Shown: piece after piece, positions 1 through 64,000 of the stretch
Position numbering within the stretch: position 1 is the stretch's first letter
Layout of the letters: the number at the start of each line of letters is the position of its first letter
From: Algoriphagus pacificus
GTDB lineage: Bacteria; Bacteroidota; Bacteroidia; Cytophagales; Cyclobacteriaceae
Direction of reading: 5' to 3'
Assembly (NCBI RefSeq): GCF_017254845.1
Contig: NZ_JAFKCU010000001.1
Span: 62,001 to 126,000, forward strand
DNA length: 64,000 nt
Translations under genes and position numbers: made by a program
The notes under the pieces: generated by a model
What the model was told of the DNA's origin: nothing
Databases searched by the model: none
Seen by the model: the letters and a program-made list of their open reading frames with translations, nothing else

Positions 1-2162
1 TTGAGAACAATCTTAGCTCCAGATCGATAATCAAGGAGATTATTCATGTATCGATAATAAACTTCAGTAGAAAACTCAAGTGTATTTCTGGCGAAATTTT
101 GATAATAACCAACAGAGCCTTGACCCCCGATCTGAGGTTTGATAAAGCTATCACTAAGCTTCCAACTGTCAGTTGGAGAAATGGATGAGGAGTTTGATAA
201 TAAGTGAATATTTTGTCGCATGGTGTTAAAACCAAACTTCACAGAAGATCTATTTCCCAAAGTATACCTGCCCGAAACCCTAAATTCAGGTCCATGATAA
301 GTCTGGATAGTCTCACCTTTTCCAAATGTCTCTTCACCGATCACATTACTTTCAGTAATTGGAGCGCCCTCCACATATTGGTTAATGGTCATTGGGCCTA
401 AGAACTGATAGAGCATGTATCTTCCACCGTAGCTTACCGAAAACTGCTCGCTTATGGTAAATTCATCACCGAAATAGATTGAAATTTCATTCGCTTTCTC
501 TTCACTCAGTTGTTGCTCAATGACGATAGATTCAGGACCATAGGGTTTATTGCTTCCAGGATTGATATCATACTGAATTCCATGAGCCCCAAATTTGAAA
601 ATATGATTTTCAGCTTTTCTATATTCAAAATCCGCTCTTACGAAAAGTTGATTCACATCAAATCCGAAATTGAAAGAATTAAGGGGATTATCCTGTCCGA
701 TAATTCCAAATTCATAACTGTCTTTACCTACTGTAAACTTCCCTTCTAATTGGTCATTGAAATAATGCTTCCATCCCAGCGCAAGATTAAGGTTCTGATA
801 AGAATACGTCGTATCTAAATCAAACTGGAAGTCATCCTTACTGAAATAAGAAGTGAATTCGAGAATGTTTTTATCGTCGATTTGATGTTGAATATTGGCA
901 TTGATGTCATAGAAAGCGATGTTGCTTCCTTTGAGATCGGCTTCGTCTTCCAAAAGCTTTAAAGCCCAATCTGAATAAGTCGTCCTTCCTCCTATCGCAA
1001 AGTTTGTTTTCTTTCCAATAGGCCCTTCAAAACCCAATCGACTTGTAAGAATTCCTATTCCTCCAGACCCACTGAATTTTTCCTTCGTTCCAAATTTTGG
1101 ATCCACTTGAAGCACTGAAGATAATCTACCTCCATAATTGACTGGAATAGAACCTTTATATAGCTCTACTCCAGAAACTACATCGGCATTAAATGCTGAG
1201 AAAAAGCCGAAAGCATGTGTTGGGTTAAAGACTGTTGAATTCCCGTAAAGGATCAGGTTTTGATCGGCAGCCCCTCCTCTTACATTAAATCCTGTAGTAG
1301 CCTCTCCAACTGTATTTACACCTGGCATGGTCAATACCCCTCGCAAAACATCAACCTCACCCATTACAGCAGGGAGTCTCTTTACTTCTGCAATAGTGAT
1401 AGATTGAACGCCCATGTCCAGTTTATTCACATTAGATAAAGCTCCAGAGCTTACCACAACTTCATCAAGTGAAAGGACATTTTCTGCAATACTCATATTC
1501 AAGACGCCATCCCCGCGAAGCTCTATCTGTCTTTGCTCTTGGAAACCTCCAATATTTTGAATCCAAATCGTGTGACGTCCTTTGGGTAACTTCAATTGGT
1601 ATCTACCATCCTTATCCGTAGCAACTTGGGTGAAATTCACTTTTTCAAGTACGATGGCACCGTTCATTGGGCTACCTGACTCTATACTTGAAATAACACC
1701 ACGTAAAGTTGCTGTGGAAGATTCTGGATTGTCGGTAGCTTTTCCGATTACAAAACGTTTGTTTTTATCAAATGCTCCAAGAGTGTCACTCGCATTTACT
1801 TCTAACTCTTGTCTTTCTCTTACCAAAAAATAATCTAAAGGGAAATCAGTTACTATTTTTGTTCCTTTTGAAACCCAGATTCGCTGCGAGCTATCAATGG
1901 TATAAGTCAAACCAGAATTAGCAAAAATCTGATCCAAAACTAACCTGAGTTCAGTATCAGATGCCTGAAGGTTTACCTGGAGATTATCGACATCCTCCTT
2001 TTTATAGAAAAAACGAACAGAAGACTCTGCTTCTACTCTCTCGGCAAATGTGCTAAAAGGAGTTCCTATGAAAGTTCCAGAAATCCTGACGCCTTTATTG
2101 GTTTGAGCGAACAAGTCAAATATCAAACAAATGAAAAAAGTAAAGAGTAAAAGTTTTTTCAT
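1..2162 (-). CDS. TonB-dependent receptor with STN domain, C-terminal part beyond the window
   Basis: Open from an ATG at 2162 to the left edge, so about 720 N-terminal residues are visible and the end of the barrel is missing. A Sec signal peptide (residues 1-19) is followed by an STN-like domain (about 25-100), a carboxypeptidase-regulatory-like Ig fold (about 152-235), a plug domain (about 245-360, with a GFNVRGG motif) and aromatic-rich outer-membrane beta strands. Such receptors take up a ligand across the outer membrane using TonB energy. STN domains often signal to FecR/ECF-sigma pairs, but none is visible here. The start codon overlaps the stop of the upstream gene as ATGA, which suggests translational coupling. 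Ligand unknown. Confidence 0.9.
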   Translation of the reverse strand, partial: MKKLLLFTFFICLIFDLFAQTNKGVRISGTFIGTPFSTFAERVEAESSVRFFYKKEDVDNLQVNLQASDTELRLVLDQIFANSGLTYTIDSSQRIWVSKGTKIVTDFPLDYFLVRERQELEVNASDTLGAFDKNKRFVIGKATDNPESSTATLRGVISSIESGSPMNGAIVLEKVNFTQVATDKDGRYQLKLPKGRHTIWIQNIGGFQEQRQIELRGDGVLNMSIAENVLSLDEVVVSSGALSNVNKLDMGVQSITIAEVKRLPAVMGEVDVLRGVLTMPGVNTVGEATTGFNVRGGAADQNLILYGNSTVFNPTHAFGFFSAFNADVVSGVELYKGSIPVNYGGRLSSVLQVDPKFGTKEKFSGSGGIGILTSRLGFEGPIGKKTNFAIGGRTTYSDWALKLLEDEADLKGSNIAFYDINANIQHQIDDKNILEFTSYFSKDDFQFDLDTTYSYQNLNLALGWKHYFNDQLEGKFTVGKDSYEFGIIGQDNPLNSFNFGFDVNQLFVRADFEYRKAENHIFKFGAHGIQYDINPGSNKPYGPESIVIEQQLSEEKANEISIYFGDEFTISEQFSVSYGGRYMLYQFLGPMTINQYVEGAPITESNVIGEETFGKGETIQTYHGPEFRVSGRYTLGNRSSVKFGFNTMRQNIHLLSNSSSISPTDSWKLSDSFIKPQIGGQGSVGYYQNFARNTLEFSTEVYYRYMNNLLDYRSGAKIVL

Positions 2163-2881
2163 TTAGTAAATCCGTTAAATGCCTCACCTTTCCCTTCACG
2201 TAATTCAGCAAGCTCCAGGATGTACTTTTCTCTTTCCAAAGCAAAATAGATGTTCCTTTCTTTCATGTATCTTTTCGCTTCTTTTTTACTAAGTCCTAAA
2301 CTTTGTATTGCCTGCTTCTTTTTTCGAATAGGTACAAAATCCCCGTCATTCCAATAGAAATATTCACTATCCTCTATAAACTTGTAGGTATATTTCCCAA
2401 TTTCCTTGGTGGGCTTCGTATCCTTATAGTGTTTCTGAAGCACTTTTATCTCCCCATCTTTTAAAACCTCATAAAACCCGTTGTTATGATGAGGATAAGA
2501 TTTATTGCCCTGAAATCTCCTGAATAAAAAATCCCCGTTTAATTGAAATTCTTCAACTTTTTCCGGTTTGATCAGGATCTTTTGCTTGTAGATAGGATGA
2601 AAAGTCACCAGATCGTCAGCGTTTTCATCAAATAATAGAGGGACTCCAGTATACTTAATTCCATTGATCAATAAATAGCCCTCTTCAAAAACTCTAGTTT
2701 GAAAAAAAGGGTGGCCTTCATAATTTAACGGAGCTTCCTCATATTGCCCTCCCGTAATTAACTCTTGAAAATAAGGCAATTGCTCTTTGTACAATGCTAA
2801 AAAAGAATTAGACTGAGCAGAAGATTCTGCAGCCCAAATAAAAATCAATAGAAAAGGTGTGAAAAAGTATATTTTTAGCAT
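2159..2881 (-). CDS. Exported protein of unknown function, coupled to a TonB receptor
   Basis: The 240-residue product starts with a Sec signal peptide (hydrophobic residues 4-18, probable cleavage after SSAQS near residue 23). The rest is charged and rich in Tyr, Phe and Lys, with a basic segment near residues 185-210 and no transmembrane helix, so it is probably periplasmic. I do not recognise a family. Its stop codon overlaps the start of the TonB receptor by four bases (ATGA), so the two are probably made together and may act in the same uptake or signalling process. That link is inference from position only. Confidence 0.8.
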   Translation of the reverse strand: MLKIYFFTPFLLIFIWAAESSAQSNSFLALYKEQLPYFQELITGGQYEEAPLNYEGHPFFQTRVFEEGYLLINGIKYTGVPLLFDENADDLVTFHPIYKQKILIKPEKVEEFQLNGDFLFRRFQGNKSYPHHNNGFYEVLKDGEIKVLQKHYKDTKPTKEIGKYTYKFIEDSEYFYWNDGDFVPIRKKKQAIQSLGLSKKEAKRYMKERNIYFALEREKYILELAELREGKGEAFNGFTK

Positions 2882-2990
2882 AGGATCAATACGATACTAA
2901 TTCTCTTAAGATTCTAATTTATACAGAATATCATAAGCGGTAATTAGAAACTTTGAATGGAAAAAATAAGATTATCTCAATAAACCTAAC

Positions 2991-3899
2991 ATGAAAAGAA
3001 GAAACCTCATTAAATCACTTGTTTTAGCACCAGTTGCTTTGACCAGTACGCAGAGCATCGCCAATTCGCAACCAAAGAAGGAAGCTAAGATTCATTTTTG
3101 TTTAAATACCAGTACTATACGCGGTCAAAAGCTCAGTTTTGAGCAAGTAGTTGATACCTCCGCCAAAGCAGGATTTGATGGAATGGAGATTTGGGTAAAT
3201 GAAATAGAGGCTTACTTGGCATCTGGAAAAAGCCTTTCATCTTTAAAAACACTTTTGAATGATGCGAAACAAATCCCGTTTAATGCAATCGGGTTTGCTC
3301 CTTGGATGTCGCAAGATGCTGAAAAGTCCAAGCAGGGTTTTGCCCAAATGGAAAAAGAAATGGAAATGCTGGCTGCAATTGGCTGCACAAGAGTTGCTGC
3401 TCCGGCCATTGGAGCTACTGCTCCGATTGATGTCATGGAATCAGCCGAAAAATTTTCCAGACTGATTGATTTAGGAAGAAAAACTGGTGTAATGCCTCAA
3501 CTGGAGTTCTGGGGTTCTTTCCCTCCTTTTCACACGATTAGTCAATGTCTTGCAGTAGCTGCTGCTGCAAATGATGTTGATGCTAAAATTTTACCGGACG
3601 TATACCACTTATACCGAGGAGGCTCTGGATATAATGCCTTAAAATTATTGAGTGGAGAGGCATTTGACGTCATCCATGTCAACGACATCCCGGATGGAAT
3701 TGAAAGAGAAAAACTAGCCGACAAGGATAGAGTCTATCCAGGCGATGGAATTGCTCCTTATACGGAAATTGCTAGCATGCTAAAAACCATGGGAGGCACA
3801 AAGATTCTTTCTTTGGAATTGTTCAATGAAAAGTATTGGGCTCAGGATGCTTTAACTGTTTCAAAAACGGGCTTAGAAAAAACTAAGCAGTTTTTCTAA
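2991..3899 (+). CDS. Sugar phosphate isomerase/epimerase-like TIM-barrel protein with Tat-type signal
   Basis: The 302-residue protein begins MKRRNLIKSLVLAP, a twin-arginine-type signal (RRNLIK) followed by a hydrophobic stretch, so export to the periplasm is likely. The mature part resembles the xylose-isomerase-like TIM-barrel superfamily (AP_endonuc_2; hydroxypyruvate isomerase or sugar epimerase relatives). Typical segments are AGFDGMEIW early, QLEFWG in the middle, DVYHLYRGG, then VIHVNDIPDG and LSLELFNEKYW near the end; these Glu, Asp and His residues are the usual metal and substrate ligands. It is flanked by opposite-strand genes and so is monocistronic. The substrate cannot be assigned. 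Confidence 0.8.
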   Translation: MKRRNLIKSLVLAPVALTSTQSIANSQPKKEAKIHFCLNTSTIRGQKLSFEQVVDTSAKAGFDGMEIWVNEIEAYLASGKSLSSLKTLLNDAKQIPFNAIGFAPWMSQDAEKSKQGFAQMEKEMEMLAAIGCTRVAAPAIGATAPIDVMESAEKFSRLIDLGRKTGVMPQLEFWGSFPPFHTISQCLAVAAAANDVDAKILPDVYHLYRGGSGYNALKLLSGEAFDVIHVNDIPDGIEREKLADKDRVYPGDGIAPYTEIASMLKTMGGTKILSLELFNEKYWAQDALTVSKTGLEKTKQFF

Positions 3900-4778
3900 T
3901 TAGCCAAAAAGATCCGAACTCAAATATCTATCTCCCCTGTCGCAGGTAATACAAACAATTAAACCTTCTTCAAGAGTTTTAGAAAGTTCAATCGCAGCAT
4001 GAAGTGCTCCGCCGCTACTCATTCCAGCCAAAATGCCTTCTTCTTTGGCCATTCGGCGGGTCATTTTTGTTGCCTGATCTTGACTTACATCTATCACTTG
4101 ATCCACCCGGGAAGCATCAAAAATCTCAGGTAAAAATTCAGGAGACCATCTTCTAATTCCTGGAATACTGGAACCATCCGTTGGTTGGGTGCCTACAATT
4201 TGAATAGCGGGATTTTGTTCTTTTAGATACATGGAAACCCCCATGATAGTACCTGTAGTCCCCATGGCTGATACAAAATGGGTGATTTTCCCCTCAGTGT
4301 CATTCCAGATTTCAGGTCCTGTTGTTTTATAATGAGCCAGATAGTTATCCGGATTGGCAAATTGATTCAGCAAATAATAACCTTGCTCTTTATTCATTTG
4401 CTCTGCCAAAGTCCTCGAGTATTCAATTGTCTTTTCGGCAGGCGTCAAAATTACTTTTGCTCCATAAGCCTCCATAGATAGTACTCTTTCTTTTGTAGAG
4501 TTATCCGGCATAATGAGAGTCATATCAAGACCCAAAACTTTTGCCACCATTGCCAAAGCAATTCCGGTATTTCCACTGGTAGCTTCAACAAGTTTATCCC
4601 CTTTTTTGATGTCGCCTCTTTCCAAAGCAGACTTTATCATGTTATAAGCTGCTCTGTCTTTGACAGAACCACCGGGATTTTGCCCTTCCAACTTACATAA
4701 GATTTTGACTTTTGGATGGGTAGGAATATGTTCTAGTTCGATTAGTGGAGTATTTCCTACTAGTTCAAATAGCTTCAT
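3900..4778 (-). CDS. cysM: Cysteine synthase (O-acetylserine sulfhydrylase), CysM-like
   Basis: This PLP enzyme makes L-cysteine from O-acetylserine and sulfide. I place the start at the ATG at 4778, giving 292 residues that begin MKLFELVGNTPLIELEHI, the normal N terminus of the family; a longer frame exists upstream but lies inside cysE. The PLP lysine is Lys40 in GGSVKDR, the substrate loop is TSGNTG (67-72), and the phosphate-binding GTTGT and GMSSGG segments are present. The length fits CysM better than the longer CysK. It overlaps the end of cysE by 14 bases, so substrate-making and substrate-using enzymes are co-expressed. Confidence 0.93.
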   Translation of the reverse strand: MKLFELVGNTPLIELEHIPTHPKVKILCKLEGQNPGGSVKDRAAYNMIKSALERGDIKKGDKLVEATSGNTGIALAMVAKVLGLDMTLIMPDNSTKERVLSMEAYGAKVILTPAEKTIEYSRTLAEQMNKEQGYYLLNQFANPDNYLAHYKTTGPEIWNDTEGKITHFVSAMGTTGTIMGVSMYLKEQNPAIQIVGTQPTDGSSIPGIRRWSPEFLPEIFDASRVDQVIDVSQDQATKMTRRMAKEEGILAGMSSGGALHAAIELSKTLEEGLIVCITCDRGDRYLSSDLFG

Positions 4779-5610
4779 TTTGGTCGTTTTTGAAAACATA
4801 CAGATCTGTAACTTCCCGGTCGGCATGGTACATCTGTGTCTGATAATAAACTTTACTTCCGGCAGGAACACTCTTGGTTAGCCAGACATTCCCCCCTACG
4901 ATACTATCTTTCCCGATTACGGTATTTCCACCCAAAATCGTAGCACCCGAATAAATAATCACATTATCCTGAATGGTTGGATGTCTTTTCACATCTGCAT
5001 CTGCTTTATCAACACTCAGTGCCCCCAGTGTTACTCCCTGATAAATTTTCACATGATTACCAATTATGGTAGTTTCTCCAATCACCACTCCAGTCCCATG
5101 GTCTATGCAAAAATACTGGCCAATTTTAGCTCCAGGGTGAATTTCTATTCCGGTTCGGCTATGAGCCAACTCTGTAATCATTCGAGGGATCAAAGAAACC
5201 CCAAGTGTATGTAATAAGTGGGCAATTCGATAAGCTGCAATGGCATAAAACCCTGGGTAACTTCTGAGAATTTCTGTTCTGGATTTAGCGGCAGGATCTC
5301 CCTCATAAATGGCGTCCACGTCCTGATTGATCCAATCATATACTTTCTCCAATCCTTCAAAAAAATCGGAAGAAATTTCATTTCCATCTTTATGATGGAG
5401 ATGTGTATTTCGATTCAAAATCGAACTTAAAGTCTCTTTCAGTTGCTTTAGTTTGGATTCAATTTCCTCTTTTCCTTTTATTTTACTTAGAGCAAACTCA
5501 GGAAAAAGAAGACCTAATACATCTTCAAAAAAACCATGAACAACCTTTGGGGAAGGACAATCAGAGCAATCTTGATGTGCTTGATGGAGTTTTGAAATAA
5601 AGGAATTCAT
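4765..5610 (-). CDS. cysE: Serine O-acetyltransferase
   Basis: CysE acetylates L-serine with acetyl-CoA to give O-acetylserine, the first committed step of cysteine synthesis. The 281-residue protein has an alpha-helical N-terminal region (about 1-150) and a left-handed beta-helix of hexapeptide repeats (about 155-250: GIEIHPGAKIG, then CIDHGTGVVIGET, then a run ending QGVTLGAL). The CIDHGTG segment (168-174) carries the catalytic Asp-His pair. The N terminus is longer than in E. coli CysE, as is common in SATs of the EpsC type. It overlaps cysM by 14 bases and starts 21 bases after the barrel-like gene. Confidence 0.94.
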   Translation of the reverse strand: MNSFISKLHQAHQDCSDCPSPKVVHGFFEDVLGLLFPEFALSKIKGKEEIESKLKQLKETLSSILNRNTHLHHKDGNEISSDFFEGLEKVYDWINQDVDAIYEGDPAAKSRTEILRSYPGFYAIAAYRIAHLLHTLGVSLIPRMITELAHSRTGIEIHPGAKIGQYFCIDHGTGVVIGETTIIGNHVKIYQGVTLGALSVDKADADVKRHPTIQDNVIIYSGATILGGNTVIGKDSIVGGNVWLTKSVPAGSKVYYQTQMYHADREVTDLYVFKNDQNEAI

Positions 5611-5631
5611 GGAATTGAATTTAGTGCACTG

Positions 5632-6177
5632 TCAAAGTACAAAACCAACCCTGATGACATAAGGTTCAGCGTAGGGCGATCTTAAATTATCATGCAGGAC
5701 ATTGTAGAGAAATGTGAAATTAGCCCCTCCCCTAGGTCCAAATGGCGCGAAATAGCCACCGCCTAGAAAAAGGGAATTTGCCCAGATTCGCTCGAACTGA
5801 TCCGTGAAGAGGTTATAATTATCAAAGTTTATACTTTCATACTCCGCATGGGTAAAGATATTGGGCAAAACATTGTATCGGGTAAAAAGCCTTCCTCCGT
5901 AGGAAGAGGTTTCACCACCTATATATCTCTTATCATTGAAATATTGATAGGTTGCCCCAATCCCAGAGGATAATCTCGGAGTGATCATGACTCCCACCAA
6001 AGGTGAAATATCGATTAGAGAAACCGTCCCAAATTGCATCCCGAAGTTACCTCCAAAATACAAGCGGTCTTTAAAAGCTACAGAATCTGAATAGATTTGC
6101 CTTTGTGCATTCGCTGTTAGATGCAGAAAAAATGTAAATACAAAAAGTAGTAAAATCTTATTTTTCAACAATGACAT
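5632..6177 (-). CDS. Small outer-membrane beta-barrel-like protein of unknown function
   Basis: The 181-residue protein has a Sec signal peptide (residues 1-24, ending TANAQ) and then alternating hydrophobic, aromatic and glycine-rich strands (LYFGGNFGMQFG, SSGIGATYQYF, FLGGGYF) with a last strand ending in RVGFVL. This pattern suggests a small beta-barrel in the outer membrane. I recognise no enzymatic motif. It overlaps the end of the FtsB-like gene by 20 bases and is followed after 21 bases by cysE, so FtsB-barrel-cysE-cysM may form one transcript. Confidence 0.75.
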   Translation of the reverse strand: MSLLKNKILLLFVFTFFLHLTANAQRQIYSDSVAFKDRLYFGGNFGMQFGTVSLIDISPLVGVMITPRLSSGIGATYQYFNDKRYIGGETSSYGGRLFTRYNVLPNIFTHAEYESINFDNYNLFTDQFERIWANSLFLGGGYFAPFGPRGGANFTFLYNVLHDNLRSPYAEPYVIRVGFVL

Positions 6178-6445
6178 AGAGATCTTCAGTCTTCTTTTTC
6201 ATCAGATACTTTTCACGAGCAAACTTCTCCAAAAGTTCAGGATTACTCATCAACTCTTCTCTTTCTGCCTTTATTATTTCTTTCCTTTCGATGTAAAATT
6301 CCTTTTGATCGTTTAGCTCACCTAGTTTACTACTTAACTTGAACTGATTGACCACATTATTGGAATCGATAAAAAACATCCAAAAAATAAAAAAGAGCGT
6401 CCCGAGAACATAGAAGTTTTTGGTGTATTTAAGGTATTTGCTCAT
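6158..6445 (-). CDS. ftsB: Septum formation initiator (FtsB/DivIC family)
   Basis: The 95-residue product has one N-terminal membrane helix (about residues 12-27), a coiled-coil region (about 32-66) and the family's C-terminal signature FAREKYLMKK followed by EDLYVI. FtsB/DivIC proteins join the FtsL-FtsQ subcomplex of the divisome in the inner membrane and help activate septal wall synthesis. The gene lies just downstream of eno on the same strand, the same neighbour order as eno-ftsB in E. coli, although a terminator separates the two here. FtsB and DivIC cannot be told apart from sequence alone. Confidence 0.88.
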   Translation of the reverse strand: MSKYLKYTKNFYVLGTLFFIFWMFFIDSNNVVNQFKLSSKLGELNDQKEFYIERKEIIKAEREELMSNPELLEKFAREKYLMKKKTEDLYVIVEK

Positions 6446-6501
6446 TTGGTAATTCTGGAAAATTAATTCTCAACCAAGGTACAAAAATGATGCAAAAAAA
6501 A

Positions 6502-6530
6502 AGCAGCCATCTCTGGCTGCTTTTTTTATC
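6502..6530 (-). terminator. Intrinsic terminator after eno
   Basis: An eight-base-pair stem AGCAGCCA (6502-6509) / TGGCTGCT (6514-6521) with a TCTC loop. A-tracts and T-tracts flank both sides, so it can work in either direction. On the minus strand it follows the eno stop by about 20 bases. Confidence 0.88.
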
Positions 6531-6541
6531 TATTGTTTGGC

Positions 6542-7843
<1,302 letters not shown>

Positions 7844-8941
7844 TTAATTTTTGTTTATTAAAGAAATGAAATCATCGAAAAGATATCTTGAATCATGAGG
7901 TCCCGGAGATGATTCAGGGTGATATTGCACAGAAAATGCCGGTTTGTTTTTCAGCTTGATTCCAGCCACAGTGTTATCATTCAAATGAACGTGTGTAATT
8001 TCTACTTCAGGATTGCTTTCAGCATCTTCTCGAGAGATGTTGAAACCGTGGTTTTGAGAGGTAATTTCACTTTTACCAGTCAAAATGTTTTTGATTGGGT
8101 GATTCAAGCCTCTGTGACCATGGTGCATTTTATACGTAGAAATCCCACAAGATTCTGCTAAAATCTGATGTCCTAAACAAATACCGAAAACAGGCTTACC
8201 TGTATTTAGGATATCCTTGGTAGTTGACACCGCATACTCCATTACCGCAGGATCACCTGGGCCATTGGAAAGAAAATATGCCTGAGGTTCCCAAGATTCC
8301 ATTTCTGCCAATTTTGTTTTAGCAGGGAAAACTTTGCAGTAAACCCCTCTATCAGCAAGGTTTCTAAGGATATTCTTTTTGATACCGAAATCTAGGCAAG
8401 CCACTTTGATGTTGGCATTTTCATCACCAAAGAAATAAGGCTCTTGGGTACAAACCTGAGAAGAAAGTTCCAAGCCATCCATGTCAGGAACTTTTGCTAG
8501 TTCAGCTTTTAAACCTTCAAGATTATCTTCAAATTCAGAACTGATAATAGCATTCATCGCACCTTTGGATCTCAAGTGTCTTACCAGTTTTCTGGTATCG
8601 ATATCAGCGATTCCTGTGATATTATTTGAAACCAGGTAATCTTGTAAGGACCCAGAAGCATCAATTCTTGAGAAAATGTCGGAGAAATTGTTCACAACAA
8701 TTCCAGCTACGGTAGGATGATCAGATTCTACTTCTGAATCGATCACACCGTAATTCCCGATATGAGGAGTCGTGGTTACTACAATCTGACCGGTGTAGGA
8801 TGGATCCGTATAGATTTCCTGATATCCGGTCATACCTGTGTTAAAGCAAATTTCGCCGCCGTTTGTACCGGCATTTCCGATGAGGGTTCCGTGGAACACT
8901 GTTCCGTCCGCTAAGAGTAAAGTCGCTTTTTGTCTAATCAT
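7844..8941 (-). CDS. carA: Carbamoyl phosphate synthase small (glutaminase) subunit
   Basis: CarA releases ammonia from glutamine for carbamoyl phosphate synthesis, feeding pyrimidine and arginine pathways. The 365-residue protein has the N-terminal CPSase small-chain domain (about 1-140) and a C-terminal class I glutamine amidotransferase domain. The triad is Cys255 (FGICLGHQ), His341 and Glu343 (YHPESSPGP). The large subunit gene carB is not in the window, so CarA must pair with a product encoded elsewhere. It lies between the rplQ operon end and eno. A TAACTTTG box 17 bases before the start is its likely promoter. Confidence 0.97.
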   Translation of the reverse strand: MIRQKATLLLADGTVFHGTLIGNAGTNGGEICFNTGMTGYQEIYTDPSYTGQIVVTTTPHIGNYGVIDSEVESDHPTVAGIVVNNFSDIFSRIDASGSLQDYLVSNNITGIADIDTRKLVRHLRSKGAMNAIISSEFEDNLEGLKAELAKVPDMDGLELSSQVCTQEPYFFGDENANIKVACLDFGIKKNILRNLADRGVYCKVFPAKTKLAEMESWEPQAYFLSNGPGDPAVMEYAVSTTKDILNTGKPVFGICLGHQILAESCGISTYKMHHGHRGLNHPIKNILTGKSEITSQNHGFNISREDAESNPEVEITHVHLNDNTVAGIKLKNKPAFSVQYHPESSPGPHDSRYLFDDFISLINKN

Positions 8942-8957
8942 TTTATTGAAAGTTGCC

Positions 8958-8965
8958 CAAAGTTA
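8958..8965 (-). promoter_or_regulatory. Candidate promoter -7 box upstream of carA
   Basis: TAACTTTG on the minus strand matches the Bacteroidota -7 consensus TAnnTTTG. I see no clear TTTG -33 element at the usual distance, so this is a partial match. It would give a very short leader before the carA ATG at 8941. Confidence 0.45.
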
Positions 8966-9004
8966 AAGATTTATTGGGAAGGAGAATGAATGATTGGGGT
9001 ATAA

Positions 9005-9036
9005 AAAAAGGATTGAACGAAAGTCCAATCCTTTTT
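9005..9036 (-). terminator. Terminator of the rpoA-rplQ end of the ribosomal operon
   Basis: An 11-bp stem (AAAAAGGATTG at 9005-9015 pairing with CAATCCTTTTT at 9026-9036) around a ten-base loop, ending in a T-run on the minus strand. It lies 23 bases downstream of the rplQ stop and upstream of carA. Confidence 0.88.
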
Positions 9037-9058
9037 AATATCTAAGTCATTAATCAAC

Positions 9059-9589
9059 TTATTTTTCTTCAGTTTCACCTTCAGTTGTATCAGCAGAAGC
9101 TTCAGGAGCCTGAGGCTCTTCTGATTTAGCTTCAACAGCTGGAGTAGCAGGAGCATCAGCAGCTTTACCAGATCCTCTACGAGATCTTCTGGTAGTTTTC
9201 TTAGCTGGCTTCGCATCTTTCAACATCAATTCGTTGAAATCAACTAGCTCAATGATACACATCTCGGCGTTATCACCTAGACGGAATCCAGTTTTGATGA
9301 TACGAGTGTATCCTCCTGGACGTGTACCAACTTTAGAACTGATTTCACCGAAAAGAGCGATGATAGCATCTTTGCTTTTCAGGTAAGAGAATGCAATTCT
9401 TCTGTTATGAGTAGTATCTTCTTTGGCTCTGGAAACCAATGGCTCCACATATTTCTTCAATTCTTTAGCCTTGGCAAGCGTAGTTGAAATACGCTTGTGA
9501 AGAATCAGGGAAGTAGCCATGTTGGAAAGCATAGCCTTCCTGTGAGCGGCTTTCCTACCAAGGTGGTTAAATTTCTTACCGTGTCTCAT
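9059..9589 (-). CDS. rplQ: 50S ribosomal protein L17 with C-terminal extension
   Basis: L17 sits near the peptide exit tunnel of the large subunit. Residues 1-122 are the conserved core ([18 protein letters not shown] at the start). Residues 125-176 form a low-complexity tail: first basic ([13 protein letters not shown]), then rich in Ala, Pro and Glu (ending in GETEEK). The tail makes the protein about 50 residues longer than E. coli L17. It is the last gene of the operon, after rpoA, and is followed by a terminator. Confidence 0.97.
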
Positions 9590-9595
9590 CGTTAT

Positions 9596-10585
9596 TTATT
9601 CTTCATCAAGTTTATACTTAGAAATATCCATCCCGAAGGTCAGACCTTTCTCTTGGATAAGTTGCTCCAGCTCGGCAAGAGATTTTTTACCAAAGTTTCT
9701 GAATTTCATCATGTCAGAAATTTCAAGTTTGGCAAGGTCTCCTAGAGTTTTCACATCAGCAGCTTTCAGACAGTTGAATGCACGAACAGAAAGATCTAGA
9801 TCGCTCAAAGATGTCTTCAGAAGTTTTCTCATGTGTAGGAACTCTTCGTCGATTGGTTCTGGTTCTGCAACTCCAGTAGAGTCAAGTACCATCGTTTGAT
9901 CAGAGAACAACATAAAGTGTTGGATCAGGATTTTAGCAGACTCCTGAAGTGCTTTCTCCGGGTGGATAGAGCCATCAGTAGATACTTCCAAGATCAACTT
10001 TTCAAAGTCAGTTTTCTGTTCAACACGGGTATTCTCAACGCTATACTTTACATTCTTGATAGGAGTAAAGATTGCATCGATGGCAATTTGCCCGAACACC
10101 TGCTCTTTTGGTTTGGATTCTTCAGCTGGTAGATATCCTCTTCCTTTTTCGATAGTGATCTCAATCTCAAAATTCTTAGACTCGTCGATGTGACAAATCA
10201 CCAAATCCGGATTAAGGATCTCGAAAGAAGAAGTGAACTTAGCAATGTCCCCTGCGGTGAACACGGACTGATTTTTGATTTCGACAGTGATTTTTCCGTC
10301 AAAAGCCTCATGGACTTTCTTGAATCTCACTTGCTTTAAATTCAAAATAATATCGGTCACGTCTTCAACTACACCTTCGATGGTAGAAAACTCATGCACC
10401 ACTCCAGGTATTTTGATGGACGTGATGGCATAACCCTCCAGCGAAGAAAGCAATATTCTTCTTAGGGCGTTACCGATAGTAACTCCATAGCCTTTTTCTA
10501 GTGGTTTGAAAGTAAACAAGCCATGGAAGTCGTCGGCCTTTTCCATCACCACTTTTTCGGGCATTTGAAATGCTAGTATGGACAT
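9596..10585 (-). CDS. rpoA: DNA-directed RNA polymerase alpha subunit
   Basis: RpoA dimerises to nucleate RNA polymerase assembly and contacts promoter DNA and activators. The 329-residue protein has the N-terminal dimerisation and assembly domain (about 15-230, with [14 protein letters not shown]) and a C-terminal helix-hairpin-helix domain (about 250-315, with [20 protein letters not shown] and [11 protein letters not shown]). It lies between rpsD and rplQ, the order usual in the bacterial alpha operon, with only six bases before rplQ. Confidence 0.98.
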
Positions 10586-10623
10586 ATATCTTGTTCTTTT
10601 TTTAAAAGCTGAAAATAGTAAAA

Positions 10624-11229
10624 TTACTTAGAGTAAAGTTCGACAATGAGTTGTTCCTTGACATTCTCTGGAATATCATCTCTGGAAGGTACACTGACGA
10701 ATTTGCCGGACAAGGAAGCGCTATCCCACTCTAACCAGGAATATTTATTAGCACCTCTACCAGCCAAACTATTGGTAATAGCTTCCAAAGATTTTGATCT
10801 CTCTCTTACGGAAACAACATCACCAGGCTTCAATGAATAGGAAGGAATATTTACTACTTCACCGTTTACAAGCACGTGCTTGTGAGAAACCAATTGTCTG
10901 GCACCTCTTCTAGTTGGAGCAATTCCCATTCTATACACGGTGTTATCCAATCTTGCTTCAAGAAGCTGAAGAAGGTTTTCACCTGTAATACCAGATTTTC
11001 TGGAAGCAATATCAAACATCTTAGCGAATTGTCTTTCCAACACTCCGTAGATGTATTTTGCTTTCTGCTTTTCAGCAAGCTGAATAGCGTATTCTGACTG
11101 CTTCTTTCTTCTACCTCTACCATGTTGTCCTGGAGGGTAGTTTTTCTTTTGAAGCGCTTTGCTATGCCCTTCGATAGGCTCGCCAAATTTTCTGGCGATC
11201 TTTGCTTTAGGACCTGTATATCTAGCCAT
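10624..11229 (-). CDS. rpsD: 30S ribosomal protein S4
   Basis: S4 is a primary 16S rRNA-binding protein that starts 30S assembly. The 201-residue protein has a conserved N-terminal region ([18 protein letters not shown]) and an S4 RNA-binding domain (about 93-155; [23 protein letters not shown]). It contains no cysteine at all, so it is the zinc-free form. In some bacteria S4 represses its own operon; no matching RNA structure was identified here. Gene order is rpsM-rpsK-rpsD-rpoA. Confidence 0.98.
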
Positions 11230-11246
11230 TCTTTTACAATTTTAAA

Positions 11247-11645
11247 TTAAACTCTTCTACGCTTAGGAGGACGACATCCATTGTGTGGCATAGGAGTTAC
11301 GTCTGTAATAGTCGTTACATCCAAACCAACATTTTGCAATGTTCTGATCGCTGATTCACGACCAGATCCTGGACCTTTCACAAATACTTCGATCTTTCTC
11401 AAACCTAAGTCATAAGCTACTTGTCCGCAGTTTTGCGCCGCCATCTGTGCAGCGTAAGGAGTATTTTTCTTTGAACCTCTGAATCCCATTTTACCGGCAG
11501 AAGCCCAAGAGATCACTTGACCTGCATTATTGGTAATAGAGATGATGATATTGTTGAAGGAAGCTCTGATGTGAACTTGTCCTACAGCTTCTACCTTAAC
11601 AACTCTTTTTTTACCTTTTGCTTTATCGTTTCTTTTCTGAGCCAT
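11247..11645 (-). CDS. rpsK: 30S ribosomal protein S11
   Basis: S11 lies on the 30S platform next to the mRNA exit path. The 132-residue protein carries the family core ([25 protein letters not shown]) and the invariant C-terminal part [11 protein letters not shown] ... [16 protein letters not shown]. It is positioned between rpsM (14 bases) and rpsD (17 bases) in the alpha-operon order. Confidence 0.98.
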
Positions 11646-11659
11646 AATCTAATCAGGTT

Positions 11660-12037
11660 TTATTTAGTTGCTTTTTTCTTGTTGGCAACTGTCTTTCTCT
11701 TACCCTTCCTTGTTCTGGCGTTGTTCTTGGTATGCTGACCACGAACTGGAAGTCCTTTTCTGTGTCTCAAACCTCTGTAACAACCAATATCCATTAGTCG
11801 CTTGATGTTCAATTGGATCTCTGACTTCAGTACACCTTCGGTTCTGAATTCTTCGGCAATAATGTTACGGATTGCGGTTGATTCATCATCATCCCACTCA
11901 CCTGCTTTTTTGTCGAAAGAGATACCGGCTTTGCTCAGGATCGCCTTGGCGGAGCTTCTTCCAATTCCGAAGATATATGTAAGCCCGATTTCGCCACGCT
12001 TATTGTCTGGTATGTCTACACCTGCAATTCTAGCCAT
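11660..12037 (-). CDS. rpsM: 30S ribosomal protein S13
   Basis: S13 is in the head of the small subunit and contacts the large subunit and the P-site tRNA. The 125-residue protein starts [19 protein letters not shown], has the helix-turn region [12 protein letters not shown], and ends in the basic tRNA-contacting tail ([16 protein letters not shown]). It follows rpmJ by four bases. Confidence 0.98.
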
Positions 12038-12041
12038 AATC

Positions 12042-12158
12042 TTAACCTTGTCTTTGTTTAAACTTAGGATTCTTCTTGTTGATGACGTAAAGTTTTCCGT
12101 TTCTTCTGATCAACTTACAGTCAACACTTCTCTTCTTAATAGATGTCTTTACTTTCAT
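12042..12158 (-). CDS. rpmJ: 50S ribosomal protein L36, zinc-free form
   Basis: This 38-residue gene was read directly between infA and rpsM. The product begins [20 protein letters not shown] and ends [12 protein letters not shown], a clear L36. The usual zinc ligands C-x2-C...C...H are mostly missing: only Cys14 remains, Asn27 stands in the third ligand region, and Phe33 replaces the final His, so zinc is probably not bound. L36 helps stabilise 23S rRNA near the GTPase centre. It begins six bases after infA and ends four bases before rpsM. Confidence 0.96.
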
Positions 12159-12164
12159 ATCAGT

Positions 12165-12383
12165 TTATTTATAACGATATACAATTCTACCTTTTGATAA
12201 ATCATAGGGAGACAACTCTAATTTTACACGGTCTCCAGGCAAGATTTTGATGTAATTCATTCGCATCTTTCCGGAAATGTGTGCGATCAACTGATGTCCA
12301 TTTTCTAGTTCTACCTTGAACATCGCATTTGACAATGCTTCAATGATAGTCCCGTCTTGCTCTATCGATGTCTGTTTAGCCAT
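12165..12383 (-). CDS. infA: Translation initiation factor IF-1
   Basis: IF-1 occupies the 30S A site during initiation. The 72-residue product is a single OB fold with family motifs [35 protein letters not shown] and [23 protein letters not shown]. The length is exactly the usual 72 residues. It follows map with one base between them and precedes rpmJ, a conserved map-infA-rpmJ order. Confidence 0.98.
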
Positions 12384-12384
12384 A

Positions 12385-13158
12385 TTAGAATTTAAAATTC
12401 TCTTCTATGTATTTATGGGTCGTCAAAACCTCTGTTTTATCTTCAAATATTGCCACTGTATGCTCATAGTGGGCAGAAGGCTTCCGATCCGCGGTACGTA
12501 TCGTCCATCCATCTCTTTCTTGTACAATGTTTCGTGTACCCAGATTCACCATTGGCTCAATTGCAATCACCATTCCTGCTTTCAGCAGGGGACCACTCCC
12601 TTTTTTGCCATAATTGGGAACTTCAGGGGCTTCGTGGAGATTCCTTCCTATTCCATGTCCTACTAGCTCTCGAACTACTGTGTAGCCTTTTGCTTCGACA
12701 TATTTTTGGATCGTATTCCCTACATCTCCCAATCTGTTTCCAAAGACAGCTTGCTCAATTCCCAAGTAAAGTGAATCTCTGGTGGCTTTTAATAATGCAA
12801 TAACAGAAGGGGAAACCTCACCAATGGGGTACGTATAAGCGGAATCGCTATGAAAACCTTGGTGAAAGACTCCACAATCTACTGAGATTATATCGCCATC
12901 TTTCAATTCATATTCGCTGGGAAATCCGTGAACAACAACTTCATTCACAGATATACAGAGTGAAGCAGGAAATCCATTGTAGCCCTTAAAAGAAGGTACT
13001 CCATCATGATCCCTAATAAACTCCTCAGCAATTTTATCTAGAAAAGAGGTCTTTACCCCTTCTTTGACATACTTGGCTACTTCCCCATGGGCTCTGCCAA
13101 GTATATCGGCACTTTCTTTAATTATATGAACTTCTTCTGAAGTCTTATAATGAATCAT
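12385..13158 (-). CDS. map: Type I methionine aminopeptidase
   Basis: MAP removes the N-terminal methionine from new proteins as they leave the ribosome. The 257-residue protein has all metal ligands of the pita-bread fold: Asp94 (SVDCG), Asp105 (FHSDSAY), His168 (VGHGIG), Glu201 (AIEPM) and Glu232 (HYEHTVAI); the catalytic His78 (VVHGFPS) is also present. No N-terminal SH3-like extension is seen, so this is the plain type I form. It is tightly packed between secY (one base) and infA (one base). Confidence 0.97.
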
Positions 13159-13159
13159 A

Positions 13160-14482
13160 TTAAGCTACTTGGTAATTAGAAGGATTGTTCTTCAGATTAC
13201 CACTTTTCATCATGCCTTCATAATGACGCATCAACAAGTAACTTTCAATTTGTCTCAATGTATCTAAGATTACACCCACCATAATCAAAAGGGATGTACC
13301 TCCATAGAATTGAGCAAACTCACCTCCAACACCTGCGATAATTGCAAGGGCAGGAAGAATAGCTACTGCTGCCAAAAGGATGGATCCTGGCAGAGTAATT
13401 TTGGAAATGATTCCATCAATAAACTCTGAAGTAGGAGCTCCCGGCTTAATGCCCGGAACAAATCCACCATTTCTCTTCATATCTTCTGCGATCTGCTCAG
13501 GATTAACCGTGATAGCCGTATAGAAGAATGTGAAAAGGATAATTAAGACTGCGAAAAGCAAGTTATACTGCCAAGATGTAAAATCACTGAAAGTATTACC
13601 AATGTAATTGGCAATGTCACTTTCAGCTGCCCAAATACCAGAAATCAAAGCTGGAAGAAACATCAAAGACTGAGCAAAGATGATCGGCATAACACCAGAA
13701 GCATTCACCTTGATAGGAATATACTGTCTCTGTCCACCATAAACTTTTCCTCCTACAACTTGCTTGGCATATTGAACAGGAATTCTACGAGTTGCTTCTG
13801 TCAAGGCAATTACCCCAACCACAACAAAGAACAATACCACTGCTTCAATTATCAAAAGCAACATCCCTGAAGTACCTTTCTCAAGTGTTTCCGCGATGAT
13901 AGCACCTGGGAATCTAGAGATGATACCGATCATGATTAGCATTGAAATACCGTTACCGATACCTTTTTCAGTGATTTTTTCACCTAACCACATACAGAAC
14001 ATTGTTCCTGCAGAAAGTAAAACCAAAGAACTAAACATGAAAAGGGTTGTACTAACCATCACAGCTCCAGTTGGTAAGATAGTGGCACTTACGTAACCAA
14101 TACCTTGCGCAATAGTGATCAGGATAGTTAATACTCGAGTGATCTGATTGATTCTTTTTCTCCCAGACTCACCCTCTTTTTGCATTTTTTGAAAATAAGG
14201 TACTCCGACAGTCAACAGCTGCAACACAATGGAGGCAGAAATATATGGCATGATGCCTAATCCGAAAATGGAAGCATTACTAAATGCACCACCTAGGAAT
14301 GTATCTATCAATCCAAAGATGCCCTCTGCTGCGCCTTCACCTAATCTAGATGGATCGACACCAGGAAGAACAACGTAAGAACCCAATCTGAAGATAATTA
14401 GGAACCCGATGGTATTCAGGATCCTAACTCTCAGATCTTCGATAGAGAAAATATTCTTAACCGTCGAAATAAACTTTTTCAT
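13160..14482 (-). CDS. secY: Protein translocase subunit SecY
   Basis: SecY is the pore of the Sec translocon in the inner membrane. The 440-residue protein has the expected ten hydrophobic helices and family motifs such as LGIMPYISASIVLQLL and the MLIMIGIISRFPG segment, plus cytoplasmic loop residues GVMPIIFAQSLM and EQIAEDMKRNGGFVPGIKPG. It lies after rplO, with four bases between, and before map. The partner secE is also in the window, at 38484-38672. Confidence 0.98.
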   Translation of the reverse strand: MKKFISTVKNIFSIEDLRVRILNTIGFLIIFRLGSYVVLPGVDPSRLGEGAAEGIFGLIDTFLGGAFSNASIFGLGIMPYISASIVLQLLTVGVPYFQKMQKEGESGRKRINQITRVLTILITIAQGIGYVSATILPTGAVMVSTTLFMFSSLVLLSAGTMFCMWLGEKITEKGIGNGISMLIMIGIISRFPGAIIAETLEKGTSGMLLLIIEAVVLFFVVVGVIALTEATRRIPVQYAKQVVGGKVYGGQRQYIPIKVNASGVMPIIFAQSLMFLPALISGIWAAESDIANYIGNTFSDFTSWQYNLLFAVLIILFTFFYTAITVNPEQIAEDMKRNGGFVPGIKPGAPTSEFIDGIISKITLPGSILLAAVAILPALAIIAGVGGEFAQFYGGTSLLIMVGVILDTLRQIESYLLMRHYEGMMKSGNLKNNPSNYQVA

Positions 14483-14486
14483 TTAA

Positions 14487-14933
14487 TTAAATCTTGTTTA
14501 CAGAACCACCGTTCTTCTCGATTGCTTCTGAAGCAGAAGATGAGAATTTGTGAGCGGTTACGTCTAATTTGGCCTTCAATTCACCTCCACCAAGGATTTT
14601 GATTTTGTCATTCTTAGAAGCTACTCCATGAGCTACTAGAGCCTCCATGTTGATAGCTGTTAAGTTGAACTCCTCAGCAAGCGCCTGCAAGGTATCCAAA
14701 TTTACTGGTTTGAACTCAACCTTATTCAAGCTTTTGAAGCCAAATTTAGGAACTCTTCTCTGAAGTGGCATCTGACCACCTTCAAATCCAGCCTTAGACT
14801 TATATCCAGATCTAGATTTAGCACCTTTATGACCTCTTGTAGAAGTTCCACCTCTTCCAGAACCAGTACCTCTACCGATTCTTTTACGATTTTTTGTAGA
14901 CCCTTCTGCTGGTTTTAATGTATGCAGTTTCAT
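14487..14933 (-). CDS. rplO: 50S ribosomal protein L15
   Basis: L15 is a late assembly protein of the large subunit whose extended N terminus threads into 23S rRNA. The 148-residue product has the Gly/Arg-rich N-terminal arm ([18 protein letters not shown]), [17 protein letters not shown], and a C-terminal globular part ([19 protein letters not shown]). It follows rpmD and precedes secY as in most bacteria. Confidence 0.98.
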
Positions 14934-14935
14934 AA

Positions 14936-15115
14936 TTAAGCTTCCTCCACTTTTACAAGGTGATTAACTTTATTAACCATACCAGCAATCTGCGGAGTGT
15001 TTTCAACAACAACAGACTTACTGATTCTTCCTAAACCTAAAGCAGTGATTGTAGCTTTTTGGTCCTTCGGACGGTCGATAGTACTTTTAGTTTGTGTGAT
15101 TTTGATCTTTCCCAT
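14936..15115 (-). CDS. rpmD: 50S ribosomal protein L30
   Basis: This 59-residue gene was read directly between rpsE and rplO. It starts at the ATG at 15115 and ends with TAA at 14936-14938. The product begins [20 protein letters not shown] and continues with [22 protein letters not shown] in two adjoining stretches, the standard L30 fold. L30 lies on the large-subunit surface near L5. The gene is absent in some bacterial lineages but present here in its normal place. Confidence 0.96.
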
Positions 15116-15120
15116 GATGA

Positions 15121-15639
15121 TTATCCGTTAAAGACTTTTGACATTTTCACACCTCTTTGCTGAGAAACTGCGATAGCATCTCTCAATTGAGTCAAAGCAT
15201 CAATTGTTGCTTTAACCACGTTGTGAGGATTTGATGAACCTTTGGATTTTGCAAGAACGTCAGTAACGCCAGCACTCTCCAAAACAGCACGCATCGCACC
15301 ACCAGCAATAACACCGGTACCTGCTGCAGCTGGTTTGATCAATACAAAACCTCCACCAAACTTACCAATTTGCTCATGAGGAATGGTTCCTTTTAAAACT
15401 GGAACTTTCACCAAGTTTTTCTTAGCATCTTCGATGCCCTTAGTGATCGCGTCAGTTACTTCGTTTGCTTTACCCAAACCGTAACCAACTACACCAGCTC
15501 CATCTCCTACTACAACAATCGCAGAAAAAGAGAATCTTCTACCACCTTTCACCACTTTGGCTACTCTGTTAATAGCAACTACTTTTTCTTTAAGTTCTGT
15601 ATCTGTAGCCCTGATAGGCTTTTTTCTTAGTTGAGACAT
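15121..15639 (-). CDS. rpsE: 30S ribosomal protein S5
   Basis: S5 helps keep decoding accurate and lines the mRNA entry channel. The 172-residue protein contains the N-terminal dsRBD-like S5 domain ([21 protein letters not shown]) and the C-terminal domain with [20 protein letters not shown] and [15 protein letters not shown]. It follows rplR by six bases and precedes rpmD by five. Confidence 0.98.
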
Positions 15640-15645
15640 AGTTGA

Positions 15646-15996
15646 TTAAAATTTAAGGCCTCCTTCTCTGGCACCATCTGCCAAAGCTTTCACTTTACCA
15701 TGGTACAAGTAGCCGTTTCTATCGAATACTACTTCGCTTACACCGTTTGCTACAGCTCTTTCTGCAAGTTTCTTACCTACTTCAGTTGCAATTGCGATGT
15801 TGGTGTTAGCTTTCGCTCCCAATTCTTTGGAAGATGCTTGTGCCAATGTCTGACCTTTAAGATCATCGATAAGCTGAGCATACATGCCAGTATTACTTTT
15901 GAAAACTGACAAACGAGGTCTGGAATCAGTACCAGAAATCTTTCTTCTGATACCCTGCTTGATTCTAAGTCTTCTGGAATTCTTATTAAATGCCAT
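15646..15996 (-). CDS. rplR: 50S ribosomal protein L18
   Basis: L18 binds 5S rRNA in the central protuberance, together with L5. The 116-residue product has the typical basic N terminus ([16 protein letters not shown]), [20 protein letters not shown], and the C-terminal motif [26 protein letters not shown] read in two parts. It lies between rplF and rpsE, six bases from each. Confidence 0.97.
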
Positions 15997-16002
15997 AACC
16001 TA

Positions 16003-16560
16003 TTATTTTTTACCGGCAGTTTTACCAGCCTTACGTCTAACTTGTTCACCCACGAAGCGCACACCTTTACCTTTGTAAGGTTCAACTTTACGAAGACCTT
16101 TGATTTTGGCAGCTACTTGTCCGATCAATTCTTTGTCAATTGCCTCTAAAGTAATGATCGGGTTCTTACCTTTAGGAGTTTCTGTCTTTACAGCCACCTC
16201 AGATGGCAATGCAAAGAAGATACTATGAGAATAACCAAGGGAAAGTTCAAGAACTTGACCTTGATTCGTAGCCTTGTAACCTACACCAACAAGCTCCAAG
16301 TCTTTCTTGTAACCTTCAGAAACACCAATAACCATATTGTTAAGTAGTGATCTGTAAAGTCCATGCATAGACTTGTGTCTTTTGGAATCGGTAGGTCTGG
16401 AAACGACAATTTCATTGCCCTCCACTTTTACCTCAATATCGGGATTCACATCCTGAGTGAGTGTACCTTTTGGACCTTTAACAGTGACCAGCCCGTGAGC
16501 TGACACGTCTACAGTAACACCGCCAGGTAGATTTATTGGTTTTTTACCTATTCTAGACAT
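16003..16560 (-). CDS. rplF: 50S ribosomal protein L6
   Basis: L6 sits near the sarcin-ricin loop and the factor-binding site. The 185-residue protein shows the two repeated L6 domains: MSRIGKKPINLPGGVTVDV and VKGPKGTLTQ in the first, and the second with VGVGYKATNQG, IDKELIGQVAAKIKGLRKVE and YKGKGVRFVGEQVRRKAGKT. It is ten bases downstream of rpsH. Confidence 0.98.
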   Translation of the reverse strand: MSRIGKKPINLPGGVTVDVSAHGLVTVKGPKGTLTQDVNPDIEVKVEGNEIVVSRPTDSKRHKSMHGLYRSLLNNMVIGVSEGYKKDLELVGVGYKATNQGQVLELSLGYSHSIFFALPSEVAVKTETPKGKNPIITLEAIDKELIGQVAAKIKGLRKVEPYKGKGVRFVGEQVRRKAGKTAGKK

Positions 16561-16569
16561 GATAGTAAA

Positions 16570-16965
16570 TTAATATACGTAGCAAAGTACTTCGCCCCCA
16601 ACGCCTTCAACGCGGGCTTCTTTGTCAGTCATTACACCTTTAGAGGTGGAAATAATGGCGATACCTAGGCCATTGATTACTCTTGGAAGAGAATCATGCT
16701 TTGCATATTTTCTCAAACCTGGAGTACTTACTCTTGTAAGATTTACAATCGCGTTTTGCTTTGTTGTAGGATTGAATTTCAAAGCGATTTTAATAGTACC
16801 CTGAGGACCATTGTCTTCGAACTTGTAATTCTGGATATATCCTTTGTCGTGCAATACTTTTGTAATCTCCTTCTTAATGTTAGAAGCAGGTATCTCTACG
16901 ATTCGGTGAGATGCTTTAATCGCATTTCTCAACCTTGTCAGATAATCAGCTATTGGATCAGTCAT
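16570..16965 (-). CDS. rpsH: 30S ribosomal protein S8
   Basis: S8 binds helix 21 of 16S rRNA; in E. coli it also represses the spc operon. The 131-residue protein starts MTDPIADYLTRLRNAIKASH and ends with GVGGEVLCYVY, a normal S8 C terminus. The gap to upstream rpsN (82 bases) is larger than the neighbouring gaps and holds a TAACTTTG promoter-like box, so rpsH and the genes after it may have a second promoter. Confidence 0.98.
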   Translation of the reverse strand: MTDPIADYLTRLRNAIKASHRIVEIPASNIKKEITKVLHDKGYIQNYKFEDNGPQGTIKIALKFNPTTKQNAIVNLTRVSTPGLRKYAKHDSLPRVINGLGIAIISTSKGVMTDKEARVEGVGGEVLCYVY

Positions 16966-17002
16966 GATATTTATAAGTCTAGCTCCACCCTATTTGGGCG
17001 TG

Positions 17003-17010
17003 CAAAGTTA
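17003..17010 (-). promoter_or_regulatory. Candidate internal promoter box before rpsH
   Basis: TAACTTTG followed by CA on the minus strand matches the Bacteroidota -7 consensus and is the same core as the rplC promoter. No TTTG lies at the standard -33 distance, only a T-rich stretch. It falls in the unusually long rpsN-rpsH gap. Confidence 0.4.
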
Positions 17011-17047
17011 CGAATTGATTTTTAGAATAAAAACTACTGTCGTTATT

Positions 17048-17317
17048 TTACCAGCTGGACTTAGTCACTCCAGGGATTTTGCCTGAAGAGGCCATTTCTC
17101 TGAAGGTTACCCTGTTGATACCGAATTTTCTCATGTAGCCTTTTGGACGACCAGTAAGTTTACATCTGTTGTGAAGTCTTACCGGTGAAGCGTTCTTTGG
17201 CAATTTGTCAAGTGCTTCATAATCGCCAGCTGCTTTCAGCTCAGCTCTTTTTTTAGCATACTTGGCTACCAGACGTTCTCTTTTTCTCTCACGAGCTTTG
17301 ATGGACTCTTTTGCCAT
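17048..17317 (-). CDS. rpsN: 30S ribosomal protein S14, zinc-free form
   Basis: S14 is in the 30S head. The 89-residue length and a single cysteine (in [12 protein letters not shown]) mark the long, zinc-independent form, not the 61-residue form with a CxxC...CxxC site. The start [16 protein letters not shown] and the end [11 protein letters not shown] are standard. It follows rplE by two bases. Confidence 0.97.
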
Positions 17318-17319
17318 GA

Positions 17320-17880
17320 CTATTCTTCTTTATTTTTGTTAACGAACGGCATTCCGAAAGCCTTCAACAACGCGTGGCTTTCCTCATCTGTTTTGGCAGA
17401 AGTCACAAATGTGATATCCATACCAGAGATTCTGTTCACCTTTTCGATGCTGATCTCAGGGAAGATAATTTGCTCAGTAACACCCAAAGTGTAGTTACCT
17501 CTTCCGTCAAATCCTTTATCAGAGATTCCTTTGAAGTCTCTTACACGTGGAAGAGCTACAGTCATCAATCTGTCAAGGAATTCATACATTTTCTGACCTC
17601 TCAAAGTAACTTTAGCTCCGATAGGCATACCCTCTCTTAACTTAAAGTTAGATACAGAAGTCTTAGCTTTGGTAGATACTGCTCTCTGACCAGTGATCAA
17701 AGTAAGTTCTTCAACTCCCTGATCTACCAATTTCTTGTCTGCTACTGCTGCACCAATACCTTTGTTTAGAACAATTTTGGTAAGCTTAGGCACTTGCATT
17801 ACAGAAGAATATTGGAATTTCTCCTTCAAAGCAGGGACGATATCGTCCACATATTTTTGTTTGATTCTTGGATTAGCCAT
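17320..17880 (-). CDS. rplE: 50S ribosomal protein L5
   Basis: L5 binds 5S rRNA and contacts the P-site tRNA through its loop. The 186-residue product has the N-terminal segment [15 protein letters not shown], the central [17 protein letters not shown] and the C-terminal [20 protein letters not shown]. Its start overlaps the end of rplX by eight bases. Confidence 0.98.
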
Positions 17881-18217
17881 TGATCACCTCCCCAGTTTTC
17901 TTAGAGTATCTCACAAGTTTACCATTTTCACCTGCCTTACGACCTGTTCTGGTAGCTTCACCAGTTTTAGGATCTACAAGCATCAGGTTACTGATGTGCA
18001 AAGCAGCTTCTTTCTTTTCGATTCCACCTTGTGGTTTAGCAGCAGTTGGCTTCACGTGTTTGGTAATCATATTGATTCCTTCTACGAAAGCTCTTCTTTT
18101 TGCTGTATCTACAGAAAGTACTTTGCCTGTTTTGCCTTTGTCATCCCCAGAGATCACCTTTACAGTGTCACCGGTTTTGATATGCAGCTTAGGCTGCTTA
18201 TTGAATTTTCTTTCCAT
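17873..18217 (-). CDS. rplX: 50S ribosomal protein L24
   Basis: L24 is an assembly initiator of the large subunit near the exit tunnel. The 114-residue protein starts with a short extension, then the KOW motif ([20 protein letters not shown]), and [14 protein letters not shown]. The stop codon lies within the start of rplE (eight-base overlap), consistent with translational coupling. Confidence 0.97.
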
Positions 18218-18219
18218 GA

Positions 18220-18588
18220 TTACAATACTTCAGGGGCCAAAGAAACGATTTTCATAAACTGCTTCTCTCTCAATTCTCTAGCGACTGGGCCGAAGATACG
18301 AGTGCCTCTAGGCTCATCATTGTTATTCAACAATACTGCAGCGTTGTCCTCAAATCGGATATATGAACCGTCTTTTCTTCTAATTTCTTTTCTGGTTCGT
18401 ACGATAACCGCTCTTGAAACGGTACCTTTTTTCATGTTGCTGGAAGATAGGGCAGACTTTACAGTCACGACTACTTTGTCACCAATAGAAGCATAACGCT
18501 TCTTGGTTCCTCCCAATACACGGATCACCAATACCTCTTTGGCACCGGAGTTGTCCGCCACACTTAGTCTGGATTCTTGTTGTATCAT
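18220..18588 (-). CDS. rplN: 50S ribosomal protein L14
   Basis: L14 is at the subunit interface and forms a bridge to 16S rRNA. The 122-residue length is the usual one. The N terminus [19 protein letters not shown] and the C-terminal [20 protein letters not shown] are nearly the textbook consensus. It is two bases from both rpsQ and rplX. Confidence 0.98.
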
Positions 18589-18590
18589 GA

Positions 18591-18854
18591 TTATTTAGCC
18601 CTTTCAATAATTTCAACTACTCTCCAACGTTTGTTCTTACTCAGCGGACGAGTTTCACTGATTTTCACGAGGTCACCTGGGTTACACTCGTTTTTCTCGT
18701 CATGAGCCATAAATTTGGTTGTTTTAGCAACAAATTTACCGTACATGGCATGCTTTACGCGACGCTCAACTGCAACGGTAATGGACTTGTCCATTTTGTT
18801 ACTTACCACTTTACCAACTCTTTCTTTTCGAAGATTTCTCTCAATCGTAGCCAT
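18591..18854 (-). CDS. rpsQ: 30S ribosomal protein S17
   Basis: S17 is an OB-fold protein that binds the 5' domain of 16S rRNA early in assembly. The 87-residue product has [20 protein letters not shown], the middle [19 protein letters not shown] and the motif [20 protein letters not shown]. It follows rpmC by 19 bases. Confidence 0.97.
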
Positions 18855-18873
18855 TTTCTTTTCTGTTAGCTAG

Positions 18874-19056
18874 TTATTTGGCAGCCAATGCAGTCTTCAA
18901 TCTTGCGATCAGACGCTTGGTCTCGCGGATTCTATTAGGATTCTCTATAGGAGATATCGTATGCGCAAACTTAAGTTTGGTTAGATTCCCCTGCTCAGCG
19001 ACAATTCGCTCGGCGATTTCATTAGCAGCAAGTGCTTGGATCTCAGTATTTTTCAT
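18874..19056 (-). CDS. rpmC: 50S ribosomal protein L29
   Basis: L29 lies at the tunnel exit and is part of the docking site for trigger factor and SRP. The 60-residue two-helix protein has the motif LTKLKFAHTISPIENPNRIR, with a C-terminal KRLIARLKTAL. It is six bases after rplP, in the normal rplP-rpmC-rpsQ order. Confidence 0.96.
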   Translation of the reverse strand: MKNTEIQALAANEIAERIVAEQGNLTKLKFAHTISPIENPNRIRETKRLIARLKTALAAK

Positions 19057-19062
19057 AGTCTT

Positions 19063-19482
19063 CTATTCTACGTAATCTCTACGAACGATGAAATTTGTAC
19101 TTACTGGAAGCTTTTGTTGAGCTAATCTCAATGCCTCTTTAGCAGTCTCCAGGCTCACGCCTGTAGCTTCGAAAAGGATCGTTCCTGGTTTGATAACAGC
19201 TACCCAATATTCTGGAGCACCTTTACCCTTACCCATACGAACCTCTGCGGGCTTTTTGGTTATAGGTTTGTCAGGAAAAATCCTGATCCAAACTTGACCT
19301 TCTCTTTTCATGGCTCTTGTCATCGCGATACGAGCTGCCTCGATCTGACGAGAAGTAATCCATCCTGCCTCCAGGGATTTGATGCCAAAGTTGCCAAAAG
19401 AAAGCGTGTGCCCTCTTTGTGCAATGCCTTTGACACGGCCCTTTTGCATTTTCCTATATTTAGTTCTTTTTGGCTGTAACAT
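19063..19482 (-). CDS. rplP: 50S ribosomal protein L16
   Basis: L16 helps position tRNA in the A site of the large subunit. The 139-residue protein starts [19 protein letters not shown] and has the [19 protein letters not shown] helix, the [17 protein letters not shown] loop and the conserved C-terminal [18 protein letters not shown]. The arginine in the loop hydroxylated by YcfD-type oxygenases in other bacteria cannot be judged from sequence alone. Confidence 0.98.
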
Positions 19483-19506
19483 GAGTTCTCACTTAGTCGG
19501 TGAAAA

Positions 19507-20238
19507 TTAGTTATTTCTTTTTCTGCGTCTTGGACCGTCGTTTCTCTTAGGGCCTGCATTACGTCCGCCTTTTGGCTCGTTTGCAGCTCCTTGATTCGGA
19601 GAAAGGTCTCTTTTTCCGTACACTTCACCTTTGAAGATCCATACTTTGATTCCGATGATTCCGTACACTGTTAGTGCTTCAGAAAGTGCGTAATCAATGT
19701 CTGCTCTCAATGTGTGAAGAGGAATTCTTCCTTCTTTGTACATTTCGGATCTTGCCATCTCGGCTCCACCCAGACGACCAGAAAGTTTTACTTTGATTCC
19801 TTCTGCTCCCACTCTCATGGATGCTGCAATGGCTTGTTTCATTGCTCTTCTGAAGGAAATTCTAGCTTGAAGTTGCTGAGCGATAGATTCACCTACCAAT
19901 TTCGCGTCCAATTCAGGTCGCTTGATCTCAAAGATATTGATTTGGATATCTTTGCTGGTGATCTTCTTAAGTTCTTCTTTCAGCTTGTCTACTTCGGCTC
20001 CACCTTTACCAATTACAACACCTGGTCTGGCAGTATGAATGGTAAGAGTGATTCTCTTAAGCGTACGCTCAATGATCACCTTAGCAATCCCACCTTTAGG
20101 AATTCTGGCAAGGACGTACTTACGGATTTGCTGATCTTCGTATAGTTTTTCAGCGAAGTCTTTCCCACCATACCAGTTGGAATCCCAGCCTTTGACTACA
20201 CCAAGTCTAAATCCTATTGGGTTGATCTTTTGTCCCAT
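19507..20238 (-). CDS. rpsC: 30S ribosomal protein S3 with basic C-terminal tail
   Basis: S3 lines the mRNA entry tunnel of the 30S head. The 243-residue protein has an N-terminal KH domain (GxxG loop in [16 protein letters not shown]) and a C-terminal S3 domain ([21 protein letters not shown], with [20 protein letters not shown]). The last 30 or so residues form a low-complexity Gly/Asn/Arg/Lys tail absent from the shortest homologues. It lies between rplV and rplP. Confidence 0.98.
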
Positions 20239-20247
20239 AGTCTGTTC

Positions 20248-20640
20248 TTAATTTGCCTTTTCGTTAGTTTCTACTACATCAGCGGTAACTGGCTCTGCAT
20301 TGAACGCGTCAATAACAAGGGTTACATGATTTGATCTCTTACGGATTCTGTGGCCTCTACCCTGAGGAGCAGGTCTCAATCTCTTGAGTGATCTACCTTC
20401 GTCTACCATGATGGTTTTGATGTATAGATCTGCTTCTTCAAGTTTAGCGTCAGGATTTTTTGCCTGCCAGTTGGCAACAGCAGAAAGCAGTAATTTCTCT
20501 AGTTTCATAGCTCCGTGATTCGGAGTGAACTTTAAAATGCTAAGTGCATTCCCAACTCTCTTGCCTCTGACAAGGTCAGCCACAAGGCGCATTTTACGCG
20601 GAGAAGTAGGAACGTTATTTAATCTTGCGATAGCTTCCAT
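20248..20640 (-). CDS. rplV: 50S ribosomal protein L22
   Basis: L22's long beta hairpin forms part of the exit tunnel near the macrolide site. The 130-residue product begins [20 protein letters not shown] and contains the hairpin segment [20 protein letters not shown]. The tail [15 protein letters not shown] is a short acidic extension. No deletion of the kind linked to macrolide resistance is apparent in the hairpin. Confidence 0.97.
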
Positions 20641-20642
20641 GA

Positions 20643-20921
20643 TTATCTCTTTCCTTTATCTTTTTTGGCAATGTGGCCTCTGAAATTTCTGGTTGGAGCA
20701 AATTCACCTAGCTTATGACCTACCATATTGTCTGTCACGAAAACTGGGATAAATTTATTTCCATTATGCACAGCGAAGGTATGTCCCACGAAGTCTGGAG
20801 AAATCATAGATCTTCTTGACCAAGTCTTGATGACAGATTTCTTGCCTGACTCGTTCATGACATCCACTTTCTTCACCAGGTGATGCTCGATATAAGGACC
20901 TTTTTTTAATGAACGTGCCAT
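20643..20921 (-). CDS. rpsS: 30S ribosomal protein S19
   Basis: S19 works with S13 in the 30S head and contacts the A-site region. The 92-residue protein starts [20 protein letters not shown] and has the family signature [20 protein letters not shown] followed by [16 protein letters not shown]. It is two bases from rplB and two from rplV. Confidence 0.98.
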
Positions 20922-20923
20922 AA

Positions 20924-21748
20924 TTATTTAGATCTTTTGCTGATGATGAACTTGTTTGAATACTTTTTAGGTGATCTGGTTTTTTTACCTTTAGACAAGA
21001 GACCTTTTCTAGATCTTGGATGTCCACCGGAAGAACGACCCTCACCACCACCCATTGGGTGATCTACTGGGTTCATCGCAACACCTCTAGTACGAGGTCT
21101 TACACCTAACCATCTTTTACGACCAGCTTTTCCAAGCACTACGTTCATGTGGTCTCCATTGGAAACAGTACCAACTGTTGCCATACAAACTCCAAGAACA
21201 AGTCTCATTTCACCAGATGGAAGTTTTACAGTTACGTATTTACCCTCACGAGCTACGATCTGTGCATATCCACCAGCACTTCTGGCCATTACTCCACCCT
21301 TACCTGGCTTCAATTCCACATTGTGTACAATAGTACCCAAAGGAATATTTACCAAAGGCATAGCGTTACCTACTTCTGGAGCAACTTGCTCACCGGAAAT
21401 CACTGTTTGTCCCACTACCAAACCTTCCGGGGCGATAATGTAGGCCTTAGCTCCGTCAGCATAATAAAGTAGGGCTAGACGTGCTGTTCTGTTTGGATCG
21501 TATTCGATTGCCTTAACGGTAGCCGGTACACCAAACTTATTTCTTTGGAAGTCTACAATTCTTAGTCTTCTCTTATGACCACCACCGATATAACGGGCAG
21601 TCATTTTGCCTTCATTATTTCTTCCGCCTGATTTCTTCAAAGGAGCAAGAAGAGACTTCTCTGGCTTTGACTTTGTAATCTCGTCAAAAGCAGGAGCCAC
21701 TCTGAATCTTGTCCCTGGAGTAACAGGCTTCAATTTTTTAATTGCCAT
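20924..21748 (-). CDS. rplB: 50S ribosomal protein L2
   Basis: L2 is needed for subunit joining and peptidyl transfer. The 274-residue protein has the RNA-binding domain ([20 protein letters not shown]) and the C-terminal domain with the conserved [20 protein letters not shown] loop; the His in DHPMGGGEG corresponds to the residue studied for peptidyl transfer. It ends in a basic tail [20 protein letters not shown]. Confidence 0.98.
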
Positions 21749-21761
21749 GATATTGATTCAA

Positions 21762-22049
21762 TTAAATTTCTCCGTAAAAATCAATTACCTGTCCGTCAGC
21801 TACTTCTACAATTGCTTTTTTGAAAGCATTGGTAAAGCCTGACACCACTTTGTTCTTGGTGTATCTTGTTTTATGCTTCGCAGCATATCTCATGGTTCTG
21901 ATAGAAACCACATCCACACCGTATGTTTTCTCTACTGCATTCTTGATTTCTGGTTTTTTCGCAGTTTTCTCCACGATAAATCCATAAACGCCTTTTTCGT
22001 TCATGGCAGAAACCTTCTCAGTAATTAGGGGCTGCTTTAGAATATCCAT
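21762..22049 (-). CDS. rplW: 50S ribosomal protein L23
   Basis: L23 sits at the tunnel exit and docks trigger factor and SRP. The 95-residue protein begins MDILKQPLITEKVSAMNEKG and contains KKPEIKNAVEKTYGVDV, the helix-loop common to the family. It follows rplD by four bases and precedes rplB by 13. Confidence 0.97.
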   Translation of the reverse strand: MDILKQPLITEKVSAMNEKGVYGFIVEKTAKKPEIKNAVEKTYGVDVVSIRTMRYAAKHKTRYTKNKVVSGFTNAFKKAIVEVADGQVIDFYGEI

Positions 22050-22053
22050 TGTC

Positions 22054-22683
22054 TTATTTCGATAAAATGGTTTCCAACATACTTACAGAACCTTCACATA
22101 TCACTAAGTGGTCAGCGTTAAGAACTTGGTAAGTATTTACATCATTTACAGTCACTACTTTTGACTTAGGTAGGTTTCTGCTAGACAAGTATACATTTTT
22201 GTTATCCTCAGGGATTACAACCAATGTCTTCTTATCAGCTAAAGCCAAACCACTCAAAAGTGCTAAATAGCTTTTAGTCTTTGGAGCATCAAATGAGATG
22301 TTTTCCAAAACCATCAGACTATTGTCTTTTACTTTATAAGCAAGAGCTGACTTTCTAGCCAACTGCTTCAACTTCTTGTTCAATTTGAAAGAGTAATCTC
22401 TAGGCTGAGGACCGAAAACTCTACCTCCACCTCTGAAAAGAGGAGACTTCAAAGATCCAGCTCTAGCACCACCGGTACCTTTTTGCTTTTTGATCTTCTT
22501 AGTAGAACCAGCGATTTCATTTCTTTCTTTTGACTTGTGAGTACCTTGTCTTTGATTGGCCAAGTACTGCTTCACATCCAAATAGATCGCATGATCATTT
22601 GGATCAATTGCGAAGATTGCGTCAGAAAGGCTCACCTTTCTTCCTGTATCTTCTCCTTTATGATTTATTACTGCTAATTCCAT
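22054..22683 (-). CDS. rplD: 50S ribosomal protein L4
   Basis: L4 reaches into the exit tunnel and, in gammaproteobacteria, also represses the S10 operon. The 209-residue protein has the long loop region ([40 protein letters not shown]) and a C-terminal alpha/beta part. No L4-binding leader structure was identified upstream of rplC. The gene is four bases after rplC and four before rplW. Confidence 0.98.
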
Positions 22684-22687
22684 GGAC

Positions 22688-23320
22688 TTATTTCTCTAGA
22701 ATAACGAAAGAATTTTTAGGACCTGGCACTGAACCAGAAACCAACAGCAGGTTTTGCTCAGGGTAGATTTTCAACACTCTAAGGTTGATCACCTTCACTC
22801 TGTCACCGCCGGTTCTTCCTGCCATACGCATTCCTTTGAATACTCTTGATGGCCAAGAACAAGCACCAATGGAACCTGGGTGTCTCTGTCTGTTGTGCTG
22901 ACCGTGAGTTTGACCACCCACACCACCAAAACCGTGACGTTTTACTACACCTTGGAATCCTTTACCTTTAGAAGTACCGATAGCATCCACGAAGTCTCCT
23001 TCGATAAATACTTCACCAGCCTTCACAGTAGCCCCTAGATCTACCTGGCCTTCAAACTCGACCCGGAATTCTCTGAACTCAACAACTTTTTGCTTTGGCG
23101 TTGTACCGGCCTTTTTAAAGTGACCGATCAATGGCTTTGGCGTATTTTTTTCCTTACGCTCGCCATATGCCAACTGCACTGCGTTGTACCCGTCTGTTTC
23201 AACGTTTTTTACTTGCGTCACTACGCAAGGACCAGCTTCTATTAGCGTGCATGCGACATTACGTCCATCGGCACTGAAAATGCTAGTCATTCCTACTTTT
23301 TTACCTATAATACCAGACAT
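22688..23320 (-). CDS. rplC: 50S ribosomal protein L3
   Basis: L3 is an early assembly protein whose loop reaches the peptidyl transferase centre. The 210-residue product starts [20 protein letters not shown] and has the signature [20 protein letters not shown] with the methylated-Gln region and [20 protein letters not shown]. Here it is the first gene of the large ribosomal operon: rpsJ, usually just upstream, is separated from it by a terminator and a new promoter. Confidence 0.98.
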
Positions 23321-23382
23321 CTATAATAAGATAATTTGATAATTCACAAGCGTTTATACGCATGAGCCCTTTTAAAGGACTG

Positions 23383-23413
23383 CAAAGTTACTGAAATAAA
23401 ATTCTGCAACAAA
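23383..23413 (-). promoter_or_regulatory. Promoter of the rplC ribosomal operon
   Basis: On the minus strand TTTG (23413-23410), a 19-base spacer and TAACTTTG (23390-23383) match the Bacteroidota sigma-A promoter form TTTG-N19-TAnnTTTG. It is about 63 bases upstream of the rplC start and follows the rpsJ terminator. Confidence 0.8.
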
Positions 23414-23505
23414 TGCCAACTCGTATATTTTCAAACATTTAGAGATATTTTCATTCTTTAGATGTTTGAACACTTACTCATTTTATCAAAAGGTGATGAT
23501 AGAAA

Positions 23506-23531
23506 AAGACCTGCACCAAAGCGCAGGTCTT
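23506..23531 (-). terminator. Terminator after rpsJ
   Basis: A nine-bp stem AAGACCTGC (23506-23514) / GCAGGTCTT (23523-23531) with an eight-base loop; on the minus strand it runs into TTTTT. It closes the rpsL-rpsG-fusA-rpsJ unit 27 bases after the rpsJ stop. Confidence 0.9.
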
Positions 23532-23557
23532 ATTTTAAGAAAATATTTAAGAGAAGA

Positions 23558-23863
23558 TCAAACTTTGATTTCTACGTCAACTCCACTTGGAAGCTCGATT
23601 TTCATCAAAGCATCTACGGTTTTAGAGCTGTTTGAGTAGATATCCACCAATCTCTTGTAAGTACAAAGTTGGTATTGATCTCTTGCTTTTTTACTTACGT
23701 GTGGAGACTTCAATACTGTGAATTTCTCCTTCTTTGTTGGCAATGGAATAGGTCCCACGACAACTGCACCAGTGGCTTTAACAGCCTTTACGATTTTCTC
23801 TGATGACTTATCCACCAGGCTGTGATCGTATGATTTTAGTTTTATTCTAATTTTCTGATTCAT
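23558..23863 (-). CDS. rpsJ: 30S ribosomal protein S10
   Basis: S10 is in the 30S head and, as NusE, joins antitermination complexes with NusB; through NusG it can couple translation to transcription. The 101-residue product begins [20 protein letters not shown] and carries [20 protein letters not shown] and the C-terminal [13 protein letters not shown]. It follows fusA by 12 bases, so it belongs to the str-type unit and is cut off from rplC by a terminator. Confidence 0.98.
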
Positions 23864-23875
23864 CGCAAATATTGA

Positions 23876-25996
23876 TTAGTCTTTCTGACCTTTTACTTTA
23901 GCAATTACGCCCTCTGCTATGTTATTCGGCACAGGCTCGTAGTGAGAGAATGTCAAAGAAGCCGTTGCTCTACCAGAAGAAATCGTTCTAAGGTCAGTGA
24001 TATAACCGAACAATTCTGACAATGGCACTGCTGCTTTCACCACTGATGAAGTACCTTTGGTATCCATCCCTTTCATCAAACCTCTTCTTCTGTTCAAATC
24101 ACCGGTAATTGGACCAGTATATTCGTCAGGAGTAACTACGTCTACAGACATGATTGGCTCCAACAATTGAGGCTTACATTTTTTAGCTGCTTCTTTAAAA
24201 CCAATTCTAGCTGCCAATTCGAAAGAAAGAGCATCTGAATCGACGTCGTGGAAGGATCCGTGGAACAATCTAACTTTCATAGACTCTACTGGATATCCAG
24301 CCAAAGGTCCATTCTTCATAGATTCTGCAAATCCTTTCTGGATCGCAGGGATAAATTCCTTTGGAATCACACCACCTACGATACCATTGACAAAGTCAAG
24401 TCCTGGTTTAACCTCTCCAGTTTCTGGATCAGCATCTTTAGGTCCGATTTCGAATACGATATCAGCAAATTTACCTTTACCACCTGACTGCTTCTTATAA
24501 ACTTCTTTATGTTCTACAGAACCGAATAAAGCTTCTTTATAAGCAACTTGAGGAGCACCTTGGTTGATTTCAACCTTGAATTCTCTCTTCAAACGGTCGA
24601 TGATGATATCCAAGTGAAGTTCTCCCATACCTCTCAAGATAGTCTGACCAGTTTCGTGATCAGTATTTACTTGAAGTGTAGGATCTTCTTCTACAAGTTT
24701 AGCAATCGCCATACCTAGTTTATCTACGTCAGCTTGAGTCTTAGGCTCAATTGCATAACCAATAACTGGCTCAGGGAATACCATGGATTCCAAAACAACT
24801 TTACGGTTTTCAGCACATAGCGTATCACCGGTTTTGATATCCTTAAATCCAACTACCGCACCGATATCACCTGCTCTTAGGGCATCGATTTGGTTTTGTT
24901 TGTTAGCATGCATCTGGAATACTCTGGAAATACGCTCCTTATTGCCTGAACGGCTATTATAAACGTAAGATCCTGAATCCAATCTACCAGAGTATGCTCT
25001 TACGAAACATAGTCTACCAACAAATGGGTCAGTTGCGATTTTGAATGCCAAGCCAGCAAATGGCTCGTCTTCATTAGGAGTGATAACAACTTCTTTCTCT
25101 TCGTCATTCAAATCATGACCGATCAAGTTGTCTTTATCCAAAGGAGAAGGAAGTAATTCCATAACCAAGTCTAGCATGGTTTGAACTCCTTTGTTTTTGA
25201 ATGAAGATCCACAAACCATAGGAACAATTTTCATGTCGATGGTTGCTTTTCTCAACGCATTAAGAATCTCTTCTTCTGTGATTGAGTCTGGATCATCAAA
25301 GAATTTCTCCATCAATGACTCATCGTAGTCAGCAACAGCCTCAAGCAAATGCTCTCTCCACTGCTCTACGTCATCAGTCATATCTTCAGGAATAGGAACT
25401 TCTTCGAAAGTCATTCCCATATCTTCTTCATTCCAAACGATGGCTCTGTTATTGATCAAATCAACAACACCTTTGAATTTATCTTCAGCACCGATTGGAA
25501 GTTGCAAAGGAACTGCATAGCTACCTAGCATTTCCTTCACTTGCTTACAAACCTCAAGGAAGTTTGCGCCTGCACGGTCCATTTTGTTAACGAAACCGAT
25601 ACGGGCTACTTTGTAATTATCAGCTAATCGCCAGTTAGTTTCAGACTGTGGTTCAACACCATCCACAGCACTGAATAGGAAAACCAAACCATCCAATACT
25701 CTAAGGGAACGGTTTACCTCAACGGTAAAGTCAACGTGTCCAGGAGTATCGATGATATTAATTTGATACTTGTGATCTCTGTAGTTCCAAAACACAGTTG
25801 TAGCAGCTGAAGTAATAGTAATACCTCTCTCCTGCTCCTGTGCCATCCAGTCCATGGTAGCTGCACCATCGTGCACCTCACCGATTTTGTGGGAAACGCC
25901 AGAATAAAAAAGAATTCGCTCAGTAGTTGTAGTCTTACCAGCATCGATGTGAGCGGCAATACCGATGTTTCTGGTATATCTTAAGTCTCTTGCCAT
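23876..25996 (-). CDS. fusA: Translation elongation factor G
   Basis: EF-G is the GTPase that moves tRNA and mRNA through the ribosome, and with RRF recycles it. The 706-residue protein has the G domain with P-loop [20 protein letters not shown], the [11 protein letters not shown] switch, DTPGHVDFT and NKMD, then domains II to V with [17 protein letters not shown] and the domain IV/V region [19 protein letters not shown]. It lies six bases after rpsG and 12 before rpsJ. Confidence 0.98.
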
Positions 25997-26001
25997 CCTA
26001 A

Positions 26002-26469
26002 TTAAAATCTAAAGTGGGAGAATGCTTTGTTAGCCTCGGCCATTCTGTGTGTATCATCTTTCTTCTTTACGCCGGCACCTTCGCCTTTGCTAGCTGCGAT
26101 GATCTCACCTGCAAGTCTATCCATCATAGTTTTCTCACCTCTTCTTCTGGCATAAGTGATCATCCACTTGATACCTAGAGACAATTTTCTTTCTGGACGA
26201 ACTTCCATTGGAACCTGGAACGTAGCACCACCAACTCTACGACTCTTCACCTCTACGGATGGAGCAATATTGTTAAGCGCTTTTTTCCAAACTTCAAGAC
26301 CATTCTCACCTACTTTTTGTTCTACTTTTTCTACTGCATCGTAGAAAATTCTGTAAGCAATACTCTTCTTCCCATCTACCATTAGACAGTTCACAAACTT
26401 GGTAACCAAGGTATCGTTGAACTTTGGATCAGGAAGAATATATCTCTTCTTTGGTTTCGCTTTTCTCAT
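26002..26469 (-). CDS. rpsG: 30S ribosomal protein S7
   Basis: S7 nucleates assembly of the 30S head and lies at the E site. The 155-residue protein starts [20 protein letters not shown] and has the family stretch [20 protein letters not shown] and [19 protein letters not shown]. It follows rpsL by 19 bases in the rpsL-rpsG-fusA order. Confidence 0.98.
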
Positions 26470-26488
26470 TTCTTCTGAATGTTTTTAA

Positions 26489-26899
26489 TTATTTTTTCTT
26501 TGCCGGAGCAGCTGGAGCGCCTTTGCCCGCTTTCGGTCTTTTAGCACCATACTTAGAGCGACCTTGCTTACGGTCTTTTACTCCTGCTGTATCTAGTGCA
26601 CCACGGATGATGTGATATCTTACACCTGGTAGATCCTTCACACGACCACCCCTGATCAATACGATAGAGTGCTCTTGCAAATTGTGACCTTCACCTGGAA
26701 TGTAAGCATTCACTTCTTTTCCATTTGTCAATCTAACCCTAGCTACCTTTCTCATTGCAGAGTTAGGTTTCTTAGGTGTCGTAGTGTATACTCTGGTACA
26801 AACTCCTCTTCGCTGAGGACATGCATCCAAAGCTCTAGATTTTGATTTGGTCTCCAGTGTAGTTCTACCTTTTCTTACTAACTGTTGAATAGTAGGCAT
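26489..26899 (-). CDS. rpsL: 30S ribosomal protein S12
   Basis: S12 shapes decoding at the A site. I choose the ATG at 26899 ([15 protein letters not shown]), not an upstream ATG at 26959 that would lie inside the promoter. The 136-residue protein keeps Lys43 (TPKKPNSAM) and Lys88 (RVKDLPGV), residues whose change causes streptomycin resistance elsewhere, and Asp89, the residue methylthiolated in other bacteria. A C-terminal tail [12 protein letters not shown] extends the usual length. Confidence 0.98.
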
Positions 26900-26946
26900 T
26901 AACTGATAAAATTTAGTTTTCCTGTAAACTGTTAAATTTTGGACTG

Positions 26947-26977
26947 CAAAGGTAAACAAAGTAATAAGATGAACAAA
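26947..26977 (-). promoter_or_regulatory. Promoter of the rpsL-rpsG-fusA-rpsJ operon
   Basis: TTTG (26977-26974), a 19-base spacer and TACCTTTG (26954-26947) on the minus strand fit the Bacteroidota promoter consensus exactly. The leader before the rpsL ATG at 26899 would be about 40 bases. Confidence 0.85.
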
Positions 26978-26997
26978 ATTAAGTAGTTATATTTTTG

Positions 26998-27318
26998 TTA
27001 TGCTTCACCCGGTGTACCAAAGCTAATTGGGAATTGTGGAGTACCTCCCGATGGATTGATCTTTCCAAAAGCGGCCTCGTACTTGTCAATATTGTCTTTC
27101 AATGCTGCCAATAAGCGCTTTGCATGCTCCGGAGTAACTATGACTCTGGATTTAACTTTTGCTTTCGGCACTCCTGGCATAAGCCGAATAAAATCGATTA
27201 CAAATTCTGAATTGGAATGAGCGATCATTGCCAAATTCGAATAAACGCCTTCCGCTACTTCTTCGGATAATTCAACGTTGATCTGCTGGTCAGGTCTGTT
27301 TCCTTTTTCGTCTTGCAT
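26998..27318 (-). CDS. DUF3467 protein
   Basis: The 106-residue product has the DUF3467 pattern: an N-terminal QQINVELSEEVAEGVYSNLA, then the FVIDFIRLMPGVPKAKVKSR core, and VTPEHAKRLLAALKDNIDKYE. There is no signal peptide or membrane segment, so it is cytoplasmic. Function is unknown. It sits between rpoC and rpsL on the same strand, with a terminator after rpoC and the rpsL promoter just behind it. No promoter of its own was seen, so expression may depend on readthrough from rpoC. Confidence 0.85.
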   Translation of the reverse strand: MQDEKGNRPDQQINVELSEEVAEGVYSNLAMIAHSNSEFVIDFIRLMPGVPKAKVKSRVIVTPEHAKRLLAALKDNIDKYEAAFGKINPSGGTPQFPISFGTPGEA

Positions 27319-27333
27319 ATTCTATGGATTAAA

Positions 27334-27359
27334 AAAGGCCTGTACGAATACAGGCCTTT
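27334..27359 (-). terminator. Terminator after rpoC
   Basis: A ten-bp stem AAAGGCCTGT (27334-27343) / ACAGGCCTTT (27350-27359) with a six-base loop, followed on the minus strand by a T-run. It lies 22 bases after rpoC and 15 before the DUF3467 start. Confidence 0.9.
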
Positions 27360-27381
27360 CATTAGTTATTAATTCAAACCA

Positions 27382-30300
27382 TTATAAAATGGCTTCACTT
27401 GATTTTCTGGAACTAGTACGGTCCATGTTATCGGATAACTTATCGTACTCTTCTTGAGATCCAACGATCATGTTTTGGATACGTCTCTGTCCGGTACCGG
27501 CAGGGATCAAGTGTCCAACTAATACGTTTTCTTTCAAGCCCAACAATTCATCACGCTTACCTCTGATGGCAGCTTCAGAAAGAACTTTGGTAGTTTCCTG
27601 GAAGGAAGCTGCTGATAAGAAACTTTCTGTACCCAAAGAGGCTGCAGTAATTCCTTGCAAGGTTGGCTTAGAAACGGCAGTTTCAGCATCTCTTACTTGT
27701 ACCAGTTTCAAATCTTTACGCTTCAAGCTTGAGTTTTCGTCTCTCAATCTTCTTGCTGTAATGATCATACCTGGCTTCAAAGTAGAGGAATCACCTGCGT
27801 CCATTACCACTTTTTTGTCAAGAATCATGTCATTCTCTTCTCTGAATGCCCACTTATCCACTACCTGGTTTTGAAGGAATCCAGTGTCACCAGCATCAAG
27901 GATTTCAACTTTCTGCATCATCTGAGATACGATTACCTCGATGTGCTTATCGTTGATTTTTACACCTTGAAGTCTGTAAACTTCCTGAATTTCATTTACC
28001 AAATATTCCTGAACAGCTGTTGGGCCTTTGATTGCAAGGATGTCATTTGGAGTGATTGCTCCATCAGACAATGGCTCACCCGCACGGATGAAGTCATTTT
28101 CCTGAACCAAAATATGCTTAGAAAGAGATACCATGTATTTCTTGATCACACCGTCTTTTGATTCGATGATGATCTCTCTGTTACCACGCTTGATACCTCC
28201 GTAAGTTACCACACCGTCGATTTCAGAAACAACAGCCGGGTTGGATGGGTTACGTGCCTCGAACAATTCAGTTACTCTTGGAAGACCACCGGTGATATCT
28301 CTAGTTTTACCTACAGATCTTGGGATTTTCACCAATACCTGACCAGCTTTCACTTTTTCGCCGATTTCAACAGCTAAGTGAGCTCCAACTGGGATGTTAT
28401 AAGACTTAGACTCATCGCCATAGTTTACAACAATTGCAGGGTTCTTGGTTCTATCTTTTGTATCGATAATTACTTTTTCACGGAAACCAGTCTGATCATC
28501 GGCTACTTCTTTGTAAGTAACACCTTCTACGATTGCCTCAAAATCGATCTTACCGTCGAATTCAGAAAGGATAACCGCATTGTACGGATCCCACTTACAT
28601 AGCGGTTCGTTTTTACCGATTTTCTGTCCGTCCTTCACACTTAACAAAGCACCATAAGGCACATGGTTAGATACTAAAGTCTTTCCAGTTTTTGCATCGT
28701 TGATTTTGATCTCTCCGGATCTACCCATTACTACTGTAACTGGCTCTCCATCTTTGTTGGTAGTTTCCAACATTCTCAACTCCTCATCGAATTCAACCAC
28801 ACCTTCGAATTTAGCAGTGATGCTAGCTTCAACGGCCATGTTGGATGCAGTACCACCCACGTGGAAGGTTCTCAAAGTAAGCTGTGTTCCTGGTTCACCG
28901 ATTGACTGTGCTGCAATAACACCTACTGATTCACCATTCTGTACCATGTATCCAGTAGCTAGGTTTCTACCGTAGCACTTAGAACATACACCTCTTCTGG
29001 TTTCACAAGTCAATACAGATCTGATCTCCACTTCTTCGATAGCTGATTCATCAACTTTTGCAGCAATCTCATCAGAAATCTCGATTCCAGCTGGAATGAT
29101 CAATTCATCTGTCAACGGATCGTAAACATCATGAACAGATACTCTACCAAGGATTCTTTCAGAAAGTGGTTCAACGATCTCGTCGTTGTCTTTCAATGGA
29201 AGAACATTCAATCCTCTCAAAGTACCACAATCCTCTTCGGTTACGATCATATCCTGAGCTACGTCCACCAAACGACGAGTTAAATAACCCGCATCGGCAG
29301 TTTTCAATGCTGTATCGGCAAGACCTTTACGAGCACCGTGTGTAGAGATGAAGTATTCCAATACATCCAGACCTTCTTTAAAGTTAGAAAGGATTGGGTT
29401 TTCGATGATTTCACCAACAGAACCTTGAAGGTTTTTCTGTGGCTTAGCCATCAAACCTCTCATACCACCCAGCTGACGAATCTGCTCTCTAGAACCACGG
29501 GCTCCTGAGTGCATCATCATGTAGATAGCATTGAATCCTTGCTTATCCTCCTCCATCTGCTTCATCAGATTATTAGTCAAATGAGAGTTGGTACGAGTCC
29601 AGATATCAATTACTTGGTTGTAACGCTCGTTATCAGTAATAAGACCCATCAAATAGTTATTCCAAACCTGGTCAACCTCTTCTTGCGCTTTGGCAATCAT
29701 TGGCTCTTTTTGTTCTGGAATAATTACGTCATTAAGTCCCATAGACAAACCACCACGATATGCACTTTGGAATCCTAGGTGCTTGATATCATCCAAGAAC
29801 TGTGCAGTACGGGCAATACCACATACTTTCACTACTTGGGCGATGATTTGCTGAAGTTTTTTCTTAGTCAAAAGTTCGTTTACATAACCAACTTCTTCCG
29901 GTACAAACTGATTGAAGATCAATCTACCTGCTACCGTATCGATGATTTTCTCAACGATTTGACCGTCTGCTTCTCTCACTTTTACCTTACACTTGATGTT
30001 CGCGTGCTTGGAAATAACACCTTCGTTCAAAGCGATTACCACTTCTTCAGTGCTATAGAAAGTCATTCCTTCACCTGGAACCGGCTCTTCTGGAGTCGAT
30101 TTCTTGCCTTTAGTTACATAGTATAGACCCAAAACCATATCCTGAGAAGGAACAGTAATAGGAGCGCCATTGGCAGGGTTCAAAATGTTATGAGAAGAAA
30201 GCATCAAAGTAGAAGCTTCCAAAATTGCTTCATGTCCAAGTGGTACGTGAACAGCCATCTGGTCACCGTCAAAATCGGCGTTGAATGCTGTACATACCAA

Positions 30301-31695
30301 TGGGTGAAGCTGGATTGCTTTTCCTTCGATCAATTTTGGTTGGAAAGCCTGGATACCTAATCTGTGAAGAGTAGGAGCACGGTTAAGGAGCACAGGGTGT
30401 CCTTTTAGTACGTTTTCCAAAATATCCCAAACCACTGGATCTTTACGATCCACAATTTTCTTGGCAGACTTAACAGTCTTTACAATACCTCTTTCGATCA
30501 GTTTTCTGATGATAAATGGTTTGAAAAGCTCAGCCGCCATATTTTTAGGAAGACCACACTCGTGAAGCTTCAATTCTGGACCTACTACGATTACAGAACG
30601 ACCGGAGTAATCCACACGCTTACCGAGCAAGTTTTGACGGAAACGACCTTGCTTACCTTTCAACATGTCAGAAAGAGACTTCAAGGCACGGTTACCATCG
30701 GATCTTACCGCATTTACTTTTCTTGAGTTATCGAATAGAGAATCTACAGCTTCCTGAAGCATTCTTTTTTCGTTTCTCAAAATTACCTCTGGAGCTTTGA
30801 TATCGATCAATCGCTTCAAACGGTTATTTCTGATAATAACTCTTCTATAAAGGTCATTCAAATCGGAAGTTGCGAAACGACCACCATCCAAAGGAACCAA
30901 TGGACGCAATTCCGGTGGGATAACTGGAACCATTCTTACTACCATCCACTCTGGGCGGTTTTCAATTCTGGTTCTTGCATCACGGAATGCTTCTACTACC
31001 TTCAATCGCTTCAAGGCTTCTGCTTTTCTCTGCTGAGAAGTATCAGTCGCTGCTTGGTGACGAAGAGAATAAGAAAGATCATCCAAGTCAATTCTTGCCA
31101 ACAACATTTCCAAAGCTTCAGCACCCATTTTGGCGATGAATTTATTTGGATCGTCGTCGTCAAGCATATGGTTCTCCTTAGGGAGTTTGTCCATGATATC
31201 CAAGTATTCATCTTCAGTCAAGAAGTCCAAATATTGGATTCCATCTTCTGCTTTGATACCTGGCTGAACAACTGCGTAACGCTCGTAATATACGATTTGG
31301 TCAAGTTTCTTAGTCGGAAGACCAAGAAGATAACCAATTTTATTAGGAAGAGATTTGAAATACCAAATGTGAGCCACAGGAACCACCAATTCGATGTGTC
31401 CCATTCTTTCTCTTCTTACTTTCTTTTCTGTAACCTCCACACCGCAGCGGTCACAGATAATACCTTTATACCTGATGCGCTTGTACTTGCCACAATGACA
31501 TTCCCAGTCTTTTACCGGACCAAAGATTCTCTCACAGAACAAACCACCCATTTCAGGCTTATAGGTTCTGTAATTGATAGTCTCTGGCTGGGTCACTTCA
31601 CCGTTTGAGCTATCCAGAATAGATTCTGGGGAAGCCAAACTAATGGTGACTCTGGAAAAATCGATGTTAAGTTTTTTGTTTTTTCTGAACGCCAT
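27382..31695 (-). CDS. rpoC: DNA-directed RNA polymerase beta' subunit
   Basis: RpoC forms the clamp and holds the catalytic magnesium. The 1437-residue protein has the N-terminal zinc site (Cys66, Cys68, Cys81, Cys84 in WECHCGKY ... ICDRCGVE), the invariant NADFDGDQM near residue 470, a second Cys cluster [15 protein letters not shown] near residue 895, and [16 protein letters not shown] in the trigger-loop region near 930. It follows rpoB by 50 bases and ends at a strong terminator. Confidence 0.98.
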
Positions 31696-31745
31696 AGTTT
31701 TTTGAAAGATATGTAAAGGGCCCTTGCGAGCCCTAATGTGCTAAA

Positions 31746-34700
31746 TTAATCCAGGGTAATTTCAAGAGCCAAACCTCTCAACTCGTGAACCAATACATTG
31801 AATGATTCTGGGATGTTTGGTTTAGGAAGGTTCTCACCTTTCACTATAGCTTCATATGCTTTAGCTCTACCGATTACGTCATCAGACTTCACTGTCAGGA
31901 TTTCCTGAAGTACGTGAGATGCACCGAATGCCTCAAGTGCCCAAACTTCCATCTCTCCGAAACGCTGACCACCAAACTGAGCTTTACCACCCAATGGTTG
32001 TTGCGTAATCAATGAGTATGGTCCGATGGAACGTGCGTGCATCTTATCATCTACCAAGTGACCAAGTTTCAGCATGTATGCCACACCTACAGTCACTGGC
32101 TGGTCAAATTTCACCCCTGAAAGTCCATCATAAAGGTAAGTTCGTCCATAAGCAGGAACACCAGCTAGTTCCAATTCAGCTGAAACCTCTTCCATAGAAG
32201 CCCCATCGAAAATCGGAGTAGCATATTTCTTGCCCAATACCTGACCAGCCCAAGCAAGAACAGTTTCGAAAATCTGTCCGATGTTCATTCGGGATGGTAC
32301 ACCTAGTGGGTTCAATACGATATCCATTGGAGTTCCGTCTTCTAGGAATGGCATGTCTTCGTCTCTTACGATACGAGCAACAATACCTTTGTTTCCGTGA
32401 CGACCCGCCATCTTATCACCTACTTTTAGCTTACGCTTCTTAGCCACGTAAACCTTAGCAAGCTGAACAATACCTGCTGGAAGTTCATCTCCTACCTCTA
32501 GTGTGAATCTATCTCTCTTGAAGAGACCAGAAATCTCATTTCTAGAATTGGTGTAGTTCTTAACCAATTTCACAATCAAATCATTGGTATGTGGATCATC
32601 TGTCCAATCATCCAAGATGATATCTGAAATAAGGTTAGCTTCCTCAGGAACGTTGTAATTACTTTCGTCTCTGTAAGGGTTTTTAGCTGGGAATAGGTTG
32701 TTTTCAATATTTTTCAAATTGAACTTAACCCCCTTGCTAATGATCTCATCACCAAATTTATGCTTCACACCTTGAGAAGTTTTACCATCAAGAAGTGTCA
32801 CCAATTTGTTGATCATTCGAGCTCTGATACCCAATAGATCCTTAGAATATTTTGCTTTCAGTTTTTCAACCTCTGCTTTAGCTTTCGCTCTTACATCCTT
32901 ATCCTTTTTAGGACGAGAGAATAGTTTTGTTTCAATAACAACACCATTCAAGGAAGGAGAAGCTTTCAAAGAAGCATCTTTAACGTCTCCAGCTTTATCA
33001 CCGAAGATCGCTCTAAGAAGTTTTTCTTCTGGAGTTGGATCAGTTTCACCTTTTGGAGTGATTTTACCGATGATGATATCACCTTCTTTAACTTCAGCTC
33101 CGATTCTGATCACACCATTCTCATCCAAGTGCTTCACTGCTTCCTCGGATACGTTTGGAATTTCAGAAGTCAATTCTTCTTCACCTCTCTTAGTATCTCT
33201 TACTTCCAACTGGAACTCTTCCACGTGGATAGAAGTAAAGATGTCTTCACGAACAACTCTTTCAGAGATTACAATCGCATCTTCAAAGTTGTATCCTTGC
33301 CATGGCATATAAGCCACTTTTAGGTTTTTACCCAAAGCCAATTCGCCTTGGTTTGTGGAGTATCCTTCTACCAGAACCTGACCCTTCACTACTTTTTCAC
33401 CCTTCAACACCAATGGTGTCAAGTTGATAGTAGTATCCTGGTTGGTTCTTCTGAATTTGATCAAATCATAAGACTTGTATTCATTCGTGAAGTTCACCAA
33501 TAACTCATCATCAGATAGATCATATTTGATGGTGATTGTCTTGGCGTCCACATAATCAACAACACCGTCAGCTTCTGCAATGATCAAAGATCTAGAATCT
33601 ACAGCAGCTTTTGCTTCTAAGCCAGTACCCACGATAGGTGCTTCAGCTTTCAACAATGGAACTGCCTGACGCTGCATGTTGGATCCCATCAAGGCTCTGT
33701 TTGCATCATCATGCTCCAAGAATGGAATCAAAGAAGCTGCAACAGATACAATTTGATTTGGAGCAACGTCCATGTAGCTGATTTCACTTGGTTCTAGAAC
33801 CGGGAAATCACCTTCAAATCTTGCTTTTACTTTTTCGTTGATAAAGTTTCCTTTTTCATCCAAAGGTGCATTTGCCTGTGCGATGTTATTGTCATCCTCT
33901 TCTTCTGCAGTCAAGAATACAATGTCATCCTTCTCCATGCTTACTTTACCTTCCTTCACTTTTCTGTAAGGAGTTTCAAGGAATCCCATAGAATTCACTT
34001 TCGCATGAACGCAAAGTGAAGAAATCAAACCAATGTTTGGACCTTCTGGAGTTTCGATAGTACACAGACGACCGTAGTGTGTGTAGTGAACATCTCGAAC
34101 TTCGAAACCTGCTCTTTCTCTAGAAAGACCACCTGGACCCAAAGCAGAAAGTCTTCTCTTGTGAGTCAATTCAGCCAATGGATTGGTTTGATCCATGAAC
34201 TGAGAAAGTTGGTTTGTTCCAAAGAAGGAATTGATAACAGAAGAAAGTGTACGAGCGTTGATCAAATCGACTGGTTTAAAGTCTTCATTGTCACGAACGT
34301 TCATTCTTTCACGGATTGTTCTGGCCATTCTGGCAAGACCTACACCGAATTGGCTATACAATTGTTCTCCAACTGTTCTAACCCTTCTGTTACTTAAGTG
34401 GTCAATATCATCGACTACAGCCTTAGAGTTGATCAAACCAATCAGATATTTCACAATGGAAATGATATCTTCTTTGGTTAATACAATCTTTTCAGCTTCG
34501 ATGTCAAGACCTAGCTTTTTATTGATTCTATATCTACCTACTTCGCCAAGATCATAACGCTTATCTGAGAAGAACAAGCTATGAATTACTTCTCTAGCTG
34601 TTGCCTCATCTGGAGCTTCAGTATTTCTCAATTGACGATAGATAACTTCAACAGCTTCTTTTTCAGAGTTTGAGTTATCTTTTTGTAGGGTATTATAAAT

Positions 34701-35621
34701 GATTGAGAAATCGGCAATATTCACATCTTCTCTATGGAGAATGATGCTCTTAGAGCCAGAATCCAAAATCATGGTAATATCTTCTTCTGTAAGAACGGTA
34801 TCACGCTCAAGCAATACCTCATTTCTGTCGATAGAAACTACTTCACCAGTATCCTCATCAACGAAATCTTCTACCCAAGTTCTAAGAACTCTTGCAGCTA
34901 ATTTTCTACCAGCCGCTTTTTTCAAAGCGTTTTTGGTAGCAGAAACTTCCTCAGACAGTCCAAACAAATCCAAAATGTCTTTATCTGAACCGTAACCAAT
35001 TGCTCTTAGCAAAGTGGTAACCGGGAACTTCTTCTTACGATCGATGTAAGCATACATGACATTGTTGATGTCAGTTGCAAATTCGATCCATGAACCTTTG
35101 AAAGGAATAATTCTAGCAGAATAGAGCTTTGTACCGTTTGTATGCTTGCTTTGAGCAAAGAATACACCTGGTGATCTATGAAGCTGAGAAACGATTACTC
35201 GCTCTGCACCATTGATTACAAAGGAACCCTTCTCAGTCATGTAAGGAAGGTTGCCTAAGAAAACCTCTTGCTCTATGGTTTCGAAATCCTCATTATCTTC
35301 ATCATGGCAAAGGAGTCTAAGTTTTGCCTTCAAAGGGACAGAGTATGTCAAACCTCTATCAATACATTCTCCTACACTATATTTAGGAGGATCTACTGCG
35401 TAATCAATAAATTCCAAGGTGAAATTTTCACGGGAATCACTGATTGGGAAGTTTTCGGCAAATACTTTAAATAACCCATCTGCCCGGCGCTTTTCTGCAG
35501 GCGTATCCAGCTGAAAAAAGTCTTTGAAAGACTGCAACTGAATATCTAGAAAATCCGGATAGTCTTTGACCACCTTAATGGAGGAGAAACTTTTCCTTTC
35601 GGTTTGATTCTTGATAGCCAA
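31746..35621 (-). CDS. rpoB: DNA-directed RNA polymerase beta subunit
   Basis: RpoB forms the catalytic pocket with RpoC. The 1291-residue protein has the rifampicin-binding region around residues 464-500 ([20 protein letters not shown], then [18 protein letters not shown]) with none of the common resistance changes, and the C-terminal [20 protein letters not shown] motif. It follows rplL after a 156-base gap holding an attenuator-like hairpin and precedes rpoC. Confidence 0.98.
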
Positions 35622-35711
35622 GGTAGTATATGTTTATAGTGAAATTAAATAACGAAATGCGACAATTTTCGCTTAGAATAATGCAATTTTATACCTGTGC
35701 ATAAACAGGAA

Positions 35712-35738
35712 AAGACCTGACTAATTTAGTCAGGTCTT
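35712..35738 (-). terminator. Hairpin between rplL and rpoB, partial terminator or attenuator
   Basis: An 11-bp perfect stem AAGACCTGACT (35712-35722) / AGTCAGGTCTT (35728-35738) with a five-base loop; on the minus strand only a short TTTT run follows. Position matches the attenuator known between rplL and rpoB in E. coli, so partial readthrough is expected. Confidence 0.8.
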
Positions 35739-35777
35739 ATGGGCTAAACCATAACCTAGTGGCTCTGGCTTAGCAAA

Positions 35778-36161
35778 TTACTTGATCTCTACTTCAGCAC
35801 CAGCTTCTTCCAAAGACTTCTTCAAGCCTTCAGCTTCGTCCTTAGCTACGCCTTCTTTCAAGGCCTTAGGAGCAGAATCAACTAGATCTTTTGCTTCTTT
35901 CAAGCCAAGTCCTGTCAATTCTTTTACCAATTTAACTACTGCCAATTTAGATGCACCAGCAGCTTTCAAGATAACGTCAAATGAAGTTTTCTCTTCTTCT
36001 GCAGCAGCTTCTCCTCCACCAGCGGCACCACCAGCTACTACTGCTACACCAGCAGCAGCAGGCTCGATTCCGTACTGATCTTTAAGGATATCTGTCAATT
36101 CTTTAACTTCTTTTACAGTCAAGTTCACCAACTGATCTGCAAGTTGCGTAAGATCTGCCAT
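35778..36161 (-). CDS. rplL: 50S ribosomal protein L7/L12
   Basis: L7/L12 forms the stalk that recruits translation GTPases. The 127-residue protein has an N-terminal dimerisation helix ([19 protein letters not shown]), an Ala/Gly-rich hinge (about residues 35-53) and the C-terminal factor-binding domain ([39 protein letters not shown]). It lies 45 bases after rplJ. Confidence 0.98.
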
Positions 36162-36206
36162 TGTATTTGAAATTTATTTTTTGTGTTTTATTTATTTTTT
36201 TTGTAC

Positions 36207-36749
36207 TTATTTTTCTTCCTTCTCTGCAAGAGTTTTCAACACACCAGTGATGTTGTTTTGACCACTTTGCAAAGCAGAAATAAGGTTCATAGCTGGAGAC
36301 TGAAGCAATCCGATAAGGTCGCCCAATAGTTCCTGCTTAGATTTAAGATTAGACAACATTTCAAGATTTGCCTCTCCGATAATGATATCAGTTTCAATGG
36401 CAGCACCTTTAAATACAGGTCTAGTCTCTTTTTTACCTACTTTTTTTCTGAAATCCAACAAAACTTTTGCTGGAAGATTACTAGTCTCTTTGGAGAAAAT
36501 AATTCCAGAGAATCCTTTCAAAGCCTTGTCGCTTAGTTGGGAATAATCCGCGTCTAAGTTTTCAAGTGCTTTTTGAATCAATGTGTTTTTGTACACTTTG
36601 TACTCCACACCTTTTTCAAAACAAGTTCTTCTGAATGCGTTCACTTGAGCTACAGAAAAACCTGAAGCATCTGTGATATAGAAGAAAGGGTTTTCTCTGA
36701 ATTTCTCGGTAAGACCGTCGATTATTACTTTCTTTTCGTCTCTAGTCAT
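36207..36749 (-). CDS. rplJ: 50S ribosomal protein L10
   Basis: L10 anchors L7/L12 dimers to the ribosome and often represses its own operon. The 180-residue protein starts MTRDEKKVIIDGLTEKFREN and has the RNA-binding N-terminal domain (about 1-130) and a C-terminal helix region that carries L7/L12 (SALQSGQNNITGVLKTLAEK). It is two bases after rplA. Confidence 0.97.
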   Translation of the reverse strand: MTRDEKKVIIDGLTEKFRENPFFYITDASGFSVAQVNAFRRTCFEKGVEYKVYKNTLIQKALENLDADYSQLSDKALKGFSGIIFSKETSNLPAKVLLDFRKKVGKKETRPVFKGAAIETDIIIGEANLEMLSNLKSKQELLGDLIGLLQSPAMNLISALQSGQNNITGVLKTLAEKEEK

Positions 36750-36751
36750 GA

Positions 36752-37450
36752 TTAAATACCTTGAATACTACCCTTGTCTACTGCAATACCAGGAGACATT
36801 GTACTTGATAAATGAATACTCTTGAAGTATGTACCTTTAGATGAGCTAGGCTTTAGTTTAGAGATAGTCAGCATCAATTCTCTCACGTTATCCTGAATTT
36901 TTTCAGGAGAGAAAGAAACCTTACCAACACTTGCATGAATAATTCCAAACTTATCTACTTTGAAATCAATCTTACCAGCTTTTACTTCTTTAACAGCTTT
37001 AGCGACATCTAGTGTAACTGTTCCTGATTTAGGGTTTGGCATAAGACCTCTTGGTCCTAGCACTCTACCCAATCTACCTACCTTTGCCATTACGTTAGGC
37101 ATCGTGATGATGACATCAATGTCAGTCCATCCGCCTTCGATCTTAGCAATGTAGTCGTCCAAGCCCACATAATCTGCACCCGCTTCAGTTGCCTCAGCTA
37201 CCTTGTCAGGAGTACAAAGCACCAATACTTTGATGTCCTTGCCAGTACCATGAGGAAGCGCTACTACGCCTCTTACCATTTGATCTGCTTTACGTGGATC
37301 AACACCCAAACGGATGTCAAGATCTACGGAAGCGTCAAACTTCGTCATGGTAATTTCCTTAACGATAGATGAAGCTGCCTCAAGGGAGTACTCTTGGCTT
37401 GGGTCGTACTTAGAAAGAGCTTCTTTTTGCTTTTTTGTTAACTTAGCCAT
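36752..37450 (-). CDS. rplA: 50S ribosomal protein L1
   Basis: L1 forms the mobile L1 stalk and helps release tRNA from the E site. The 232-residue protein shows the standard motifs [25 protein letters not shown], and [19 protein letters not shown]. It is ten bases after rplK, with rplJ next. Confidence 0.98.
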
Positions 37451-37460
37451 TGTTTTTTAT

Positions 37461-37904
37461 TTATACTTCCCAAGGGGCTTTTCCTGATACTGTGATACCC
37501 ATGCTTCTAGCTGTACCAGCAACCATTTTCATGGCTGACTCTACTTTGAAAGCATTAAGGTCAGGCATTTTAACCTCTGCTATTTCTCTTACCTGATCCC
37601 AGGATACAGATCCAACTTTCTTACGGTTTGGTTCTGAAGACCCGCTTTTCAATTTCGCAGCCTCAAGCAACATATTTGCAGCAGGAGGAGTTTTTACTAC
37701 GAACTCAAAAGACTTGTCAGAGAAAATTGTAATCAATACAGGTAGCACCTGACCCATTTTATCTTGGGTACGTGCGTTGTATTGCTTACAAAACTCCATG
37801 ATGTTCAAACCCTTGGAACCAAGAGCTGGACCTACTGGAGGCGACGGGTTAGCCTGGCCACCTTTCACTTGTAGTTTTAAATAACCAGTGATTTCCTTAG
37901 CCAT
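37461..37904 (-). CDS. rplK: 50S ribosomal protein L11
   Basis: L11 binds the GTPase-associated centre and is needed for the RelA stringent response. The 147-residue protein has [20 protein letters not shown], the Pro-rich hinge with the TPPAANML segment and the C-terminal rRNA-binding domain ([20 protein letters not shown]). It follows nusG by three bases. Confidence 0.98.
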
Positions 37905-37907
37905 TGC

Positions 37908-38465
37908 TTAGTCTTGTTTTTCTACTTGTATAAAGTTTAACTCTACCGGAGTATTCCTTCCGAAGATCTTGACCATAACATTCAATTTCTTCTTCTCTTC
38001 GAATATCTCCTCTATTGTCCCGGTAAATCCACTGAATGGGCCGTCCATTACTTTTACGGCTTCTCCTACTATAAATGGTGTATCTAACTTCTCAGCAAAC
38101 TCATCAATCTCTTCAACCTTACCTAAAATACGGTTGACTTCTGATTGGCGTAATGGCTCAGGGGTTTTGGAAGCTCCCCCCTGGTTTGATCCTAAGAAAC
38201 CGATAACACCCGGGATACTTGTAATTACATGGTTGGCTTCGCCATTAGAAAGATCCGCATTGACTAAAACGTATCCGGGAAAGAAATTTCTTTCTCTGAC
38301 ACGCTTCTTGCCATTTCGCATCTCGTATACCTTCTCGGAAGGTATCAGTACTTCAGGAATAAATTCATCTATACTTTGTCTGGAAATTTCGTTATCCAGA
38401 TAAGTCTTTGTCTTCTTTTCCTGCCCAGCTACTACCCTGAGTACGTACCATTTATGTTCAGCCAT
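37908..38465 (-). CDS. nusG: Transcription termination/antitermination factor NusG
   Basis: NusG binds RNA polymerase, reduces pausing and links to Rho or the ribosome through its KOW domain. The 185-residue protein has the NGN domain ([35 protein letters not shown]) and a C-terminal KOW domain ([20 protein letters not shown]). It follows secE by 18 bases and precedes rplK. Confidence 0.97.
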
Positions 38466-38483
38466 TCTGTAATGTCAATTCAA

Positions 38484-38672
38484 TTAAAATAAATCATAAA
38501 ACCATGTCATGATGTTTTCGAATCCTAAATCAATAACCCCGATGAACAAGGCAAAGATTAAAGATGCTACCAACACCAACACTGCACTATTTTGAAGAAA
38601 TGAATACTTTGGCCAAGTGACCTTGTTTTTCATTTCATCATACGACTCCAGAACAAAGTTTTTTAGATTCAT
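38484..38672 (-). CDS. secE: Preprotein translocase subunit SecE
   Basis: SecE clamps SecY in the inner membrane. The 62-residue protein is the short, single-helix form: an amphipathic N-terminal helix ending KNKVTWPKY, then one membrane segment (about residues 29-52). It lies 14 bases after the tRNA-Trp gene (CCA end) and before nusG, the usual secE-nusG order. Confidence 0.95.
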   Translation of the reverse strand: MNLKNFVLESYDEMKNKVTWPKYSFLQNSAVLVLVASLIFALFIGVIDLGFENIMTWFYDLF

Positions 38673-38686
38673 AGTGATTTACTTAC

Positions 38687-38760
38687 TGGCACGGGCAGAG
38701 AGATTCGAACTCCCATCAACGGTTTTGGAGACCGCTATTCTGCCGTTGAACTATGCCCGT
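38687..38760 (-). tRNA. trnW: tRNA-Trp (anticodon CCA)
   Basis: A full cloverleaf on the minus strand: acceptor ACGGGCA pairing with TGCCCGT, anticodon stem GCGGT/ACCGT, loop CTCCAAA with anticodon CCA, T-loop TTCGAAT, discriminator G and encoded CCA. It precedes secE and is preceded by its own promoter. Confidence 0.95.
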
Positions 38761-38788
38761 GTGAATGAACGCTCCGCTAATGGGAACG

Positions 38789-38820
38789 CAAAATTAGGTA
38801 TTGTTAGATAAAGAAACAAA
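38789..38820 (-). promoter_or_regulatory. Promoter of the tRNA-Trp/secE/nusG/rplK unit
   Basis: TTTG (38820-38817), a 20-base spacer and TAATTTTG (38796-38789) on the minus strand. It lies just after the tuf terminator and 28 bases before tRNA-Trp. Confidence 0.75.
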
Positions 38821-38850
38821 TGCGATCCCAAAAAATATTCAGGATCGCAT
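38820..38850 (-). terminator. Hairpin terminator after tuf
   Basis: A nine-bp stem ATGCGATCC (38820-38828) / GGATCGCAT (38842-38850) around a 13-base loop, 22 bases after the tuf stop. On the minus strand it is followed by a broken T-run (TTTGTTTC), so it may be leaky. Confidence 0.7.
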
Positions 38851-38872
38851 CGTTCAATATATCAGAAATTGA

Positions 38873-40060
38873 TTAGTCTAGGATTTCAGTTACCTGACCA
38901 GCACCTACTGTTCTACCACCCTCACGGATCGCAAAACGAAGTCCTTTCTCAAGTGCGACTGCTGACAACAAGTTAACTTCGATAGTTACGTTATCACCTG
39001 GCATAACCATTTCAACGTTTTCTGGAAGTTTGATCTCACCAGTTACGTCAGTTGTTCTTAGGTAGAATTGAGGTCTGTACTTGTTAAAGAATGGAGTATG
39101 ACGTCCACCTTCTTCTTTAGACAATACGTAAACTTCAGCTTTGAAAAGAGCGTGAGGCTTAACAGAACCTGGCTTACAGATAATCATACCTCTCTTGATT
39201 TGAGATTTTTCAATACCTCTAAGCAATAAACCTACGTTATCACCTGCCTCACCTCTGTCAAGGATCTTACGGAACATCTCAACACCAGTTACTGTAGACT
39301 TAAGTCCTTCAGCACCCATACCGATGATGTCAACTGGATCACCAGAGTTGATTACACCTCTTTCGATTCTACCAGTAGCTACAGTACCACGACCAGTGAT
39401 CGAGAATACGTCTTCTACAGGCATCAAGAATTCTTTATCTACAGCACGCTCAGGTAGAGGAATATACTCATCTACAGCGTTCATCAATTCCATTACAGTT
39501 TCAACCCACTTTTCTTCACCGTTCAAAGCACCAAGTGCAGATCCAGCGATTACTGGGATGTTGTCTCCGTCGAATTCGTAGAAAGAAAGAAGTTCTCTGA
39601 TTTCCATTTCCACAAGCTCAAGAAGCTCAGGATCGTCAACCATATCAACTTTGTTCATGAATACTACTAGAGCTGGTACACCTACCTGGCGAGCCAAAAG
39701 GATGTGCTCTCTAGTTTGTGGCATAGGTCCGTCAGTAGCAGCTACCACTAGGATAGCGCCGTCCATCTGGGCTGCACCAGTTACCATGTTCTTTACGTAA
39801 TCGGCGTGACCTGGACAATCCACGTGTGCGTAGTGTCTTTTGTCAGTTTGATATTCTACGTGAGAGGTGTTAATGGTAATACCTCTTTCTTTTTCTTCCG
39901 GAGCGTTGTCGATAGAAGAGAAATCTCTTAATTCAGATAGACCCTTACTAGCCAAAACGGTAGTGATGGCAGCAGTCAAAGTGGTCTTTCCATGATCTAC
40001 GTGACCAATCGTACCGATATTAACGTGCGGCTTGGAACGGTCGAATTGTGCTTTTGCCAT
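38873..40060 (-). CDS. tuf: Translation elongation factor Tu
   Basis: EF-Tu carries aminoacyl-tRNA to the ribosome as a GTPase. The 395-residue protein starts [20 protein letters not shown] and has the P-loop [10 protein letters not shown], switch segment [34 protein letters not shown] and the domain II/III residues [13 protein letters not shown] at the end. Only one tuf copy is in the window. It sits between tRNA-Thr and tRNA-Trp, the classic tRNA-tufB-secE-nusG arrangement. Confidence 0.98.
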
Positions 40061-40121
40061 GCGTGAAAATCCTCAGTTTAAGTTTAAAGATATGTTTAGA
40101 TATAATTTTAAAGCCGTTATG

Positions 40122-40193
40122 AGCCAACGACGGGATTTGAACCCGTGACCCCTTCCTTACCAAGGAAGTACTCTACCCCTGAGCTACGTCGGC
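40122..40193 (-). tRNA. trnT: tRNA-Thr (anticodon GGT)
   Basis: Acceptor GCCGACG pairs with CGTTGGC, anticodon stem CTTCC/GGAAG carries loop TTGGTAA (anticodon GGT), and the T-loop is TTCAAAT. CCA is not encoded. It lies about 60 bases before tuf. Confidence 0.95.
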
Positions 40194-40202
40194 TTAAGCC
40201 CG

Positions 40203-40224
40203 ATACTTTTCCGAAGAAAAGTAT
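40203..40224 (-). other. Perfect hairpin with C(UUCG)G tetraloop between tRNA-Gly and tRNA-Thr
   Basis: A nine-bp stem ATACTTTTC / GAAAAGTAT; on the transcribed minus strand the loop is TTCG closed by C-G, the very stable C(UUCG)G form. No T-run follows, so it is more likely a processing or spacer structure than a terminator. Confidence 0.7.
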
Positions 40225-40226
40225 AG

Positions 40227-40299
40227 AGCGGGAGACGAGGCTCGAACCCGCGACCTGCAGCTTGGAAGGCTGCCGCTCTACCAACTGAGCTACTCCCGC
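40227..40299 (-). tRNA. trnG: tRNA-Gly (anticodon TCC)
   Basis: Acceptor GCGGGAG pairs with CTCCCGC, anticodon stem GCAGC/GCTGC holds loop CTTCCAA (anticodon TCC), T-loop TTCGAGC. CCA is not encoded. Confidence 0.95.
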
Positions 40300-40365
40300 T
40301 TATTTCCGGCTAAGCCGAATTTTTTTAGCCCTGCAAAACTAAGAAAAAAATTTTGCATTCGGCAA

Positions 40366-40451
40366 TGGTGGGGGAAACAGGATTCGAACCTGTGAAGACA
40401 TAAGTCAACGGATTTACAGTCCGTCCCAGTTGGCCGCTTTGGTATTCCCCC
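40366..40451 (-). tRNA. trnY: tRNA-Tyr (anticodon GTA)
   Basis: A class II tRNA with acceptor GGGGGAA/TTCCCCC, anticodon loop CTGTAAA (GTA), long variable arm TGACTTATGTCTTC, T-loop TTCGAAT, discriminator A and encoded CCA. It is the first gene of the tRNA-tuf unit. Confidence 0.95.
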
Positions 40452-40508
40452 AACTTTTAGTCACAATTTCTACGTCTTTTTGGAAGACCTATCTGTTGTA
40501 ACGGATGG

Positions 40509-40539
40509 CAAAATTATAGCCTTTTCTTAAAGTTTCAAA
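40509..40539 (-). promoter_or_regulatory. Promoter of the tRNA-Tyr/Gly/Thr-tuf unit
   Basis: TTTG (40539-40536), a 19-base spacer and TAATTTTG (40516-40509) on the minus strand, about 58 bases before the tRNA-Tyr 5' end. Exact fit to the Bacteroidota consensus. Confidence 0.85.
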
Positions 40540-40603
40540 GAATGGATTTCAAATTTGAAAAGAAATTATTCACTATTCCTACAAACAACTAAAAATCAAT
40601 AGC

Positions 40604-43246
40604 TTAATTTTCATCTTTCAAGGCTTCCATGAAATAATCAAAGTAATTTTTGAGGTCTGAGTCCTTTTCTAACGCTGCAATCTTGGAAATTTCATTTACA
40701 ACTTCCGAATTATCGGAAAAAGCCAGCAAGCCTTGGAAAGCTCCCAACCTCATAAAACTTTGACCAGAGGTTTCCATTAATTTTAACAAATATTTAACAG
40801 CATTTTCTTTTCCCTCCTCTGGAAATCTACTGAAATATTCACTGTAATACCCCAGAAAAAAATATAAACCCTCTCCAGATAAAGTTTCGATCTTTTCCTG
40901 AAACCAATCTCCTTTTCCATTTACAGGTTTGGTTATAAAATATTCAGCCATTGGAATGACATATCGGAAATTTGTCTCCTTAGAGAATTTATCAACCAAA
41001 TCTGCACTTAAGTCAACATCTTCTAAACTGGTCAAGCCCATCAAAGCTGAACTGGAAACCATCACTGACTGATCTTCCAAGAGACTTAAAAATTCCTGTT
41101 CATAGCCAGCCGCATCAAAAGCTGACAACACATCAATAGCCCCTGAACTTACGGAGTTCTTTTTCCCATTTTTCGCTATTTCTTCCACCAGTGTCACTAA
41201 TTCCGGATTTTCCGCCAGCCATTCTACATGGCCTTGAAGTATTCCCAAAGCCAATTCCCTCACAGACCAGAAATCATCTTGAATAGCCCTCGGAATAATC
41301 ATCCTAAGCTCATCGTATGCTTCTTGAGACACCAAACTATCCAAAGCTTCATAGCGGGCGATTCCCAATTCAGAAATCTCGAACTGTTTTACCCATGATT
41401 CTTTTTCTATCTCCTGTGTCTTTTTTGTTAAAAGATTTTTCCCTTCATCAAAGAAAACCAAATCAGTGGCTTCTCCATTTTCCAAAGCAAATTGCTGGAA
41501 TGCCTCCTCGAGCATAAAGGTTTTGGCCTTACGTGTTTGGCCTTCATACCAAGAGATTTCAAAAGGCAATCTGTACAATGGGGTTGTTTCGAGATCCTGA
41601 ACCTGCGTAATAGAAATGAGGATATTTTCTGGAATTGAATAATCTATCTCAACCATTAAATCCGGATGTCCCTTATCCAAAAACCACTGATTAAAAAACC
41701 AATTCAAATCCTCACCAGTCACAGCTTCAAATGCCTGACGCAAGTCATTCACCTCCACACTTGACAATGCATGTTCTGTTAGGTAGAAATTCAAACCTGT
41801 AAAAAATGCATCATCACCCAGGTATTCTCTAAGCATATGAAGAATCACTCCTCCTTTCGAATAGGAATGTGAATCAAACATGTCTTCCGAATCCTCATAT
41901 TGATACCGAATCAGATCAACTTGCTTTGACATCGATTCCTGGAAATAAGTCTCCATTTCAGTAACCAACTTCAAGGTAGCCAAATCCCTTCCGTACTTAT
42001 ATTCATTCCATAAATACTCACTGTAATTCGCAAAAGCCTCATTCAAAGGCAAGTTGGCCCAAGACTCTGTCGTCACGTAATCCCCAAACCACTGATGAAA
42101 AAGCTCATGGGCAATGATGTAATCCCATTCGGAATCTATCGCTTCCCACTCACTTAATTTCAGCTCTTCCATGAAAATAGAGACCGTGGTATTTTCCATT
42201 GCACCAGAAACAAAATCCTTGACAACCACTTGATCATACTTTGGCCATGGATATGGAATCCCCAGTTTCTCCTCAAAAAAGCCAATCATTTCTGGCGTAT
42301 TTTTAAAAACCTCAGCCGCACCTTTTTCAAATCCTTTTTCTACATAATATCCCAAAGGAATATCTTGATATGAATCCTCCACCTTTCCAAAATCACCAAT
42401 GGCAAAGGCTGCCAGATACGGTGCATGAGGCTTCTTCATTTCCCAATAGTCTTTGTGGCTTCCATTACCTAAATCGACTTGTTTGATCATTTCACCATTT
42501 CCAATAGAAATCATCGAATCCGGAACTGTCAATTTGATCAATTGAGTCATCCTTTCATTGGGGTGATCAAAAGTGGGAAACCACTTAGAATTATGCTCGG
42601 TCTCTCCCTGAGTCCAAATCATCGTAGGGCGGTTTGGATCCTCTCCTGTTGGATCAATGAAATACAGGCCTTTGGTATCTGTAATCGCATCGCTACCTCC
42701 CCCAGAATTCATATTGGGAAAGGCTTTGTACTTTATGGAAAGCTGAACCGTGTCATTTCTTGTGAATTCCTGAGGTAAGTAAATCAGCAATTCTTTCCCG
42801 TCATATTCATAATTCATGCTGGTACTATCCATTCCTTGCAGTAGGTAAACTTTACCCATTTCAAAATCCTTGGCATCCAGACGGACTTTCTTTTGGGCTT
42901 TAAAAAATGGCTTCATGGTTAGGATAGCTTTTCCCAGGACAATCTGATTTTGATAATCAAAGTCCAGATCAAGTTCTGTATGAAGCAAATCAAAATACCT
43001 AGTGGCAGATCCTCTATAGTTTGCCAATTCATATTCCTTTTGTTTCAAAAGCTGAATCAACTTCACAGTATCAAGTGCAGTAGGATTACTTGTTTCGATA
43101 GAACTTTCATTTCCCATATTTTCCGAAGAATCATCCGATACAGGCTGGGAAGATTTACAGGCACTTAAAAAAATTGTCAGGGCAATAAAGAGACTGAAAC
43201 CCGACTTTTGAAGAATATTTTTTGCCTTGGCATGCATTTGTTTCAT
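40604..43246 (-). CDS. M1 family zinc aminopeptidase, lipoprotein
   Basis: The 880-residue protein has a lipoprotein signal ending FLSAC (Cys30) and so is probably anchored to a membrane facing the periplasm or outside. The peptidase M1 features are complete: exopeptidase motif GAMEN (348-352), zinc-binding HELFH (His380, His384) and the third ligand Glu403 in NEAFANY. An N-terminal beta domain (about 80-280) precedes it and a C-terminal helical HEAT/ARM-like region follows (about 600-880). It probably removes N-terminal residues from peptides. It faces the biotin carrier gene and shares the 67-base gap with it. Confidence 0.93.
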   Translation of the reverse strand: MKQMHAKAKNILQKSGFSLFIALTIFLSACKSSQPVSDDSSENMGNESSIETSNPTALDTVKLIQLLKQKEYELANYRGSATRYFDLLHTELDLDFDYQNQIVLGKAILTMKPFFKAQKKVRLDAKDFEMGKVYLLQGMDSTSMNYEYDGKELLIYLPQEFTRNDTVQLSIKYKAFPNMNSGGGSDAITDTKGLYFIDPTGEDPNRPTMIWTQGETEHNSKWFPTFDHPNERMTQLIKLTVPDSMISIGNGEMIKQVDLGNGSHKDYWEMKKPHAPYLAAFAIGDFGKVEDSYQDIPLGYYVEKGFEKGAAEVFKNTPEMIGFFEEKLGIPYPWPKYDQVVVKDFVSGAMENTTVSIFMEELKLSEWEAIDSEWDYIIAHELFHQWFGDYVTTESWANLPLNEAFANYSEYLWNEYKYGRDLATLKLVTEMETYFQESMSKQVDLIRYQYEDSEDMFDSHSYSKGGVILHMLREYLGDDAFFTGLNFYLTEHALSSVEVNDLRQAFEAVTGEDLNWFFNQWFLDKGHPDLMVEIDYSIPENILISITQVQDLETTPLYRLPFEISWYEGQTRKAKTFMLEEAFQQFALENGEATDLVFFDEGKNLLTKKTQEIEKESWVKQFEISELGIARYEALDSLVSQEAYDELRMIIPRAIQDDFWSVRELALGILQGHVEWLAENPELVTLVEEIAKNGKKNSVSSGAIDVLSAFDAAGYEQEFLSLLEDQSVMVSSSALMGLTSLEDVDLSADLVDKFSKETNFRYVIPMAEYFITKPVNGKGDWFQEKIETLSGEGLYFFLGYYSEYFSRFPEEGKENAVKYLLKLMETSGQSFMRLGAFQGLLAFSDNSEVVNEISKIAALEKDSDLKNYFDYFMEALKDEN

Positions 43247-43313
43247 ATTTGAGAAATATAAATTAAAGGCCGAAAAATTCGGTTTTGATTATTTCAGCTT
43301 CAAATTAACAGGA

Positions 43314-43808
43314 ATGTTTTCAGTAAGTATCCAAAATGAAACCTATTCGGTAGAAAAATCCGAAGGTCTGACTGAGGTAAACGGTAAAGCCCTTGCTTGG
43401 GATTTGCAGTGGATCTCAGATAGAAAAATCCATTTGATCCATCAAAATCAATCCATTGAGGCAGAGTTGATTTCCCTCGATAAGGAGACAAAAACGCTGC
43501 AAATCCGAATCGGAAACAAAACTGCAAGTGTCAGCTTAAAGGATCGATTTGACCTTTTACTACAGGAAATGGGCATGAATACCCAAAACGCCGGTGCTGT
43601 GAAAGACATCAAAGCACCAATGCCAGGACTCATCCTTGAGCTTAAAGTGAAGCCTGGCGATGAAGTCAAAAAAGGAGATGTTGTCTTGATTTTGGAAGCA
43701 ATGAAAATGGAAAATATCATCAAAGCTCCAGGAGATGGCATCGTAAAAGCGGTGAAAGTAAATTTGAAGCAAAGCGTAGAAAAAAATCAGCTTCTCATCC
43801 AATTCTAG
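43314..43808 (+). CDS. Free-standing biotin carboxyl carrier (biotinyl-lipoyl) protein
   Basis: I place the start at 43314 (MFSVSIQNETYSVEK); upstream codons in the same frame overlap the peptidase leader. Of 164 residues, the first 90 or so form a small domain of unknown type, and residues 95-164 a biotinyl domain: APMPGLILELKVKPGDEV, then EAMKMEN with biotinyl Lys131. Such proteins carry carboxyl groups for acyl-CoA carboxylases such as propionyl-CoA carboxylase. No carboxylase or transferase subunit is next to it, so its partner is encoded elsewhere. Confidence 0.88.
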   Translation: MFSVSIQNETYSVEKSEGLTEVNGKALAWDLQWISDRKIHLIHQNQSIEAELISLDKETKTLQIRIGNKTASVSLKDRFDLLLQEMGMNTQNAGAVKDIKAPMPGLILELKVKPGDEVKKGDVVLILEAMKMENIIKAPGDGIVKAVKVNLKQSVEKNQLLIQF

Positions 43809-43872
43809 GCAAGATTTCAAAGTGATCCATCTCAAAATTGAGATTTGCCCTAGCATAATGAGATGAAGGAAT

Positions 43873-43880
43873 TATATTTG
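43873..43880 (+). promoter_or_regulatory. Candidate promoter -7 box for pyrH-frr
   Basis: TATATTTG matches TAnnTTTG, 59 bases before the pyrH ATG. The nearest TTTG upstream (43844-43847) is 25 bases away, longer than the usual 19-20. It is preceded by an inverted repeat ATCTCAA-AA-TTGAGAT (43829-43844) that could end the previous transcript weakly. Confidence 0.45.
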
Positions 43881-43939
43881 TCGGATTATTTTATTTTAAC
43901 CTACCTGATTCAGCAACTCCTTTGCAAATTAATCCATCT

Positions 43940-44650
43940 ATGAAATACAAAAGAATACTGCTCAAACTAAGCGGAGAAGCACTCATGGGCGAAAAGAATT
44001 ACGGCATCGACCCAAATAGGCTTCAGCAATACACCCAAGAAATCAAAAAAGTGAAAGAAATGGGTGTGGAGATTGCAATCGTGATAGGAGGAGGAAATAT
44101 ATTCAGAGGAGTCCAAGCTGCACAATCCGGAATTGATCGTGTACAAGGTGATTACATGGGCATGCTTGCCACTTTGATCAATGCCATGGCGCTTCAAAGT
44201 GCATTGGAACAGGCTGGCCTTTTCACCAGACTAATGTCAGGGATCAAAATAGAAAGTGTTTGTGAGCCATTTATCAGAAGAAGAGCAATCCGCCACTTGG
44301 AAAAAGGTCGAATTGTGATTTTCGGGGCCGGAATCGGAAACCCATATTTCACAACGGATTCTACCGCCAGCTTAAGAGCGATTGAAGTGGAAGCAGATGT
44401 GGTTTTGAAAGGAACCAGAGTTGATGGTGTGTATACAGCAGATCCTGAAAAAGACGCGACAGCTACTAAATACAAGACAATTTCTTTCCACGAAGTGTAT
44501 GAAAAAAATCTAAATGTCATGGATATGACGGCATTTACACTTTGTCAGGAAAACAATTTGCCGATTATTGTTTTTGATATGAACAGAGCTGGTAATTTAA
44601 GTAAACTAGTACAAGGTGAAGAAGTAGGAACTTTGATCACAACACTTTAA
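43940..44650 (+). CDS. pyrH: Uridylate kinase
   Basis: UMP kinase converts UMP to UDP for RNA, DNA and cell-wall precursors. I choose ATG 43940 ([18 protein letters not shown]), the standard family start, over an upstream TTG. The 236-residue amino-acid-kinase fold shows the phosphate-binding [27 protein letters not shown], and the nucleotide segment [18 protein letters not shown]. It is followed after ten bases by frr, a widely conserved pair. Confidence 0.97.
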
Positions 44651-44660
44651 GCTTAAGATT

Positions 44661-45221
44661 ATGGAAGAAATCGAATTATTCTTAGACGAAGCAAAAGAAT
44701 TAATGCAAAAAGCAGTAGACCATACTGTTTCCGAATTATTGAAAATCCGTGCGGGCAAAGCCATGCCAAATCTTTTAGATGGAATCATGGTTCAATACTA
44801 TGGCGCACCTACCCCTTTATCTCAAGTTGCATCTATAAACACCCCTGACGCGAGAACTTTATCGATCAAGCCTTGGGAAAGAAACCTGATCAGCGAAATC
44901 GAGAAAGCAATTATCAATTCCGATTTGGGATTGGCTCCTCAAAACAATGGTGAAATCATTATCCTGACCATTCCAGCACTTACAGAGGAAAGAAGAATTT
45001 CTTTGGTGAAACAAGCCAAAAACGAATGTGAGAATGGAAAAATCTCTATTCGAACTGTCAGAAAAGATACCAACGATTCGTTGAAGAAACTTCAAAAAGA
45101 AGGAGTTGCCGAAGATGAAATCAAAAGAGCAGAAGATGTGGTTCAAAAATTAACCGATCAATATTCCGCTAAAATCGATGATTTGCTTGTCAAAAAAGAA
45201 GCAGATATCATGAAAGTGTAA
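44661..45221 (+). CDS. frr: Ribosome recycling factor
   Basis: RRF, with EF-G, splits the ribosome after termination. The 186-residue protein has the tRNA-mimic three-helix bundle and hinge domain: SELLKIRAGKAMPNLLDGIM near the start, TPLSQVASINTPDARTLSIK in the middle, and the C-terminal helix LTDQYSAKIDDLLVKKEADI. It is co-transcribed with pyrH and ends at a terminator eight bases downstream. Confidence 0.97.
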   Translation: MEEIELFLDEAKELMQKAVDHTVSELLKIRAGKAMPNLLDGIMVQYYGAPTPLSQVASINTPDARTLSIKPWERNLISEIEKAIINSDLGLAPQNNGEIIILTIPALTEERRISLVKQAKNECENGKISIRTVRKDTNDSLKKLQKEGVAEDEIKRAEDVVQKLTDQYSAKIDDLLVKKEADIMKV

Positions 45222-45228
45222 CCCAACA

Positions 45229-45255
45229 AAAAACCCAGTCGGCGACTGGGTTTTT
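45229..45255. terminator. Bidirectional terminator between frr and the DUF5686 gene
   Basis: A 12-bp stem AAAAACCCAGTC (45229-45240) / GACTGGGTTTTT (45244-45255) with a three-base loop and A/T runs on each side, between two convergent genes. It can stop both transcripts. Confidence 0.9.
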
Positions 45256-45265
45256 ATTTTTTCTA

Positions 45266-47917
45266 TCAATTCACCTGGATAAAGGTGGCAATTCCAAACC
45301 TCACTCCTCCCCTCAAATATTTCCCGTTTTCAAATCCTGCACCCATTTCTAGTCTAAAGATCCGGAATAGGTTGTCCAAAGAATATCCCAACTCCATGTA
45401 ATTGGGTGAATTTTCGGTTTTCAGATAATTGAAGAAAATGTTTTCCCTCACCCCGGAAAATCTCAACATCGGCAATTGAGTAAGCAAGAACTTTCTGAAT
45501 TGGTAATGGAAAATCCCAGAAACATAGGATGTGTTTGTGCTATACTTATAATAATCCATGAACCGGTAATTAGAGGCTGGACCGAAGTTTGAAAAGATGG
45601 TTCTGTTACCTCCAAAGTGCTGGTAATCCTGGAAGTAAACCTGGTTGTTGTTCAGGAATGTTCCAGCGGATACATTGAAATCAAATTTCCCGCTGACCCC
45701 AAACTCAAAGAAATGCTCGATCCCCAATTCCAAATGATCAAAGTCTGCTACATTTTCAGAATCTAAAATCCCACCAAAAGCTTTGGAGTAATTGAACTTG
45801 ATCAATGGAGCATGACTGGTGATGGGATATTTTCTTCCATTTCGGATTCCATATTTTACCCCGGGTCGCCATTCTATTCCTGCATTGAATTTCAATATTT
45901 CATGGTCTGCGAAAGCTTGATCTCTTGTTTCCACATTCTCGGGTTGATTGGAAGAATATTCTCTGCCTTCTTTATTATACCAGCTATAATTGGAGTTATT
46001 GAAAAGCTGATTCCTCGATGCGAACATGAGGTTTGCACGGTAAGTAAATCCATAATTCACTCGATGTGCCCAATAAATTCTAGCAAAATCTTGCTCGTAT
46101 AGCTTCATGTAATTCTGTCGGAATAAAAGCGAGTAAAATGCGTTTACCTGCTCATTGATTGGCTCTCCACCATTGAATTGATAAATGTATTTACCGCCTT
46201 CCAATCCAAAAGTGGTTCCTGAAGTAGGCTTGGTGGTAGACCATCTCACGTCCACTTTACTGTAAAATTGGTTACTGGAAAACCCATATCTCAATTCAGG
46301 TTCGATATTGAAGCTTTTCCGAATTCTATTTACACTATCTGCCAGCTTTTCCTCTTGGTATTTTCGGTAGAAAAGCCCCATTCCCACCTTAAATCCTTCC
46401 ACAGTATTGAAGGAAATTTTGGTCCAATTTTGCTTAAATCCGAAGGAAACTCCCTTTCCAAAATTATAGGTTGAGCCATTCATGAAATCTAAAGGTCTAT
46501 ACTTGCTTCTTGCTTTTTTTGCCACTGAATCGACTTCACTGACTTTTGCAGCTTCCACAACCGCAAGGCTATCATCTCTTTTATACCCTTCAATTTCTTT
46601 TTCAGTCAGAGGAACTGGCCTGATGCTGTCCCAATAAGACAAAGCCCTTTTCTTGGCCAAGGAATCAATGCTATAGTAACTTTCTGAAATAACTTCCGGC
46701 TCATCTCTTTCTTTCAGAGCTTCTTTTTCATATTCATTAATGAGCTTTCGATATTCTTTTCGAGTAGTTGGTTGCTCTTTAGCGAGTTGCTCTAGCGCGG
46801 ATTCGGATTTATTAAAGTCCACCGTTTCCTCTGGAACTTCCTGTACTTTCTCATCGATGATTTCCGGCACATAGGCCAAATCAGGATTGAGAGTCACCTC
46901 ATATTCACGTGTAGAAGCCAAGTATTTGAACTCACCTTCAAATCCAAAGAATTTCCCGCCAAAGCGATAGGTATGTGTCAATGGCATCCATACATTTTCA
47001 GCTACAGGAGCATATTGCTGGGTAGCCTGAATATCAAATCCCAATAGAGATGTCTTAAGATTCAGAGAATGAATAGCCCAAAGATCCTCGATGATGTAAA
47101 TGTATCCTTCGAAAACACGCTCTCCTCTAGAGCGCGGAGTGACTTTGATCTTATTGACCATAACATCCTGATCAAAAAAGCTTCCCTCGTATTTGAATTT
47201 ATAATAGGCAAAAGCTGATCTGGATAGTGGTGAGATAATGTCGTTGATTTTCTCCTGGTAAAAACTGGTTTGAATGTAAGGTGCTGGAGAAGTGGATTGA
47301 TTGTCGCCATTTGTACGAATGGAAATGACCTTTTCTTCTACTTTGTTGGGCTGTGTAAAAGTGATCCTAGAAACAGATTCACTGGTATAAGCCTCGTTTA
47401 ATTTCAGCCCTTCTTTCTCCAGAGTTTTCTTCAGAAAAAACGGTGCATCAGTCAGCTGCCCGGTCCCTTTCAAATAAACGGTCATGGAATATTGCTGCAA
47501 TTGCAAACGGTGAAACTTCGCTTTAGAAATTGCCTTTCGCATGATCGTCAAAGCTGGATCCTCGGCTCCTGCCCTTACCTCCACCTCTCCAAGCGTATAG
47601 ATCTGAGGCTCCAACTCAAAATTCATTTCCACCCATTCTTGCCCAATTTCAACTGTTTTCAATTGGGATTTATAACCTAAAAATTGAATCAAAACATCAT
47701 AAACTCCAGGCTCAAGTTTGTATTCATAATTCCCATTTTGGTTAGTGGGTACGCCATCGCCAAGATTTCGGATATAGACCGATGCATAGGCCAATTCCTC
47801 CCCTTCCGTTGAAATTACTTTTCCTCTTATCCCTTGAGCAATTGAAAAATGAAATTGTATAAACAATAAGATTAGGAGCAAAACAGACTTGCAAAAAATG
47901 GGTAATTCTTTTGTCAT
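45266..47917 (-). CDS. DUF5686 outer-membrane protein with carboxypeptidase-like regulatory domain
   Basis: The 883-residue protein has a Sec signal peptide (ending SIAQG near residue 28), an Ig-like CarboxypepD_reg domain (about 30-110: GKVISTEGEELAYASVYIRN, QFLGYKSQ) and a long DUF5686 region. Its second half is rich in aromatic beta strands (for example YGFSSNQFYSKVDVRW) and ends with a typical strand GVRFGIATFIQVN, so it is probably an outer-membrane barrel. A charged linker (about 370-460) separates the parts. Family function is unknown. It is convergent with frr. Confidence 0.87.
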   Translation of the reverse strand: MTKELPIFCKSVLLLILLFIQFHFSIAQGIRGKVISTEGEELAYASVYIRNLGDGVPTNQNGNYEYKLEPGVYDVLIQFLGYKSQLKTVEIGQEWVEMNFELEPQIYTLGEVEVRAGAEDPALTIMRKAISKAKFHRLQLQQYSMTVYLKGTGQLTDAPFFLKKTLEKEGLKLNEAYTSESVSRITFTQPNKVEEKVISIRTNGDNQSTSPAPYIQTSFYQEKINDIISPLSRSAFAYYKFKYEGSFFDQDVMVNKIKVTPRSRGERVFEGYIYIIEDLWAIHSLNLKTSLLGFDIQATQQYAPVAENVWMPLTHTYRFGGKFFGFEGEFKYLASTREYEVTLNPDLAYVPEIIDEKVQEVPEETVDFNKSESALEQLAKEQPTTRKEYRKLINEYEKEALKERDEPEVISESYYSIDSLAKKRALSYWDSIRPVPLTEKEIEGYKRDDSLAVVEAAKVSEVDSVAKKARSKYRPLDFMNGSTYNFGKGVSFGFKQNWTKISFNTVEGFKVGMGLFYRKYQEEKLADSVNRIRKSFNIEPELRYGFSSNQFYSKVDVRWSTTKPTSGTTFGLEGGKYIYQFNGGEPINEQVNAFYSLLFRQNYMKLYEQDFARIYWAHRVNYGFTYRANLMFASRNQLFNNSNYSWYNKEGREYSSNQPENVETRDQAFADHEILKFNAGIEWRPGVKYGIRNGRKYPITSHAPLIKFNYSKAFGGILDSENVADFDHLELGIEHFFEFGVSGKFDFNVSAGTFLNNNQVYFQDYQHFGGNRTIFSNFGPASNYRFMDYYKYSTNTSYVSGIFHYQFRKFLLTQLPMLRFSGVRENIFFNYLKTENSPNYMELGYSLDNLFRIFRLEMGAGFENGKYLRGGVRFGIATFIQVN

Positions 47918-48440
47918 ATTATATTATTTAAGGATTAAATATATCCTATTAAATAGCACTCTATAAAACTTATTAATATCATTTAAGATATGTCTCTTTT
48001 CTAAAATTGAATTGAGAATGATTTCTCTTGCTTTTTCAACAAAAATTGAAAAATCCATAATCTCAAGCTTTTACGAAAAAAGGCTTCTATCTGCCAAAAA
48101 TTAATTAAGTTTTTAATCAGAACTTCTTGAAAAATTTTAAAAATGTCGATTCTGAGCTCTCAGGGCATTTTTCTCAAAAACCCATTTTTTTAAAAAAATT
48201 AAAAAAAATTGAATTTTTTAAGTATTCATAAATGGAAATCGATTTCCATTGTCTTTTCAATTGATAAAAAATGATTTATGTAATTATTCATTAATAGAAG
48301 GATAATTCTGTTAATACCAACTTTTTAAACCTTCACCTAGGGCATTTGTTAATAATTGTAAAATCGAAATATATGCTTCACTTTAGAATCGAAATTAAGT
48401 ACTCATACCTATTTCGCTTTTTAAAAAACCAAAAAACCCT
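47918..48440. other. 523-base intergenic region upstream of susC
   Basis: AT-rich spacer between two divergent genes. It contains a long A/T tract (48169-48222), a perfect 20-bp palindrome (48231-48250) and a direct repeat AATCGAAAT (48362-48370 and 48387-48395). No ORF, RNA gene or full TTTG-N19-TAnnTTTG promoter was found for susC, so another sigma factor or an activator may be needed. Confidence 0.7.
48231..48250. promoter_or_regulatory. Perfect 20-bp palindrome upstream of susC, likely operator
   Basis: AATGGAAATC followed by its exact reverse complement GATTTCCATT, centred on CG. This is the kind of site bound by dimeric regulators such as LacI-family repressors, which have a central CG. 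It lies 190 bases before the susC start, next to A/T tracts. No regulator gene is in the window. Confidence 0.65.
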
Positions 48441-51434
48441 ATGAGAAATTATTTACAAAAACTCAAGTCGTTGCTGCTTGTAATGGTGCTTTTGATAAGT
48501 GCCACATTAGTAGCAAACGCCCAAAGTAGAACCGTGACTGGAACAGTCTTGGACGCTACTTTTGGAGACCCTGTTCCAGGTGCGACGGTGCTAGTAAAAG
48601 GTACTACCCGTGGTGTCGCCACAGATCTAGATGGTAAGTTCTCAATTGACCTACAATCTGGAGATCAAATTCTTGTGATTTCATTCGTTGGGTATATTAC
48701 CCAGGAAGTTGAAATCGGAAACCAATCTACTATCACTGTAAATCTTGAAGAAGATATTCAGAGCCTAGAAGAGGCAGTAGTTATTGGTTATGGTTCTCAG
48801 GACAAAAAAGAAATCACCTCCGCTGTGGTTGGTGTGAAGCCTGAAGATTTTAACAAAGGTAACGTATCTAACCCTGCTCAATTATTGCAAGGTAAGGTAG
48901 CTGGTCTATCCATTACCAGACCAGGTGGTAACCCAAACAATGGTTTCAATGTGAGATTAAGAGGTCTTTCCACCTTTGGAGCAAACTCTTCTCCTCTTAT
49001 TGTATTGGATGGTGTAATCGGTGCTTCATTGGAAAACGTAGATCCTAATGACATCCAGTCTATTGATGTATTGAAAGATGGTTCCGCAGCTGCTATTTAT
49101 GGTGCTAGAGGTTCTTCTGGTGTAATTCTTATTACCACCACTAAAAAAGGAGGCAAAGATGGAAGAGCAAATGTTTCTATCAATGCTTTTGGAACAATGG
49201 ACCAAGCAACTAATCTGATTCCAGTTCTTTCTGCTGAAGAATTTGTAGCAAGAGGCGGAACTGACTTTGGTAGTAACACAGATTGGAGAAACGAATTGAT
49301 CGGTGATGCATTCTCTTATACTACCAATGCCAGCGTATCAGGTGGATTCAATAACACTAACTACATGGCTTCTGTAAACTACAGAGATAACCAAGGTATT
49401 GTAAATGGTGTATCTAACCAAAGACTAAATACAAGGTTAAACCTACAGCAAGGTGCATTTGATAATAAGTTGAGATTCAATATCAACCTATCATTCACAA
49501 ACGTTGATTCCGAGTCTATCAACGACGCAGCATTCAGATATGCTACGCTTTATAACCCAACAGCACCAGTTTTCGAAAATTCTGAAGATGCAATGAATCG
49601 TTTCAATGGATATTTCCAGAGAGATTTGTTTGACTTCTACAATCCGGTTGCGTTGGCAAACCAGCAAAAATTCGTAGGTGAGACTAAGACAGCTTTGACT
49701 TCTTACAGAGCTGAATATGACATCCTTCCAAATTTGACTGTTTCTGCTCAATATTCTCAAGACAGAAGAAATACACTTTCTGGAGCTTTCTGGTCTCAAT
49801 ATGATTTCCAAGTAGGTCTAGGAGCCGGTGGTTCTGCTCAAAGAAATACTTTTGACAGAGCTCAGAAAATCTTTGAATCTACTATCAGATATGAAATTGA
49901 TCTATCAGATGGATTGAATATGACTTTACTTGGTGGTGCTGCTACTCAGACTACTAAAAATCAGGGATTCAATGCTCGAGTAAGACAATATCTTTTCGAC
50001 TTGGGTTGGGATAACTTAGGAGCTGGATCTATCAGATTGGGTAACAATACTGATGTTTCTTCCTTTGCAAATGAAGACAAGCTAAACTCTTTGTTTGGTA
50101 GAGCTAACTTCAACTACAACAACACATTCTTCTTCTCTGCATCTGTTAGAGCGGAAACTTATTCTGGATTTGGTCAAAACAATCAAACCGGTGTATTCCC
50201 TGCATTCAGTTTAGGTTCTGACTTTACTCAAGTTTTCGACATGGGTATTTTCAGTCAATTTAAGCCAAGAGTATCTTACGGTATCACTGGTAACCTACCT
50301 CCATCTCCAACCTTGGCTTTGGGTGTGTATGGTAATGGTAACAGAATCGATCTAGACGGCGATCCTTTGACAACAAATGATGTCTATGTTGGTATCGTTC
50401 AAAACTCAAACCCTAACAAGGATTTGAAGTGGGAGACTAAAAAAGAAATCAACTTCGGTGTTGACTTTGGAATCTGGAACAATAAGGTAACTGGTAGCAT
50501 GGATTATTATGTTAGAAACATTTCTGACTTGCTATTCAACGTTCCTGTTGCTACTGGTGCTCCAAACCCATTTGATCCAGGAAGATTCAATACTGCTTCT
50601 TCAACTTGGGTGAACCTTGCTGATTTGAGAGCTGCTGGTTTTGAATTTGCCTTGGGAGTAACTGATATCGCTTTGGGTCCAATCAAATGGAATCCAAATA
50701 TCAACTTCACCATCTATGACAAGACAACAATCGAAAGTTTATCAGCTGGTGAGCTAGGATTTGAAGAATTAAGATTCGCACCTCCGGGATCTCCTGGTCA
50801 GAACAACAACCCGATGATCTACAACAGAGTAGGCCAAACTTTGGGTGATTTCTACGGACCAAGATTATTAGGTTTGACTGATGGTGGTGAGTATATCCTT
50901 TCTACTACAGATCCAAATGAATTCGAAAGATTAGGAAATGGTCTTCCAAAAGGTGAATTCGGTTTTGCAAACAATTTCGTGTATGGAGCTTGGAACTTAA
51001 GCTTCTTCTTGAGAGGTGCTTGGGGTCATGATCTTTACAACTCTTACAGAGGTTTCTATGAAAATGCAGATGCAGGATCAAATACTTGGAACTCTGTTGT
51101 AACAGACAAAACTCCTTCTTCTCCATTGGTTACATCTACTCCAACATTCAACAGCTCTTACATTGAAGATGCTTCTTTCGTCAGATTGGATAACATGGAA
51201 GTGGGTTATAACTTCAAGACAAGTTCTCCAAACTTGAATTCTTTCAGAGTTTATTTTGCGGCTCAGAACTTATTCACGATTACAAATTACACAGGTGTAG
51301 ATCCTGAAGTAAGAATTACAGACAGTGAAAATGGAGATGGATTTACTACTTCATTGTCGCCGGGTATTGAGAGAAGAAATACTTACTTCCAAACAAGATC
51401 ATTGACTTTGGGTGTAACTGTAAATTTTAAATAA
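48441..51434 (+). CDS. SusC/RagA-type TonB-linked outer-membrane transporter
   Basis: The 997-residue protein has a signal peptide (residues 1-28, ending VANAQ), a carboxypeptidase-D-like domain (30-105, VTGTVLDATFGDPVPGATVL), a TonB-box-like EEAVVIGYG (111-118), a plug domain (121-235; NVRLRGLSTFGANSSPLIVL, IYGARGSSGVILITT) and a barrel ending SLTLGVTVNFK. SusC proteins import oligomers delivered by the SusD lid. The partner susD starts 19 bases downstream. No STN domain is present. Substrate unknown. Confidence 0.95.
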   Translation: MRNYLQKLKSLLLVMVLLISATLVANAQSRTVTGTVLDATFGDPVPGATVLVKGTTRGVATDLDGKFSIDLQSGDQILVISFVGYITQEVEIGNQSTITVNLEEDIQSLEEAVVIGYGSQDKKEITSAVVGVKPEDFNKGNVSNPAQLLQGKVAGLSITRPGGNPNNGFNVRLRGLSTFGANSSPLIVLDGVIGASLENVDPNDIQSIDVLKDGSAAAIYGARGSSGVILITTTKKGGKDGRANVSINAFGTMDQATNLIPVLSAEEFVARGGTDFGSNTDWRNELIGDAFSYTTNASVSGGFNNTNYMASVNYRDNQGIVNGVSNQRLNTRLNLQQGAFDNKLRFNINLSFTNVDSESINDAAFRYATLYNPTAPVFENSEDAMNRFNGYFQRDLFDFYNPVALANQQKFVGETKTALTSYRAEYDILPNLTVSAQYSQDRRNTLSGAFWSQYDFQVGLGAGGSAQRNTFDRAQKIFESTIRYEIDLSDGLNMTLLGGAATQTTKNQGFNARVRQYLFDLGWDNLGAGSIRLGNNTDVSSFANEDKLNSLFGRANFNYNNTFFFSASVRAETYSGFGQNNQTGVFPAFSLGSDFTQVFDMGIFSQFKPRVSYGITGNLPPSPTLALGVYGNGNRIDLDGDPLTTNDVYVGIVQNSNPNKDLKWETKKEINFGVDFGIWNNKVTGSMDYYVRNISDLLFNVPVATGAPNPFDPGRFNTASSTWVNLADLRAAGFEFALGVTDIALGPIKWNPNINFTIYDKTTIESLSAGELGFEELRFAPPGSPGQNNNPMIYNRVGQTLGDFYGPRLLGLTDGGEYILSTTDPNEFERLGNGLPKGEFGFANNFVYGAWNLSFFLRGAWGHDLYNSYRGFYENADAGSNTWNSVVTDKTPSSPLVTSTPTFNSSYIEDASFVRLDNMEVGYNFKTSSPNLNSFRVYFAAQNLFTITNYTGVDPEVRITDSENGDGFTTSLSPGIERRNTYFQTRSLTLGVTVNFK

Positions 51435-51453
51435 TCAATCAAAAATCAGAGAC

Positions 51454-52944
51454 ATGTTAAAATATATTAGTAAAATCTGTCTATTGGTTCCAGTGGTATT
51501 CTTACTGGGATCATGTTGGGAATTGGATCAGGAGGTCCTCGACGGAGTTACTCCTGAGGATGTTGCAAATAGCAATAACCCAGAATTGATTGACGTTTTG
51601 AAAGCTTCTGCTTATTCAAGAATTGTTGGTAGCTGGGGAGGTCATAACAGTATTTGGTCTATCTACGAAGTAGCTTCTGATGAGATGGCAATCCCTCAAA
51701 AAGGTGCTGACTGGGAAGATGGTGGTCTATGGCTAAGAATGCACAGACATACTTGGGGACCATCTGACGAGGCTTTCAATAACTCTTGGAACTATTGCTT
51801 CACAGCAATCGGTGAGATCAACAACTTGATTATCTCTTTCCCGGATGTAGAAGCTTTGAATGCTGAATTGAAAGTACTTCGTGCTTTGACTTACTTATGG
51901 TTGATCGATAGCTTTGGTAACGTTCCTATCGTAACTGAAGAATCTACAGGTGGAAACCCAACCAATAATTCAAGACAAGAAGTTTTCAATTTCATCGAGT
52001 CTTCAATTTTGGACAACGTTGATTTGCTTACTAAAGCAAACACAAAAACCACGATCAATTACTATACAGCTCATGCAATGTTGGCTAAGTTGTATCTAAA
52101 TGCTGAAATCTACACCGGAACTCCTAGATGGGCTGACGCAGAAGCTGCAGCTGACGTTGTAATTAATAGCGGTATGTATTCTTTGTCTACTAATTTCTTC
52201 AGCAACTTTGCTACAAGAAACGGTGGATCTACTGAAAACATCTTGACTTTGCCATATGACGAAAACAACGCAGGTGGTTTCAACTTGGTACAGATGACTC
52301 TTCACTACCTAAGCCAAAACACATTCAACCTTCAGGAGCAGCCATGGAATGGTTATGCTTCTTTGGAAGAATTCTACAATGGCTTCGATGACAATGACGT
52401 AAGAAAGCAAAGCTTTTTAGAAGGTCCTCAGTTTGCTGCAGATGGCACAAGATTGAATGATATTTCTGCTGAAGCAGGTGATCCAGATGGACAGCCTTTG
52501 ACCTTCACACCAGAAATCAACATGCTTGCTCCAAATGCATTCAGACAAGCTGGTGTTAGAGTTGGAAAATTTGAATTCGCTTCCGGTTCTCCATCTAACA
52601 TGAGTAATGATTATCCTTTGATCAGATTGTCAGACATCATTTTGATCAAAGCTGAAGCTGCTTTCCGTCAAGGAAAATTAGATGCTGCTTTAGCTGCTAT
52701 CAACCAAGTGAGAACTAGAGCAAATATGCCTGCGTTCACTACCTTGACTTTAGATGACATCTACAATGAAAGAGGTTATGAATTGTTTGCTGAGGCTTCC
52801 AGAAGAACTGACATGATCAGATTCGGAAAATGGAATGAGCCTTGGTGGGAAAAAGGAGCTTCTGAACCATACAGAGCATTATTCCCAATTCCATTGCAAC
52901 AAATCAATGCAAACCCTAACTTGACTCAAAACCCAGGTTATTAA
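51454..52944 (+). CDS. SusD/RagB-family surface lipoprotein
   Basis: SusD-type proteins sit as a lid on SusC at the cell surface and bind the nutrient. The 496-residue product has a lipoprotein signal ending LLGSC (Cys21) and the family's C-terminal SusD pattern: DYPLIRLSDIILIKAEAAFR, then AAINQVRTRANMPAF and NERGYELFAEASRRTDMIRF, ending in PNLTQNPGY. It is preceded by susC and followed by a terminator/promoter-like element. Confidence 0.95.
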   Translation: MLKYISKICLLVPVVFLLGSCWELDQEVLDGVTPEDVANSNNPELIDVLKASAYSRIVGSWGGHNSIWSIYEVASDEMAIPQKGADWEDGGLWLRMHRHTWGPSDEAFNNSWNYCFTAIGEINNLIISFPDVEALNAELKVLRALTYLWLIDSFGNVPIVTEESTGGNPTNNSRQEVFNFIESSILDNVDLLTKANTKTTINYYTAHAMLAKLYLNAEIYTGTPRWADAEAAADVVINSGMYSLSTNFFSNFATRNGGSTENILTLPYDENNAGGFNLVQMTLHYLSQNTFNLQEQPWNGYASLEEFYNGFDDNDVRKQSFLEGPQFAADGTRLNDISAEAGDPDGQPLTFTPEINMLAPNAFRQAGVRVGKFEFASGSPSNMSNDYPLIRLSDIILIKAEAAFRQGKLDAALAAINQVRTRANMPAFTTLTLDDIYNERGYELFAEASRRTDMIRFGKWNEPWWEKGASEPYRALFPIPLQQINANPNLTQNPGY

Positions 52945-52968
52945 TAGCATTTGATAAATTAAAGTAGA

Positions 52969-53000
52969 GGAAGTGTACTTTTGTGCACTTCCTTTTTTTT
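52969..53000 (+). terminator. Strong hairpin terminator after susD, overlapping a promoter-like box
   Basis: A ten-bp stem (GGAAGTGTAC at 52969-52978 with GTGCACTTCC at 52983-52992, one G-T pair), a four-base loop and eight Ts. It ends ten bases before the next start codon. The loop region reads TACTTTTG (52976-52983), a match to the Bacteroidota -7 box, with a TTTG at 52950-52953 (spacer 22, longer than usual). Confidence 0.85.
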
Positions 53001-53009
53001 CAAAACCCC

Positions 53010-56000
53010 ATGAAAATTAGGACTTACATCCTATTTCTAACCCTTTTATCGATTTCCTGCTCACAACAAGACAGGAAAGAAATCCCCCTATACCAATTAC
53101 TCTCTGAAGAGGAATCTGGAATCAGTTTTAGAAATGATCTGAATTACACCGAACAAGTCAATCCTTATACATTTAGAAATTTTTACAATGGTGCTGGAGT
53201 GGCACTCGCTGATATCAATCAAGATGGTTTGATCGATATTTTTTTTGCTGGAAATCAAACCTCCAATAGACTTTACCTCAACGAAGGAAATCTAAAGTTT
53301 AAAGACATTACAGTTTCGGCTGGACTGGAATCTGAAAACATCTGGTCCACCGGTGTTAGCATGGCTGATATCAACAGCGATGGATTAACAGATATTTTTG
53401 TTTGCAAATCAGGACCTCCAGGAGGTGCCAAAAGACACAATGAATTGTTTATTAATAACGGTGACCTGACCTTCTCCGAAAAATCTACATCCTATGGGTT
53501 GAATGATGCAGGTCTTTCCCAACATGCCGTATTTTTTGATTATGATAAAGACGGAGATCTCGATCTTTACCTTCTTAGCAATTCCACCCGATCAGTGGGT
53601 GTTTTCGATTTACGTGAAGGGCAAAGAGAAATCCGCGATGAAACGGGAGGAAACAAACTTTACAGAAACGAGGGAGAGAAATTTACAGATGTAAGCGAAG
53701 AAGCGGGAATCTTTGGAAGTGCGATTGGTTATGGGCTCGGCGTCACTGTAGCCGACCTCAATGCCGACAGCTGGCCAGACCTGTATGTTTCCAATGACTT
53801 TTTCGAGCGCGATTACCTCTATCTCAATAATCAGGACGGTACATTCAGCGAACAATTGCCAGACTTGATTTCAGAACTCAGCATGGGCTCCATGGGTGCA
53901 GATATCGCCGATCTCGACAATGATGGTAGACCGGATATTTTTGTCACTGAAATGCTTCCTGCAAAACTGGAACGGGTCAAAACAAAAACTCCACTTGAAG
54001 ATTGGGATAAATACCAAGCGAATATCAAAGCTGGATACCATCATCAATTTACTAGAAACACGCTTCAAAGAAATCTTGGATTCAATCCAGAGACAAACAA
54101 ACCCATATTCTCTGAAGTATCCCGGCAAACAGGCATGGAAGCGACAGATTGGAGTTGGGGAGCTTTGATCTTTGATGCGGATAACGATGGTCTCAAAGAT
54201 GTATTTGTTGCCAACGGGATCGTTAAAGATTTGACTGATTTTGACTTCGTGGACTTCTATGTAAACAATCAGGAAAAAGTCGAAGGTTATAGAAAAGACT
54301 CTGTTCTTTTGACCAAAATGATTGATGAATTTCCTTCCAATCCGCAGCAGAATTATTGGTTCAAAAATTTGGGAAATTGGGAGTTCGAAAATCTCGCTGA
54401 TTCCATTGGGCTTTCGCAAAAGACATTCAGCACAGGAGCAGCTTATGGAGATTTGGACAACGATGGGGATTTGGACTTGGTCATCAATAACCTGAACGAA
54501 AGAGCTTATATCTATCAAAACAACACACGAGAAAAAGGCGGGAACTCAAATTACCTAACAGTTGATTTGGGACAGGAATTTGGGGCTCAGGTAACTTGCT
54601 TCATCCAGAACAAAGAGCTCTATCAAGAATTTCAGCCAGTCAAAGGATACATGTCGTCTGTCGATCCCAGACTTCATTTTGGCTTGGGGGATGCCACCAA
54701 GGTTGACTCCATTCAGGTCAAGTGGTCTAATGGGGAAATCAGTCTTTTCAAAGAAATTGCGGCAAACCAAACGATTGGATTAAAACAAATTAGTCTCGCA
54801 ACCAATCCACCAGTTAGTAGATCAGGAAATTCTTTATTCACTAAGTCGACTTACAATATTCCTTTCTCCCATGAGGAAAGCGAGTTTATAGATTTTGACA
54901 GGGATCGGCTTCGATTTTGGATGATCAGTAACGAAGGTCCTCAGGCCGCTGCTGCGGATATTAATGGAGATGGATTAGAAGATTTGTTTCTTCCAGGTGC
55001 CAAAGGCCAAAGCTCAAGTTTGATGATCCAGCATGCGAATGGTGATTTTAAGCCGGTTCAAGGCGACTTATTTTCAAAAGACAACTTAGCTGAGGATGTC
55101 GTTTCGCATTTCTTTGATGCCAATGGAGACAGCTACCCGGATCTGATCGTTGGTGCTGGTGGAATCGAGTTTGCAAATGGCGCGATCCAATACCAAGACC
55201 GTCTCTACCTAAATGATGGAAAAGGAAATCTGAAAGAAACTGAAACCAATTTCCCAACTCAACCAACTGGATTCATTCTTTCGGAGGATTTTGATTTGGA
55301 TGGTGATGAGGACTTAATATTTGGCTATCGATCAATTCCTTTTGCTTATGGTTTACCAACATCCATCTCATTTTGGAAGAATGACGGACAAGGTAATTTT
55401 GAAGACGTTTCCAGTTCTTTCGGATTCGATTTTTCCAAAATCGGAATGCTTACAGCAGGAGCTTGGGCAGATCTAAATGCGGATGGTAAGCCAGAATTGA
55501 TTGTGGCTGGCGAATGGATGCCAATTCGGATTTTCACATTATCCAATGGAAAGTTTGAAGAAAAGACTCTTGATTTTGGATTTGCCGAAACAAATGGTCT
55601 TTGGAACACTTTGCAAGTAGAAGATATCAACGGAGATGGTCAACCCGATATTTTAGCTGGAAACCTAGGCCTCAATAGCCGATTGAAAACTTCGCCTGAA
55701 AAGCAACTTCAACTCTACATCAATGACTTTGATCAAAATGGATCCTTAGATCCGATTTTGGTCAGCTCAAACGGTCAGCAGGCTATTCCTTGGCTGATGA
55801 AAAATACTTTATTGAAGCAGCTGCCATCATTAAAGAAACAATTGCCAACCTACGCTTCTTACCAGAATAAGAGTTTGCAAGAGCTCTTTCCAAAAGAAGT
55901 TTTGGCAAATTCTTTAATTTTGAAAGCAGATATCTTAAGTACAAGCGCTTGGGTGAATCAAGGCAATGGTACCTTTGAAAAACTCCAATTGCCACAGGAA

Positions 56001-56297
56001 ATCCAATCTGCACCGGTATATGCCATTCAATCCTTTCAGGATCTAGAGGGCAGACAATTCCTGATCTTTGGTGGAAATCAAAGCAAGATCAAACCTGAAC
56101 TTGGTAGCCAGATGGGAAGTTTTTCCTGGGTGCTTCAAAAATCAAAAGAAAATAAGTGGGAAGTTTTACTTCCGGAAAATAGCGGAATTTATGTCCCTGG
56201 TGAGATTCGGGACATTTTATCAGTCCGCATTAATAATGAAGATCATTTACTCTTTTTGAGAAATAATGAAAATACAATTGCATTCAAGATTCGTTAG
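53010..56297 (+). CDS. FG-GAP/VCBS and ASPIC/UnbV lipoprotein, paralogue 1
   Basis: I start at ATG 53010 (MKIRTYILFLTLL), which gives a lipoprotein signal with SISC (Cys17); the longer frame starts inside the terminator. The 1095-residue protein has seven Dx[DN]xDGxxD-type calcium motifs before residue 510, one ASPIC/UnbV domain (about 520-583, ending FGLGDATKVDSIQVKWSNGE) and six more calcium motifs after it, so two beta-propellers probably flank the ASPIC domain. It is likely a surface lipoprotein. Function unknown; relatives are often called CRTAC1-like. Confidence 0.9.
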   Translation: MKIRTYILFLTLLSISCSQQDRKEIPLYQLLSEEESGISFRNDLNYTEQVNPYTFRNFYNGAGVALADINQDGLIDIFFAGNQTSNRLYLNEGNLKFKDITVSAGLESENIWSTGVSMADINSDGLTDIFVCKSGPPGGAKRHNELFINNGDLTFSEKSTSYGLNDAGLSQHAVFFDYDKDGDLDLYLLSNSTRSVGVFDLREGQREIRDETGGNKLYRNEGEKFTDVSEEAGIFGSAIGYGLGVTVADLNADSWPDLYVSNDFFERDYLYLNNQDGTFSEQLPDLISELSMGSMGADIADLDNDGRPDIFVTEMLPAKLERVKTKTPLEDWDKYQANIKAGYHHQFTRNTLQRNLGFNPETNKPIFSEVSRQTGMEATDWSWGALIFDADNDGLKDVFVANGIVKDLTDFDFVDFYVNNQEKVEGYRKDSVLLTKMIDEFPSNPQQNYWFKNLGNWEFENLADSIGLSQKTFSTGAAYGDLDNDGDLDLVINNLNERAYIYQNNTREKGGNSNYLTVDLGQEFGAQVTCFIQNKELYQEFQPVKGYMSSVDPRLHFGLGDATKVDSIQVKWSNGEISLFKEIAANQTIGLKQISLATNPPVSRSGNSLFTKSTYNIPFSHEESEFIDFDRDRLRFWMISNEGPQAAAADINGDGLEDLFLPGAKGQSSSLMIQHANGDFKPVQGDLFSKDNLAEDVVSHFFDANGDSYPDLIVGAGGIEFANGAIQYQDRLYLNDGKGNLKETETNFPTQPTGFILSEDFDLDGDEDLIFGYRSIPFAYGLPTSISFWKNDGQGNFEDVSSSFGFDFSKIGMLTAGAWADLNADGKPELIVAGEWMPIRIFTLSNGKFEEKTLDFGFAETNGLWNTLQVEDINGDGQPDILAGNLGLNSRLKTSPEKQLQLYINDFDQNGSLDPILVSSNGQQAIPWLMKNTLLKQLPSLKKQLPTYASYQNKSLQELFPKEVLANSLILKADILSTSAWVNQGNGTFEKLQLPQEIQSAPVYAIQSFQDLEGRQFLIFGGNQSKIKPELGSQMGSFSWVLQKSKENKWEVLLPENSGIYVPGEIRDILSVRINNEDHLLFLRNNENTIAFKIR

Positions 56298-56850
56298 TTT
56301 AGGATTTCTTCTCTTGTTGTGCCTTAGCGCTTGCCAGACTCCTTATGAAAAGATGGTCGCGGAAGAATTGGCGTCAGGAAAAGAAGTGAAAGAATTATTC
56401 CTCGGGTTGGAACTGGGAATGTCCAGAAAAGATTTCTTTGAAACATGTTGGGAGCTAAACAGCAAAGGCATCCTGACTAATGGACCAACGGAATTAAGTG
56501 TGGAATACGATGCTCCATTACCTTCAGGAAATGCAGCAAAAATGAGGTTTTACCCTAAGTTTGAAAATGATAAAATCTATATGATGCCAGTGGAGTTTGC
56601 ATACGAAGGCTGGGCTCCGTGGAATGAGGAATTATCCGTGGAAAAATTGAGGGAAGATGTGCTCCAGCTATTTGAAAAATGGTATGGAAAAGGTTTTATC
56701 GAAGTGAGTAATGAAGACAAAAGTCAAATCGCATTTGTCAAAGTTGACGGCAACAGAAGGATCAGGATTTTCAAAAAACACCTTTCTATTGTCAGAGCTG
56801 AGATTTTGGATTTGAAAGTACAAGAAGAACTAGAAGCAGACCCATCATGA
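56266..56850 (+). CDS. Small lipoprotein of unknown function between two propeller lipoproteins
   Basis: The 194-residue product has a lipoprotein signal ending LSAC near residue 23 and a mature part with a motif-like GKEVKELFLGLELGMSRKDF. No known domain is recognised. Its start overlaps the end of paralogue 1 by 32 bases and its stop overlaps the start of paralogue 2 by four bases (ATGA), so the three genes are translated from one mRNA. It may be an accessory or assembly factor for the propeller proteins. Confidence 0.8.
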   Translation: MKIQLHSRFVSLGFLLLLCLSACQTPYEKMVAEELASGKEVKELFLGLELGMSRKDFFETCWELNSKGILTNGPTELSVEYDAPLPSGNAAKMRFYPKFENDKIYMMPVEFAYEGWAPWNEELSVEKLREDVLQLFEKWYGKGFIEVSNEDKSQIAFVKVDGNRRIRIFKKHLSIVRAEILDLKVQEELEADPS

Positions 56851-59800
56851 GAAAAATAATTGTTGGTTTACTCCTGTCTTCCGTTCTGTTCTCCTGCCAA
56901 GAAGAGCAAAAGTCAGAAACTACCCTATTCAAAAAGATAGACCCTAAGGAGTCAGGAATAGATTTCAGAAACGACCTTTCTTTTGATGAGGAATTTAACA
57001 TCTTCACCTACCGAAATTACTACAATGGAGGTGGCGTTGCCTTGGGCGATATCAATAACGATGGCTTGCTCGATATTTACTTTTCAGCCAATCTAAGCGA
57101 TAACAAACTCTATCTGAACAAAGGAAATTTCCAGTTCGAGGACATCACTGATCAAGCTGGTGTGGCTGGTAAAAGTGCCTGGAGTACCGGTGTAGCAATG
57201 GCGGATGTCAATGGAGATGGTTTTTTGGATATCTATGTCTGCAACTCCGGAGATATCGCTGGTGACAACAAGAAAAATGAATTATTCATCAACAAAGGAG
57301 ACGGAACCTTTACGGAACAAGCTGAAACTTATGGTTTAGCAGATCAGGGGTTTTCCACCCATGCGGTTTTTTTCGACTATGATAAGGATGGAGATCTCGA
57401 TGTCTATTTATTGAACAACAGCTACGAGGCTATCGGAAGCTTCAACAAGATGCAAAATGAGCGTCCAAAAAGAGACGCTGTAGGTGGGGATAAATTATTC
57501 AGAAACGATGGTGAAAATTTCACTGATGTCAGCGAAGAAGCGGGGATTTTTGGATCAATAATCGGTTTTGGACTGGGAATTACTATCGGAGATGTCAATC
57601 AGGATACTTGGCCGGATATCTTTATCTCAAACGACTTTTTCGAAAAAGATTACCTCTACATCAACAATCAAGATGGAACTTTCACAGAGTCTTTGGAATC
57701 CAGTATGAGATCTATCAGTGCTGCATCCATGGGTGCTGATATTGCAGATATCAACGGGGATGGGCTTTTGGACATCTTTGTGACTGACATGCTACCTGAG
57801 ATTCCTACAAGACTGAAGCAGGTAACGACTTTTGAAAACTGGGACAAATTCCAGTTCAATAAAACTCACGGATACCACTATCAATTCTCCCGAAACATGC
57901 TTCATGTCAATAATGGAGACGGAAGCTTTAGTGAAATGGGAAGACTGGCAAATGTAGAAGCTACTGACTGGAGTTGGGGAGCTTTGATATTTGATATGGA
58001 TGGAGATGGGATGAAAGATCTTTTTGTTGCCAATGGAATTTACCAAGACATCACCGATCTGGATTACCTGAATTTCATCGACGATGAAGAGACCAAAATC
58101 AAAATCATTTCTCAAGAAGGAGTGGATTACAAAGCTCTGATTGATCCGATTCCAATTAATCCTGTCTCTAATTATGCTTATCACAACTTAGGAGACTTGC
58201 ATTTTGAGAATAAGGCAAATGATTGGGGATTGGGAGAACCGATTCAATCCAATGGCGCTGCTTACGGAGATCTGGATAATGACGGGGATTTGGATCTTGT
58301 GGTGAATAATGTCAATGATCCAGCGCTATTATTCAGAAATGATACCCGTGAATTTTTCCCAAATCATCATTTCCTACAGTTGCAGCTGAAAGGAAAAGGT
58401 AAAAACACGGAAGCAATCGGTACACAGATACTTGTCAAAGCCGGAGACAAAAAGTTCTATATGGAACAAATGCCAAACCGTGGCTTCCAATCATCTGTGG
58501 ATCCAAAATTGACTTTAGGGCTTGGGGAGCTTTCCTCAGTTGATGAAATCAATGTGCTTTGGCCTGATGGTTCATTCACACAAATGAAATCCGTTTCAGC
58601 CGATCAATTGATCCAACTGGACTGGAATGAAGCTGGTGAGATGCCTGATAATTTTGATTTTTTTGAAAAACCAGCCGGAGATTTCTTCGAAAAAGAAACA
58701 GCTTCCAAATTGGAATTTACACATCAGGAAAATCCAATGGTTGATTTTGACCGAGATCGACTTACCTACCACATGCTTTCAACAGAAGGCCCCGCCTTTG
58801 CCAAAGGCGATGTGAATGGAGATGGTTTAGAAGATCTTTACCTGGGAGGTGCGAAAACCTTTGTTGGTAAGTTATTCCTGCAACAAAGGGATGGCAGCTT
58901 TAAACTATCTGAGCAATCTGCTTTTGCCATAGATGCTCTTTCTGAAGATACTGACGCACTTTTTGTTGATGTAAACGGAAATGGGATTTTGGATTTGGTT
59001 GTTGCTTCGGGCGGAAATGAATCCGGTTTGGGTTCGCCTGATCTGATGGATCGAATTTATATCAATGACGGAAAAGGGAATTTCGAGAAAAAACAAAACA
59101 CCGGATTTGCTTCAGTTTTAGGAAGCAGTTCTGTCATAAAAGTTTTGGATATCAATTCCGATGGAGCGATGGACCTGTTTATGGGGGGAAGATTGGTGCC
59201 TTTTGTTTACGGAGCTCCTGCCTCAAGTACACTTTGGATCAATGATGGGACAGGAAGTTTTACTGATCAAACGGATCAAATAGCACCGGCTCTCAAAGAA
59301 ATCGGCATGGTAACAGATGCCGCAGTATTGGATTATGATCAGGATGGAAAAGAGGATTTGATCTTGGTGGGAGAATGGATGGCGCCAACTTTCCTAAGAA
59401 ACACAGGAAATAAACTGGATCTGATTGAAATGCCGGAAATGGAATCCCTAAAAGGCTGGTATAGAAGTCTGGCTGTTGGAGATTTTAACGAAGACGGTAA
59501 ACCTGATTTGATTCTTGGAAATCATGGCTTAAACACCCGGTTCAAAACTGATTCGGAGCATCCAATTTCAATGTATTTAAATGATTTTGATCAAAATGGA
59601 GCGGTGGAACACATCTTTACCCGCCAAAATGATGGCTTGCAGGTCCCCTATACTTTGAAGCATGAACTGGAAAAGCAAGTGCCAGGTATCCGGAAAAAAT
59701 ACATGCGGTATAGCAATTACAACAATGAAATGCTGACGGATTTATTCCCAGAGGATGCCATTGCCAATTCTATCCGCAACCAAATAAATCAATTGGCATC

Positions 59801-60155
59801 CGGAATTCTGATCAATGAAGGAAATGGAAAATTCACGTGGAATGCTTTGCCAAGAATGGCTCAGAAATCCTGGATTTTCGCAATTCAAACCACAGATCTC
59901 AATGCAGATGGGCATTTGGATTTGATCCTTGGAGGAAACTTGACACAAGCGAAACCTGAGGTCGGAAAATATGATGCCAGCTATGGTGAAATCCTACTAG
60001 GAAATGGTGATGGGACATTTACCTATTGGCCAAACTCCCAGCACGGAATGAAGCTGGAAGGAGATATCCGGGCTATTGACAAGCTAGACGAGGATCAATT
60101 CTTGATTGTTAAAAACAGCGGTACAGCTGAAATTTGGAAGGTTACAAATAAGTAA
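56847..60155 (+). CDS. FG-GAP/VCBS and ASPIC/UnbV lipoprotein, paralogue 2
   Basis: The 1102-residue protein has a lipoprotein signal with LFSC (Cys17) and the same layout as its neighbours: seven DxDxDGxxD-type motifs before the ASPIC/UnbV domain (about 521-590) and seven after. The last, DLNADGHLDLIL near 59896-59931, is complete here but degenerate in paralogues 1 and 3. The N-terminal FRNDLSFDEEFNIF and YYNGGGVALGDIN, and the C-terminal EGDIRAI, recur in variant form in all three. Start overlaps the small lipoprotein stop (ATGA). Confidence 0.92.
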   Translation: MRKIIVGLLLSSVLFSCQEEQKSETTLFKKIDPKESGIDFRNDLSFDEEFNIFTYRNYYNGGGVALGDINNDGLLDIYFSANLSDNKLYLNKGNFQFEDITDQAGVAGKSAWSTGVAMADVNGDGFLDIYVCNSGDIAGDNKKNELFINKGDGTFTEQAETYGLADQGFSTHAVFFDYDKDGDLDVYLLNNSYEAIGSFNKMQNERPKRDAVGGDKLFRNDGENFTDVSEEAGIFGSIIGFGLGITIGDVNQDTWPDIFISNDFFEKDYLYINNQDGTFTESLESSMRSISAASMGADIADINGDGLLDIFVTDMLPEIPTRLKQVTTFENWDKFQFNKTHGYHYQFSRNMLHVNNGDGSFSEMGRLANVEATDWSWGALIFDMDGDGMKDLFVANGIYQDITDLDYLNFIDDEETKIKIISQEGVDYKALIDPIPINPVSNYAYHNLGDLHFENKANDWGLGEPIQSNGAAYGDLDNDGDLDLVVNNVNDPALLFRNDTREFFPNHHFLQLQLKGKGKNTEAIGTQILVKAGDKKFYMEQMPNRGFQSSVDPKLTLGLGELSSVDEINVLWPDGSFTQMKSVSADQLIQLDWNEAGEMPDNFDFFEKPAGDFFEKETASKLEFTHQENPMVDFDRDRLTYHMLSTEGPAFAKGDVNGDGLEDLYLGGAKTFVGKLFLQQRDGSFKLSEQSAFAIDALSEDTDALFVDVNGNGILDLVVASGGNESGLGSPDLMDRIYINDGKGNFEKKQNTGFASVLGSSSVIKVLDINSDGAMDLFMGGRLVPFVYGAPASSTLWINDGTGSFTDQTDQIAPALKEIGMVTDAAVLDYDQDGKEDLILVGEWMAPTFLRNTGNKLDLIEMPEMESLKGWYRSLAVGDFNEDGKPDLILGNHGLNTRFKTDSEHPISMYLNDFDQNGAVEHIFTRQNDGLQVPYTLKHELEKQVPGIRKKYMRYSNYNNEMLTDLFPEDAIANSIRNQINQLASGILINEGNGKFTWNALPRMAQKSWIFAIQTTDLNADGHLDLILGGNLTQAKPEVGKYDASYGEILLGNGDGTFTYWPNSQHGMKLEGDIRAIDKLDEDQFLIVKNSGTAEIWKVTNK

Positions 60156-60156
60156 A

Positions 60157-63100
60157 ATGAGAATTAAATCACTTGGTTTACTGGTCTTGGCTTGTGCTTT
60201 CTTTTCCTGTGAAAAAGAAACCGAACAAGCGACCAAGCTTTTCGAACTCCTACCTTCTGAACAAACAGGAATCAATTTTGAAAACAACCTGACCTCCACG
60301 CCTGAATTTAATATTCTCGAATACCTGTATTTCTACAATGGAGGAGGCGTCGCTGCCGGAGACATCAACAATGATGGATTAATAGATCTTTATTTTACTG
60401 GCAACCAAGTTTCAAACAAACTTTACCTCAACAAAGGGGATTTTAAGTTTGAAGATATCACAGATAAAGCCGGGGTGACAGGCGAAAATGGCTGGTCTAC
60501 TGGAGTCACGATGGCCGATGTCAACGGAGATGGATTATTGGACATCTACGTTTCGCAGGTCGGAGATTACAAAAGCATAAAAGGCAAAAACCGACTTTAT
60601 ATCAATCAAGGAGACGAAACCTTCCTTGATTTGGCATCAGAATATGGCCTTGATTTCGTTGGATTCAGCACCCAAGCTGTATTTTTTGATTACGACCGGG
60701 ATGGAGATTTGGACATGTACTTACTTAATCATTCCGTCAAATCGCCTGAGGTTTTTTCCAAAGCTTCTACCCGCCAAACTCCCGATGAGAAAGGAGATAA
60801 ACTTTTCAAAAATCTAGCAGCTGAAGGTGAAAACAGGTTTGAAGATGTGACAGTCGAATCAGGAATTTATTCCAGTATCCTAGGTTTTGGACTGGGTGTT
60901 GGGGTAGCTGATTTCAACAGCGACGAATGGCCTGACATTTACGTTTCCAATGATTTCACCGAAAATGATTACCTCTATATCAATCAGCAAAACGGAACTT
61001 TCCTTGAATCCTTAGAAGACAAAATCGCCAATACCAGCCGGTATAGTATGGGAAATGATTTGGCTGATTTGAATGGAGATGGAATGCCGGAAATCTTCAC
61101 AACAGATATGCTTCCTGAAAACCCTGAAATCTGGATGAAATCAGTTGGAGAGGATAAGTCTGAAGTTTATCAGATCAAAAAGCAATTTGGATACAATGAT
61201 CAATATGTGAGAAATCACTTGCAGGTCAATCTTGGAAATGGGGATTTCAGTGAATTGGCATTGTTTGCAGGGGTATCAGCTTCAGATTGGAGTTGGTCGC
61301 CATTGATTTTCGACATGGACAATGATGGTCTCTCGGATATTCATGTGACAAATGGAATCGTCAAGCGACCTAATGATCTGGATTTTATCCAGTATAGCCA
61401 AGAAGTGGACCCGAACAGCTCGATGGAGCAGTTGAGGAAAACCCAGATTGACATGCTGCCAACAGTTAAGCTGTCCAATTATGCATTCCAGAATACTGGG
61501 GAATTAAAATTCACAAACAAAGCAAGTGCTTGGGGATTGGATCAACCAAGCTATTCCAATGGCTCGACTTACGCAGATTTGGATAATGACGGTGACCTGG
61601 ATTTAATTCTAAATAACCTCAATCAACCTGCTTTTGTCTATAAAAATCATTCAGAAAAATCTGGGAATAACTTTCATTCTGTTACCCTAGAAAATCAAGC
61701 TTTTAATCAATTCGGTATTGGATCCAAAGTGACTGTCTTCAGCGGCGATCAACTTTTTTCACAGTATGTTGGGAATAGTCGTGGCTTCCAATCAGCAGTT
61801 AGTCCAGAGCTGGTTTTTGGATTAGGAAATTCTGAAAAGATCGATTCTGTTTGGGTTGAATGGCCAGAAGGCGAAAAAGAAGTTTTTCTTGATCTTAAGA
61901 CAAATAGCAAAGTAACGCTTGAAAAAGGAAGAGGAAAAGCTTTTGTAACTTCTTCTACCCAAAATTCAAAAGAGGAAAAATTCCCATCCATTGACTGGAT
62001 GCATGAAGAAAAGACAGAAGTGGATGAAGTCAAAAGAGAGTATTTGATACCACGTTCTTTTTCGGTTTTAGGCCCTGCTTTGGCAGTAGCAGATGTAAAT
62101 TCTGATGGATTAGAGGATGTCTATTTAGGAGGTGCTAAAGATCAGCCTGGAGTTCTTTACCTTCAAAAATCCTCAGGTGAGTTCGAAGCAGTTTCCAATC
62201 CTATTTTCCAGCAACTTGCCAAGGCGGAGGATGTCGTTGCTGAGTTCGCAGATTTCAATCAAGATGGATTGATGGATTTGATCGTGGGAAGTGGCGGCAA
62301 TGAATATGATCCAGGTAATCTCTTCCTTTTCGACAGAATCTACTTTGGTAAAGGAAATGGCCAATTTCAGTTTATTCCAAATGCCCTGCCTCCTATAGGA
62401 GAAAACACCTCCACGATCGCAATCCATGATGTGGATGGAGATGGGGGTCTAGATCTGTTTCTGGGTGCTTCGGTTGTTGCGGGAGATTATGGAGCTTCAC
62501 CAAAAAGCAGCTTGTTGATCAATTTAGGAAATGGCCAATTCAGGGATGAAACTAGTGACTGGATGGGAACTGAAGGCAATCTGGGCATGATCAATTCAGC
62601 AGTTTGGGCTGACCTTGACGGGGATTCTATCGAGGAATTGATCCTTACTGGAGATTGGCAGCCAATCAGAGTATTTAAATTGACCAGCGATAATCGCTTG
62701 AAAGAGACTTCGATTCCTGGTTTAGAAAGATCAGCAGGATGGATCCAATCTTTAAAAATCGCTGATATAAATGGTGATGGTCGTCCTGATATTTTAACAG
62801 GGAATCTGGGAGAAAACTCAAAATTGAAAGCGAGTTATGAAAATCCACTTTGGCTTTACCATGCAGATTTTGATGGAAATGGACAGGCTGATCCATTGAT
62901 TTTTCATTACATGGAGAACAAGCTGGTTCCTTTTGCAACCCGAGACGATCTGATAAAACAGATTCCGGGAATCAAAAAACTTCATGGCTCTTATGCTGAT
63001 TATTCCAGGATCTCCAAGCCAGAAGAATTATTTCCTAGCCCTGCATTGAATGCAGCTAATAAGTATCCGGTTTTTGAATTGAGGTCTGGGGTTTATTTCC

Positions 63101-63426
63101 AACAAGAAAATGGAAGTTTTGTATTCGAGCCATTTCCTAGTTCGGTTCAATGGTCTCCTGTCATGGATATGTATTGGGATGACAACCAAAAAACCTTGCA
63201 TTTGGCTGGGAATTTCTCAGGATTCAGGGTTGATCTTGGAAAAACAAACAGCCTACCTTTCCAATCTTGGAATTATCAGGGAGGATCTTGGAAGAAAATA
63301 AATTTGAACTCTGATATTCCAAATCAATCAGAAATCAGAAGAATCCGTCCTATTTCAGTTAGTGGAGGAAATTATTTGTTGGCAGCTCCAAATTCATCTG
63401 TCCCTTATTGGGTCAAAATCCCTTAA
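60157..63426 (+). CDS. FG-GAP/VCBS and ASPIC/UnbV lipoprotein, paralogue 3
   Basis: I start at ATG 60157, directly after the stop of paralogue 2 (one base between), giving MRIKSLGLLVLACAFFSCEK with lipobox FFSC (Cys18) and 1089 residues. Seven calcium motifs precede the ASPIC/UnbV domain (about 516-577, RGFQSAVSPELVFGLG) and six follow. The last motif position is degenerate (MYWDDNQKTLHLAGN). It closes the tandem trio; the next gene has its own promoter. Confidence 0.92.
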   Translation: MRIKSLGLLVLACAFFSCEKETEQATKLFELLPSEQTGINFENNLTSTPEFNILEYLYFYNGGGVAAGDINNDGLIDLYFTGNQVSNKLYLNKGDFKFEDITDKAGVTGENGWSTGVTMADVNGDGLLDIYVSQVGDYKSIKGKNRLYINQGDETFLDLASEYGLDFVGFSTQAVFFDYDRDGDLDMYLLNHSVKSPEVFSKASTRQTPDEKGDKLFKNLAAEGENRFEDVTVESGIYSSILGFGLGVGVADFNSDEWPDIYVSNDFTENDYLYINQQNGTFLESLEDKIANTSRYSMGNDLADLNGDGMPEIFTTDMLPENPEIWMKSVGEDKSEVYQIKKQFGYNDQYVRNHLQVNLGNGDFSELALFAGVSASDWSWSPLIFDMDNDGLSDIHVTNGIVKRPNDLDFIQYSQEVDPNSSMEQLRKTQIDMLPTVKLSNYAFQNTGELKFTNKASAWGLDQPSYSNGSTYADLDNDGDLDLILNNLNQPAFVYKNHSEKSGNNFHSVTLENQAFNQFGIGSKVTVFSGDQLFSQYVGNSRGFQSAVSPELVFGLGNSEKIDSVWVEWPEGEKEVFLDLKTNSKVTLEKGRGKAFVTSSTQNSKEEKFPSIDWMHEEKTEVDEVKREYLIPRSFSVLGPALAVADVNSDGLEDVYLGGAKDQPGVLYLQKSSGEFEAVSNPIFQQLAKAEDVVAEFADFNQDGLMDLIVGSGGNEYDPGNLFLFDRIYFGKGNGQFQFIPNALPPIGENTSTIAIHDVDGDGGLDLFLGASVVAGDYGASPKSSLLINLGNGQFRDETSDWMGTEGNLGMINSAVWADLDGDSIEELILTGDWQPIRVFKLTSDNRLKETSIPGLERSAGWIQSLKIADINGDGRPDILTGNLGENSKLKASYENPLWLYHADFDGNGQADPLIFHYMENKLVPFATRDDLIKQIPGIKKLHGSYADYSRISKPEELFPSPALNAANKYPVFELRSGVYFQQENGSFVFEPFPSSVQWSPVMDMYWDDNQKTLHLAGNFSGFRVDLGKTNSLPFQSWNYQGGSWKKINLNSDIPNQSEIRRIRPISVSGGNYLLAAPNSSVPYWVKIP

Positions 63427-63442
63427 TTGAAGCCCTTCAATA

Positions 63443-63473
63443 TTTGCAAAATCGTTAATTTCCAATACTTTTG
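63443..63473 (+). promoter_or_regulatory. Promoter of the haloperoxidase-like gene
   Basis: TTTG (63443-63446), a 19-base spacer and TACTTTTG (63466-63473), an exact consensus match, about 100 bases before the ATG at 63573. It lies in the gap after paralogue 3, so the next gene can be expressed separately. Confidence 0.8.
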
Positions 63474-63572
63474 ACCACCCAAACGAATCAGAACAAACGT
63501 TAAAAAGTTTGAGCTTGGCCGCTGATTATCTTAAATTTACGGTCTATTACTACCCTATCACTTGTAAATATC

Positions 63573-64000
63573 ATGCGTTTTATAAAAATCATAGCAAGTC
63601 TTTGCTTGCTGATTACTGTAATATCCTGTCAAGAGAAAGTTGATTATTCCAACGTAATTACGGACGGAACTTATCTCAGCAATGCCCAAAATAGAATTAC
63701 TGAAGTAATTATCCACGACATCTTTTCTCCTCCAGTTGCGGCTAGAATTTATTCTTATTCCAGCTTAGCAGCTTATGAGGTTGCTGCAGCAGCAGATCCA
63801 AATTATGTGTCTTTGTTAGGCCAGTTAAATGGTTCTGAAAAGACGACTTTCAATCCTTCTGAAAAAGTTTACTTGCCTTTGGCATCTTTGGCAGCCTACT
63901 ATTATGTAGGAACCGGACTTATCTTCTCTGAGGATATGATGAATGAGCATAGAGATGCAGCCTATGCCGAATTGAAAGAAAAAGGTATTCCAGAGGATGT
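63573..64000 (+). CDS. Vanadium haloperoxidase/PAP2-like lipoprotein, C-terminal part beyond the window
   Basis: About 142 N-terminal residues are visible. A lipoprotein signal ends VISC (Cys19). The following segment (TEVIIHDIFSPPVAARIYSY, then SSLAAYEVAA) resembles the N-terminal region of Bacteroidota vanadium-dependent haloperoxidase/PAP2 lipoproteins, which are often found beside FG-GAP/ASPIC genes. The catalytic residues lie in the missing C-terminal part, so activity cannot be judged. No stop is seen before the right edge. Confidence 0.7.
   Translation, partial: MRFIKIIASLCLLITVISCQEKVDYSNVITDGTYLSNAQNRITEVIIHDIFSPPVAARIYSYSSLAAYEVAAAADPNYVSLLGQLNGSEKTTFNPSEKVYLPLASLAAYYYVGTGLIFSEDMMNEHRDAAYAELKEKGIPED

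What the first reader, a model, noticed from the sequence alone, without database searches (positions are those of the whole stretch)
48441..64000. SusCD locus in which three tandem double-propeller ASPIC lipoproteins replace degradative enzymes
Seen: susC, susD, three ~1,100-residue FG-GAP/ASPIC-UnbV lipoproteins, one small lipoprotein and a haloperoxidase-like lipoprotein on one strand, with overlapping or near-touching genes in the middle. Known: SusCD pairs usually come with glycoside hydrolases, sulfatases or proteases. Inference: the propeller proteins may form a surface complex that binds or modifies a substrate for SusC, possibly with oxidative chemistry from the haloperoxidase. No such system is known to me by name.
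Basis: partly seen in the sequence, partly recalled or inferred. Interest (0 to 1): 0.72.

Follow-up and report, generated by a model that had tools for sequence, protein, structure and literature searches.

The report
Transporter operon with triple propeller lipoproteins
This is a conserved bacterial nutrient-uptake gene cluster in which three large propeller-shaped proteins, related to an animal cartilage protein, and in some lineages a haloperoxidase-like enzyme accompany the outer-membrane transporter; what it takes up is not yet known.

Summary
In detail: susC, susD, ASPIC-1, a small lipoprotein (s), ASPIC-2, ASPIC-3 and a vanadium-haloperoxidase-like lipoprotein (V, cut by the window edge; 447 aa in full) lie in this order on one strand of a genome whose nearest named relatives are Algoriphagus. 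The order is old and conserved: in 15 of 15 named genomes checked, from four families, the best susD match lies just upstream of the ASPIC-s-ASPIC block. A survey anchored on s finds it in 27 of 395 genomes of the phylum. In 25 scored loci ASPIC is present in 25, susC/D in 18, V in 5. So the core is SusCD + ASPIC-s-ASPIC(-ASPIC), and V is a lineage-specific addition. ASPIC-2 models as a CRTAC1-like part plus a second propeller. V resembles the Zobellia haloperoxidase, with its vanadate-site residues conserved. 'Replacing degradative enzymes' fits Algoriphagus, not the V-anchored loci at large: 36 of 80 carry glucoside or glycerol genes, but so do 9 of the 24 without ASPIC. Best reading: a SusCD uptake system whose accessory proteins are CRTAC1-like double propellers; substrate unproven. 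The papers searched did not show a description of it.

The parts
48441..51434 (+). susC-like TonB-dependent transporter, 997 aa
   Evidence: Pfam CarbopepD_reg_2, Plug, TonB barrel
51454..52944 (+). susD-like lipoprotein, 496 aa
   Evidence: SusD_RagB 101 bits, SusD-like_3; best match of the genome lies at the same place in 15 of 15 named genomes
52966..52995 (+). terminator-like hairpin, 13-bp stem with T run, between susD and ASPIC-1
   Evidence: the 72 bases after susD fold at -17.5 to -27.9 kcal/mol in 19 of 19 susD genes examined, without a shuffle control; 99.2% of 130 cells paired, 3 pairs changed on both sides in 10 sequences
53010..56297 (+). ASPIC-1: FG-GAP/UnbV_ASPIC lipoprotein, 1095 aa
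   Evidence: FG-GAP_3 248 bits, UnbV_ASPIC 76 bits; positional clade
56266..56850 (+). small lipoprotein s, 194 aa, marker of the unit
   Evidence: 25 aligned relatives, lipobox Cys invariant; model pLDDT 92.9; one match per genome in 27 of 395 genomes
56847..60155 (+). ASPIC-2: double-propeller lipoprotein, 1102 aa
60157..63426 (+). ASPIC-3: FG-GAP/UnbV_ASPIC lipoprotein, 1089 aa
   Evidence: A3 lineage distinct and deep
63573..64000 (+). V: vanadium-haloperoxidase-like lipoprotein, cut by the window edge (447 aa in full, 916 bases beyond the window)
   Evidence: L007 3573-4916; PDB 4cit/4usz E 5e-141; sites conserved

Best explanation
The locus encodes a dedicated SusCD outer-membrane uptake system whose accessory lipoproteins are CRTAC1-like double propellers instead of the usual binding proteins and polymer-cutting enzymes. 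Shown by sequence: ASPIC-1, s and ASPIC-2 are lipoproteins encoded right after susD by overlapping genes, and ASPIC-3 follows. This core (C-D-A-s-A, often with a third A) is conserved across families and beyond the class. Inferred: the ASPIC lipoproteins sit on the cell surface, bind the substrate with calcium-stiffened propellers (12-13 DxDxDG-type motifs each), hand it to SusCD as in a utilisome, and s is their dedicated partner. In the window's genus and some relatives a Zobellia-type vanadium haloperoxidase ends the operon; it probably acts on the substrate, or on peroxide and halide, at the surface or in the periplasm. In several other lineages the same gene run continues into glucosidase, trehalase, kojibiose-hydrolase and glycerol genes, which makes small alpha-glucosides such as glucosylglycerol or trehalose the leading but unproven substrates there.
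Against: No expression, binding or localisation data. The hairpin after susD weakens 'one transcript'. V is not found in 20 of 25 s-anchored stretches, glucoside or glycerol genes not in 24 of 25. The window's genome has no hit for kojibiose hydrolase or GH37, and 0 of 13 named Algoriphagus loci carry the glucoside/glycerol genes. Those genes are about as common beside V without ASPIC (9 of 24) as with it (27 of 56), so they may go with V rather than with SusCD-ASPIC. The acidic stretch after the lipid Cys is clear for SusD but weak for ASPIC proteins, so surface exposure is inferred from context. 12 of 20 unpicked ASPIC loci in other families have no SusC/D within four genes upstream, so ASPIC is not always a SusCD partner.
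Confidence: 0.6

Rival explanations
1. Compatible-solute or small alpha-glucoside salvage: the unit imports glucosylglycerol, trehalose or kojibiose-type sugars, which GH65 and GH37 split to glucose and glycerol that enter by SSS/GPH carriers and a GlpF-like channel and are phosphorylated by ROK and GlpK-like kinases.
For: Anywhere in 80 V-anchored loci: kojibiose-hydrolase cluster 18, GH37 16, SSS 15, GlpK-like 12, GlpF-like 11, GH13 11, GlpD-like 10, ROK 9, GPH 9 (clusters named from one representative each; GlpK, GlpF and GlpD rest on FGGY, MIP and DAO matches). At least one of eight families in 36, two or more in 24; in the same-strand run 33. Kojibiose hydrolase equivalog 1098 bits over a cut-off of 800; trehalase Pfam 485 bits. 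otsAB next to V in five named Algoriphagus loci and in the window genome.
Against: Absent from all 13 named Algoriphagus loci and from 24 of 25 s-anchored loci. Present in 9 of 24 V loci without ASPIC against 27 of 56 with it, so the tie may be to V. Own genome has no hit for either hydrolase. Small solutes do not obviously need three 120-kDa proteins. otsAB makes rather than degrades trehalose.
Confidence: 0.25
2. Halide-oxidation machine: V makes hypoiodous or hypobromous acid at the cell surface from peroxide produced by sugar oxidation; the Ca-binding propellers and SusCD bind and import iodine or iodinated products.
For: V matches the Zobellia haloperoxidase 4cit at E 5e-141. Of 15 catalytic or neighbouring positions, 12 are identical in 89 of 89 homologues and three in 85, 88 and 88. 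Arenibacter C-21 needs glucose, oxygen and calcium to take up iodine and has at least five such genes (PMC5064120, whole text). A Zobellia iodoperoxidase (vIPO3) rises on a brown alga (PMC9296495, passages). GMC oxidoreductases lie in 3 of the V-anchored and 1 of 26 s-anchored loci.
Against: V is not found in most s-anchored stretches, so the core does without it; some hosts are not marine, to judge from record titles; no oxidase is fixed next to V in the loci mapped; activity untested.
Confidence: 0.1
3. The ASPIC proteins are enzymes (propeller lyases or dehydratases) rather than binding proteins, so the locus is enzymatic after all.
Confidence: 0.12
4. V is a phosphatase of the PAP2 superfamily and the unit scavenges glycerol-phosphate or phosphoglycoside polymers.
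For: Shared fold and catalytic residues of the superfamily (recalled); PAP2 match of 26.9 bits, just under its cut-off; glycerol genes beside V in other lineages; SusCD systems for organic phosphorus exist (PMC8115612, abstract and passages).
Against: Nearest solved relative is a haloperoxidase; a glycerol facilitator and kinase point to free glycerol; the main text of PMC8115612 has no occurrence of PAP2, VCBS, FG-GAP or haloperoxidase.
Confidence: 0.08

Closest known systems
SusCD utilisomes (levan and dextran systems of Bacteroides thetaiotaomicron; PMC7618045, passages seen)
   Same: SusC/SusD pair with accessory lipoproteins encoded nearby
   Different: The accessory proteins are three CRTAC1-like propeller proteins plus s, with no glycoside hydrolase found between susC and V in this locus and a haloperoxidase at the end
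CRTAC1 / ASPIC-UnbV family (PDB 9etn)
   Different: The bacterial proteins add a second propeller (about 609-1102), are lipoproteins, come in twos and threes and are often tied to SusCD
Zobellia galactanivorans vanadium haloperoxidase (PDB 4cit/4usz; called an iodoperoxidase in papers seen as listings and passages)
   Same: Nearly full-length match, vanadate-site residues identical
   Different: Here linked to ASPIC genes and SusCD; the Zobellia gene neighbourhood could not be checked
Branched-dextran utilisation system of Flavobacterium johnsoniae, with kojibiose hydrolase (PMC10316084, search listing and abstract start only; its link to the hydrolase recalled)
   Same: SusCD-type glucoside use; kojibiose-hydrolase genes occur beside relatives of V
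   Different: No kojibiose hydrolase found in the window genome; ASPIC triplet, V and glycerol genes are extra

Membership tests
SusCD-type polysaccharide utilisation locus | adjacent susC and susD genes | tested here: met
SusCD-type polysaccharide utilisation locus | CAZyme or other degradative enzyme in the locus | tested here: not met
   none found by Pfam between susC and V in the window; s has no Pfam match. I therefore call it a SusCD locus, not a PUL
SusCD-type polysaccharide utilisation locus | induced by and needed for a glycan | not testable with these tools
   no expression data
Utilisome | stable complex of SusCD with surface lipoproteins | not testable with these tools
   gene order only
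ASPIC/UnbV (CRTAC1) family | FG-GAP propeller plus ASPIC domain | tested here: met
   Pfam over cut-off in all three; fold match of ASPIC-2 to 9etn
Vanadium-dependent haloperoxidase | homology and vanadate-site residues K, R, S-G-H, R, H (motif recalled) | tested here: met
   (89 of 89 homologues at each of these positions)
Vanadium-dependent haloperoxidase | halide oxidation with vanadate and peroxide | not testable with these tools
   needs assay
Small lipoprotein s: any known fold family | clear structural relative in PDB | tested here: inconclusive

The most novel reading that the evidence does not exclude
A conserved outer-membrane machine in which a vanadium haloperoxidase and calcium-binding CRTAC1-type propeller lipoproteins carry out peroxide/halide chemistry at the mouth of a SusCD transporter, so that oxidative modification rather than hydrolysis prepares the substrate for import in the lineages that have V.
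Probability: 0.13. Interest if true: 0.85.

Novelty: new variant of a known kind. Interest (0 to 1): 0.6.

Why it matters
SusCD loci are a main way Bacteroidota feed, and their accessory proteins help decide what is eaten (recalled). A deep, conserved class whose accessories are CRTAC1-like double propellers and one private small lipoprotein has no assigned substrate that I could find. In some lineages it also gives bacterial vanadium haloperoxidases, whose role in bacteria is unclear to me (recalled), a fixed partner and a testable setting. The ASPIC family, known to me mostly from an animal cartilage protein, gets a bacterial context in which its function can be measured.

Tried and rejected
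Rejected: 'order only in this genome'. Rejected as general: glucoside and glycerol genes as part of the core (1 of 25). Weak: 3-keto-glycoside genes near the unit (two or more of four kinds in 2 of 26 s-anchored loci and in 3 V-anchored loci). Promoter-like sites were fewer than in shuffles (28 against 37.6) and terminator-like sites not clearly more (15 against 11.7, sd 3.7); only the hairpin after susD, with its 13-bp stem, was followed up. The fold of s gave no clear relative. Paper searches showed no paper describing SusCD with ASPIC or haloperoxidase genes; they cover only the held open-licence library, I read listings (20 of 353, 15 of 175), and opened few papers. The gene neighbourhood of the Zobellia enzyme could not be looked up (its paper is not held; the search with its sequence failed).

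Dropped before counts: L184 (s not kept by my ORF caller) from the 26 fetched s-loci; L127 and L128 (no ASPIC frame of 700 aa) from the ASPIC census, seven of whose 29 other-family loci (L106-L111, L144) had been picked for a nearby susD or V hit (picked: 5 of 7 with SusC/D; the rest 8 of 20 with SusC/D, 0 of 20 with V); haloperoxidase rows under 128 bits and ASPIC rows not listed by the tool; ASPIC frames under 780 aa from the tree. In the V-anchored survey susC/D are undercounted because the left flank was 10 kb. 'V absent' means not in the stretch fetched, about 10 kb each side and less at contig ends. P0001 (V of L008) lacks its first residue because of my coordinates; this touches only alignments A1 and A3 and the scan made with A3.
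Full report
What is there. The window is bases 62001-126000 of contig 1 of a 5.28-Mb genome; its nearest named relatives are Algoriphagus. On the + strand lie susC, susD, three ASPIC/FG-GAP lipoproteins of 1095, 1102 and 1089 aa with a 194-aa lipoprotein (s) between the first two, and a haloperoxidase-like lipoprotein (V) that continues beyond the window to 447 aa. Genes overlap or nearly touch from ASPIC-1 to ASPIC-3. A 13-bp terminator-like hairpin with a T run sits between susD and ASPIC-1. In 19 of 19 susD genes examined the next 72 bases fold into a hairpin at -17.5 to -27.9 kcal/mol, most with a T run (no shuffle control). In ten same-genus copies 99.2% of 130 pair cells hold, with three pairs changed on both sides (17 of 500 shuffles reached the covariation score). 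This suggests that susCD is made in excess of the ASPIC genes or separately terminated.

Is the order conserved? Of 13 same-genus loci fetched, 9 have the full C-D-A-s-A-A-V order. One lacks a detected ASPIC-1, with a reverse 402-aa frame in its place (L098). Two have the parts split into two divergent operons, with a second s-like gene found in L104. One keeps only A and V in the stretch (L105) (12 of the 13 were chosen for a nearby susD hit). In 80 named loci fetched around V relatives (the best 80 of 586), an s-A-A-V run (one gene allowed before V) occurs in 21, in records named Cyclobacteriaceae, Flammeovirgaceae, Roseivirgaceae and Flavobacteriaceae. For 15 of these 80 loci, all with an A-s-A block, I searched the whole genome with the window's SusD: in 15 of 15 the best match lies just upstream of the first ASPIC gene on the same strand (one search compared by coordinates with the ranges, since the contigs bear numbers only).

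A look not anchored on V. Because the V-anchored sample must contain V, I used s as a neutral marker. Its profile rings in 27 of 395 genomes of the phylum (the window's own included), one match each, in 13 of 170 genera and six family codes, including families outside the window's class. I fetched the 26 others; 25 could be scored. ASPIC is in 25 of 25, directly upstream of s in 21 and directly downstream in 23. Two ASPIC genes follow s in 13. SusC or SusD is in 18, with susD upstream on the same strand in 14. V is in 5, three of them of the window's genus. A glucoside or glycerol gene is in 1. Some stretches end at contig ends, so these are lower bounds. The ancient core is therefore SusC-SusD-ASPIC-s-ASPIC, often with a third ASPIC; V is an addition in some lineages.

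History of the three ASPIC genes. In a 118-protein tree the positional labels fall into clades: A1 21 of 21 (clade of 26, support 0.939), A2 26 of 27 (clade of 32, 0.997), A3 28 of 31 (clade of 39, 0.287). A 51-protein IQ-TREE run needs 2-3 label changes per position against 10-14 in shuffles and separates the A3 lineage with SH-aLRT 99; two A1 proteins fall with A2. With distant loci added, A3 holds (38 of 41 in a clade of 40, 0.999), but 13 of 16 distant 'before-s' copies fall with A2, so A1 and A2 are not cleanly separate that deep.

What goes with it. In 38 genomes of the genus and order, V matches above 700 bits have an ASPIC gene within 6 kb in 20 of 23 cases, those of 300-700 bits in 16 of 22, those of 128-300 bits in 0 of 7 (weaker rows left out). 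In the 80 V-anchored loci the run often continues into kojibiose hydrolase (GH65; the representative tested scores 1098 bits against a cut-off of 800), GH37 trehalase, GH13, GPH and SSS carriers, GlpF-, GlpK- and GlpD-like genes and a ROK kinase. At least one of eight such families is present in 36 of 80 and two or more in 24. Against a tie to SusCD-ASPIC: 9 of 24 V loci without ASPIC have them, against 27 of 56 with ASPIC, so they may travel with V. None of the 13 named Algoriphagus loci has them, and the window's genome gave no hit for kojibiose hydrolase or GH37. Other ASPIC genes of the genus also follow susCD (10 of 14 loci from four genomes; the other four precede V). In other families of the order 13 of 27 do, or 8 of 20 when loci picked for a susD or V hit are left out.

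How it probably works. Shown: a conserved SusCD unit with dedicated lipoproteins of known fold, and a haloperoxidase-type site in some lineages. Inferred: surface exposure, substrate binding, complex formation, the calcium role and the substrate. I favour a utilisome-like uptake system (0.6), with small alpha-glucosides including glucosylglycerol as the leading substrate guess in the glucoside-rich lineages (0.25, lowered from 0.28 because of the 9-of-24 result). A bolder reading couples sugar-derived peroxide, V and halide at the transporter. It draws on Arenibacter C-21, which needs glucose, oxygen and calcium to take up iodine and carries at least five genes like the Zobellia enzyme (PMC5064120, read whole), and on a Zobellia iodoperoxidase raised on a brown alga (PMC9296495, passages).

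Novelty. Paper searches listed no description of SusCD with ASPIC or haloperoxidase genes; the library is limited to open licences and two of the listings were cut. I rate it a new variant of a known kind: a SusCD uptake locus with an accessory set that I found described in none of the papers seen.

Noticed in passing
window 52966-52995: Terminator-like hairpin directly after susD, with hairpins at the same place in paralogous and other-family loci; it may set the ratio of SusCD to downstream lipoproteins.
   Followed up: partly
L008 (own genome C12), 5704-11773: Second ASPIC-haloperoxidase pair, genes overlapping by 4 bp, followed by a sulfatase and preceded by a ROK-family gene; the same order by size recurs in L136, L140, L141.
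   Followed up: partly
L009 and L010 (own genome): Two more susC-susD-ASPIC loci with other cargo: FGE-like, Gfo/Idh/MocA and TIM-barrel genes (L009); creatininase, asparaginase-2 and CutC (L010).
   Followed up: partly
L013 (own genome C23:291793-293091): Third haloperoxidase-like gene without an ASPIC match on its contig, next to a sugar-transporter-like frame (by eye).
   Followed up: no
L184-L187, L189-L192: In one family code (f50) an ASPIC frame of only about 600-630 aa lies in the locus (before s where s was called) in 8 of 8 loci, perhaps one propeller lost or the frame broken.
   Followed up: no
L103, L104: Same-genus group with the unit split into divergent C-D-s-A and A-(s)-A-V operons, keeping all parts.
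   Followed up: partly
L084, L089, L055, L181, L183: Two or more 3-keto-glycoside pathway genes (DUF1080, TIM barrel, Gfo/Idh, GMC) near the unit or V.
   Followed up: partly
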